Of a DNA stretch of 40,295 bases, positions 1-40,295 are shown in pieces. This DNA comes from Candidatus Eisenbacteria bacterium. Lineage in GTDB: Bacteria; Eisenbacteria; RBG-16-71-46; JASEGR01. Numbering within the stretch: position 1 is the first letter of the stretch; each line of letters starts with the position of its first letter. Both the position numbers and the translations under genes were made by a program. The notes under the pieces were generated by a model. That model saw only the letters and a program-made list of their open reading frames with translations. It was not told the origin of the DNA and did no database searches. The stretch covers positions 1 through 40,295 of the forward strand of contig JASEGR010000022.1 in NCBI GenBank assembly GCA_030017955.1. The letters run 5' to 3'.

Positions 1-61
1 CCCTGGCAGTGTGCCTTATGAAACGCCCTGCATTTCGTAAAGTTATTTCTGGGACCGCACA

Positions 62-1612
62 CTAGGAGCTTGCTTTTCCGCTCAGACTCTCCTTCGACAC
101 AAGTGATTCGACTTTCCCGACTGCGATCTTGAGACTTGCCCTGGAGCCTTCTTCCAGGCGCTTGAGCTCGTCAATCATTTTCTCCACATCCCCTCCTGTA
201 ACATCGGCAATGTTTATCAATACATTTAGTCTGCCGCCTTTGAATGCGGTGATGGCGAGCTCACACGCAACCCCGATGTCACTGGCCAGGTTTGGATTGC
301 CGGTGTAGGCTACTCTCTCGGCAATAGAGAGGACCTTTCCAGAGAGTCTTGCTGTCTCAAGCGGAACTCTCGCGGCATTCAGAGTCGCCTCACGAATTCT
401 CGCATCTGCCTCGGTTCCCGGCGTTGCTTTTGCCCTCTTTCTTTCATCAACGAGATCCTCGTAAGCTTTGGAATCTTCATCAACCAGGTCAATGAATCGG
501 GATTTGAGCTTTTCAAGCTCATCCCTCAAACCCCTTAACTCCTCCCAATTGGCCTCGTATTTCTTCTTTCCGATTGTGAGGTTAGCGGCCATGATGAGAA
601 GGGCGCATGAAAGAGATCCGCTCAGCGCCGACACCGCCCCGCCTCCGGGCGTGGGCGTGCCGGATGACACGTTGTCCACAAAGTCTCTTACCGCGCCAGG
701 CACGTCTTCCATAAGCTCGGCAACCCTCTCATCAACTATCTGCTTTCTCGAGAAGCTCTCCAGTGAGAGGTGATGCTGGACAACGTCAAGGAGCGGGTCC
801 AAATGAACAAGTCCGACGATTTCAGTGCCGACGACCGGCACACCGTATCTCTCAGCCTCCGAACGGACAATAGCCATGACTCTCTGAATCGGAGTCCCCC
901 ACGTATTCACGAGGTTCATCGAAACCTGGACTATGCCTCTTTCCTTCAGTTCAAAACCGAGCGCTTTCACGTATTTGAGGCCTCCGTCTCTGAACCTCAC
1001 TGCCTTTGCAATCTTCTGCGCGACGGAGATATCCGGCGTTCCGAGATTCACGTTGAATGCCAGAAGCGGCCTCCTCACTCCAACGGCGAGTGCTCCCGCG
1101 GTCGGATGAATGCTATCCGGGCCGAAGTCGGGCTTCCTCAAAGGATTCTTGCCCAACTCAAGACTCAAGCCTTCGAACTCTCCGCTTCTTACATCCGCCA
1201 GATTCTCCCTTTCAGGCCTCGTGGCAGCCAATTCATAAAGAAAGACCGGAACACCAAGCTCCTCCCCGATTCTTCCGCCAACTTCTTTTGCCAGCGAGAC
1301 ACACTCGTCAATGGAGACGCCCTTTATCGGGACAAAGGGAAGCACGTCGGTTGCGCCCATTCTCGGATGTTCGCCTTTGTGGGTTCTGAGATCTATGAGC
1401 TCTGTCGCCGTCTTGACTGCCCTGAATGCCGCTTCTCTCACTTCCTCGGGTTGACCGACAAATGTCATCACCGCGCGGTTGTGGTCGCCGTTCATCTCCT
1501 TATCAAGGAGTTTAACCCCGCGCACGGCCAGAATCTCGCGGGCGATCGAGTCTATGACTTCCTTTCTCTTTCCCTCACTGAAGTTCGGAATGCACTCAAC
1601 GAGCCTTCTCAT
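62..1612 (-). CDS. ftcD: Bifunctional glutamate formimidoyltransferase / formimidoyltetrahydrofolate cyclodeaminase
   Basis: This enzyme moves the formimino group of N-formimino-L-glutamate to tetrahydrofolate, then deaminates the product to 5,10-methenyl-THF. It ends histidine breakdown and feeds the one-carbon pool in the cytoplasm. Residues 1 to about 300 are the transferase, opening with VECIPNFSEG and containing GDHNRAVMTF and HPRMGATDV. Residues about 310-516 are the all-helical FchA cyclodeaminase, with the glycine-rich SGTPTPGGGAVSALSG and YTGNPNLASDIG. The two-domain fusion matches the layout of animal FTCD; many bacteria keep two genes. I chose the ATG at 1612 because AAGGAG precedes it at a normal distance and the conserved sequence starts there. 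A longer in-frame start at 1654 would add 14 unconserved residues. The start overlaps the end of hutI by 17 bases, which suggests translational coupling. Function is assigned by family recognition. Confidence 0.95.
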   Translation of the reverse strand: MRRLVECIPNFSEGKRKEVIDSIAREILAVRGVKLLDKEMNGDHNRAVMTFVGQPEEVREAAFRAVKTATELIDLRTHKGEHPRMGATDVLPFVPIKGVSIDECVSLAKEVGGRIGEELGVPVFLYELAATRPERENLADVRSGEFEGLSLELGKNPLRKPDFGPDSIHPTAGALAVGVRRPLLAFNVNLGTPDISVAQKIAKAVRFRDGGLKYVKALGFELKERGIVQVSMNLVNTWGTPIQRVMAIVRSEAERYGVPVVGTEIVGLVHLDPLLDVVQHHLSLESFSRKQIVDERVAELMEDVPGAVRDFVDNVSSGTPTPGGGAVSALSGSLSCALLIMAANLTIGKKKYEANWEELRGLRDELEKLKSRFIDLVDEDSKAYEDLVDERKRAKATPGTEADARIREATLNAARVPLETARLSGKVLSIAERVAYTGNPNLASDIGVACELAITAFKGGRLNVLINIADVTGGDVEKMIDELKRLEEGSRASLKIAVGKVESLVSKESLSGKASS

Positions 1613-2900
1613 GTGCCCCCTCTCCTTTTTCCAATCTTCCATACGAAGCAACAACCTTACCGTCTTTTATCGTATGAATTACATGATTGCCGCCAAAGTG
1701 ATAAGGGATGTACTCAAACGAAGGAACGTCAAGAATGATGCAGTCAAACTTCTTCCCTGGCTCGAGTGTTCCTACTTCCCGCCCCAGTCCTGCGGCATGG
1801 CCGGCGTTCCTGGTCGCCCCAACGATTGCCTCCTCCGGTGTGAGACCGACCCCGACACATGCAAGGGAGATAACCATCTGCATGGATTCGCACATCGAAC
1901 TGCCGGGATTCAAGTCAGTCGCAAGAGCCACCGGAAGACCGATATCAGCCATCTCTCTGCCGTTTGCATACTTCCCCTTGCCGAGACTGAAAGAGCATGC
2001 CGGCAGAAGAACCGGAATTACACCCGCGCTCAGAAGTTTCTCCATCCCAGCTCTTCCTGTGCACATAAGATGGTCTGCCGACACTGCACTTACTTCTGCA
2101 GCGAGAAGAGCACCGCCCGAGTCCGAAAACTCGTCCGCATGAAGCTTCGGCTTGAGATTGTGCCGTATCCCTTCCAGAAGCACAGTCCTTGACTCATCTA
2201 CGGAGAAAACGCCTTCTTCGCAGAAGACGTCGCAGAATTGCGCCAGTCCTCTCTTTGCCACTTCAGGGATGAGATCTTGCGTGATAAGCTCGACATACGA
2301 CCCCGTTCTTCCTTCAAAGTCCTGCGGCACATCGTGTGCTCCAAGGAAAGTCGCTACGACGGTGATGATTGAGAGCTCACCGACCTCCCGTATCAGCCTC
2401 AGAGCCCTTAGCTCGTCATCAAAGGAGAGTCCGTATCCACTCTTTATCTCAACCGATGTCGTTCCATGGATGAGCATCCTCTCAAGTCTCTTCAATGTTG
2501 ATGTCCTGATTTCATTATCGGAAGCATTTTTGAATTGCCTTACACTTTCCCTTATTCCGTATCCCTTCTCTCTGATTTCCATGTAGCTCGCGCCGCGCAA
2601 TCTCATCGAAAACTCTTTTTCCCGCGATCCGGCAAAAAGCGCATGCGTGTGGCAATCGACGAACCCAGGCATCACCAGCTTCCCTTTCGCGTCGATCCAC
2701 TTCCCTTTCTTCGAGAGCAGGATCTCGTTGTCGAGCAGGCTGCTTTCTCCGACTGCAACTATATTGCCGTTTTTCCCGGCAACGGTGCCGGTCCGTATTA
2801 ACCCAAGCTCACCGGAACCGTTCTTCGCTGATAGCGTGAGAAGCTCCTTTGCCTCCGAGATCACGGTGTCGGCTTCGATGCGTTTTCGGTTCCCGGCCAA
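1596..2900 (-). CDS. hutI: Imidazolonepropionase
   Basis: This enzyme hydrolyses 4-imidazolone-5-propionate to N-formimino-L-glutamate, the third step of histidine degradation. It is a metal-dependent amidohydrolase. The metal ligands expected for the family are visible: HTH in PGFVDCHTHALFAGSR, a histidine in KLHADEFSDSGGA, another in SADHLMCTG, and the aspartate in ALATDLNPGSS. The SVEIKSGYGL motif is also typical. I chose a TTG start at 2900, giving 434 residues, because a full AGGAGG sits five bases upstream and the conserved sequence begins soon after. The open frame runs on to 2981, but that extension has no homologous look. The gene lies between hutU (about 105 bases upstream) and ftcD (overlapping), so it works in the same pathway as both. 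Confidence 0.95.
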   Translation of the reverse strand: MAGNRKRIEADTVISEAKELLTLSAKNGSGELGLIRTGTVAGKNGNIVAVGESSLLDNEILLSKKGKWIDAKGKLVMPGFVDCHTHALFAGSREKEFSMRLRGASYMEIREKGYGIRESVRQFKNASDNEIRTSTLKRLERMLIHGTTSVEIKSGYGLSFDDELRALRLIREVGELSIITVVATFLGAHDVPQDFEGRTGSYVELITQDLIPEVAKRGLAQFCDVFCEEGVFSVDESRTVLLEGIRHNLKPKLHADEFSDSGGALLAAEVSAVSADHLMCTGRAGMEKLLSAGVIPVLLPACSFSLGKGKYANGREMADIGLPVALATDLNPGSSMCESMQMVISLACVGVGLTPEEAIVGATRNAGHAAGLGREVGTLEPGKKFDCIILDVPSFEYIPYHFGGNHVIHTIKDGKVVASYGRLEKGEGAHEKAR

Positions 2901-2967
2901 TCTTCCTCCTGATAAGTCAGCGATCGCTCGGTGCCCTTGACATATGGCAGCCTTGTCATCTCTCCGG

Positions 2968-2996
2968 CCGCCGCGCTCCAAAATTTCCTGCGGCGG
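2968..2996 (-). other. Hairpin between hutU and hutI
   Basis: A perfect 7-base inverted repeat, CCGCCGC at 2968-2974 and GCGGCGG at 2990-2996, encloses a 15-base loop in the 105-base spacer between hutU and hutI. No U-tract follows, so it is unlikely to be a strong terminator. An mRNA processing or stability role is possible but not shown. Confidence 0.4.
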
Positions 2997-3005
2997 TCGC
3001 GATGG

Positions 3006-4664
3006 TCAAAAGTGCGGAAGCTTGACATTTTTCTCTCTGGCGCAGTTCACGGCCTCCTCATAACCGGCGTCGGCGTGCCGTGCGACTCCGAGTCCCGGAT
3101 CGTTTGTGAGGACCCGGGCAAGCCGTGCATCGGTTGATTCTGCGCCGTCGGCAACGATGACCATGCCTGCATGAATCGAGTTTCCTATCCCGACTCCCCC
3201 TCCGTGATGAACAGAAACCCAGGACGCCCCGGAAACCGCGTTAAGGAGAGCATTCAGTATGGGCCAGTCGGCAATTGCATCGCTCCCATCCTTCATGCCC
3301 TCGGTCTCCCTGTTTGGGGAGGCAACTGAACCCGAGTCGAGATGATCTCTTCCTATGACGATCGGCGCTGTGATCTCGCCTTTTTTCATCATCCTGTTCA
3401 GTCTCAATCCAAACTGAGCTCTCTCCCCAAGCCCAAGCCAGCAGATTCTGGCGGGGAGTCCTTGAAATTTCACTCTCTCCCTTGCGAGCCTTATCCACCT
3501 CGAGAGCGCCTCATTCCTCGGAAACTCCTCAAGAAGCGCATCGTCTGTCTTCCACAGGTCCTCCGGATCTCCGGACAGGGCGGCCCACCGGAAAGGCCCC
3601 TTGCCGCTGCAGAAAAGCGGTCTTATGTACTGCGGGACGAATCCGGGAACGCTGAAGGCGTCCGTGACTCCTGCTTCCATCGCCTGCCCCCTGAGATTAT
3701 TCCCATAATCAAAGGCAACTGTGCCGCTTTTTTTGAAGTCGAGGATCGCTCGCATATGAACTGCCATTGACTCCATCGCACGCTTTACATACTCAGCGGG
3801 CTTCGCAACTCTGAGAGAAAGAGCCTCTTCCAGAGTCATGCCGCCGGGAACGTACCCAAACAGTGCATCATGTGCAGAGGTCTGGTCCGTAACAACATCC
3901 GGGCGGAATCCTCTCCTCAGCAATTCAGGATGGACTTCCGACGCGTTCCCCAGGAGCGCCACAGACAGTGGAATCTTCTTCGTCCTTGCCTCCTCAACAA
4001 GACTCAAGGCCTCATCCATCTTCTCCGTCATTCTCTCGCAGTATCCTGTCCTGAGCCTTCTCCTTATCTTCTCAGGGTCAACCTCAACGGCAAGACATAT
4101 TCCCTCGTTCATCGTTATCGCGAGCGGCTGAGCGCCCCCCATTCCACCGAGGCCCGCCGTAAGAACGATCTTTCCAGCAAGACTGCCGCCAAAGTGCTGC
4201 CTCGAAAGCTCTGCAAGGGTCTCATACGTCCCCTGAAGAATTCCCTGAGTCCCTATGTAGATCCAGCTTCCAGCCGTCATCTGGCCGTACATTGTCAGAC
4301 CACGGGCTTCAAGCTCCCAGAAGTTCTCCTTCGTTGCCCATGCCGGGACAATCATTGCGTTTGAGATGAGAACTCTTGGGGCCTCGCCGTGAGTCTTGAA
4401 TACGCCGACGGCTTTCCCGGATTGGACAACCAAGGTTTCGTCTCCCTCCAGCCTTCTCAACGAGTCAACGATTTTCTCAAAGCACTCCCAATTCCGTGCC
4501 GCCTTTCCGGTTCCGCCGTATACGATTAACTCAGACGGTTTCTCGGCAACATCAGGATCAAGGTTATTCATCAACATTCTCAACGCGGCCTCCTGATGCC
4601 ATCCCTTGCATGAAAGGATGGTGCCCCTTGGAGCCCGTACGGTCTTCCCGATCGCCTTATCCAT
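3006..4664 (-). CDS. hutU: Urocanate hydratase
   Basis: This NAD+-dependent enzyme converts urocanate to 4-imidazolone-5-propionate, the second step of histidine degradation. The N-terminus [20 protein letters not shown] and the downstream [12 protein letters not shown] are diagnostic. The nucleotide-binding loop is [14 protein letters not shown], and [18 protein letters not shown] is another signature. The active-site cysteine is in [11 protein letters not shown], at about residue 408, matching Cys410 of the Pseudomonas enzyme. The length of about 552 residues is normal. I prefer the ATG at 4664, which has AAGGAAAGG at a good distance. A GTG three codons upstream (4673) is possible but abuts that purine run. 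The gene starts 24 bases after the helicase gene ends, so it is probably transcribed with it. Histidine ammonia-lyase, which makes the substrate, is not in this window. Confidence 0.96.
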
Positions 4665-4688
4665 CTCCAGCACCCTTTCCTTCTGGTC

Positions 4689-6836
4689 TCACGAAAACCA
4701 GTCCCTCACATTGTCAAAGAGATCCTCTTTTCTTCTGAACACTCTGAGCTCTGATGGGACCGATGATACAAAAGCTCTTCCGTATGCTTTCGTAGTTATC
4801 CTCGGATCAAGCACGATGCAAGCCCCCCTGTCTCCCTTCCTTCTGATCAGTCTTCCAAATCCCTGTCTGAACCTTGTGACTGCCTCCGGCAGTGAGAGAC
4901 TCAGGAAAGGATCGAATCCCGAAGAAATCAGCCTCTCGCATCTTGCCTCCACAAGAGGATCCTTGGGGACCGGGAATGGGAGTCTCGCTATTACGAGCAG
5001 CTCAAGTTCCTCTCCTGGAAAATCCACGCCTTCCCACAAGCTCGATGTCCCGAGGAGGACCCTTGGCCCGCTGTCCCGAAAGAGCATGCCAATCTCGGAC
5101 GCGGTCCCGTCGATTCCCTGGCCCACAACCTGAATTCCCTCGCGGTCCAAGGAATGCTTTAGAAGAGAATAGCATCTTCTCAGCGAATCGTGGGACGTAA
5201 AAAGAACAAGCGCATTCCTCTGCAAATCTGAAAGAAGATTTCCCAGGCTTCTTATGGCAGCCTCGATTCCGTCGTTCTCACCCGGCACAGGAAAATCACT
5301 GGCCGTGCCAAAGAAAACATTTTTTTCGTAATCAAACGGTGACCCGAGAAGCACGGTCTTCCCTGTCTCTCCTCCGCCAAGTCCAACTTTCGCCGTGAAG
5401 TAGTCAAAACTTCCTTCCACGGTCATGGTCGCGGATGTGAGAAGACTCCTCGGAGCCGTCCCGGAGAAGAGCATGCGGGTTTTCTCAGAGACACTCAATG
5501 GAGAGGCCCTGAGTGCAAGTGTTCCTCCCCTCTGACACTCTGCCCAGTACACGTACTCAGGCCTGGACGGATCTGACAGAAACAGAAAGTTCTCAAATAT
5601 AGTGCTCCATTGGAATTGGAGCGCTCTGAGTTCAAGAAGAGGGGCTCGGGCGGCAAAATGTTCGTCCATTCCCTCAATGAGTTTTTCACACTCCTGAAAA
5701 CTTGCTGAAACTGGAGCAAACATGTTTGCCATTCCCACTACCGTGTCTTTTCCTCCCGGAGAGAAAAGCGATTCGTCATATCTCACCCTTCTCTCCAGCT
5801 CGAAATTTGGAATGAAGGTTGTCTCAATCTGTTCAAGTTCCACATCCAGGGCTTCGGAAAAGGAAAAAAGCGAACTTGAAATATTCTCCAGGGCCCCTCC
5901 CTTCCCCTTTCTGCCTCTGCCGAAGCGCAGGCGTTTCTTGATCCTCCTGATCATTCCGCCGCTTCTTCCTTTTCCCATGCTCCTTATGACAAGGTTTCTC
6001 AGCTCGTCCCTGCCGAGAGAGACCGAAAGCTCCTCAGTGACGACTTTCTCAATGTTGTGCGCCTCATCAATTATCAGGAAATCTCTTTCGGGCAGATAGC
6101 CCCCTCCAAGGGCAAAATCCCTCACGAGAAGCGAATGGTTAACGACGAGCACGGTTGCCTGAAAAGCTCTTCTTCTGGCCTTCATCAGTATGCAATTTTC
6201 TCTCAAATCGCATTCCTCTTCATTGCAGTTAAGGCCTTCGGCACAGACCATTGACCACAAAGCCGAGTTCCCTGCTCCGGGGTAGGAAAGGTCGGGTGCC
6301 TCATTCACGGCGACGTTCCCAAGCCACTCCTCAACGCAGGCGACAGCTTCACTGTCCCTTGCATCCAGAGAAAGAGAACCTTCCCTGACCTCCTCCCATC
6401 TCCTCAGACAGAGGTAATTTGCCTTTCCCTTCAGAGAGAAATACGACACGCTTGTACTGAGAGCTTTTCTGGCGAGAGGAATGTCGGAGATTATCAGCTG
6501 GTTCTGGAGGTTCCTCGTGTGGGTCGAAACCGTCACACGCTTGCCGTTTCTGGCTGCCCAGGATATCGATGGGATCAGATAGGCAATGGATTTTCCAACT
6601 CCGGTCCCGGCTTCGACAACGAGAATGCCTTCTTCGGCAAGAAGGTTTGCCACCTCAGTGGCATACTCGATCTGTTCAGGACGGATTTCATAAGAAGGAA
6701 AGCTTTCCGAGATTGGGCCGTTCTTGGAGAATAATTGCCTGACTTCATCCTCGAAGGTTGGGTGATTCCCGCCTTTGACCCTTCCGCCGCAAGATTTCAT
6801 GAGGGACACATTCGTACAGATTCTGCAGTCTGGCAA
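4689..6836 (-). CDS. DinG/XPD-family ATP-dependent DNA helicase
   Basis: A superfamily 2, 5'-3' DNA helicase of the DinG/YoaA group, presumably cytosolic and acting in DNA repair or R-loop/fork processing. Walker A is VEAGTGVGKS near residue 75, and the DEAH box is LIIDEAHNIEK. Four cysteines between these motifs, in YLCLRRWEE, VCAEGLNC, EEECDLREN and CILMKARR, are placed as the iron-sulfur cluster ligands of XPD-like helicases. The C-terminal helicase motifs are LLGTSSLWEGVDFPG and RFRQGFGRLIRR. There is no N-terminal exonuclease domain, unlike the Bacillus DinG type. The first codon is uncertain: the open frame begins with TTG at 6836, and an ATG at 6800 (MKSCGG) is as likely, since neither has a clear SD site. 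It sits between thiC (22 bases upstream) and hutU. Confidence 0.9.
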   Translation of the reverse strand: MPDCRICTNVSLMKSCGGRVKGGNHPTFEDEVRQLFSKNGPISESFPSYEIRPEQIEYATEVANLLAEEGILVVEAGTGVGKSIAYLIPSISWAARNGKRVTVSTHTRNLQNQLIISDIPLARKALSTSVSYFSLKGKANYLCLRRWEEVREGSLSLDARDSEAVACVEEWLGNVAVNEAPDLSYPGAGNSALWSMVCAEGLNCNEEECDLRENCILMKARRRAFQATVLVVNHSLLVRDFALGGGYLPERDFLIIDEAHNIEKVVTEELSVSLGRDELRNLVIRSMGKGRSGGMIRRIKKRLRFGRGRKGKGGALENISSSLFSFSEALDVELEQIETTFIPNFELERRVRYDESLFSPGGKDTVVGMANMFAPVSASFQECEKLIEGMDEHFAARAPLLELRALQFQWSTIFENFLFLSDPSRPEYVYWAECQRGGTLALRASPLSVSEKTRMLFSGTAPRSLLTSATMTVEGSFDYFTAKVGLGGGETGKTVLLGSPFDYEKNVFFGTASDFPVPGENDGIEAAIRSLGNLLSDLQRNALVLFTSHDSLRRCYSLLKHSLDREGIQVVGQGIDGTASEIGMLFRDSGPRVLLGTSSLWEGVDFPGEELELLVIARLPFPVPKDPLVEARCERLISSGFDPFLSLSLPEAVTRFRQGFGRLIRRKGDRGACIVLDPRITTKAYGRAFVSSVPSELRVFRRKEDLFDNVRDWFS

Positions 6837-6858
6837 AAGAAAAGTTCAGGCCTGAATA

Positions 6859-8187
6859 TCATTTCTTGGGTGCGTGGGCCTTGCCGTAAGATTTCAGCTC
6901 TCCCTTTTTCCCAAGGACAGGTTCCACTTGCTTCATGGCGCAGAACTGCCCGCACATCGTGCAGAGTTCAGGATTCTTGGGCGGCCTTGAGCCGCGCAGT
7001 CTTCGGGCCTTTTCCGGGTCAATCGAAAGAGTAAACTCTTTTTCCCAGTCAAGATTCTTCCTGGCCTTCGACATCTCCATGTCCCACTCGATCGCCGCAG
7101 GATTCCTCCTGGCGACGTCTGCGGCATGGGCTGCTATTCTTGACGCTATTACTCCATCCCTGACGTCGTCCGCATCCGGGAGCTTCAGGTGTTCTGCAGG
7201 GGTTACATAACAGAGGAAGTCTGCCCCGTGATATGCGGCCAGTGCGCCGCCGATAGCGCTGACAATATGGTCATAGCCGGGACACACATCAGTGACAAGA
7301 GGCCCGAGCACATAGAAAGGCGCCTCATCACAAAGTTCCTTTTCCAGGCGGACGTTGGCTTCTATCTCATCAAGCGGAACATGGCCAGGCCCCTCGACCA
7401 TTGTCTGAACACCCTTCGACCTTGCCCTTCTTACCAGTTCCGCGATGACGAGCAGCTCGCCTACCTGCGCAGTATCTGTTGCGTCTGCTATCGCCCCGGG
7501 CCTCAGACCATCGCCGAGGCTCAGTGTCAGCTCATACTCCCTGGCAATCTGGAGTAATTCGTCGTATCTCTCGTAGAGCGGATTTTCCTTCTTGTTGAAG
7601 AACATCCATTCCAGGAGAAAAGCGCCGCCCCTGCTCACAACGTCAGCCACCCTCCTGGCCGAACGCGTTTTCTCCATGGTCTGAAGATTCACTCCGCAGT
7701 GAACCGTTACAAAATCCACTCCCTCTTTTGCCTGTCTCTCGATAGTGTCTAGAATCTCATCTCCGGACATCTTCACTATCGAGCTTCCATTCTTCACTTT
7801 CTCGACGGCAACTTCGTAAATGGGAACGGTGCCCAGCGGGACAGGACATTTCTTCAGAAGCTCCCTTCTTATGTATCCAAGGTCCCCGCCAGTGCTCAGA
7901 TCCATTATCGTGTCTGCCTTTGCGCTGAGTGCGGCACGGAGTTTCTCCTGTTCTTCCTCAAGAGAAGAGGCGTCGGACGAGGTCCCGATATTCGCATTGA
8001 CTTTCACCTTGAGGCCGCCGCCGATTCCGACCGGTTTCATTCCATCCCGCATCCTGTTCTTGAGAATCACAACCTTCCCGGATGCAACCTTCTTGACAAG
8101 CGTGGAGGCGTCCTGGCCTTCCTCATCCGAGACCCTCAGCACTTCGTCTGTAAGAATCCCCTCTCTTGCCTTTTCTATTTGAGTCAT
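6859..8187 (-). CDS. thiC: Phosphomethylpyrimidine synthase (ThiC) or close paralogue
   Basis: ThiC is an iron-sulfur, S-adenosylmethionine-dependent enzyme that rearranges 5-aminoimidazole ribotide to the pyrimidine of thiamine. The start MTQIEKAREGILTDEVLRV is the typical opening of the short ThiC form (about 440 residues, without the N-terminal extension of the 600-residue form). Other signatures are DLSTGGDLGYIRREL, VPLGTVPIYEV, DFVTVHCGVNL, SLGDGLRPG, VEGPGHVPLDEI and VLGPLVTDVCPGYDHI. The cluster-binding motif near the C-terminus is CTMCGQFC, which is CX2CX3C, whereas the family is usually described as CX2CX4C. I chose the ATG at 8187; a TTG at 8211 lies too close to AGGAGG. No TPP riboswitch fits in the 68 bases upstream. 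A ThiC paralogue such as hydroxybenzimidazole synthase (BzaF) cannot be excluded. Confidence 0.9.
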   Translation of the reverse strand: MTQIEKAREGILTDEVLRVSDEEGQDASTLVKKVASGKVVILKNRMRDGMKPVGIGGGLKVKVNANIGTSSDASSLEEEQEKLRAALSAKADTIMDLSTGGDLGYIRRELLKKCPVPLGTVPIYEVAVEKVKNGSSIVKMSGDEILDTIERQAKEGVDFVTVHCGVNLQTMEKTRSARRVADVVSRGGAFLLEWMFFNKKENPLYERYDELLQIAREYELTLSLGDGLRPGAIADATDTAQVGELLVIAELVRRARSKGVQTMVEGPGHVPLDEIEANVRLEKELCDEAPFYVLGPLVTDVCPGYDHIVSAIGGALAAYHGADFLCYVTPAEHLKLPDADDVRDGVIASRIAAHAADVARRNPAAIEWDMEMSKARKNLDWEKEFTLSIDPEKARRLRGSRPPKNPELCTMCGQFCAMKQVEPVLGKKGELKSYGKAHAPKK

Positions 8188-8255
8188 GATCTTCCACAAC
8201 CCCTTTCTCAACGACCTCCTGCGGATAAAGATATTATCAACACGCTCATCTCAGG

Positions 8256-10594
<2,339 letters not shown>

Positions 10595-12262
10595 TCAGAA
10601 AGTCTCCTGAACGGTGAAATGAATCTTTGCCTCTGAGATGGGCCTCCCGTTCTCGAATCCGAGATCAAGTCCGATGGCGCCCAGTCCCGAGTTTGCCCTT
10701 ATTCCGGCTCCGTAGCCGACCTCGCGAAGCACTCTGTCGTCCGAACCTCGTTCCAGAAGTCCCGAATCGACGAATACGAAGGTCCGGTTCCCATCTTTCC
10801 CGCTGAAAAACCGCAGTTCGAGAGACGCCACAAGCCCCTGCCTGACCCTGAACTGGTCTTCCCTGTAACCCCTAAGACTCTTCGCACCGCCAACGGAGGG
10901 AAGGTCATACGCCAGGAGCGAGCCGTTTGAAGATACCCCAAGATATCTAACTCGTGAACAGAGAGTGGGTTTCATTCCAAGTCTGACGTTGTACTCTAAG
11001 TTCGTATCCACTGCTCTCATCTGCCACGTGTCCGGGGATGGTCTTACCAGTCCCAGCTCCCTCTTCTCGCTTGAGGACAAATGGAAAGCCGCCAGAAATC
11101 CGGAGCGGGGCGAAAGAGGAGAATCCCTTCTATCCACCGCTGCTTCAGAAATCACGGAGATTGCCTCATTTTTCCTTCCGGTCAATTCGCCCAGAACCGT
11201 CTTCTCTTTCTCGACCGAAACGGCGCATTTCGTGCGGTATGAAAACGCGGTCTCAACACCAAGAGAGAAGGTGATCCTGGAAAATTCCTGGCCGATAGCG
11301 CGTTCGGTCAGACCCAGCTTTCCCGAGAAGGGAAAACCCAAAAGCCAGGGTTCGACATAGCTAAGTGAAAGCTCATTGCCGCTGTAACTGTTCCCTTTCC
11401 AGCCAGCCCTGAGCTTCCTCCCGGTTCCGGCTATGTTTCCAAGGAAGAGATTCAGGTAGCCGCTGGGCCGCTCACTCGCCCTCCTGAAGGCAATGCCGCC
11501 TGAAAAGGCCCCTGCCGGCTTCTCGGCAACCGGAACGAATATATCAGCATAAGGTCCGTTTTTCGAAAGGTTCACCACTGACGGACCGCTCTGAACGTAG
11601 AGTTCGTTCCTGGAAAACTTCTCTTCCGCCTGCCTGAGTTTTGAGTAGGAGAATATGGCGCCATGCTTCACTCCAAATTCCCTGCGCAGGAACGAAGTCC
11701 TGGGAGACGCCTTGGCCGAAAACGTCACCTCTCCGACGTGAAAAACGGATCCCTCTTTCACTCCAACCGTGAACTGAACCTTCTTTCCATTAACTATGAA
11801 ATCGGAAGGCCTGACTGTCGCATTCAGGAAGCCTCTCTCATTGAGGAACGATACTGTTTCTCTCAGGGCGCTCTCGACCTTGTCCGCGTCAAGAACATCA
11901 CCTTTCCTCAGCGGAAAGGAGTCCGCCAGCTCCTTTTCACGCACCTCCATCTCTCCAAGAAAGGATACTTTCTCGAACCTGACCGGCTCGCCCTCATCGA
12001 TCCTCAAGAGGAAGTTCTCGCCTTCCAGAAAGATCACTGCATTCGCATCCCAATATCCTTTCCGCTTGCAGAATTGAACGAGCCGTTCCCTTCCCGAATC
12101 GAGTTCCGCTTCTGAGTAAGGGCCGGTCGGATTCAGGGCAAGGACTCTGAGTATCTCATCTTTCGGAAACGCGCTCCCGCCCCTCAGGGCAATGTCCTGG
12201 GCATAGGAAACTCCCGGCATTCCGATGACAACGAATATCAATGCAAAAAATCCCAGTTTCAC
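10595..12262 (-). CDS. Omp85-superfamily outer-membrane protein (TamA/BamA-like)
   Basis: A probable outer-membrane barrel that inserts or exports other barrel proteins. Residues 1-21 are a signal peptide ending in SYAQD. About residues 24-240 hold three POTRA-like repeats, recognisable from the FCKRKGYWDANA and FLNERGFLNATVRP segments. The rest is a 16-strand-type barrel, with the conserved Omp85 loop-6 motif as SLRGYRED and a C-terminal phenylalanine (TVQETF) as expected of a barrel signal. Three POTRAs and 555 residues are closer to TamA than to BamA, which normally has five POTRAs. The GTG start overlaps the stop of the upstream surface-barrel gene (TAGTG), so the two are translationally coupled. 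This coupling suggests that this protein handles that barrel or the other outer-membrane proteins of the same run. Family assignment is strong; the TamA-versus-BamA role is inference. Confidence 0.85.
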   Translation of the reverse strand: MKLGFFALIFVVIGMPGVSYAQDIALRGGSAFPKDEILRVLALNPTGPYSEAELDSGRERLVQFCKRKGYWDANAVIFLEGENFLLRIDEGEPVRFEKVSFLGEMEVREKELADSFPLRKGDVLDADKVESALRETVSFLNERGFLNATVRPSDFIVNGKKVQFTVGVKEGSVFHVGEVTFSAKASPRTSFLRREFGVKHGAIFSYSKLRQAEEKFSRNELYVQSGPSVVNLSKNGPYADIFVPVAEKPAGAFSGGIAFRRASERPSGYLNLFLGNIAGTGRKLRAGWKGNSYSGNELSLSYVEPWLLGFPFSGKLGLTERAIGQEFSRITFSLGVETAFSYRTKCAVSVEKEKTVLGELTGRKNEAISVISEAAVDRRDSPLSPRSGFLAAFHLSSSEKRELGLVRPSPDTWQMRAVDTNLEYNVRLGMKPTLCSRVRYLGVSSNGSLLAYDLPSVGGAKSLRGYREDQFRVRQGLVASLELRFFSGKDGNRTFVFVDSGLLERGSDDRVLREVGYGAGIRANSGLGAIGLDLGFENGRPISEAKIHFTVQETF

Positions 12263-15200
12263 TAGAAGAACGCCCTCACTTCCATACGGCCCGTGTGCTG
12301 AACAGGCTCTCCCTTTCGCATCTTGCCGTCAAGAGAGAGGGAGACCATTGTCGAAGAACCCATTCTAGACTCGATGAGCAGAAGATAAGAGAACCTGCCT
12401 CCCGTGTCGGACAAGCTCGTCCCATAATTCCCATATCCCGCCCTGCCTTCTATCCTCACCTTTCCCGGATCCGAATACACGAGGCTCGGTGTGACCTGAA
12501 TCCTTCGCCTGCTCGAATCCCATCCTGCGTCCTGGACCGACCCGACCTGAGACTGAATCCTGGCGACCGTCCTGGACGACAGAGCCGATGAGAATTCCGA
12601 TCCGACAGTCCTCTCCGTGCGTGAGACGAGGTTTTTCCTCGATGCGCCCGCGAGATACATCCGGTACGAGGAGCTCGAGTACCTGATGTCGCCCCTCCTG
12701 GCTTTGGAGCGCAGAACTCCGACTGAGAAGCCGTACTTATCCTCCCTCTCAACCTCATTTTCTCCCGAGATACAGCTCAACGCCTCCCTGCCTGAGAATG
12801 AAACTGCGAATGAGCCAGTCTTTCCCGGCGCAAATTCGATCTCCTCGTTGACTCTCGTCTCTCCAGAAAGAACCCCATCATAGCCGCCAATCTGGAAAAC
12901 CGACATGCTTCCCTGTCTGATTGTTTCGATGCTGTTTCGCCAGAAAATATTGGACAGCCACGAGGCCGTGTTCTTGTCGCGACACCTGAATGGAGAAAAA
13001 TCAGTATTGAGAGCCATCCTCACAGATGTGACGACTGTGCTGTCATCACTCCGGCTCTGGCTCAGTTCGTAGTCGCCGCCCGGAACCGGGTTTCCATTTA
13101 CGTCGAAGTTCCCCTTTCCCACTCCGACAAACACCAAATCCCGCCTCAGGGTGAGGAATCCGTTCCTGGTACCTTCGAGACGGAGTTTTCCTTCAAACAT
13201 GCCGTCCTTATCATACCCGACATTCAACTGTCCTAGCGAGTGCCGGCTCTTCGCAGTTTCTCTGTAAACCGTGTGGCTCATATTGCCGGATGCCTTAAGC
13301 TCCCTTGTCGGAGCCGAATCAAACGAGAACAGCCCCGTGACTCTGGAGGAAATGCCGCTCCAGGTTTGGCTTTCCTTCGTGAATTCATCTTTCTTCGTGC
13401 CCCTCAGCTCAAAGGATGCCACATCTCCAAACCTAACGTTTGCCCCGGAGCTGTACTCCTCCCTCAATCGCGGCGACCGGTTTCCCCCCGAAGAAGCTTC
13501 CCGTTCGTAAAAGGCGAAAGGTCTCACCTTGCCCAAGCCGACCGTCGTGTTCATCCCGTGAGTCGTTCTCTCCGAGGGAGCGCGTCCCGGAAAACTCGAA
13601 ATGACACCTTCATATCTTCCGCCAAAAGTGGAATTCCCGGTGGAAGTGAAGCTCAAGAGATTTCTTCTCGAAGAAAAATCGTTTCCGCCCGAAAGGCCTC
13701 CCCGCTCAAAACTCAGCTCGCGGGTCTTCACCGGCCTGTAATTGAGTTTGAGAAGAGAAGTCACTCCCCCGGAAGACAATTCTTCCTTCGTACCGTTCCA
13801 CGAAATCTCGTTGAATCCCTCGTTCACCCTGCCGAAAGGTAAGAACGAATCCTCAACCTTCTTAAGCGAAAGGCCGCATTCGAGCTCGCCCATATTCATT
13901 GTCCCAACACCAATTTCCTTCTTCAAATGTGATCCCGTCCTGAAGGCAAACCCGTCATAGGAATCATATCTGTTCACACCCCTTGTTCCCTTCCTCGAAA
14001 CCGCCCCTTCGAAGTTGAAAACCGCTGAGTTCGTTACCGGAAGCTCCGCTCCAAGCTGAAGAAGTGAGCGGGAGAGAGCCGACTGGCCCGCGGCTGGAGG
14101 GTCGGAAACCGAATCGGCCTGAGCCCCGGGGAGTGTTCCCTTCTCAAGACTACTTGCCGGCGTCAGAGGGTGCTCCGTCTCCTGCACGAAAGCAGCAGAA
14201 AAATGTTTCCCGCCCTTCTCCCCGTGCTCAAGAACAGTTCCTACGAAGCCTTTCTTTCCGCCATCTCTTTGAAGCTGGAAATCCACCAGGATCCTTGAAT
14301 CTTTTCCAATGATTCTGCGAGGCTGAAACGTAATGGCACCCCGATAATAATCTACCGAGTAATCTGCCCCTTCTCCCCGTGTCATCCTCTCACCATCCAG
14401 GAATACCTTTTCAGAGCCGGGCCGCAGGCTGCCTTCACTGCTTGATATCAGATAATACGGCCCCTGCTTCCCATCCACTCCAAAGATCTCTTTGGAGAGA
14501 AACTCGCTCCTTGATGAGCCAAGGGAGAGGTTAAGACTGGATGAATTCACCTGGGTTGCAATTCGTACGCCCTGGAGTTGGCGCGAAAAGTCTCCGAAGC
14601 CGGATTCGTCGCGGGAAGCGTCGTAATCCCCGAGCAGGACCGAGGAAGACCTGGAGCGCACCTCCACCAGTATCTTGTCAAGCTCGCCGAGCTCCTCGGT
14701 CAATCCATTTCCACCCGCAGGCGAATCTCTGTCGGAAAGGACTGCCGCGATTTCGACATCGTTCACCCTTCCGCCGACTCGAAGGTCGAGAGCTTGCTTG
14801 AGAGAGAAATCTTTGGACGAACCGGCCTCGAGCGATATCACTTTCGAACCGGAAATTGAGAATGAAGACAGTTCGTCGGATTTGTTTTCCCTGAGGCTCT
14901 CCTTTTTTCTGTGGGGCTGATCGGCACTATCCTGGGCCGACGTCAGCTGTGTTTCACTTCTGTACTCCCTCCCCAGATAGAATGGCAGATGTGCATAGGT
15001 GACTAGAAGACTGTCTTCTCCGGGAACGGGCCGCGCGAGATGCAGCATGCCGGCTGAATAGTCGACCGAGTAGTCTCTTCCCCTGACCAGAAGAGAATCG
15101 TGAACATATACCTTTTCGCTCCCAAGGAAGATGAAGTCGTGCGGAAGCCTGTAGGACAACGGGGATTCGGCCTTGCCCAGAATCACTTTGGCTTCCTGTG

Positions 15201-15273
15201 CCCGAACAGGCAAAGGCGAGACGAGCAGTGCCAGGACGCCGGCCAGAAGTACGCTACTTCTGAGATGGTTCAT
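12262..15273 (-). CDS. Large outer-membrane beta-barrel protein with SprA-like domains
   Basis: Function unknown. The 1003-residue product starts with a signal peptide (MNHLRSSVLLAGVLALL, cut near VRAQ). Two copies of a short domain follow a pattern also found in SprA: GRDYSVDYSAGMLHLARPV in the first 100 residues and GADYSVDYYRGAITFQPRR near residue 310. Between them is a segment with DLRVGGRVNDVEIAAVLSD, ELGELDKILVEV and LLGDYDASRDESGFG. The last 600 residues are alternating hydrophobic/polar strands rich in Ser, Gly, Arg and Glu, ending in VRAFF. That is consistent with a large barrel closed by a terminal Phe. I chose the ATG at 15273, which overlaps the lipoprotein gene by 20 bases; the open frame continues to 15354 without a signal-like start. 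It is not TamB-like. It may be a surface export channel or a scaffold; this is unproven. Confidence 0.7.
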   Translation of the reverse strand: MNHLRSSVLLAGVLALLVSPLPVRAQEAKVILGKAESPLSYRLPHDFIFLGSEKVYVHDSLLVRGRDYSVDYSAGMLHLARPVPGEDSLLVTYAHLPFYLGREYRSETQLTSAQDSADQPHRKKESLRENKSDELSSFSISGSKVISLEAGSSKDFSLKQALDLRVGGRVNDVEIAAVLSDRDSPAGGNGLTEELGELDKILVEVRSRSSSVLLGDYDASRDESGFGDFSRQLQGVRIATQVNSSSLNLSLGSSRSEFLSKEIFGVDGKQGPYYLISSSEGSLRPGSEKVFLDGERMTRGEGADYSVDYYRGAITFQPRRIIGKDSRILVDFQLQRDGGKKGFVGTVLEHGEKGGKHFSAAFVQETEHPLTPASSLEKGTLPGAQADSVSDPPAAGQSALSRSLLQLGAELPVTNSAVFNFEGAVSRKGTRGVNRYDSYDGFAFRTGSHLKKEIGVGTMNMGELECGLSLKKVEDSFLPFGRVNEGFNEISWNGTKEELSSGGVTSLLKLNYRPVKTRELSFERGGLSGGNDFSSRRNLLSFTSTGNSTFGGRYEGVISSFPGRAPSERTTHGMNTTVGLGKVRPFAFYEREASSGGNRSPRLREEYSSGANVRFGDVASFELRGTKKDEFTKESQTWSGISSRVTGLFSFDSAPTRELKASGNMSHTVYRETAKSRHSLGQLNVGYDKDGMFEGKLRLEGTRNGFLTLRRDLVFVGVGKGNFDVNGNPVPGGDYELSQSRSDDSTVVTSVRMALNTDFSPFRCRDKNTASWLSNIFWRNSIETIRQGSMSVFQIGGYDGVLSGETRVNEEIEFAPGKTGSFAVSFSGREALSCISGENEVEREDKYGFSVGVLRSKARRGDIRYSSSSYRMYLAGASRKNLVSRTERTVGSEFSSALSSRTVARIQSQVGSVQDAGWDSSRRRIQVTPSLVYSDPGKVRIEGRAGYGNYGTSLSDTGGRFSYLLLIESRMGSSTMVSLSLDGKMRKGEPVQHTGRMEVRAFF

Positions 15274-16207
15274 AATCAACCCTGAATGCCTGAATCCTGT
15301 CATTCCCTTTGTCGGCAACGTACAACATACCGTCGCTGGAAACGGCAACGTCAATAGGACATCTGAAGGACCCAGGCCCTGAGCCGCGGGTGCCTATGGA
15401 AAGCACCGGCCTACCCTCTCTGGAATACACTAACACCTTGTCGCTGCCGCAGTCTGCAACAAACAGGTTCCCGTAGCCGTCAACGGCAATTCCTGAAATA
15501 TTCGACGAGCCCTCTCCCGTTTTCCAGCTCTGAATAGTCCCGCCCATCGCATCAAAAACGATTATCAGGCCGCTGACCGGATCGGAGGCGAACACTGCCC
15601 CGTCTTTTCCGACTGCAAGACCAGACGGATGAAACTCACTTGACAGGTCGCTGGGATAGAAGGACTTCACAACCTCTCCGGTCGTGGTAAGAAGCAGCAC
15701 GCGTCCCCCTGCCCTGTCTGTAAGGTATATTCTGCCTGAGGAATCGAGCGCAATCCTCTCGAACGAATACGGCCGTCCTTCGGAGGAAAGTGCCGGACTT
15801 ATGTCTTTTGAGAATCTTCCCCTCATGTCATATAGCTCAATTATGCCTTCTCTTGATCCCAGAACGTAGATTCCAAGCTCTCCGGAAGAAAACACGTCCT
15901 TTGGACTGAAGAAAACGCTGCCGCTCGCAAGCTCACCGATGTAGTTTCCCTTCCGGTCGAACTTCTCCACCCTCCGTCCTCTTCCATCCACAACCAGAAG
16001 ATTTCCAGCAGGGTCAACGTCAACTGCCTGGGGAGACTCGAAAATCCTGACTTCCCCCGACATACTGCCTAGATCGAAAAGAAAGCTCGTCCCTTGAGGG
16101 ACTTTTCCGCTTTCGCGGGCAGTTGACAGAAAGGGGGAACGGCCGGTTGATGGGAGACATCCACTCAAAACAATGGCAAGGAGAGAGACAAAACAACTAC
16201 ACTTCAA
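15254..16207 (-). CDS. NHL-repeat beta-propeller lipoprotein
   Basis: A secreted lipoprotein with a six-bladed propeller made of NHL repeats. The N-terminus is a short lipoprotein signal with the lipobox VLSGC, lipidated Cys at residue 17. Repeats show the usual pattern of a Pro-x-x-Val/Ile-x-Val-Asp start and an Asp-Arg/Lys-Val turn, for example FESPQAVDVDPAGNLLVVD, SGIAVDGYGNLFVADCGSD and CPIDVAVSSDGMLYVADKGN. NHL propellers bind proteins or carbohydrates. No catalytic residues are evident. The start is TTG at 16207 inside TTGA, overlapping the stop of the previous gene, with GAGGAG about six bases upstream. Its place in an outer-membrane operon suggests an accessory periplasmic or surface lipoprotein of that complex. 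Confidence 0.85.
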   Translation of the reverse strand: MKCSCFVSLLAIVLSGCLPSTGRSPFLSTARESGKVPQGTSFLFDLGSMSGEVRIFESPQAVDVDPAGNLLVVDGRGRRVEKFDRKGNYIGELASGSVFFSPKDVFSSGELGIYVLGSREGIIELYDMRGRFSKDISPALSSEGRPYSFERIALDSSGRIYLTDRAGGRVLLLTTTGEVVKSFYPSDLSSEFHPSGLAVGKDGAVFASDPVSGLIIVFDAMGGTIQSWKTGEGSSNISGIAVDGYGNLFVADCGSDKVLVYSREGRPVLSIGTRGSGPGSFRCPIDVAVSSDGMLYVADKGNDRIQAFRVDYEPSQK

Positions 16208-17109
16208 AAACGCTCCTCAAGGCACACGCGGAAGGAAAGTCCCTGAGCCCCGGAAAACGTGACAGAAGCCCGGGGACCTTCCCTCCCGGGATCGCGTGTT
16301 TTTTTTGAAAGAATGAGGGCATCGTCCACGGCGCTGAAGATTCTGTTCAGAACCATGGCGCCGAGCACGAGCTTTGCATTGTGATATGCGCGAACGCTGC
16401 TTGTTCTCAGCGTTGAATATTCGGCCATCTTCTCGTCTGACACCCACTCCCAGCCATCGCTTCTAAAGTAGCCGTTTGTTCTCAAGTACTCTTCTTGTGC
16501 CTCTCTGTCATTGGGGTACCTGAACCTTGCGTCTCTTCTTATGTCTTCATTGTAACTTCCGGGACCCGGATCGCTTCTGTAGTACTTGCCTAGTGCCCTG
16601 TAGTAGTCGTCAGACTTCCCGTGGACATTCGTGCCTGCGAACATAGATGCAAAATTAGTGTAGCTATCCTTTCTCATGCCCCCTTGGACCTGATATACGA
16701 CATATGAAAGCCACACTGCTCCTTCAGCGGCCAGAAAAACAAAAGCCCTGTCCTTCTCTCCGAGAATGTACTCCCCACCGCCCGGGATAAGGAGAGAAAC
16801 GAGAATCGAAATCTTCTCTCTGGACGCTTTTCCAGAATGATTCCGGCTCATCCCCTCTTTTGGCCCCAGGAAAGCAATCGGCCTCTCATCCTGAGGCGAC
16901 ACATTCACAAGCGAGACCGCATAGATGCCTGCTCCGTCCCCACCCTTAACAATCCTCTCCCCATTGGGGAGAGGATAGAGGTGAGGGGGGCTCTCCCCTC
17001 CGGGGAGAGGACAAAGGTGAGAGGTCCCGCTCGCAGCAGAATACAAAAACCCCGCGAGCGTGAAGACAGAAAAGATGAAGAAGAGACTAGAAAGTTTTCT
17101 TGAGCGCAA
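16204..17109 (-). CDS. DUF5683-like exported protein, second of a tandem pair
   Basis: Function unknown. The protein (about 301 residues) has an N-terminal signal-like segment (KLSSLFFIFSVFTLAGFLYS). A low-complexity stretch rich in Pro and Gly comes from an inserted palindromic repeat. The conserved core begins LLIPGGGEYILGEKDRAFVF and continues as a membrane-type helix, AEGAVWLSYVVYQ. A charged helical middle region and a C-terminal helix, MVLNRIFSAVDDALILSK, follow. Its last residues are LEERF. The Pro-Gly-x-Gly-(E/Q)-(I/Y) turn followed by hydrophobic helices is typical of DUF5683-like proteins. The neighbouring 17087-17908 gene is a paralogue with the same core. I chose the TTG at 17109 behind GGAGAAGGAAGGA; a GTG at 17139 lacks an SD site. 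It overlaps both neighbouring genes. No function should be inferred beyond a likely envelope location. Confidence 0.7.
   Translation of the reverse strand: MRSRKLSSLFFIFSVFTLAGFLYSAASGTSHLCPLPGGESPPHLYPLPNGERIVKGGDGAGIYAVSLVNVSPQDERPIAFLGPKEGMSRNHSGKASREKISILVSLLIPGGGEYILGEKDRAFVFLAAEGAVWLSYVVYQVQGGMRKDSYTNFASMFAGTNVHGKSDDYYRALGKYYRSDPGPGSYNEDIRRDARFRYPNDREAQEEYLRTNGYFRSDGWEWVSDEKMAEYSTLRTSSVRAYHNAKLVLGAMVLNRIFSAVDDALILSKKTRDPGREGPRASVTFSGAQGLSFRVCLEERF
16952..17021. repeat. Tandem GC-rich palindromic repeat inside a coding sequence
   Basis: Two hairpin units lie 36 bases apart. The first is an 11-base perfect inverted repeat (16952-16962 / 16966-16976, CCTCTCCCC core). The second is an 8-base one (16991-16998 / 17002-17009). 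Each is followed by AGGTGAG; the two 20-base blocks at 16966-16985 and 17002-17021 differ at two positions. CCTCTCCCC-type palindromes followed by CTCACC are common dispersed repeats in bacterial genomes. The reading frame stays open across the insert and encodes a Pro/Gly-rich segment just after the signal peptide. Confidence 0.75.
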
Positions 17110-17908
17110 TCCTTCCTTCTCCGGTTGCAGGATGAACACTCACATTTAAGGACATCCCCCTCTTTGCAAGGATCAATGCATCAAGCGCACTTGCGACTCT
17201 GTTAAGAAGAAGGCCCATCGTCGCATACCTCGCCGTCCTCAAGAGGGAATTGCTCTTGTCTCTTCTCGAAAGATACGTGGTTCTGCTCAGACTGGTATCC
17301 CAGCCGGCAATGAACCTGTTATCCTTCCCAATCTCCTCATAGAACTCCCCTTTGTCCTTCTCATAGAGTTCCCCCAGGAATTCGCTGGCAAGAGTGTCAT
17401 CGGGAGTACTCACTGTGTTCCGGTATCTGGCCCAGTCCCAATGCTCGTCGGCAAAGCGCTTATATTCTCTCTCCTCCGCCTTTCCGCTCGCCCTGAACGA
17501 GAAGAATGTAACCCAGCCAACGGCCTCCACCCCCCAGAACACAAGACTTCTGCCTGTGACAGAGCGCTGAGCATAGATTTCGCCTGTTCCGGGCATCGCC
17601 AGGGAAAGGAAGAGTGCACCTCCAGGATTCGGCGGAGTCCTTGCCTCCTTACTCTTCTGCTCTTCCCCCTGCTCCTCTTTTTTCTCCTCCCTCTTGATAG
17701 CCCTTTGTGCCGCAAACTCATGCTTCAGGGAAAGCACAGACTCACGGTATCTTACCGTCCGCATCGAGCCCTGAGACTCAATTGACGCGTGAGACGCTGC
17801 CGGCACAAGGTAGCTGTCGTGTGCAATGAGCCTCCCGGCAGAGAAGGAGCTTCCCTGCCAGGAAACCAGGAGGAGCAGAGATAACAAAAAGAGGAAATGA
17901 GAACGCAC
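17087..17908 (-). CDS. DUF5683-like exported protein, first of a tandem pair
   Basis: Function unknown. The 273-residue product opens with a signal peptide (MRSHFLFLLSLLLLVSWQG). A charged, Lys/Glu-rich linker (about residues 65-95) follows. The core LAMPGTGEIYAQRSVTGRSL aligns by eye with LLIPGGGEYILGEKDRAFVF of the next gene. A hydrophobic segment (WGVEAVGWVTFFSF), a long charged region and the helix MGLLLNRVASALDALILAKR come after it. The last helix matches MVLNRIFSAVDDALILSK in the paralogue. The protein ends in the strand-like GEGRIALKKTF. The start is GTG at 17908, six bases after the porin stop, with weak SD support. The gene overlaps the next one by 23 bases. Tandem paralogy is clear from the shared motifs. 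An outer-membrane role is suggested only by neighbours and the terminal Phe. Confidence 0.7.
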   Translation of the reverse strand: MRSHFLFLLSLLLLVSWQGSSFSAGRLIAHDSYLVPAASHASIESQGSMRTVRYRESVLSLKHEFAAQRAIKREEKKEEQGEEQKSKEARTPPNPGGALFLSLAMPGTGEIYAQRSVTGRSLVFWGVEAVGWVTFFSFRASGKAEEREYKRFADEHWDWARYRNTVSTPDDTLASEFLGELYEKDKGEFYEEIGKDNRFIAGWDTSLSRTTYLSRRDKSNSLLRTARYATMGLLLNRVASALDALILAKRGMSLNVSVHPATGEGRIALKKTF

Positions 17909-17914
17909 TATTCT

Positions 17915-18898
17915 CTAGAACTTCGCCGTGAGAGAGTATCTGGACGCCCTCTCGAGGAATTTGGACTGGGTAACATTCGCATAGTCGAACCTAAGCCTCC
18001 CGTACATGATCCCAATCCCGAATGTTGGTCCAACGACCGTGCTTCCAGTGAGTCCCTCATCTATATAGCCCGCCCTGAGCGCAAGAAAGTCGTTCCAATT
18101 GAACTCGGCCCCGTAGTTGAAAATCGGAGGGTCGTCGACATAGACAAAAGGTTTGTTGAAATCAAAGGTGAACAACAGCTTGGACGCCGGACCAAATCCC
18201 AATACATAGGCCGCGCCAACCTTAAGGTTTCTCCCAAGAGGATCCGACTGATCCTCATCAACGTACGCTATGTTCGGACCAAGGTTCTGAAATGACGCAC
18301 CAAGACACAGTTTTCCCGAACGAAGTCTTGTCAGAGCTCCGAGGTCAACAGCCACCGTAGTCCCGGCGCCCCTCTTGCCCATTCCGGCCTGCAAAGCCCA
18401 CGCCGGAGCGAGGTCAACACGAACGAACTTAAGATTGACCCCGATCCCGAGAACGCTGCTCAACTTTGAGGCAAAGGCGATCGAAGGTGCAAATTCAAAC
18501 GGTGAAAACGTCCCTATCACATCTTCGGGACCGCCCGGACCGGTTGCGACGTTCTTGCCGTACGTGAGATATGCAAGTGAGGTCCCCACCGCCCCCCATT
18601 CACCCAGAGATGTCGTGGCACTCAGGAACTCGTAATAGACATCGGAGACGAGGTCCGGAACAAGCGCTATGTGAGTCAGTGACCCGTTTGTCCCTTTCAA
18701 AAAAGCCATTCCTGCCGGGTTCCACCAGACGGCACTGGCGTCGTCAGCAATTGCGCCGAAACTTCTTCCCATCCCGTCAGCTCTGGCGTTAGGCGCAATT
18801 TGAAGAGAAATGGCGCCTGCGCTGGTCTGCCCCGGGCAGCTCTGGGAAGAGAAAATGAAGAATACGAGAAATAGCAGCGATATCACCATCTTTGCCAT
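17915..18898 (-). CDS. PorV/PorQ-family outer-membrane protein
   Basis: A probable FadL-like outer-membrane barrel of the PorV/PorQ family. In Bacteroidota, PorV carries cargo within the type IX system and forms the attachment complex with PorU. The signal peptide covers residues 1 to about 24. The diagnostic N-terminal block is SLQIAPNARADGMGRSFGAI followed by ADDASAVWWNPAGMAFL, where an early Arg/Gly block precedes the WWNPAG motif. The rest is short beta-strands, ending SRYSLTAKF with the expected terminal Phe. At 327 residues it is slightly shorter than Porphyromonas PorV (about 390) and close to PorQ. It lies 172 bases downstream of the gingipain-like gene, and porU and porV are also neighbours in Porphyromonas gingivalis. 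The family call is firm; PorV rather than PorQ rests mainly on the neighbour. Confidence 0.8.
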   Translation of the reverse strand: MAKMVISLLFLVFFIFSSQSCPGQTSAGAISLQIAPNARADGMGRSFGAIADDASAVWWNPAGMAFLKGTNGSLTHIALVPDLVSDVYYEFLSATTSLGEWGAVGTSLAYLTYGKNVATGPGGPEDVIGTFSPFEFAPSIAFASKLSSVLGIGVNLKFVRVDLAPAWALQAGMGKRGAGTTVAVDLGALTRLRSGKLCLGASFQNLGPNIAYVDEDQSDPLGRNLKVGAAYVLGFGPASKLLFTFDFNKPFVYVDDPPIFNYGAEFNWNDFLALRAGYIDEGLTGSTVVGPTFGIGIMYGRLRFDYANVTQSKFLERASRYSLTAKF

Positions 18899-18985
18899 AC
18901 GGATCCCTTTCTTTTCAACTGCCTATCCGGTCGAGCAGCCCTAGAGGACAGCCCCCCAACCTCAAGGCCACGCGATGACCGCCTG

Positions 18986-19060
18986 CGGCCAGCATGCTTG
19001 ATCCAGCCTGCTACTTATCTTACACCGGACGTCGGAAGTAGGTCAAGAAAATGCTGGCCG
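18986..19060. other. Nested inverted repeat between the porU-like and porV-like genes
   Basis: A perfect 10-base inverted repeat, CGGCCAGCAT (18986-18995) and ATGCTGGCCG (19051-19060), frames a 55-base interval that itself holds CTACTT (19011-19016) and AAGTAG (19036-19041). It starts 11 bases after the stop of the protease gene on the minus strand. This is the only sizeable gap in an otherwise overlapping run, so it may tune expression of the downstream genes or mark a transcript end. No U-tract is present. Confidence 0.5.
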
Positions 19061-19070
19061 GCCGCCGTCC

Positions 19071-22000
19071 TTACCTCATCATTACGGCCCTGCCAACCGA
19101 GGTGGCAGTCTTTCCCGAAGCCGTCCCCTTGGCAGAAATCTTGTATATGTAGAGACCGTTTGCAACCCTGATTCCGGTCTCGTCCAGTCCGTCCCAGCGC
19201 ACATTGTTCTGACCGATCTCTCCAGCCGTCTTCAGAATTCGAAGCTGCCTCCCGGACACCGTGAATATCTTGATAGTCACCTCTGAGGGCTGAGTAAGCT
19301 CAAAGCTGATATCGGTCCACTCGCTGAATGGGTTAGGGAAGTTGAACACAGTTTTGATGTCCTCAACGTCCACCACCGCGAACCTTATGGGGTTATTGAG
19401 GTCACCGGCCTCCCTCCTGTGGTTCAGATTGTCCGATGCTCTCACTGAAATGGTGTGCGGACCGAGTGAGATCGATGGCAGTGAATAGACAAAGCTTCCC
19501 ACAGTGGAGCTCCCTGCGTCATACTCAAACGACTCGGTAAGGTCAACAGCTGCACCGTTGTCAATCTTCATGTGGATAGTGTAGTAAGGGGTCAACCCGG
19601 TGATGTTCATCCCGCTTTCATCGGAAATCCTGACAGTCAGCTTTGATCCCGGACGGACGCGCCCCAGGTTCCGATCCGTTTCATTTGCCCCCGGAATTAC
19701 ACACCACGGTTTCCCTTCAAATCTAAGAGCAATCGTTGGAGCGATGGAATCAGTGGTGGTCACTTTTTCAATTGATATCTGGGTCGGAAATTTTATCCCA
19801 ACGCCATCCCCGGCACTGCCATAGACGTATGCCTTGACCCTGCCGCTGGCAGGTTTGACGACTACAAGAGTATCCAGCGTCCTCGGCAGGGTTCTCGGCG
19901 TGAGCTCGACCGGCACTACGAAGCTGCCGCTGAAACTCCCGGCCGACACAGGGAACTCTCCCCTGAAGATTGGCGCGCCCTCAAGATAGTAGTCAACACC
20001 TTGGGTGTACGTCGCGTTGGGAAGGATTCCCCTCTTTCTTTCCAAGTCCCGTACTTCAACCTTCACAAATCCGTTGAAAGAGCTGTCCTTGGTTCCGGAC
20101 AGAAGGACCTCGCCCGATACCGTTGCCCTTGAGCCCGCCTTGAGTGTGTCACCGTAATCCGATGCGACCTGGACCGTTACCTGTTTCGAAGGGGCGGAAA
20201 GCACCAAACCCGGATCTCCAAGAAGGACATACTTCTGGCTGTTTATCGAGCTCCTCAGGTGATTCTTCGCCAGCATGGTGGCCACACCCAATGCAACGGG
20301 ATTCATGAATGACTCCAAAGGAAAGAGGTTATCAAAGAAGGACGTGTTGAGAGCTGAGTTCTCTCCTGGGAAGGCAAGGTCAGTGGCTGCAAATGAAGCT
20401 ATAGAACCTCCACCTGCGAACTTCAGAATGGCTTCACCAATTCCCTCAGTCGTAGGCTCATCAAACTTCCCAACAGCGCACGATGCCGATATGAACAGGT
20501 GCAGCCTCCTTCCATTGGTCAAAGTCCCGACATCTATGTCTCTGAAGACGTCCTCGTCGGCAAGCAGGTCAGCCCCGCCGTGCCCGACAAAATTGAAGAT
20601 CAACGCCCCGCTGCCGATCAGCGATTTCAGCATCTCCTTCGCCTTAGGCTTTGAATCCAACTTGCAAACAGGTTGGTCTGGATATATGAGAGGCGATTGC
20701 TGAAATTCGGTCAGATAGACCTTTTTCCGGTCAAATTCAGCAGGAAGGTAAATGCTCAGACGTTCGGCCTGGAGCACGTGAGTCCAGGCAAGATTGTCGG
20801 CCTCCTGTCTCTTACACGTGTCGTCGGCCACAAGGATTACCTTGCTTCGCCAATCCCCGGATTCGGGCGATTCCTCATAGGTGATTATCTTGTTCAGCAG
20901 AATTCCAAGCTCCGCCAGATCTTTTGCCGGGACCCTCCCTACAGCAAGATCGAGGAGATTGTCAGTCGGAACTGTGTCCATCAGCGCGAACCAGTCGTCT
21001 GTCACATACTGAGTGGAAGTATATTGGTCGTATCCGTTCTGATATGTCGGGATCTGATTCTCAATGTGAGTCCCTTCGAAGTCCTTATAGTCCCTTGTAG
21101 CGTCACCAACGAAGACTATGAAGGAAGGCTGTCTCAGCCATTCTGCATAAGCGAACCGAAGGAAGTTGCGGAGCGCAGTCGGATCAACCATTCCCCACGC
21201 GAACTCGTCGTAAATGTCCGACATCGTGATCACTTCAACCTTCGGCGAGCCGATGCCCGGGAGTCTTCTGCTTCTCAGCGAACGGAGAGGCTCGACTCCG
21301 CTTTTCAGTTTGTCTCCCACGACGACAATGTAGTCTGCTTCGGAAGCTGCCCTCAGCCATCTTGTTGCGCCTGCCCCGTTCAGCGGCGGATCGTCAACTT
21401 CGGCCTTCACAGGGGACCTCATGCCATCCAAAGTACAGATCCAATATCGCCTTGGGCTTCCGGCCATGTCATCGTCGATCTCGATCGTATAGGACCCGGT
21501 CCCGGCCTGATTTTTTCTGATGCCGGTCAGCTTCACCGGGTTCCTCCAATCCGTAACATCCAGCGCGTAAACTTGCGGCACCCCGCTCGCCGAGGTCACA
21601 CCGGAGACGGAATACGTGACATTACCGGTAGAATCGGTTGAACCGAATCCCAGCCTGTTGGATTCGGTCTTCAACTGCCTCTCGTAGTCGAATTCGAAGA
21701 ATGCGAGATAAGTCTGATCGTCTCTTGTTATCCCTGAGGGCAGCGAAGGGTCAACGATAAGCGGAATATCCATGAACAGGGTGTCGAGCTCGCCAAGTCT
21801 GAAGCTGGAAGGGTCGATCGTTCTGACAATGTCAATCCTGCCTGACGCTGAAGGATCCTTGTATCCGCCGTTCCATCCCACAGAGGCAAGTGTATCCGCA
21901 AGACTATTCCACATGAGATTCAGGTAGTGGGTGTTGTAAAAAGATGAACGAACGTTCGACTCCCCCCAGAATCTCGCCAGGAATTTCACCGGTGTTGACG

Positions 22001-23333
22001 CGACAATGCCGGGAAGCCTGAGGATCTTGTACGTGGGCGGATCAGTGTCGTGGAGCACTTCCCACCACCACTTCTCCCACTTCACTGTCCTGTCGACACG
22101 AGTTTTGTCCTGGATAAGAGTTGCATCGTGGAACCGGTTCTGCTCAAGGTGAATTCTCTCCGGAAATGACTCAAATGCGCTTCTCGCCCCGGCGGCCGCG
22201 GATCTCTCAGTCATTGCCCTCGGCAGCGGATTCTGCGTGAAGCTTCCGCCCCAGGTGAGCCACAGAACCGAATAGCGGGTATAAATGTTCTCATAATAAG
22301 ATCTGGACCTTTGGGCAGTCGAGAAACCAGACAACCAGCCCGAAGGGCTGAGCGCAAAGAACGCTACATATTCGTCGTCCTCAAAAAATGCGTCGGAATC
22401 GTAGCTTCCGAGAATTGCACATTCATCCATCCATGAAGGAAGAGCGGAGTCCAGAGCTGCCTCGTCGAGCATCGTGAGCGATCCGGAGAACACCCTTAAG
22501 GTGCTTGGGTCAATGGCCGCGACGGCCGCCTGATCGACTCCCGCGGATCGCAGAAGCGAAGGCGTCACAGCGTAGAGGCCGCTCTCCTCGACGTACAGTT
22601 TGACCCAATTCTGGGACGAGTTGAAATAATCGGTCGTGGAGAATGCCTTTTTCGCCGGGCCTTTCCTTTGGACCCTCCAGGCCCTTGCCGATTCGTAGTT
22701 CAAAAGAGCCGAGCTGTAGATGGACTCAAGCGGCTCCTTTTCCGCAGAGTAAGAAGGAGCTCTTCCACCTTTCATTCTCACCGAAATAATCATCCTCTTC
22801 GTTAGCACCGTCGTCTTTCGACCGGCATCAAATTCCACCGGCGTAATGATGATCGAGGCCACTCTTTGATTTCTCATAGAAGAGACTGAGGCCAGCTCAA
22901 CCGGAGCCGCCGGGAACCGGCCGCGCGCATCAGAGTTCACACCTTCAAAAACAATCTCCCCGACGTCTGCTGTTTCGAGCCTGGAGAAAGTAACATCGAT
23001 GGAGCTTCCGTCCCGCACGCCGAGAAGCACCTCTTTCCTGGGAAGCGCCGGTTCTCCATTTCTCATGAGATTGTTGCAGTCCTCGATAGTCACGGTCTCG
23101 CCGCCGCCCGGGAGCGGAGATTGCTGAACTTGTCCCATATTGAATTCAAACTCAATGATGTCTGGGCTGGATCTCAGAAGGGTAACGGTTTCGTGAGCCG
23201 AACTCACACCGGCGAGGTCTCCCGTGCCCAGGAGAATGAGGGTAAGGACAAGGGCCGGCCAAGGAAGCAGCGGGAAGCGATGATGCATGACGTCCGTGAA
23301 TCTCACCTCAGCTGAGTTTTTCTGCTTCATCAA
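19071..23333 (-). CDS. PorU-like C25 (gingipain-family) cysteine protease with T9SS-type C-terminal domain
   Basis: PorU is the type IX secretion sortase that removes C-terminal signals and attaches cargo to the cell surface. Here a signal-like segment lies near residues 20-45 (LLPWPALVLTLILLG). It is followed by a PorU-type N-terminal region (NWVKLYVEESGLYAVTPSLL). The C25 catalytic domain has DYIVVVGD at its start, the catalytic histidine in NFVGHGGADL (near residue 917) and the cysteine in LFISASCAVGKFDEPTTEG (near 951). Ig-like regions follow. The last 85 residues are a FlgD-like sorting domain (FNFPNPFSEWTDISFEL, then GLYIYKISAKG). At 1420 residues it is somewhat longer than Porphyromonas PorU. 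The start is uncertain: TTG at 23333, ATG at 23330 and ATG at 23288 are all in frame, and none has a clear SD site. It could instead be a secreted gingipain-like cargo; the PorV-like neighbour favours PorU. Confidence 0.8.
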   Translation of the reverse strand: MMKQKNSAEVRFTDVMHHRFPLLPWPALVLTLILLGTGDLAGVSSAHETVTLLRSSPDIIEFEFNMGQVQQSPLPGGGETVTIEDCNNLMRNGEPALPRKEVLLGVRDGSSIDVTFSRLETADVGEIVFEGVNSDARGRFPAAPVELASVSSMRNQRVASIIITPVEFDAGRKTTVLTKRMIISVRMKGGRAPSYSAEKEPLESIYSSALLNYESARAWRVQRKGPAKKAFSTTDYFNSSQNWVKLYVEESGLYAVTPSLLRSAGVDQAAVAAIDPSTLRVFSGSLTMLDEAALDSALPSWMDECAILGSYDSDAFFEDDEYVAFFALSPSGWLSGFSTAQRSRSYYENIYTRYSVLWLTWGGSFTQNPLPRAMTERSAAAGARSAFESFPERIHLEQNRFHDATLIQDKTRVDRTVKWEKWWWEVLHDTDPPTYKILRLPGIVASTPVKFLARFWGESNVRSSFYNTHYLNLMWNSLADTLASVGWNGGYKDPSASGRIDIVRTIDPSSFRLGELDTLFMDIPLIVDPSLPSGITRDDQTYLAFFEFDYERQLKTESNRLGFGSTDSTGNVTYSVSGVTSASGVPQVYALDVTDWRNPVKLTGIRKNQAGTGSYTIEIDDDMAGSPRRYWICTLDGMRSPVKAEVDDPPLNGAGATRWLRAASEADYIVVVGDKLKSGVEPLRSLRSRRLPGIGSPKVEVITMSDIYDEFAWGMVDPTALRNFLRFAYAEWLRQPSFIVFVGDATRDYKDFEGTHIENQIPTYQNGYDQYTSTQYVTDDWFALMDTVPTDNLLDLAVGRVPAKDLAELGILLNKIITYEESPESGDWRSKVILVADDTCKRQEADNLAWTHVLQAERLSIYLPAEFDRKKVYLTEFQQSPLIYPDQPVCKLDSKPKAKEMLKSLIGSGALIFNFVGHGGADLLADEDVFRDIDVGTLTNGRRLHLFISASCAVGKFDEPTTEGIGEAILKFAGGGSIASFAATDLAFPGENSALNTSFFDNLFPLESFMNPVALGVATMLAKNHLRSSINSQKYVLLGDPGLVLSAPSKQVTVQVASDYGDTLKAGSRATVSGEVLLSGTKDSSFNGFVKVEVRDLERKRGILPNATYTQGVDYYLEGAPIFRGEFPVSAGSFSGSFVVPVELTPRTLPRTLDTLVVVKPASGRVKAYVYGSAGDGVGIKFPTQISIEKVTTTDSIAPTIALRFEGKPWCVIPGANETDRNLGRVRPGSKLTVRISDESGMNITGLTPYYTIHMKIDNGAAVDLTESFEYDAGSSTVGSFVYSLPSISLGPHTISVRASDNLNHRREAGDLNNPIRFAVVDVEDIKTVFNFPNPFSEWTDISFELTQPSEVTIKIFTVSGRQLRILKTAGEIGQNNVRWDGLDETGIRVANGLYIYKISAKGTASGKTATSVGRAVMMR

Positions 23334-23475
23334 TCAACATGATCGGAATGCCGTCTTCAATCCTGTAGGCCAGTTTGCAGCCGTGGCAGAGAAGTTTCCC
23401 TTCGTCCCGCCTGTAGTCAAGATCGCCCTTACACTTCGGGCAAACGAGAATGTCAAGAAGGTCTTTGCTGAGCAA
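23308..23475 (-). CDS. Trm112/UPF0434-family small zinc-binding protein
   Basis: A 55-residue protein of the Trm112-like family (compare Escherichia coli YcaR, 60 residues). Members bind one zinc ion and, in eukaryotes and archaea, activate methyltransferases; the bacterial role is poorly defined. The motif LLDILVCPKCKGDLDYR, a second pair in LLCHGCKLAYR, and the end DGIPIMLIDEAE match the family throughout. I chose the TTG at 23475 because GGAGG lies six bases upstream and the family begins there. A GTG at 23550 overlaps the wecB stop and would add 25 unrelated residues. The gene sits between wecB and the PorU-like gene and overlaps the latter's open frame. Family members often lie beside envelope-glycan genes. 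Confidence 0.85.
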   Translation of the reverse strand: MLSKDLLDILVCPKCKGDLDYRRDEGKLLCHGCKLAYRIEDGIPIMLIDEAEKLS

Positions 23476-23546
23476 TTTTGTCCTCCTTCTTTTCCAGGCA
23501 CCTGCTTCCGGTGAGAAGCTCTCCTGATAGGACCGGATCGCCATTC

Positions 23547-24755
23547 TCACACGCCGAGCTTCGTCCGGTCTCTGGCGGGCCTCTCGGCCCCGGATCTCAG
23601 ATCCTCCAGTACCCTCTCCTCCAGAACCTCAACTATCCTCTCCGCCGCCCTCCCGTCACCATAAGGATTCACTGCAGTCGACATCCTTTCGTAGAGCGAT
23701 GCATCATCGAACAGCCGGAAAGTTTCTTTCACTATCTTCTCTTTGTCGGTGCCAACCAGTTTCACGGTGCCGGCTTCCACGCCCTCCGGCCTCTCAGTTT
23801 TCTGTCTCATGACCAGCACTGGTTTTCCAATGGACGGCGCCTCCTCTTGAATGCCGCCGGAATCGGTGAGGACAAGGTAGCACCGGCTCATCAAGTAGAC
23901 AAATGGTTCATAGTCCAGAGGGTCTATGAGATAGATGTTGGGCTGTCCGCCGAGAATGCGCCTGACAGGACCCTGAACATTGGGATTCAGATGGACCGGG
24001 TAGACTATGGATACGTTCCTCCTGCGCTCGGCAATTTCCTTCAGAGCCATGCAGATATTCTCAAATCCCTCTCCAAAGCTCTCCCTTCTGTGTCCTGTGA
24101 CCAGGACAAGCCTGCCCCCGTCATCGCCAAAGCGGGAAGGACAAGAAAGATTCCATTTCTCTTCAAAGTATCTCTCCCACTCGGCTCCGGAACCGGAGGC
24201 ATCCTGCCTTCCTCTTACGTGAAACAAGGCGTCAACCACAGTGTTTCCGGTAAGCCAGATGTTTTCCTTTGAGACTCCTTCCTTGAGAAGATTGGACATC
24301 GCACGCTTGGTCGGGGCGAAATGATAGTCTGCCAGAACGCCTATCAGGTGCCTCATCCCTTCTTCCGGAAACGGGCTGAGTTTATCGTATGTCCTTAAGC
24401 CTGCCTCCACGTGACCGACGGCTATCTTGGAGTAGTATGCCGCAAGGGAAGCTGCAAAGGCGGTTGTCGTATCTCCCTGCACAAGTACGATCTCCGGCTC
24501 CTCCATTCCCAGAATATTTCGCAATCCCGACAATGATTTGGTCGTAATATCAAAAAGGTCCTGCCCCTCTGTCATGATATCCAGATCGTACTGTGGAGTA
24601 ATGTCAAACACCTTGAGCACCTGGGCAAGCATCTCCCTGTGCTGTGCAGTAACGCAAACAACACCATCCAGCCCGTCTGCCCCATCAATCGCCCTCACAA
24701 CAGGGGCCATCTTGATGGCTTCGGGGCGGGTTCCGAATACCATGAAGACTTTCAT
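23547..24755 (-). CDS. wecB: UDP-N-acetylglucosamine 2-epimerase (non-hydrolysing)
   Basis: This enzyme interconverts UDP-GlcNAc and UDP-ManNAc, supplying ManNAc-derived sugars for surface polysaccharides. The N-terminus FMVFGTRPEAIKMAPV, the block VQGDTTTAFAASLAAYY, GHVEAGLRT, the acidic catalytic motif SPFPEEGMRHL, VTGHRRESFG and TDSGGIQEEAPSIGKPVLVM are all family signatures. In the catalytic motif the common EE-x-N-R reads EE-G-M-R. The 402-residue length is slightly above the usual 370-380. The ATG at 24755 has AGGAAGGA about nine bases upstream. It is 33 bases after accA and overlaps nothing there, so it is probably in the same transcript. Its envelope role fits the outer-membrane genes downstream. 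Confidence 0.93.
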   Translation of the reverse strand: MKVFMVFGTRPEAIKMAPVVRAIDGADGLDGVVCVTAQHREMLAQVLKVFDITPQYDLDIMTEGQDLFDITTKSLSGLRNILGMEEPEIVLVQGDTTTAFAASLAAYYSKIAVGHVEAGLRTYDKLSPFPEEGMRHLIGVLADYHFAPTKRAMSNLLKEGVSKENIWLTGNTVVDALFHVRGRQDASGSGAEWERYFEEKWNLSCPSRFGDDGGRLVLVTGHRRESFGEGFENICMALKEIAERRRNVSIVYPVHLNPNVQGPVRRILGGQPNIYLIDPLDYEPFVYLMSRCYLVLTDSGGIQEEAPSIGKPVLVMRQKTERPEGVEAGTVKLVGTDKEKIVKETFRLFDDASLYERMSTAVNPYGDGRAAERIVEVLEERVLEDLRSGAERPARDRTKLGV

Positions 24756-24788
24756 GCCGGCGTGTCCTTCCTCAAGTGATCGTCAATG

Positions 24789-25778
24789 CTAATCCGCAGC
24801 ATGCTTCTCCAATACTTCCGGGCCATCGGTATGTACACCCATCTCCCTGTATTTTGCACATCTTCTTCTTATGAGCTCTTCAGCCGGGAGCTCGGAAAGG
24901 AGTGAAAGATGCCTCAAGATCGCCCCCTTCACCTGGAGCGCCGTCCACTCGACATCCCTGTGCGCCCCACCCAACGGCTCGGGTATTATCTCATCGATCA
25001 CTCCCAGGGATTTGATGTCCTGGGCCGTGACTTTCATTGCCTCTGCCGCCTGGGATGCTTTCGCCCTGTCGCTCCAGAGTATTGCAGCGCAGCCCTCGGG
25101 CGAAATAACAGAATAGATTGCATTCTCAAGCATGAGCACAACATTCCCGACTGCAATCGCCAGCGCCCCGCCGCTCCCGCCCTCTCCGATCACAACTGCG
25201 ATGAATGGCACCGGAAGAGTGGCCATTTCCTTTAGGTTTCTGGCTATGGCTTCACTCTGACCTCTTTCCTCAGCACCGATACCGGGATACGCGCCGGGAG
25301 TATCAACGAGACTCACTATCGGTCTCCTGAACTTGGCAGCGAGGTGCATCGCCCTCAGCGCCTTCCTGTATCCCTCGGGATGCGGCATGCCGAAGTTCCG
25401 GTACAGGTTATCCTTCGTGTTTCTTCCCTTCTGCTGCCCGATGACAACGATTGGAGTCGTATCTATCCTTGCAAGGCCGGTAATGATTGCCTTGTCGTCG
25501 GCGAAATTCCTGTCACCATGGATTTCAACAAAATCGCTGGTGATGAGCCTGATATAGTCGAGTGAATATGGCCTTCGGGGGTGGCGGGCAAGCTGTACCC
25601 TTTGCCACGTGTTGAGCTTGGAGTAGATCTCTTTCTTAAGTCTCTCTGCCCTTTTTTCAAGTCTGATAACTTCTTCTTTGACCTCGATGTTCTCCTCGGA
25701 GGCAAATTCCTTCAAATCCTGGATCTTCCGTTCAAGCTCAACAATCGGTTTCTCGAAATCAAGCCATGTGCCGTTCAT
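24789..25778 (-). CDS. accA: Acetyl-CoA carboxylase carboxyltransferase subunit alpha
   Basis: The alpha half of the carboxyltransferase that makes malonyl-CoA for fatty acid synthesis; it works with AccD, which is not in this window. The N-terminal coiled coil (residues about 8-55), then NTWQRVQLARHPRRPYSLDY, ITSDFVEIHGDR, PEGYRKALRAM, SLVDTPGAYPGIGAEERGQ and IGEGGSGGALAI are diagnostic. The 329-residue length is normal. The start ATG overlaps the dnaE stop (ATGA at 25775-25778), so the genes are translationally coupled. An accA directly after dnaE is also seen in Escherichia coli, so this adjacency is an ordinary bacterial arrangement. Confidence 0.96.
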   Translation of the reverse strand: MNGTWLDFEKPIVELERKIQDLKEFASEENIEVKEEVIRLEKRAERLKKEIYSKLNTWQRVQLARHPRRPYSLDYIRLITSDFVEIHGDRNFADDKAIITGLARIDTTPIVVIGQQKGRNTKDNLYRNFGMPHPEGYRKALRAMHLAAKFRRPIVSLVDTPGAYPGIGAEERGQSEAIARNLKEMATLPVPFIAVVIGEGGSGGALAIAVGNVVLMLENAIYSVISPEGCAAILWSDRAKASQAAEAMKVTAQDIKSLGVIDEIIPEPLGGAHRDVEWTALQVKGAILRHLSLLSELPAEELIRRRCAKYREMGVHTDGPEVLEKHAAD

Positions 25779-28700
25779 CTGTTCCTTTTTGCCTCCGGAT
25801 TGCCGGAAGGTTCTCCGCCATTTCCGAGCCGCACTCTGCCATTTCCAAGAACAGCTCTCAATGACTCTAGAAGCTCGGATGTTATCTCGACTTTCGTCGA
25901 CTTGCCAAGCACCGAGACTTTGTTTCCGCTTTCAATCTGAACATGGAAGAGGACTTCGCAATTCCCCGGATAGGTTTCGAGTATCTTCCGCGTTCGCGAG
26001 AGGGAGTCTTTTGAGACCTCTTCCGGGACAATTTCAATATGAAGGGTGCCGAGAAGTTTCTTCCTGAATGACTCCCATGATACCACGTCCGAGACAAGGA
26101 GCTTTGACTCCTCCTCTTCTCTTGTGCTTGTCCGCCCTCTGACGAGAAGCACGGAATCTGACACCAGCGCATTCTTGGACTTCTCGTACACATCAGAGAA
26201 TAGTATGCACTCTATGGACCCGGTCAGATCTTCGAGCGTGAGGAAGGCCATCCTCTTGCCTTTCCTGTCAGTTGTTGTCTTGACAGCGCCCACCACACCC
26301 ACGACGCTTACCTCCTGACCGTCGGGAAGTTCTTTGAGCGATACGATTTTCGAAGTCATCGCTATCTCAATTTCTTCTTCAAATGGAGCAAGCGGGTGCT
26401 CAGTCAGATAGAATCCGAGCGCCTCCTTCTCCTTTGCAAGAAGAGTGGCCCTTGACCATTCCCGTGCTCCCTCTACTTCGTCCGAACCGCCTTCCCCGTT
26501 CTTCTCCACAAACAGCGATGCCTGAAGTTTTGTCCCTTCCTTTTGGCTGCCCTGCGCTCTTTGGTAGGCCTCGGGAAGAAGTGCCTCAAGCTTGCCCCTC
26601 CCCAGTCCGAAGCAGTCAAAAGCGCCGGCCCAGAGCAGGCTTTCAACAACCCTTCTATTCGCCGACCTCAAGTCAATCCTTCTCAGGAAATCAGAGAGAC
26701 CGGTGAAATTCCCATCTTTCGCCCTCGCATCGACCATGCTCTTGACCGATGACAGACCCACGTTCTTGGTCGCGCCCAACCCGAACCTTACCCCGCCCTC
26801 TTCGAGCGTGAACGTTCCCAAACTCCTGTTTATGTCAGGGGGAAGGATCTTTATTCCCATTCTCCTAGCTTCGTCGATGAGGAGCATTATCCGGTCTGAG
26901 CTGTCCATTTCGCTCGTCAAAAGGGCAGCCATGAACTGCGCCGGATAGTGGGCTTTCAGAAAAGCCGTTCTGTACGAGAGAAGAGCATAAGCAACGGCGT
27001 GAGACTTGTTGAAACCGTATCCGGCGAAGTGGGCCATCAGATCGAATATCCTTCTTGCAGTGGCTTCAGGAATACCTCTCCCTTTTGCCCCGTCGATGAA
27101 CGCTTTTTCCTGGGTCTCCATTTCTTCCTGCCGCTTCTTGCCCATCGCGTACCGGAGTATGTCTGCCTTGCCAAGGCTGAAACCGGCAAGCTCGTTCGCG
27201 ATCCTGATCACTTGTTCCTGGTAAAGGATGACCCCGTACGTATCTTTGAGAATTGGTTCAAGAAGAGGATGCTCATAGACCGTTTTCTTCCTCTTCAACT
27301 TCCTCTCAATGAAGTCGTCTATCTTTGCTCCGCTCAACGGACCAGGCCTGTAGAGTGCATTAACGGCCACAATGTCCTCAAAACAGTCGCACCGGAGCTT
27401 CCTCAGCAAATCACGCATCCCTGGACTTTCCAGCTGGAACACACCGACAGTATTGCCTTTCTTGAGAAGTTCGAACGTTTTCCTGTCGTTGAGACCAAGC
27501 CCATCAAGATCAAGATCTGTCCCCAGCGACTCCCTTACGAGAGAAACCGTCCGTCCAATCACGGTGAGCGTCCTCAAGCCCAGGAAATCCATCTTGAAAA
27601 GTCCGATTTTCTCGAGCGACTTCATGTCATACTGCGTCGTCACTTCGTCCTTACCGGACTTGAAGAGCGGCACATGGTCGGTGAGTTTCCCGGGTGCAAT
27701 GACGACACCTGCCGCATGCGTCGATGCGTGCCGCGGAAGGCCCTCAAGGGTCTTTGCGCACCTCAGAAGCTTCTTCATGGTGTCGTTCCCATCCTCGAGT
27801 GCCTTGAGCGCAGGGACTGTTTCTGTTGCTTCATCAAGAGTGATGCCAAGGTCAAACGGGATTAGCTTTGCGATTCTGTCCACTTCCGAATACGGCAGGC
27901 TGAGCGCCCTCCCGACATCCCGGACCACGGCTCTCGCCTTCAGCGTTCCAAAAGTAATCACCTGCGCAACCGACTCTGCCCCGTACTTCTCGATGACATA
28001 GTTTATGATCTCGGGACGCCTCTCGTCATCGAAGTCGATGTCGATGTCGGGCATGGTCACTCTCTCTGGATTAAGAAATCTCTCAAAGAGAAGTCCGAAT
28101 TTCAGAGGATCCACGTCCGTTATTCCCAGACAGTACGCCACCAGACTGCCTGCCGCAGAGCCCCTTCCGGGACCGACAGCTATGCCCTCTCTGCGGGCCC
28201 TGTCAATGAAGTCCCTCACGACAAGAAAATAACTCGCAAACCCCATTTCACAAATAGTCTTGAGTTCAAACTCGACTCTTTCCTCAATCTCACCTGACGC
28301 CTGGGGGAAACGCATCGCCATGCCGGCCTTCGCAACATCACGAAGGCAGTCCTCGTGCGTTGAGTAACTTGCGGGAAGAGGATACATCGGAAGTTGGGGC
28401 CTCCCGAACTTAAGCTCCAGATTGCATTTCTCGGCCACCTCGATTGTCCTTCCGTAAGCTTCCGGCAATTCCCTGAATCTCTCCTTCATTTCCTCCGGCG
28501 GTTTGAAGTACACCTCCTCCGTGTTGAACCGGAGCCTGGACCTGTCTTCAACCGCCTTCCCCGTCTGGATACAGAGGAGTATGTCGTGAGCCTCGGCGTC
28601 TTCTCTCCGCAGATAGTGACAATCGTTTGTTGCGACAACAGGGAGCCCGGTTCGCCCGGCTATCTCAAGGATTCCTCTTATGGCCTCGTCTTCCTCCTTG

Positions 28701-29242
28701 ATTCCGTGATTCTGAACTTCAAGGTAGAACTTTCCTTTGCCGAATATGTCCGAATAGAGCGATGTCATCGCCGTCGCAGCTTCCATTTCACCTCTCAGGA
28801 TCAGCTCCGGGATCTCCCCCTTAATGCACGACGAGAGGGCCATTATTCCTCCGGAATACTTCCCGAGAACTTCCTTGTCAATCCTGGGCGAGTAGTAGAA
28901 TCCTTCGAGATAGGCCACGCTGGCCAGTTTCATCAGGTTTTGATATCCCTCGAGATTCTCCGCAAGGAGTATGAGGTGATTCTGACCGGCGGTTGCCTTC
29001 GCTTTTTCCGACATCTTTCCTTTTGCAACATAGGCTTCGATTCCGATTATCGGTTTTATTCCGGCCTTGATCGCCTTGTTGTAGAACTCGACAGCGCCAA
29101 ACATGTTCCCGTGGTCCGTCAGGGCAAGCGCGGGCATTCTGTATTGCTTTGCGACTCTGACCGCATCGTCTATTCTCAGAGCACCGTCAAGCAGACTGTA
29201 CTCAGTGTGGTTATGAAGATGAACAAAATCGCAGTGCTGCAT
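25775..29242 (-). CDS. dnaE: DNA polymerase III subunit alpha
   Basis: The replicative polymerase subunit. The N-terminal PHP domain shows FVHLHNHTEYSLLDG and LALTDHGNMFGAVEFY. The polymerase active site holds the aspartate cluster PDIDIDFDDERRPEI, preceded by VGPGRGSAAGSLVAYCLGIT. The tandem helix-hairpin-helix and the OB-fold region (EVSVVGVVGAVKTTTDRKG) lie in the C-terminal quarter. At 1155 residues this is the DnaE1 type, not PolC. I chose the ATG at 29242, which has GGGGAG five bases upstream; a GTG two codons earlier (29248) lies against that SD. It overlaps the M23 gene's stop region and is followed by accA. No proofreading exonuclease motifs are present, as expected for DnaE. Confidence 0.97.
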   Translation of the reverse strand: MQHCDFVHLHNHTEYSLLDGALRIDDAVRVAKQYRMPALALTDHGNMFGAVEFYNKAIKAGIKPIIGIEAYVAKGKMSEKAKATAGQNHLILLAENLEGYQNLMKLASVAYLEGFYYSPRIDKEVLGKYSGGIMALSSCIKGEIPELILRGEMEAATAMTSLYSDIFGKGKFYLEVQNHGIKEEDEAIRGILEIAGRTGLPVVATNDCHYLRREDAEAHDILLCIQTGKAVEDRSRLRFNTEEVYFKPPEEMKERFRELPEAYGRTIEVAEKCNLELKFGRPQLPMYPLPASYSTHEDCLRDVAKAGMAMRFPQASGEIEERVEFELKTICEMGFASYFLVVRDFIDRARREGIAVGPGRGSAAGSLVAYCLGITDVDPLKFGLLFERFLNPERVTMPDIDIDFDDERRPEIINYVIEKYGAESVAQVITFGTLKARAVVRDVGRALSLPYSEVDRIAKLIPFDLGITLDEATETVPALKALEDGNDTMKKLLRCAKTLEGLPRHASTHAAGVVIAPGKLTDHVPLFKSGKDEVTTQYDMKSLEKIGLFKMDFLGLRTLTVIGRTVSLVRESLGTDLDLDGLGLNDRKTFELLKKGNTVGVFQLESPGMRDLLRKLRCDCFEDIVAVNALYRPGPLSGAKIDDFIERKLKRKKTVYEHPLLEPILKDTYGVILYQEQVIRIANELAGFSLGKADILRYAMGKKRQEEMETQEKAFIDGAKGRGIPEATARRIFDLMAHFAGYGFNKSHAVAYALLSYRTAFLKAHYPAQFMAALLTSEMDSSDRIMLLIDEARRMGIKILPPDINRSLGTFTLEEGGVRFGLGATKNVGLSSVKSMVDARAKDGNFTGLSDFLRRIDLRSANRRVVESLLWAGAFDCFGLGRGKLEALLPEAYQRAQGSQKEGTKLQASLFVEKNGEGGSDEVEGAREWSRATLLAKEKEALGFYLTEHPLAPFEEEIEIAMTSKIVSLKELPDGQEVSVVGVVGAVKTTTDRKGKRMAFLTLEDLTGSIECILFSDVYEKSKNALVSDSVLLVRGRTSTREEEESKLLVSDVVSWESFRKKLLGTLHIEIVPEEVSKDSLSRTRKILETYPGNCEVLFHVQIESGNKVSVLGKSTKVEITSELLESLRAVLGNGRVRLGNGGEPSGNPEAKRNR

Positions 29243-29244
29243 CT

Positions 29245-31326
29245 TCACTCCCCAACTTTCAAGAGAGAAGAGCTGGTTCGCTCGTTCCCTGCCCTGTCCC
29301 TCACGACGACTCTGACTTCCATTTTCTTCCCCAAGGTTGGATTCTTCATCCTCACTCTTATCTCGTTCTTATCCGGAGCCCATTCGCTGACTATCTTCCT
29401 TCCATCTATGAAAACATCAACACCTGAAGCACTAATTCCCGATCCCTCCTCGATCACTCCTATTGTAAGCAAGAGATATGCTCTGCTGCCTTCGTCCTTG
29501 ATTATTGGCTTGTTTATTAGGACAACTGGCGGTAGGTTATCTCTGAGAAGAGCATAGTCAGAGAACCCGCGTATCTCTGCCCTCATCCAACGGCAGGAAT
29601 CATCCATCCGTCCGCCAACATACCCAAATCCCCCCGGCCCAACGGCGTAGATTCCTATTTGCTCAACCCTGGTCAGCGTCTCCGGGAAGCTTATACTCAA
29701 GATTCCCTTCCCGTCAAAGGGTATCTCAAGCGGCCTGAATCCAAACACGGGGCTCACGGTCCGAAGTCCATTGATCTCATCCTTCACATAATTTTTGAAA
29801 ACCGCAACCGGCTCACTCGTGTAGAAAGTTCCGCCCGTGTACGCAAAATTCACAAGGCTCTCCGGGTCGCAGACCGTGCCGCTTCTCCCTCTCTCAGCCA
29901 TTCTGAATCTCAGGGGAACGGAGTGGATCACTTCTTCCCCGAAGATGTCTTCAAGACGGAGGACCACATCCGTTGTTCCGATGGCCGAGTCATAGTCAAG
30001 AAAAAGCTCGATTCCGCCAGGTGTCGGAGAATATTCGATCGGAGGCGCTTCAGCAGCGTGCCCGGAGAATTCGATTGACTTGACTGCCCTGAGAGTCCTT
30101 GACGATTGAACTTCGATTCCGACGCAATGCCTATAGTACCTGACCGAGGACGATACTCGAAGCGGTCCCCAGTTCCTTCCTGGATTGTCTCCTGGCTGGA
30201 GACTTTTTCCGGCAGGCACTGCGACGGAAAACGACACAACGGCCTCACTTGCGTTCTGCGAAACATCCTCTGCCCAAAGACTCAGACAATGTTCACCCGG
30301 AGGCAGAAAGAAGCTCCCGTCAACTTTTCCCGGCTCGATCCCGCAGACAATCACTCCGGCGTCTTCTTCGTTCTCAGTCAGTATGCTGCTTGTTCCCGGA
30401 TACCTTCTGAACGAAATCTTCTGAGAGACTGAGTCGGACGTGCGTGCGGCTTGATACGTGGTGTTGACTTCCCCCATCATTCCGTAGGGAATTGCTTCAA
30501 AACGCAGATTATAGAGTTGCGTCCCGTCAATGCAGAGGGCAGCCTGATACGGGGCCAGCAGGCCAGCCGACGTCCCGGTTCGGTCCACCACTCTGGCTTC
30601 CACCGAGAACCTCCCCCAAAGATCAACGGTGTCTTTTGCCGTGAACGCCATCCTGTCGGTGTCGTAGCCAAGCCCGACTGTCAGCGGGAAATGCTCTCCA
30701 TTCGCCGTTGAGCCGCAGTCGAGCGGCAGGAATGTGATTGAACTGATCTGAGGCGGTTCCATGTCCTGTGCCTGGAATCCGTGCGTGAGAGGATTGACGG
30801 CAATGTCTTCGTCTCTTATTTCCAGGTGAAGATGGGGCGCACGTGTGCCGCTGTCCCCCGAAATTCCGATAAGCTCGCCTTCTTCGAATCTGATTTTCCC
30901 GGGCTCTGGAAAGAGGTCAACTTCGTAGACGGAGAGACTCTCCTGGTATGCCTCAACATACTCGGAGACTTTGTCGCAGAACGTATCAAGGTGGGCGTAG
31001 ACCACCACTCTTCCGTCATCGATGCGCTCATAGACCGCTTTCCCATATCCTACTCCTGAGGCCCTTACTCTGAGAAGGCTGCCCGATGCAACTGCAAAGA
31101 CAGGTTCTCCAATAACACCCCCTGTCGAAAGGTCAATACCCGCATGGTAGTGATCGCCCCTGAACTCCCCGAATGTTGATGTCATTAACATCTCGCCCGC
31201 CAACGGATTTTTGTACCCTGCAAGAGCCGGAAAAGGAGTTGCCATGACCAGAAAAGCAAGGATTGCCGTTCCGGTTGCCGCGGCGTGCGCACGAACAGCT
31301 CTGATCAGTGTCGGGAAACCGTTCAT
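29245..31326 (-). CDS. Secreted M23-family metallopeptidase with C-terminal Ig-like regions
   Basis: A periplasmic or surface zinc peptidase that probably cuts peptidoglycan cross-links or acts in cell separation. A signal peptide occupies about residues 1-36 (ends PFPALAGY). The M23 domain (residues 37 to about 190) has the zinc motif HAGIDL (H-x3-D) and the C-terminal HLHLE. The following 500 residues are beta-rich and end in Ig-like modules. The last module, SGVDVFIDGRKIVSEW followed by VVVRDRAGNERTSSSLLKVG, resembles Big or FN3-type repeats. The start ATG at 31326 is close to a TTGACA promoter at 31361-31390. It overlaps dnaE by a few bases, so envelope and replication genes share a transcript. 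Substrate is not deducible. Confidence 0.85.
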   Translation of the reverse strand: MNGFPTLIRAVRAHAAATGTAILAFLVMATPFPALAGYKNPLAGEMLMTSTFGEFRGDHYHAGIDLSTGGVIGEPVFAVASGSLLRVRASGVGYGKAVYERIDDGRVVVYAHLDTFCDKVSEYVEAYQESLSVYEVDLFPEPGKIRFEEGELIGISGDSGTRAPHLHLEIRDEDIAVNPLTHGFQAQDMEPPQISSITFLPLDCGSTANGEHFPLTVGLGYDTDRMAFTAKDTVDLWGRFSVEARVVDRTGTSAGLLAPYQAALCIDGTQLYNLRFEAIPYGMMGEVNTTYQAARTSDSVSQKISFRRYPGTSSILTENEEDAGVIVCGIEPGKVDGSFFLPPGEHCLSLWAEDVSQNASEAVVSFSVAVPAGKSLQPGDNPGRNWGPLRVSSSVRYYRHCVGIEVQSSRTLRAVKSIEFSGHAAEAPPIEYSPTPGGIELFLDYDSAIGTTDVVLRLEDIFGEEVIHSVPLRFRMAERGRSGTVCDPESLVNFAYTGGTFYTSEPVAVFKNYVKDEINGLRTVSPVFGFRPLEIPFDGKGILSISFPETLTRVEQIGIYAVGPGGFGYVGGRMDDSCRWMRAEIRGFSDYALLRDNLPPVVLINKPIIKDEGSRAYLLLTIGVIEEGSGISASGVDVFIDGRKIVSEWAPDKNEIRVRMKNPTLGKKMEVRVVVRDRAGNERTSSSLLKVGE

Positions 31327-31360
31327 TTTTGCTCGAGGGACATTCCTTTCATCTCCGGAG

Positions 31361-31390
31361 AACCTAGCACCACGCTTCTTGCGATGTCAA
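31361..31390 (-). promoter_or_regulatory. Sigma-70-type promoter for the M23-dnaE-accA run
   Basis: On the minus strand a perfect -35 TTGACA (31385-31390) precedes, at an 18-base spacer, a weak -10 TAGGTT (31361-31366). The predicted transcript starts about 30 bases before the M23 start codon. It is the only near-consensus promoter I see for the long run from 31326 downward. The remainder of the 31327-31670 gap holds no gene. Confidence 0.5.
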
Positions 31391-31587
31391 TTTCATGCAA
31401 TTTGCAAGATTCGTGTGCATCCTGCTTTAAGACGGGCCGCAACTAATCACGATTTTGCCGGGGGATTGAATGCCAAGCCCGCACCCGGATGAACCGCAAT
31501 CCTCTAGTGTCAAAAGGGATGTAGCATTCGGCTCAATCGTCCGTTTCTCCAAGCAGGCTCTGGTATAGTTCTTGCCAAATCTACTCT

Positions 31588-31625
31588 GTGAAGCTAGCTA
31601 GCATGACCTCATTACGTGAAGCTAG
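31588..31625. promoter_or_regulatory. Direct repeat upstream of the lipoprotein gene
   Basis: GTGAAGCTAG occurs at 31588-31597 and again at 31616-31625. The first copy runs into the palindrome GCTAGCTAGC (31593-31602). It lies 46 bases upstream of the plus-strand lipoprotein start and could be an operator, but there is no independent support. Confidence 0.3.
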
Positions 31626-31670
31626 ATGGGGAAACGGAGAAGGTTCGCAGGATTCAAAGGAGGGTTCTTT

Positions 31671-32135
31671 ATGACAAGGGCAGGTCTTTTACTCATCGTT
31701 CTTCTCGCTGTGACTCTCATGGGTGCAGGCTGCGGGAACGATACACCTGTAACTCCCGCTCCTACCGACACAGAAGATCTGGTCGCTCCGGCCGCTCCCA
31801 CTGGAGCTGCAGCTTACATCCGGATGGACAAGCTGAAGGTATCCTGGGCGCCAAACAGTGAATCGGATGTGGTTGGCTACAATGTGTACTGGTATGACCC
31901 TGCGCCGGAAACTGACGAGACCTATATCAAACTGAATACGACTCCAGTCACGGTGACCAACTTCACCGAGCCGGGAATACTGTCTGGCGTCACTTACTAT
32001 GTCAGAGTAAGCGCGGTGGACCGGTCAGGCAATGAGAGCAGGCTGTCGCGTCCAATCGTGGCGAGCCCGTATCCGGCGCCTGGAGATCCTGGGGATTCTC
32101 CAGACGTTGATGATCCGCAGCTAGAACGTCCTTAA
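31671..32135 (+). CDS. Fibronectin type III domain lipoprotein
   Basis: A small exported protein (154 residues). The N-terminal signal ends in LMGAGC, a slightly unusual lipobox (Gly rather than Leu at -3), with Cys at residue 21. A Thr/Pro-rich linker (TPVTPAPTDTEDL) leads to one fibronectin type III domain, from about residue 35 to 130. The domain shows LKVSWAPNSESDVVGYNVYW and GVTYYVRVSAVDRSGNESRL. A Pro/Asp-rich tail follows. FN3 lipoproteins like this act in surface adhesion or as spacer modules; no enzymatic residues are seen. The ATG at 31671 has AAAGGAGG just upstream; an earlier ATG at 31626 would add an unconserved lead. It is the only gene on the plus strand in its region and converges on the subtilisin gene. 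Function beyond a surface protein is unknown. Confidence 0.85.
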   Translation: MTRAGLLLIVLLAVTLMGAGCGNDTPVTPAPTDTEDLVAPAAPTGAAAYIRMDKLKVSWAPNSESDVVGYNVYWYDPAPETDETYIKLNTTPVTVTNFTEPGILSGVTYYVRVSAVDRSGNESRLSRPIVASPYPAPGDPGDSPDVDDPQLERP

Positions 32136-32174
32136 GTGTAGCCCGTGACCCGAGAGTAACTCCATCCGGGCGGA

Positions 32175-32210
32175 AAAAGGGGGTGAGGTCGTGAAGACCC
32201 ACCCCCTTTT
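32175..32210. terminator. Bidirectional Rho-independent terminator
   Basis: AAAAGGGGGT (32175-32184) pairs with ACCCCCTTTT (32201-32210), with GGTC/GACC inside and a GTGAA loop. The plus strand ends in TTTT and the minus strand in TTTTT, so it can stop both the lipoprotein gene (ending 32135) and the subtilisin gene (ending 32238), which converge here. Confidence 0.9.
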
Positions 32211-32237
32211 CAATATACCAATCCTTCGTCGGCCCTG

Positions 32238-35198
32238 CTATCTCAGAAGCACTGTTTTCTTCGAAGGCAATTCCGTGCCATCGACTGAGATAAAATAGAC
32301 ACCGGATGGAAGCGCCCTTCCTCTTGAATCTTTTCCATCCCACCAGATCCCCTTCATCCCAGTCCCACTCGCCGAGGCCTCCAGCATTCTTACTCTCTTC
32401 CCTTTCACATCAAAGATAGTGATGGTGATTAGCGTCTTCCTTCCGGCGCCGCCATCCTGTCCCGCGCCCGGACGGAGCAGAACCCTCACCGTCGTACCGT
32501 TTGAGAATGGATTTGGATTTGCACCAAGGAGTTCCAGAGAGAGATCGCGGGAATCTCCTTCTCTGGTCTTCGGCTCAGAAACCCGGGAAGGAGCTCCGAT
32601 CGGATAGACACCTGTTCTTGCCGGGTTCTGATGGAAGGTCGGCCAGTCGCCGCAAGAGAATGAAAAGTTTCCGTCGCCAGCGTCATAGACATAAACTTCC
32701 TTGTCGAGCGAACCTGCCACAATCTGCGCAACGCCGTCTCCGTTCAGGTCGGCAATTGAAGGTGAGGACACTATTTCTCCCCTCCCGCCCTTGGGCCATC
32801 CCTTGAGAGGTGTACCGTCGAACCCAAATGCATAGAGCCGCCAGTCACTGCACCCCACGAATATTTCGCACTTGCCATCTCCATTGATATCAAGAATTGC
32901 AGGTGAGGACTTGATCTGTCCCCCGAGAGCGACGGGCCAGCCCTGGCAGACGCTGCCATCCTTTCTGAAACAGTAGAGCTTGCGATCCGAAGAACCAACG
33001 ACGATCTCAAGGTCTCCGTCTCTATCCACATCTGAGACTGCCGGCGACGAGTAGAGCCCGCGTCCCGCGCTCTGAGGCCAGCCAGGAAGGAGAGATCCGT
33101 TATGGTCCCACACATACACCAGGCTGTCAGCCGAAACTGCGATTATGTCAAGGAGACTATCCCGGCTGATATCGGCAAGACACGTCGATGCGATGACAGA
33201 ATCAGAGGTTGCCTGCGGCCATCCCGGAGATGAACTCCCGTTTGACTTCAAAGCACGAACGAATCCGTCACTTCCACCGAAGACTATTTCCGGAATGCCG
33301 TCCCCGTCAATGTCCCCAACGGAGGGGGTTCCGCCTATAACACTACCCGCGCCTATAGGCCAGCCAGGGACCAGAGTCCCATCCCTGTTGAAAACGTAAA
33401 CCGATTCGCCTGCACAAACGATAATCTCAGGAATAGAATCAGTGCCGATGTCCGCAAGAACAGCCGATCCACCGACACTCCCTCCGACCGTCACGGGCCA
33501 GCCCTGGCAGGGAATTCCTGCATTGTTCAGGGCGTTGATCTTCCCATCGCTTGTTCCGAAGACGATGTCAGGATACGAATCACCATCGATGTCGGCGATG
33601 GACGGGGAAGATTTCACCATCCCGCTTACCGCCACCGGCCATCCCGGCTTGAGAGATCCGGATGACGAGTAAACGTAGCACATGGAATCATTGCTGCCGA
33701 TTCCGACCTCCGGCATCCCGTCCTTGTCGAGATCGCAAATGGCCGGAGATGACTCAATCATTCCTCTCGTTCTAGCCTTCCAGTAGCCGGTTCCGACTCT
33801 TAGAGCCGAGTATGCGTTGACCCTTCCGGAGCCGAGGCCAGTTCTTTGGCAAACCTGCGGGTCCCCGAGGTCATCTGCCGTTTCCCCTATGCGAGCTGCA
33901 ATCTGGCTTCCGTTCAAGCCGGGATGAGCCGACTTTATGAGACTGGCGACTCCGGTGACGAATGCAGTAGCCATGGACGTTCCGCTTTTCCAGCCGTAAG
34001 TGTGAGTCAAAGAGTTGTGGTCATATAGGGTGCTCCGGATGTTCTGCCCCGGTGCCGAAATATCGATCCATGAACCGTAGTTTGAGCTGGCCGTCTTGCA
34101 GTCGTACTCGGTCAGTCCGGCAACGTCCAGACAATCACCTCTCGTTGAAAGATAGTTGTACGTCTGTAGAGTGTTGCCGTGATTTCCTGCCGCGACTACG
34201 ACAAGAACCCCTCTCGAAACTGCGTAGTCAACCGCAGCCGAAATCCCTCCTTCATTTCCGGAATCCCAACTCGCGTTTATTATGCCGGCTCCCATAGCAG
34301 CGGCGTAGTAAATCGCCTGCGCACAGAAGTACATGTTGACTAGTCCAACTTCATTGCCAGCGTAAGAAGCTGACCAGCCGGCTCTGAGCGCCATTATTCT
34401 GGAACCCCAGCCGGCACCCGCAATTCCCGCGCCGTTGTCCGTGACTGCGGCGGCTATTCCGGCGACGTGGGTTCCATGGCCGTTGAAATCCATCGGGTCA
34501 CTATCAGAGTCCACACTGTCCTCACCCGGCCATGCAGTTGCAAGGCTGTCAACCCAGTCCCATCCTCTGATATCGTCTATGTACCCGTTCCCGTCATCAT
34601 CCGCACCGGGTGTTCCGCTCATCTCAGGCCAGTTGACCCAGATCGCCGGCGAAAGGTCGGGGTGGAGCCAATCGACGCCTGTATCTACGATGGCAATAAC
34701 GGTGCTGGTGTCTCCCCTGACGATGTCCCACCCCCAGATTCCAGCAATATCTTTGTACATAGTATTCCCGAGGCCCGTCTGGGTTGAGAAGAGAGGGTCG
34801 TTGGGGACGATTGAAACCTCGTAAACTCCGATGGGCTCAATCTTCTCAAAGACATTACTTTGCCTGAGTTCATCCACGGCAACCGGAAGTCCTTTCTCCT
34901 TTGGAAAAGAGATTTTGAAGTAAAGAGAAAGGTCCTCGGGTCCTCTTGGAAGAAACTCCGCATTCCTGAACTCCCTCTCGATTTTCGAAACCCCAACCTT
35001 GTGAAGTACCTGGTCGACCTCGGAAAATCCTGTCTCACAGACTCCTTTGTTGAGCCGCGCGTCGATACCACGGAACCTGTCTGAGAACTTGACGACCAGT
35101 TCTCCATCGACGTAGTAAAGGGGTTCTCCGCGCGTGGCGGGAGGAAACAGGCAAAACACAAGAAAGAAGAGAAGGCTGGCCGGAAAACGCCGAAGCAT
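32238..35198 (-). CDS. Secreted S8 subtilisin-like protease with propeller repeats and T9SS-type C-terminal domain
   Basis: A secreted serine protease. A signal peptide lies near the start (LLFFLVFCLFPPATRGE). The catalytic triad is visible: Asp in VIAIVDTGVDWLHPD, His in FNGHGTHVAGIAAA, Ser in SGTSMATAFVTGVASL. The middle holds eight 47-residue repeats (32602-33752), each of the type SSPSIADIDGDSYPDIVFG with GWP at the end. These are FG-GAP/VCBS-like blades with Asp-rich calcium loops, forming a propeller. The C-terminus is a FlgD-like sorting domain (ANPNPFSNGTTVRVLL, then GVYFISVDG), matching that of the PorU-like protein. This fits a type IX cargo. I chose the ATG at 35198 because it directly precedes the signal peptide; the frame is open to 35330. 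It ends at the shared terminator. Confidence 0.88.
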   Translation of the reverse strand: MLRRFPASLLFFLVFCLFPPATRGEPLYYVDGELVVKFSDRFRGIDARLNKGVCETGFSEVDQVLHKVGVSKIEREFRNAEFLPRGPEDLSLYFKISFPKEKGLPVAVDELRQSNVFEKIEPIGVYEVSIVPNDPLFSTQTGLGNTMYKDIAGIWGWDIVRGDTSTVIAIVDTGVDWLHPDLSPAIWVNWPEMSGTPGADDDGNGYIDDIRGWDWVDSLATAWPGEDSVDSDSDPMDFNGHGTHVAGIAAAVTDNGAGIAGAGWGSRIMALRAGWSASYAGNEVGLVNMYFCAQAIYYAAAMGAGIINASWDSGNEGGISAAVDYAVSRGVLVVVAAGNHGNTLQTYNYLSTRGDCLDVAGLTEYDCKTASSNYGSWIDISAPGQNIRSTLYDHNSLTHTYGWKSGTSMATAFVTGVASLIKSAHPGLNGSQIAARIGETADDLGDPQVCQRTGLGSGRVNAYSALRVGTGYWKARTRGMIESSPAICDLDKDGMPEVGIGSNDSMCYVYSSSGSLKPGWPVAVSGMVKSSPSIADIDGDSYPDIVFGTSDGKINALNNAGIPCQGWPVTVGGSVGGSAVLADIGTDSIPEIIVCAGESVYVFNRDGTLVPGWPIGAGSVIGGTPSVGDIDGDGIPEIVFGGSDGFVRALKSNGSSSPGWPQATSDSVIASTCLADISRDSLLDIIAVSADSLVYVWDHNGSLLPGWPQSAGRGLYSSPAVSDVDRDGDLEIVVGSSDRKLYCFRKDGSVCQGWPVALGGQIKSSPAILDINGDGKCEIFVGCSDWRLYAFGFDGTPLKGWPKGGRGEIVSSPSIADLNGDGVAQIVAGSLDKEVYVYDAGDGNFSFSCGDWPTFHQNPARTGVYPIGAPSRVSEPKTREGDSRDLSLELLGANPNPFSNGTTVRVLLRPGAGQDGGAGRKTLITITIFDVKGKRVRMLEASASGTGMKGIWWDGKDSRGRALPSGVYFISVDGTELPSKKTVLLR
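32602..33752 (-). repeat. Eight coding repeats in the subtilisin gene
   Basis: Each unit encodes about 47 residues (roughly 141 bases) with the pattern SSPxxxDxDxDG, a short EIVxGS segment, and a GWP turn before the next unit. Units 1, 2, 6, 7 and 8 keep the SSP opening; units 3-5 vary it (GSA, GTP, AST). Such series build beta-propeller blades and are prone to copy-number change by recombination. Confidence 0.8.
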
Positions 35199-35396
35199 CC
35201 TTCGACGTCTCTCAGGCCACCGGTTTTGTAGGCTGGACCAGCGCTTCCCGCAGATGATTTCTTCAACCCCGCCTTGGAGCTGCCAGCCCTCTGCCGCAGT
35301 GAACAAAAGTTTGTCGATGAACTTGCTCATACTCTTACATTATCGGCCATTCGGTCTCCAGACGCAACATCGGGGCTGAGGCCGTGCAGCAGGCAG

Positions 35397-35499
35397 GTCC
35401 AGAGATGTCCTTGAACCGACTTTCCGAAAATCTCTGGACTCCCTTCTTGGACGAGGGAACGGCCTGGTTAGACCCAAGGACAAGGGGCATGGCCTTGGG
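35397..35499. other. Two hairpins between the response regulator and subtilisin genes
   Basis: GTCCAGAGAT (35397-35406) and ATCTCTGGAC (35430-35439) form a perfect 10-base stem with a 23-base loop. CCCAAGG (35473-35479) and CCTTGGG (35493-35499) form a second 7-base stem. They lie in the 355-base stretch between the response-regulator stop and the subtilisin start, which holds no gene. Neither is followed by a U-tract, so a leader or processing role is as likely as termination. Confidence 0.45.
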
Positions 35500-35553
35500 A
35501 AACTGGTGGAAGAAGGAAGAGGCCTGCTTGAAGATAACGGAATAGCAGTGTCT

Positions 35554-36465
35554 TCAGTCTTTACTATCGCTGATCTCTTCCAGCAGAGGTAGCCGGCCTT
35601 CGCCCTCGACCCCTGAACCCTTCCCATCTCCGGAGTATCGGATTTCGGTCTTGAGCTGAAGAAGCGAGAACTTGAGCGATTCGCCTTGAGAGCCGAACCC
35701 TGACACAAACTTTTGCTTTCTGTCGTTCCTGTCGTACTCAAACTCAACAGATGATTTGAATTCGCTCTCGATTCCCTGACAGAGTTTCTCCGCTATCTCG
35801 GGTGGGGTCACAAGAATAAACTTCGAGAAGCCCGTATCCCCCACGTGAGCGACCATGATATCCTTGTCCTGGCAGAGGGCAACTACTTCCCTGATGACGC
35901 CGGCTGTAAGCCTGAGAACTCCGGCGAACTTCATTTCACCATACTTCGCCTTGAAAACGCCCTCCGCCTCCTCATCAAAGGTCAATGTCGCGACTGCGTA
36001 AAGCTGCCTTGAGGCCCTCCTCTTCCCGAGGTTCTTCTCCAGCGCCTCTGCGCCGGGGAGTTTTGTGATCGGATTGGGCATCTCGCCTTTTCTCTTCAGA
36101 TCAAGAATGTTTTCAACGAGAGACTCGAGTGCAACCGGATCGAAAGGCTTGAGTACGTACTCGTCTGCCCCCGCTCCAAGTCCCCAGAACCTATCTGATT
36201 CCTGGGACTTTGCCGTTAGCATTACCACCGGCGTCTCCCTCAGTTCCGGCGTCTCTTTTATTTCCCTGCAGACTTCGAAGCCGTTCTTCCCTGCCATCAT
36301 CACATCAAGGATTACTATGTCCGGCCTCTGAGCTTTGACAATCAGCAGCGCATCTTCGCCTTTGGTTGCAGTGAACACCTCGTAGTTCCTCGAGGCAAAA
36401 CTCTGTTTGAGAATGGCAAGGAGGCTTGGGTTATCGTCAACCACAAGGATCTTCATTCCAGACAT
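35554..36465 (-). CDS. Response regulator with degenerate GGDEF output domain
   Basis: A two-component response regulator (303 residues). The receiver domain (residues 1-120) has the acidic pair and phospho-acceptor in ILVVDDNPSLLA and IVILDVMMAGKNGFE, the conserved Thr in VVMLTAKSQ, and the Lys in EYVLKPFDP. The C-terminal domain starts NPITKLPGAEALEKNL, which is the degenerate form of the (D/N)PLTGLPNR opening of GGDEF domains. The active-site loop reads HVGDTGF instead of RxGGDEF. It is therefore unlikely to make cyclic di-GMP and may act as a ligand-binding or protein-binding output. It follows the histidine kinase gene by 63 bases on the same strand, so the two probably form a pair. Confidence 0.88.
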   Translation of the reverse strand: MSGMKILVVDDNPSLLAILKQSFASRNYEVFTATKGEDALLIVKAQRPDIVILDVMMAGKNGFEVCREIKETPELRETPVVMLTAKSQESDRFWGLGAGADEYVLKPFDPVALESLVENILDLKRKGEMPNPITKLPGAEALEKNLGKRRASRQLYAVATLTFDEEAEGVFKAKYGEMKFAGVLRLTAGVIREVVALCQDKDIMVAHVGDTGFSKFILVTPPEIAEKLCQGIESEFKSSVEFEYDRNDRKQKFVSGFGSQGESLKFSLLQLKTEIRYSGDGKGSGVEGEGRLPLLEEISDSKD

Positions 36466-36528
36466 TTTCTCCCCCCTTGGCTCTTAGACGCCTGCTCTCA
36501 CAGCACGGCTTCCGGCGCACATTTCTCC

Positions 36529-38994
36529 TTATTCAACAGCTGCGGCAATTTCGGAACTGCTCATCTCCAGAGGAATTGAAAAACAGAAAATACTTCCACC
36601 CGAAGGATTCGGCTCAAACCAAATTTTTCCTCCATGTCTGGTCACGATGTCCTTTGCGATGGTCAGCCCGAGACCGGTGCCTGCCGTCTCTGGCTGGTCG
36701 TGGGACCTGAGCCTTACGAATTTCTCAAAGACCATCCCTCGTTTTGCGGGCGGTATTCCAGGCCCGGTGTCTGATACTCTCACCCTGACCTCGGCCCCCT
36801 CGTGTTCACCATGTTCAACAAAAAGATCACACGTCACCTTCCCGCCGCCGGGTGTGTACTTGATTGCATTTCCAAGAATATTCCTGAATACCTGGCTGAT
36901 CCTCATTCCGTCACAATAGACATCCGGGAGCCCTGAACCGCAGTCCAGCGAAAGCTCGAGTCCCTTGGCCTCTGCCAAAGGTGTTAAGCCACGCACGCAA
37001 TCTTCCGCAATGGTCCCGATCGAGTTGAACTCGAAGTTCATCTCTAGTCCGCTCTCCAGCTTTCTCAAATCAAGAACCTCGTTTATCAAAGTAAGGAGGT
37101 CTTCGGATTCCTTCCGCACGATGCCAAGCAGCTCCTTCTGCTTAGCTGTTACTTCTCCGGCTCTTCCGCCTGCAAGAAGCGTCGTCGCACCGATGATCGA
37201 GCTCAGAGGTGTCTTGAGTTCATGCGACACCTGCGAGACGAACTCGGACTTAAGCTCATTTGCCTTTGTCAGCTCGGAGATGTCGTCAAAGACAAGAAGC
37301 ATTCCCGAATAGGTGCCGGATCTCACGAGAGGCACCGCGTTCACATTGAAGAAGGAACCGTTAAGCTCCACCCGCTCCTTCCGCACCATCGGCTTCGAAA
37401 GCGTGGCCTCAACGAAACGGAGCAATTCACCGGACCCTGAGAAAGCCTCTCTGGCCAGGGCCCCTTGCCGTACGGGTTCTCTCCCAAACAAAGTGGTCGC
37501 TGCCGTGTTCGTTTTCACGACTCTTCCAGAACCGTCCAGCAGGATTACAACCTCAACCATATTCTCAAGAAGTGTCTCTAATCGGTTCTTTTCCAATTGA
37601 ATGTCCAGGCACGCCTCTCCGAGTCGTCTCCCCTCCTCCAACGTGCGTTCATATAGTTCGGCATTCTCGAGGGCAACCGCCGCCTGGGCGGCGATTCCTG
37701 ACGCAAGAAAGATATCCCTTCCACCAAACGGTTTCGAGCCGCTTCCCCTGGTTACGACAAGGTATGCTCGGAGCCTTTCCCTTGATTTCACGGGCGCAAC
37801 GAGCAGTGACGTAAGCGTCCCGTTACCGCCATCTCTCTTCATGCTGTTTGCAACGACTGGCTTTCTGGACTCCTTCACTTCCTTGAGAAGGTAGCTCGCA
37901 AGAGTGCCGCTGACATCTTGCTCTTCTCCTTCAAGCACAAGTCTTGCGTCCTCTGCTTTGACAAGTGCCTCTGCCGATCTCTCGACAAGCTCTCTTACGT
38001 CTCTGAGTTCGAGGGTCGATGAGATTTTTCTTGCGACGCCCATAAGGGTCCTGAGCTCCCTTGCCCTTTCTCTTGCCTCACTGGCATACCTGAGGTTGAC
38101 CAAGGATGCGCCAATCTGATCGGCCAAGGCCGCAAGGAATTTTGTTTTCCCCTCCGCATCGCGCAACCTGCTCGACGCCATTCTGACAAGGAATCCGAGC
38201 CTCTCTGTTTTGAAGACAATCGGCGCCACAATCCTTCCGTCAGCCTCTTCGAAAGGCGAAACGTCCCCTCTCCCCAGCCATTTCTCGATACCCGCGAAAA
38301 GACCGGCGCTGCCCCGGGAAAGCTCAATTCCTCCGGTTCGCCTGTCCTTCAACGCCACTCCAATCTTGCCCAGATCGGTCTCCTCATTTCCCCATCTCGA
38401 AATGTGGTCTGCAAACTGACCTTCCGTCATGTTCCCTCTTATCGATCTGTCAAAGCTCACGATCAGTTCTGCTCTTGCCCGTCTTCCCCTCTCTTCCTCG
38501 TGTCCCTTCGCAAGGAAGGCAGTGAAAAGCGAGACAACCAGAAGAAGAGGTATCCTGAGCAGGAGATTCGGGTCAGAAAGGACGGACTCAAGTCCATCGC
38601 TTGCGAGAAGACCTGAAGCGTAGACGCAACTTGCTACGACGCCTATTACCACGCTCGTCTTTACCTCTCTTCCAAGCGCCGAAGCCATGATTGCGAAGAA
38701 GTACACGATGTAGAGATCGGTTTTCACCGCATTGCAGGAACGGACGACGGCTGAGATGACCAAGATATCCAGAATGAATACCGCGTAGTCGAGCTTCAGC
38801 TTCTCGAATTCCTCGTTAGAGACGAACTTCAGGGCGATGTTGGAGATCGCGAACACGGCCAGGAGAACAGGTATGGTGATTCCTGTTCCAAAGCTTCCGT
38901 TGTGAGAATACAGGGCCAGCAGAATGAGAATGAGAATCTCAATCCACCTAAGCGCAACGATTGTGCCGACCTTTCCAAGATTGAACTTCTTCAT
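36529..38994 (-). CDS. Membrane sensor histidine kinase with GAF and PAS domains
   Basis: A sensor kinase (821 residues). About residues 15-165 hold six hydrophobic segments. A long cytoplasmic part follows with two GAF-like regions. The first is centred near VALKDRRTGGIELSRGS; the second is near SLLVAPVKSRERLRAYLVV and ends IAAQAAVALENAELYE. A PAS domain (LLENMVEVVILLDGSGRVV), the HisKA motif FVSQVSHELKTPLSSIIG and the ATPase boxes VFRNILGNAIKYTPGGG, VSDTGPGIPP and TGLGLTIAKDI come after it. I chose the ATG at 38994, which has GGAG nine bases upstream; the frame is open to 39015. It is adjacent to the response regulator downstream. A 90-base gap separates it from the divergent stand-alone DHp gene. 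The signal sensed is not evident. Confidence 0.92.
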   Translation of the reverse strand: MKKFNLGKVGTIVALRWIEILILILLALYSHNGSFGTGITIPVLLAVFAISNIALKFVSNEEFEKLKLDYAVFILDILVISAVVRSCNAVKTDLYIVYFFAIMASALGREVKTSVVIGVVASCVYASGLLASDGLESVLSDPNLLLRIPLLLVVSLFTAFLAKGHEEERGRRARAELIVSFDRSIRGNMTEGQFADHISRWGNEETDLGKIGVALKDRRTGGIELSRGSAGLFAGIEKWLGRGDVSPFEEADGRIVAPIVFKTERLGFLVRMASSRLRDAEGKTKFLAALADQIGASLVNLRYASEARERARELRTLMGVARKISSTLELRDVRELVERSAEALVKAEDARLVLEGEEQDVSGTLASYLLKEVKESRKPVVANSMKRDGGNGTLTSLLVAPVKSRERLRAYLVVTRGSGSKPFGGRDIFLASGIAAQAAVALENAELYERTLEEGRRLGEACLDIQLEKNRLETLLENMVEVVILLDGSGRVVKTNTAATTLFGREPVRQGALAREAFSGSGELLRFVEATLSKPMVRKERVELNGSFFNVNAVPLVRSGTYSGMLLVFDDISELTKANELKSEFVSQVSHELKTPLSSIIGATTLLAGGRAGEVTAKQKELLGIVRKESEDLLTLINEVLDLRKLESGLEMNFEFNSIGTIAEDCVRGLTPLAEAKGLELSLDCGSGLPDVYCDGMRISQVFRNILGNAIKYTPGGGKVTCDLFVEHGEHEGAEVRVRVSDTGPGIPPAKRGMVFEKFVRLRSHDQPETAGTGLGLTIAKDIVTRHGGKIWFEPNPSGGSIFCFSIPLEMSSSEIAAAVE

Positions 38995-39021
38995 GCCGAC
39001 CATCTCCAATTTCAACCCGGA

Positions 39022-39050
39022 CCGGAACGAATGAGGCTAAAGAGTTCCGG
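39022..39050. promoter_or_regulatory. Dyad in the divergent kinase/DHp gap
   Basis: CCGGAAC (39022-39028) and GTTCCGG (39044-39050) are a perfect 7-base inverted repeat, 15 bases apart, midway between the divergent histidine kinase and DHp genes. Its position suits a shared operator, but a simple hairpin in either leader is also possible. Confidence 0.35.
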
Positions 39051-39113
39051 GAAAAGACCGATCAAGCAAAAAGGAACTGCCGATTGCGCGAACACGGCGA
39101 AAGGAGAAACAAA

Positions 39114-39356
39114 ATGGTCGAAGATCTGAGCCAAGCACCTGTTTCAGAGAGCATCGGTCCGCTTCCAGCCTCCTTAAGAGCAGTCATCCACGAAATAAAC
39201 AATCCCCTCTCTTCCATCATCGGCAACACCCAACTCCTCTTGATGAAAAAGTCATCGTTTGACAATAAGACCGTCGAAAAACTCCGGAGGATGGAGGCTG
39301 ATGCCATAAGGATAGATGGGATCCTGAAAGCCTTGAGGGCATCGATAAAAGAATAG
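39114..39356 (+). CDS. Stand-alone HisKA (DHp) domain protein
   Basis: An 80-residue protein consisting of little more than a dimerisation/phosphotransfer domain. The phospho-acceptor motif is VIHEINNPLSSIIGNTQLLL, as in many histidine kinases, followed by the second helix of the hairpin (KLRRMEADAIRIDGILKAL). It stops there, and no ATPase domain can be found in any frame downstream before the next promoter. It may accept and pass on phosphate, bind the neighbouring kinase as a decoy, or be a kinase remnant. The ATG at 39114 has AAAGGAG upstream; an ATG at 39084 is less likely. It is divergent from the full histidine kinase. Its HEINNPL box differs from the SHELKTPL box of that kinase, so it is not a recent copy of it. 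Confidence 0.75.
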   Translation: MVEDLSQAPVSESIGPLPASLRAVIHEINNPLSSIIGNTQLLLMKKSSFDNKTVEKLRRMEADAIRIDGILKALRASIKE

Positions 39357-39417
39357 CCGGCCATCTTTCATGTGACTGCAGCCCGTTGAGCCGCCGTGCC
39401 GGACGTCCTCCGTTCCT

Positions 39418-39445
39418 TTGACAAACCTCTCCTTTGTGCTATATT
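39418..39445 (+). promoter_or_regulatory. Sigma-70-type promoter for the small hypothetical gene
   Basis: A perfect TTGACA (39418-39423) is followed, with a 16-base spacer, by TATATT (39440-39445). Predicted transcription begins about 95 bases before the TTG start at 39546. It is the best promoter match in the window, and the rest of the 39357-39545 gap holds no gene. Confidence 0.7.
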
Positions 39446-39545
39446 CTCAAGATAAATGTGAAATCTGGCCGCGTGGCGCGATTACGGTCGGGGAATCGCG
39501 CAAGGTCTATGTCTTCTTCACGTACAACGCGGAGGGGAAAAGAAG

Positions 39546-39869
39546 TTGAAGGACGAAAAATGGTATTCACTTCTGGATGACATACGCGACAAATTCGGCA
39601 CGATCGACGAGCAAGTTCAGTCTTTCGACCAGGGAAGGACAAAAGTAGAGACGATTGTTTTCGAGGGCGCGTCCGGAAAGATGAAGCTCGAGAGAACAGC
39701 GAGGCCCTTGCTCCTGGAGAAAAAGGTGCATTTCTCAAAGAGGATTGGCAGCAGGCCCACGATTGAGTATGTCTCCTCTGAGACAGAAAAGATTGAAAAG
39801 GTGAAGCTCTTCAGATGGGATCAGAATGAAGGCTGGGTCGAGATTTCGCTGACCGATTTGGGGAAATAG
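39546..39869 (+). CDS. Conserved-looking small hypothetical protein
   Basis: A 107-residue protein I cannot assign to a function. It opens with a short helix (WYSLLDDIRDKFGTIDEQV). A beta-rich segment follows, with GKMKLERTARPLLLEKKVHF, then SKRIGSRPTIEYV and FRWDQNEGWVEISL. The ordered, charged strands and the absence of signal or membrane segments suggest a soluble cytoplasmic protein. I have the impression that similar short proteins occur in candidate phyla, but I cannot check this. The start is TTG at 39546, with GGAGGGG about 9-12 bases upstream. It has its own strong promoter, and its stop codon touches the GGGACAGGCAC hairpin. Confidence 0.7.
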   Translation: MKDEKWYSLLDDIRDKFGTIDEQVQSFDQGRTKVETIVFEGASGKMKLERTARPLLLEKKVHFSKRIGSRPTIEYVSSETEKIEKVKLFRWDQNEGWVEISLTDLGK

Positions 39870-39952
39870 GGACAGGCACCATTTTCCTATTCGAGGAAAA
39901 CAGGAATCGAAGACAAGGACCGTCTCTAATCTTCGAAAATTGTGCCTGTCCC
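39869..39952. repeat. Long imperfect hairpin of GGGACAGGCAC type
   Basis: GGGACAGGCAC (39869-39879) pairs with GTGCCTGTCCC (39942-39952). After one mismatch, ATTTTC (39881-39886) pairs with GAAAAT (39935-39940). An inner CGAAGA/TCTTCG pair extends the fold. The first base belongs to the stop codon of the preceding gene. The GTGCCTGTCCC core with an adjacent AT-rich step resembles repeats linked to REP-type transposases in other bacteria; no transposase is present here. Confidence 0.7.
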
Positions 39953-39962
39953 ATTTTCGTTG

Positions 39963-40037
39963 TGGTAGCGCCACGGGGAGTCGAACCCCGGTCTGATGGC
40001 TGAGAACCACCTGTCCTAACCACTAGACGATGGCGCC
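39963..40037 (-). tRNA. tRNA-Glu (anticodon CUC)
   Basis: The minus strand folds as a complete 75-base tRNA. The acceptor is GGCGCCA with TGGCGCT, then A and an encoded CCA (39963-39965). The D arm is GTC/GAC. The anticodon stem is GGTGG/CCATC with the loop TTCTCAG, and the T arm is CGGGG/CCCCG with TTCGACT. The anticodon CTC is at 40002-40004 and reads the Glu codon GAG. The first acceptor pair is G1-U72, a wobble; the other six acceptor pairs are Watson-Crick. No gene lies in the 258 bases from 40038 to the window end. Confidence 0.95.
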
Positions 40038-40212
40038 CACCGGAGATTTACATGGAGCATGCCCCGCAAGAAAAGGCCCAGGACGCTCCACAAGGACGGC
40101 ACACAGCCGATTCAACCGCGTCAACGCCTGCTGCAGGCAACTTCTCTTCATCCTAACGCAGGGCATGGTTGCAGTCAAGGAAACCAAGACGCGGGAGAAA
40201 ACGAATGGAACT

Positions 40213-40266
40213 AGTGCACCGTAACATAAATAAGTTGACATTGACATTGCCCCAGAACGGTGCACT
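40213..40266. repeat. Inverted repeat near the window edge
   Basis: AGTGCACCGT (40213-40222) and ACGGTGCACT (40257-40266) are a perfect 10-base inverted repeat with a 34-base AT-rich interval. The interval contains the tandem TTGACATTGACATT. GCTCG at 40267-40271 and CGAGC at 40286-40290 form a further short stem. These could be the end of a mobile element beyond the window or a promoter/operator region; nothing decides between them here. Confidence 0.45.
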
Positions 40267-40295
40267 GCTCGGGGTTTTAGGGGGTCGAGCCCGAC

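What the first reader, a model, noticed from the sequence alone, without database searches (positions are those of the whole stretch)
10595..23333. Candidate outer-membrane secretion/attachment locus: PorU-like, PorV-like, two DUF5683-like, NHL lipoprotein, SprA-like barrel and Omp85 in one run
Seven consecutive minus-strand genes look like parts of one envelope machine. PorU and PorV form the surface attachment complex of type IX secretion in Bacteroidota, and their genes are also neighbours in Porphyromonas. Here they are followed by two exported DUF5683-like paralogues, an NHL-propeller lipoprotein, a large barrel with SprA-like domains, and a TamA-like barrel whose start is fused to the previous stop. 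No classical PorK/L/M/N motor gene is in the window. The combination suggests a variant T9SS-linked or independent export and assembly locus in a non-Bacteroidota lineage. Functional unity is inference from overlap and co-orientation.
Basis: partly seen in the sequence, partly recalled or inferred. Interest (0 to 1): 0.75.

Follow-up and report, generated by a model that had tools for sequence, protein, structure and literature searches.

The report
Type IX secretion locus in Eisenbacteria
An uncultured bacterium from the phylum Eisenbacteria carries a gene cluster, conserved across its phylum, for the surface end of a protein-export machine (type IX secretion) usually described as exclusive to Bacteroidota, together with an unnamed second giant barrel protein related to that machine's export pore.

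Summary
The seven genes are real and are one conserved locus. The genome is Candidatus Eisenbacteria. PorU passes its curated cut-off and keeps the C25 His/Cys pair; the PorV-like protein is PorV family, not a generic FadL porin. The same genome encodes a full-length Sov/SprA on another contig and about 62 proteins with type IX sorting domains, so this is the attachment end of a T9SS. The order dnaE-accA-PorU-PorV-[M6-like CTD protein]-DUF5683-like a-b-NHL-SprA-like-Omp85 is complete in 12 other Eisenbacteria genomes from five families; the window has lost the M6 gene from this position (a homologue lies on contig C32) and gained wecB. The "SprA-like barrel" is not the translocon: it is a distinct ~1,000-1,400 aa family, distantly homologous to SprA, predicted to be a giant barrel, found in 46/47 Eisenbacteria and 13/15 genomes of other FCB lineages, with no NCBIfam or Pfam model of its own. 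Its NHL partner gene also sits beside it in Rhodothermales. PorL/M/N motor genes were not found, but those models also failed on a GldL-like protein in Longimonas, so a motor-less T9SS is unproven. Filed as a new variant of a known kind.

The parts
19071..23333 (-). PorU, type IX sortase (C25 fold, own C-terminal sorting domain)
   Evidence: NF033707 547 bits > 420; C25 2e-79; His918/Cys952 (presumed catalytic pair) invariant in 14 homologues
17915..18898 (-). PorV-family outer-membrane carrier barrel
   Evidence: NF033709 187 bits > 90; phmmer to PorV 6h3i_F 1e-17
17087..17908 (-). DUF5683-like protein a (helical, C-terminal hairpin ending in Phe)
   Evidence: family alignment A3, AF2 model pLDDT 75, weak PF18935
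16204..17139 (-). DUF5683-like protein b, paralogue of a
   Evidence: alignment A3; conserved in position in relatives
15254..16207 (-). NHL beta-propeller lipoprotein
   Evidence: PF01436 9e-19; lipobox LSGC read directly; gene also adjacent to the SprA-like gene in other lineages
12262..15354 (-). Short SprA-like giant outer-membrane barrel (translocon relative, not the translocon itself); likely start about 15273
   Evidence: hhalign to Eisenbacteria SprA prob 96, E 2e-9; Foldseek top hits SprA but low TM; 46/47 phylum genomes
10595..12262 (-). Omp85-family barrel with two POTRA stretches
   Evidence: PF07244 1e-24, PF01103 4e-16; 1-nt overlap with the preceding stop

Best explanation
The locus encodes the outer-membrane attachment end of a type IX secretion system in Ca. 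Eisenbacteria. SHOWN BY SEQUENCE: a PorU sortase with the C25 His/Cys pair kept, a PorV-family carrier, a full-length Sov/SprA elsewhere in the genome, and about 62 proteins with T9SS sorting domains. INFERRED FROM THE FAMILIES: Sec exports cargo, the C-terminal domain binds PorV at Sov, PorV carries the cargo to PorU, and PorU removes the sorting domain to release or attach the protein. INFERRED FROM CONSERVED ORDER: the other genes serve the same step. The NHL lipoprotein and the short SprA-like barrel form one unit, most likely a second large outer-membrane docking or exit pore with a propeller cap or adaptor; the Omp85 protein, translationally coupled to the barrel gene, inserts or opens that barrel; the DUF5683-like pair are membrane accessory proteins. 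In Rhodothermales and Ignavibacteriales a PorU-PorV-M6-DUF5683 unit exists and, in Rhodothermales, a separate NHL-barrel unit; in Eisenbacteria both are in one locus.
For: PorU and PorV family scores; invariant H918 and C952; full-length SprA, 523 bits against 200; 62 sorting domains over cut-off; PorU matches in 39/39, and SprA over cut-off in 34/39, class relatives; order complete in 12 relatives of 5 families; PorU-PorV-M6i equivalogs all over cut-off in an Ignavibacteriales and a Rhodothermaceae locus with a DUF5683-like gene downstream; NHL next to the SprA-like barrel in two Rhodothermales genomes and one unclassified MAG; SprA-like family homologous to SprA and in 46/47 Eisenbacteria and 13/15 other FCB genomes; Eisenbacteria monophyletic in PorU and SprA-like trees, so long resident.
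Against: Only PorU/PorV are T9SS components by homology; the other five are tied to T9SS by position, and the barrel by distant homology. Outside Eisenbacteria the NHL-barrel unit was not seen next to PorU, so it may do something else. No motor gene was found. One Eisenbacteria genome (G015) has PorU and PorV separated. The P0002 model is of middling quality (pLDDT 69, pTM 0.49; TM to SprA 0.27).
Confidence: 0.72

Rival explanations
1. Two unrelated neighbours: PorU-PorV(-M6) is T9SS, while DUF5683-like x2, NHL, SprA-like and Omp85 form a separate outer-membrane biogenesis or transport unit (for example lipid, polysaccharide or pilus-like export) that merely shares the operon position.
For: NHL-barrel pair lies apart from PorU in Rhodothermales; in the complete KatS3mg041 chromosome PorU and the barrel are about 0.4 Mb apart; Foldseek also lists LptD, ushers and SlpA-type barrels.
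Against: The order is kept across at least five Eisenbacteria families; a DUF5683-like gene is downstream of PorU-PorV-M6i in other lineages; the barrel's only credible profile relative is SprA, the T9SS translocon.
Confidence: 0.22
2. The SprA-like barrel is a minimal second translocon that secretes its own cargo with PorV, in parallel to full-length Sov.
For: Homology to the central SprA region including the GSExVxLDG...DYxIDY module and the DDxxG motif; about 39 predicted strands with a small domain between the strands; best Foldseek hits are SprA.
Against: Lacks about half of SprA, including its N-terminal region; occurs with, not instead of, full-length SprA in Eisenbacteria; global structural match is poor (TM 0.27).
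Confidence: 0.2
3. The locus is a chance run of envelope genes and the T9SS resemblance is superficial.
For: Co-orientation alone is common in bacterial genomes.
Against: Family scores over cut-off, Sov and 62 CTD proteins in the same genome, order conserved in 12 genomes.
Confidence: 0.02

Closest known systems
Bacteroidota type IX secretion system, attachment complex (PorU-PorV-PorQ-PorZ) of Porphyromonas
   Same: PorU sortase and PorV carrier adjacent; Sov/SprA and CTD cargo in the genome; a beta-propeller partner (NHL here, PorZ there) by analogy only
   Different: Different phylum; no PorZ or PorQ gene in the locus; extra DUF5683-like x2, short SprA-like barrel and Omp85; no PorK-N operon found
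PorU-PorV-M6i locus recognisable by NCBIfam models NF033707, NF033710, NF052323 (Ignavibacteriales and Rhodothermaceae here)
   Same: Same gene order PorU-PorV-M6-...-DUF5683-like
   Different: Eisenbacteria members are divergent (M6 of L037 265 of 600 bits, window PorV 134 of 250) and have the NHL-SprA-like-Omp85 unit attached; the window lacks the M6 gene at this place
Sov/SprA translocon (TIGR04189; 6h3i, 8gl6)
   Same: Shared module and DDxxG region; predicted giant single-chain barrel
   Different: 1,030 aa instead of about 2,000-2,400; 32 bits against cut-off 200; coexists with full-length SprA
Omp85 superfamily (BamA/TamA)
   Same: POTRA plus C-terminal barrel
   Different: Two scoring POTRA stretches; far below BamA and TamA equivalog cut-offs

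Membership tests
Type IX secretion system | Sov/SprA translocon encoded | tested here: met
   1,995-aa ORF on C43, 523 bits > 200
Type IX secretion system | PorU sortase with C25 catalytic residues | tested here: met
   547 bits > 420; H918 and C952 invariant
Type IX secretion system | PorV carrier | tested here: met
   PorV/PorQ subfamily 187 > 90; strict PorV equivalog cut-off not reached, 134 of 250
Type IX secretion system | Cargo with C-terminal sorting domains | tested here: met
   62 matches over TIGR04183 cut-off in the genome
Type IX secretion system | PorL/PorM rotary motor | tested here: inconclusive
   No GldM in own genome, no credible GldL in 39 relatives (best 18 bits of 68); phmmer with Longimonas GldL/GldM-like proteins found nothing in 2.0 Mb of a 2.69-Mb Eisenbacteria chromosome; but TIGR03513 also missed the GldL-like protein in Longimonas itself
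Type IX secretion system | PorK/PorN ring | tested here: inconclusive
   GldN found in no genome, controls included; PorK-like hit is a generic FGE-sulfatase-type protein outside any gld-like operon
Type IX secretion system | Cargo cleaved and attached to A-LPS at the surface | not testable with these tools
   Needs biochemistry
SprA/Sov family (for P0002) | Match to TIGR04189 over cut-off along full length | tested here: not met
   32 of 200 bits over 91 residues
SprA/Sov family (for P0002) | Detectable common ancestry with SprA | tested here: met
   hhalign prob 96, E 2e-9 over 449 columns; A2 profile also hits full-length SprA in many genomes
DUF5683 (PF18935) | Gathering score | tested here: not met
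   P0005 14 of 26.7 bits; the Rhodothermaceae member at the same position passes with 35.8 bits
Omp85 | POTRA plus barrel over cut-off | tested here: met
   PF07244 87 > 21.3, PF01103 60 > 24

The most novel reading that the evidence does not exclude
Eisenbacteria run a type IX secretion system without the PorL/PorM motor and ring, in which a previously unnamed, widely conserved SprA-like giant barrel with its NHL propeller partner, and a dedicated Omp85, replace or supplement the parts that release PorV-bound cargo from the translocon.
Probability: 0.2. Interest if true: 0.85.

Novelty: new variant of a known kind. Interest (0 to 1): 0.6.

Why it matters
T9SS is described as specific to Bacteroidota in many papers (PMC7463736, PMC10202324), with only BLAST hints of occurrence in Chlorobi, Fibrobacteres and Ignavibacteriae (PMC5837995). 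Here a phylum-wide core (Sov, PorU, PorV, CTD cargo) is shown in Ca. Eisenbacteria, with gene trees that argue for old inheritance across the FCB group. It also exposes a family without its own Pfam or NCBIfam model, related to the SprA giant barrel and found across several FCB lineages, one of them a named isolate (Longimonas halophila), where it can be tested. If the motor really is absent, the open question of which transport step needs energy (PMC10994853 places it at release of the PorV-cargo complex) would have a natural comparison system.

Tried and rejected
The idea that P0002 is the genome's Sov was rejected: full-length SprA is on C43. My label 'S8' for the gene between PorV and DUF5683-like a was wrong: those proteins are M6-like (NF052323 265 bits) and matched through FG-GAP and sorting domains. 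An independent, non-T9SS exporter: rejected for PorU/PorV. Using GldL/GldM/GldN models as proof of a missing motor: rejected, because GldN rang nowhere and the GldL model missed an evident GldL-like protein in Longimonas. Reading wecB as part of the cargo-linking-sugar (Wbp/Vim) pathway: it is closest to ordinary UDP-GlcNAc 2-epimerases and is not at this place in relatives, so not adopted. Structure of DUF5683-like a: no PDB fold match with E below 0.001. Sequence-profile search of the P0002 family against PDB: nothing credible. Literature: no paper in the library joins Eisenbacteria with T9SS; DUF5683 has only an irrelevant mention.

Full report
Observation. PorU and PorV are secure; the Omp85 protein has two POTRA stretches; the NHL protein has a lipobox; the two DUF5683-like proteins are paralogues below the curated DUF5683 cut-off; P0002 carries a SprA-like stretch that reaches 32 of the 200 bits needed. 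Junctions are tight or overlapping except a 172-nt gap after PorU.

Lineage and genome. A scan of named genomes with the PorU alignment returned Candidatus Eisenbacteria records as the best matches, and relatives in the unnamed set fall in one class. The genome has a full-length Sov/SprA on contig C43 (1,995 aa, 523 bits), 62 matches to the type IX sorting domain over cut-off, and a second, more distant PorU-like/PorV2-like pair on C85. PorU matches occur in 39 of 39 class genomes and SprA in 38 of 39 (34 over cut-off). It is therefore a T9SS-bearing lineage outside Bacteroidota.

Conserved locus. Profiles of each gene were run on loci around PorU in relatives. Where the stretch fetched is long enough, the order dnaE-accA-PorU-PorV-M6-DUF5683a-DUF5683b-NHL-SprA-like-Omp85 holds: PorU to Omp85 is complete in L037, L038, L039, L042, L044, L045, L046, L048, L049, L050, L051 and L054 (12 genomes, five families; in L048 and L049 the printed order is disturbed only, as I read it, by stop-to-stop frames that start far upstream), with further collinear truncated loci (L040, L052, L055, L092, L093, L106, L111). 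G015 (L047) departs. Two things are peculiar to the window: wecB stands between accA and PorU, and the M6-like CTD gene is missing between PorV and DUF5683a, where only 6 nt remain; the best M6i-like gene of this genome is on contig C32.

Beyond the phylum. In an Ignavibacteriales and a Rhodothermaceae MAG the order PorU-PorV-M6i-...-DUF5683-like recurs, and there PorU, PorV and M6i all pass their curated cut-offs. The SprA-like family is found at E down to 1e-144 in 13 of 15 genomes of Ignavibacteria, Rhodothermota, Cloacimonadota, WOR-3 and others, with an NHL gene immediately upstream in two Rhodothermales genomes and one unclassified MAG, but not beside PorU where this could be seen. Trees of PorU and of the SprA-like protein both keep Eisenbacteria together (supports 0.97 for the main PorU clade and 0.99) and group the other lineages largely by phylum, which favours old inheritance over recent transfer. 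The Eisenbacteria locus thus looks like two conserved units brought together.

What the SprA-like protein is. Profile-profile comparison with 22 Eisenbacteria SprA sequences gives probability 96 and E 2e-9, covering the module ...GSExVxLDGxxLxRGxDYxIDYxxG... and the DDxxG region. The AlphaFold model (pLDDT 69) has about 39 strands, with a small domain between strands; the top PDB matches are SprA structures, but with TM-scores of 0.27, so common fold is supported only loosely. Homologues mostly end in the Phe-terminated outer-membrane signal. In Eisenbacteria it occurs with, not in place of, full-length SprA. Neither NCBIfam nor Pfam has a model for it.

DUF5683-like pair. The model of protein a is helical with a short C-terminal beta hairpin; 23 of 32 members of the two families end in Phe, as outer-membrane proteins do. 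No solved relative was found. Their function is unknown; position next to PorU-PorV-M6i across lineages makes them candidate T9SS accessories.

Motor. GldM was not found in the genome and no credible GldL in 39 relatives; 2.0 Mb of a single-contig Eisenbacteria chromosome had nothing like the GldL and GldM of Longimonas. Because the GldL model missed the Longimonas GldL-like protein and GldN rang nowhere, absence is a lead and not a result. In F. johnsoniae cargo accumulates on the translocon when the motor is disrupted (PMC10994853), so a motor-less system would need another energy source.

Mechanism. Shown by sequence: the core parts and their conservation. Inferred from known families: Sov export, PorV carriage, PorU cleavage. 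Inferred from position: NHL plus SprA-like barrel as a second docking or exit pore, Omp85 as its assembly factor, DUF5683-like proteins as membrane accessories. Verdict: a real, conserved, T9SS-linked locus; a new variant of a known kind.

Noticed in passing
window 23333-24755: A wecB-type UDP-GlcNAc 2-epimerase and, just upstream of PorU, a short Trm112-like zinc-ribbon frame (read by eye from the DNA) sit between accA and PorU; no wecB at this place in 20 relative loci.
   Followed up: partly
window 32238-35330: A subtilase with FG-GAP repeats and a FlgD-like C-terminal domain, probably a T9SS cargo (sorting domain 19.7 bits, just under cut-off 23); related S8/FG-GAP-type matches lie upstream of dnaE in L085 and L086.
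   Followed up: partly
L058 611-1648 (+) and 4483-8661 (-): Second PorU-like protein (252 bits to NF033707, under cut-off) near a PorV2-like protein, separated by a ClpB-like gene.
   Followed up: partly
L056 10344-11285 (-): An M28-type peptidase resembling glutaminyl cyclases (read by eye, no NCBIfam match) lies next to full-length SprA, upstream of rimP-nusA-infB; reminiscent of the Bacteroidetes pyroglutamate rule (PMC5837995).
   Followed up: no
L120 2734-7960: Longimonas halophila carries two PorK-like genes followed by GldL-like and GldM-like genes; the TIGR03513 model misses its GldL-like protein.
   Followed up: yes
L041 (G007:C5): Genome G007 has a second PorU copy over cut-off without the rest of the locus.
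   Followed up: no
DUF5683-like families, C-termini: Mostly helical proteins that nevertheless end in a beta hairpin with terminal Phe like outer-membrane barrels (23 of 32).
   Followed up: partly

Follow-up and report, generated by a model that had tools for sequence, protein, structure and literature searches.

What is encoded by a gene for 1003 residues that carries two DYSVDY domains, is coupled to an adjoining Omp85 gene, and has no Pfam family at E ≤ 1? This question is raised by a 40,295-nucleotide stretch of Candidatus Eisenbacteria DNA (contig JASEGR010000022.1), which at its full length is called here the window. A sequence-only reading had described a 1003-residue barrel-type gene with two DYSVDY domains and a C-terminal Phe, and this description stands, with the addition of the strand, which was unstated earlier: at 12262-15273 it is the minus frame that stays open, with many stops in the plus frame. 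The features on which our argument draws are as follows.

12262-15273, minus strand: putative SprA-superfamily giant outer-membrane barrel gene, 1003 aa (open reading frame and termini, AlphaFold2, hhalign, Foldseek).
15196-15273, minus strand: predicted signal peptide, aa 1-26 (sequence reading; model helix at aa 3-18; cleavage near VRAQ).
14974-15198, minus strand: small beta domain 1 with GRDYSVDYSAGMLHL, aa 26-100 (hhalign to the SprA domain, E 6.7e-11; motif position).
14482-14865, minus strand: eight-strand block, aa 137-264 (hhalign to residues about 146-290 of the genome's own SprA, E 1.3e-6; controls E ≥ 0.049).
14269-14481, minus strand: small beta domain 2 with GADYSVDYYRGAITF, aa 265-335 (hhalign, E 2.6e-14; TIGR04189 stretch at aa 282-372).
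12265-14253, minus strand: predicted C-terminal barrel part, aa 341-1003, with about 31 long strands (AlphaFold2 strands; alternation z 4.6; terminal Phe).
10595-12262, minus strand: Omp85-family gene with three POTRA domains (PF07244 three times, 1.2e-24; PF01103 Omp85 domain, 3.8e-16).
15254-16207, minus strand: NHL beta-propeller lipoprotein (PF01436, 8.9e-19; lipobox LSGC by sequence reading).
16204-17139, minus strand: DUF5683-like protein a, a weak assignment (position and resemblance to b; no Pfam match above cut-off).
17087-17908, minus strand: DUF5683-like protein b, a weak assignment (PF18935 at 14 bits, below the cut-off of 26.7; conserved position).
17915-18898, minus strand: PorV/PorQ-family T9SS outer-membrane shuttle (NF033709, 187 bits, cut-off 90).
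19071-23333, minus strand: PorU type IX sortase, a C25 peptidase with a sorting-type tail (NF033707, 547.5 bits, cut-off 420; PF01364, 2e-79).

The barrel gene starts with the ATG at 15273, its predicted signal peptide reads MNHLRSSVLLAGVLALLVSPLPVRAQ, and the protein ends in RMEVRAFF with the terminal Phe; the product is predicted to be a secreted, Sec-exported outer-membrane protein. Both ends of the gene overlap a neighbor, given that the NHL gene, ending at 15254, overlaps the start by 20 bases on the upstream side, and that at the other junction, TTC TTC TAGTGAAACTG, the TAG stop of the barrel gene and the GTG start of the three-POTRA Omp85 gene share one base, as had already been read from the letters. 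The two DYSVDY peptides lie at aa 65-79 (15037-15081 of the window) and aa 302-316 (14326-14370), and the DYx[VIL]DY motif, present twice in the protein, appeared at least once in just 9 of 20,000 shuffles of the protein.

The NCBIfam search of the protein gave TIGR04189 (SprA/Sov) in two stretches with 32.1 bits and E 1.8e-8, not reaching the cut-off of 200 bits, and it also gave weak phage tail matches, as it did for other family members; SprA_N (PF14349) was absent in the Pfam search at E ≤ 1. Because phage tail families share the DYSVDY motif, the motif by itself is not diagnostic and is insufficient to establish kinship with SprA. The label “SprA-like” that had been put on the two domains survives on other grounds, since both domains align to SprA by the profile-profile comparison that had been proposed for this purpose. 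Aligned by hhalign with 26 SprA sequences, small domain 1 gave E 6.7e-11, small domain 2 gave E 2.6e-14, and the block formed by the first eight predicted strands gave E 1.3e-6, corresponding to residues about 146-290 of the genome's own SprA. Taken as one segment, the eight-strand block plus domain 2 aligned collinearly, in SprA's order, to columns 170-446 of the SprA profile, and the same queries against reversed SprA, PorV, Omp85, PorU, NHL, DUF5683, and WecB gave E ≥ 0.014 throughout. A possible further shared motif, E.A.S..D.NT, collinear with the PNPNT of SprA, reached E 0.0035 and was left out of the evidence. The C-terminal two thirds (aa 341-1003) found no significant sequence match to SprA by hhalign (E 0.02). 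From these alignments, the N-terminal third of the protein is very probably homologous to SprA, and in the broad sense of homologous small domains together with N-terminal strands in SprA's order, the protein belongs to the SprA superfamily.

It is not the SprA of this genome. A separate SprA is encoded by a 1999-codon open frame on contig C43, with 523 bits to TIGR04189 against the cut-off of 200, and the PF14349 match of the genome is this same frame; the SprA profile, built from proteins of the class to which the window's genome belongs and one from outside it, matched solved SprA at 2.9e-139. The 1003-residue protein as the SprA equivalog is therefore ruled out by its 32 of 200 bits and by the separate SprA of about 2000 residues. 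The partner Omp85 was likewise rejected as BamA, with 126 of the 297 bits demanded by the BamA equivalog TIGR03303 and with a separate BamA on contig C13 (492.7 bits); a TamA-like gene lies on contig C14.

Relatives of the protein were gathered from 33 loci of named genomes (Cloacimonadota, WOR-3, and Stahlbacteria) and from loci of relatives of the window's genome. In two family alignments, one with 59 and the other with 13 members, the conserved core comprises QSLxL..G.L, LSD, LGD, GKQGPY, GSE.V.LDG, and DY.IDY..G.ITF. Missing from the window's member is a VGxGxGDY-rich stretch of about 85 residues, which in most relatives separates strands 10 and 11. Apparent fusions of the barrel and Omp85 genes at four loci (L075, L078, L089, and L090) were rejected as overlapping long frames. 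The family profile found no match among PDB sequences (best E 0.32).

The AlphaFold2 model of the window's protein has a mean pLDDT of 84, a pTM of 0.74, and 39 long strands by our count, and that of a second family member has 87.9, 0.75, and again 39 strands. Along the predicted strands, the in/out hydropathy alternation lies 4.6 s.d. above shuffled strands, which together with the model bears out the long tail of alternating strands recognized from the sequence. The models predict a very wide barrel, with eight strands lying between the two small beta domains and about 31 others following the second. In Foldseek searches of the PDB, SprA entries took the top three places for both models, the best being 6h3i at 2.5e-8 for the window's protein and 8gl6 at 9.2e-9 for the second member. 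Despite this top rank, the TM-scores of both models against SprA are low, about 0.24, and therefore the match supports relatedness of the strand pattern more than a common global geometry. A viral structure library returned only beta matches of low TM-score.

In the class of the window's genome, the gene order is PorU, PorV, in some cases an M6-like gene, two DUF5683-like genes, the NHL lipoprotein, the barrel gene, and Omp85. The PorV-family gene, over its family cut-off, stays below that of the stricter PorV equivalog NF033710 (133.6 vs. 250). The M6-like gene, resembling a T9SS-dependent inactive protease (NF052323, below cut-off), lies between PorV and the DUF5683-like genes in relatives (L068:3762-7349 and equivalents) and is absent in the window. 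The two DUF5683-like genes (16204-17908) are adjacent, both encode a terminal Phe, and are conserved in the operon while lacking a confident family. Elsewhere in the window, 32238-35330 encodes a subtilase that resembles a type 9 substrate, having FG-GAP repeats as well as a FlgD_ig tail, and 62-4673 carries, by sequence reading, histidine-degradation genes (formiminotransferase/cyclodeaminase-like, imidazolonepropionase-like, and urocanase-like).

Synteny was counted by domain position. The Omp85 gene lies directly downstream of the barrel gene in all 31 class loci and in 25 of 37 loci of other lineages, and in none of the 25 of the Cloacimonadota and WOR-3 set; for the NHL gene directly upstream, the corresponding counts are 26/26, 26/40, and 0/27. 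The coupling to Omp85 that had been proposed is thus strict in the class and common elsewhere but absent from Cloacimonadota and WOR-3, and because of these 0/25 loci, Omp85 is a frequent, non-obligate partner of the barrel gene. In Cloacimonadota and WOR-3, the barrel gene stands apart from Omp85, from NHL and, nearly always, from PorU and PorV, its other neighbors being a TPR lipoprotein, an S24-type peptidase, or a propeller-like protein. In the Cloacimonadota loci (L002-L034), a TPR lipoprotein gene and an S24-type peptidase gene precede the family member, with no Omp85; SprE, one partner of SprA, is also a TPR lipoprotein. Outside the class, the linkage of the barrel gene with PorU and PorV recurs in several families.

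We surveyed 385 genomes, 47 of the window's class and 338 outside it, with the family profile (E < 1e-30 outside the class). The family was found in 46 of the 47 class genomes and in 68 of the 338 others, the latter spread over 50 families, and SprA_N was detected in 90 of these 338. Among the 68 positive genomes outside the class, 67 were also SprA-positive (Fisher 1.5e-49, uncorrected for phylogeny), and shared phylogeny could be a partial cause of this co-occurrence. In the window's genome, PorU, the PorV-family shuttle, and SprA each exceed their curated cut-off. Four of the 385 genomes have GldM (PF12081) above the cut-off, and the GldM/PorM motor, sought as PF12081, was found in none of the 47 class genomes. 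PorU (19071-23333) and the PorV-family gene (17915-18898) belong to a type 9-like system for which the known motor, sought as GldM, was detected in no genome of the class. Two Bacteroidota-like genomes, G249 and G379, carry GldM, a strong SprA_N, and a family member, and in G379 the neighbors of the latter include, by sequence reading, proteins with type 9 sorting tails.

The reading we prefer, to which we give a probability of about one half, is that a compact barrel of the SprA (Sov) superfamily, without SprA's extra thousand residues, would serve in the outer membrane as an accessory outlet of a type 9-like system, with the coupled Omp85 as its insertase. The barrel would act as an SprA-type protein outlet beside full-length SprA, perhaps with a PorV-type carrier, and the translationally coupled three-POTRA Omp85 may be a dedicated insertase for so unusually wide a barrel. 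Its gene stands in a type 9-like gene set with the PorU sortase, the PorV shuttle, and the NHL lipoprotein, in lineages having full-length SprA and no detected GldM. Our data show the homology of the N-terminal third, the conserved operon, and the co-occurrence with SprA, and predict the barrel; its function as a channel, what it carries, and the part played by Omp85 are inferred. Against this reading speak the lack of significant similarity to SprA in the C-terminal two thirds, the low TM-scores, the separate position of the gene in Cloacimonadota and WOR-3, and the possible share of phylogeny in the co-occurrence. Two hypotheses had been offered from the sequence, a shortened SprA-type channel and a dedicated substrate-assembler pair; the former is the better one and the latter is compatible with it, the SprA link and the Omp85 coupling both being real. 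A bolder version would hold that these lineages, lacking detectable GldM, possess two SprA-type outlets, full-length SprA and the compact barrel, of which the latter, served by an Omp85 insertase and an NHL lipoprotein of its own, would be a distinct motor-independent type 9-like translocon; we consider this rather doubtful.

The rival that survives best, an unlikely one that we nevertheless take seriously, is a large outer-membrane barrel with a role outside type 9 secretion, whether in lipid, polysaccharide, or polymer transport or as a surface scaffold, which would owe to SprA only its ancestry and whose proximity to the operon would be lineage-specific. The different neighbors of the Cloacimonadota and WOR-3 members agree with it, as does the fact that just the N-terminal third can be aligned to SprA, but the presence of SprA in 67 of the 68 positive genomes outside the class and the recurrence of the PorU-PorV linkage in several outside families argue against it. 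Quite unlikely in our view is a barrel without channel function that works at the PorU-PorV stage as a surface attachment or scaffold protein, taking the place that PorQ/PorZ have in Bacteroidota, with the NHL propeller as its partner. Such a scaffold would fit an operon that unites PorU, PorV, and the NHL propeller lipoprotein, the last being the immediate upstream neighbor at all 26 class loci, and a genome in which the channel, full-length SprA, is encoded elsewhere; the similarity, however, is to SprA and not to PorQ or PorZ, and in other lineages the members lie far from PorU and PorV. A degenerate or split SprA remnant, compatible with the half SprA length, the N-terminal similarity, and the Foldseek match, is almost certainly refuted because full-length members of about 1000-1200 aa are conserved alongside intact SprA in 46 of 47 class genomes and in 50 families outside.

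The literature consulted treats SprA as the sole giant type 9 translocon, with 36 strands and, according to PMC12611786, specific to FCB. A second barrel of the SprA superfamily that is widespread, occurs almost exclusively in genomes with SprA, and often shares an operon with PorU, PorV, and an Omp85 of its own would be an unrecognized component of type 9-like secretion. It also raises the questions of how such secretion proceeds in the absence of the GldM motor and how so wide a barrel is inserted. Given that the GldM-bearing, Bacteroidota-like genome G379 has a family member, a genetic test in a flavobacterium may be possible. No short relative of SprA is described in the literature searched, which largely lacked subscription journals.

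Compared with known systems, SusC and the TonB-dependent receptors share with our models weaker Foldseek barrel matches, but SprA ranks first and the protein has no plug or TonB domain (Pfam). BamA resembles the partner gene in having POTRA domains and an Omp85 barrel, whereas the partner has three POTRAs and 126 bits against the cut-off of 297. The TamA-TamB and TamL-TamB pairs also place a large exported protein beside an Omp85 gene; in contrast, our protein has no TamB/AsmA domain (no TamB/DUF490 in Pfam at E ≤ 1, in agreement with the sequence-only reading, which had held it not to be TamB-like), is a predicted barrel instead of a periplasmic beta-taco, and occurs in a genome with another TamA-like Omp85. 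SprA itself is described as a translocon of 36 strands that has a cap, a lateral opening at which PorV docks, and the substrate CTD in the pore (PMC10994853), and as a channel specific to FCB of which more than 150 kDa is extracellular (PMC12611786). SprA/Sov (TIGR04189; PDB 6h3i, 8gl6, and 8gl8) is about 2000-2400 aa long and has large cap regions outside the membrane, whereas the family member here has 1003 aa, no SprA_N (PF14349), C-terminal strands that cannot be aligned, and a true SprA separate in its genome. In common with SprA/Sov, it has the DYxVDY small domains, the homologous eight-strand block and then, in the same order, a small domain, a very large barrel, predicted here, and the co-occurrence with PorV and PorU.
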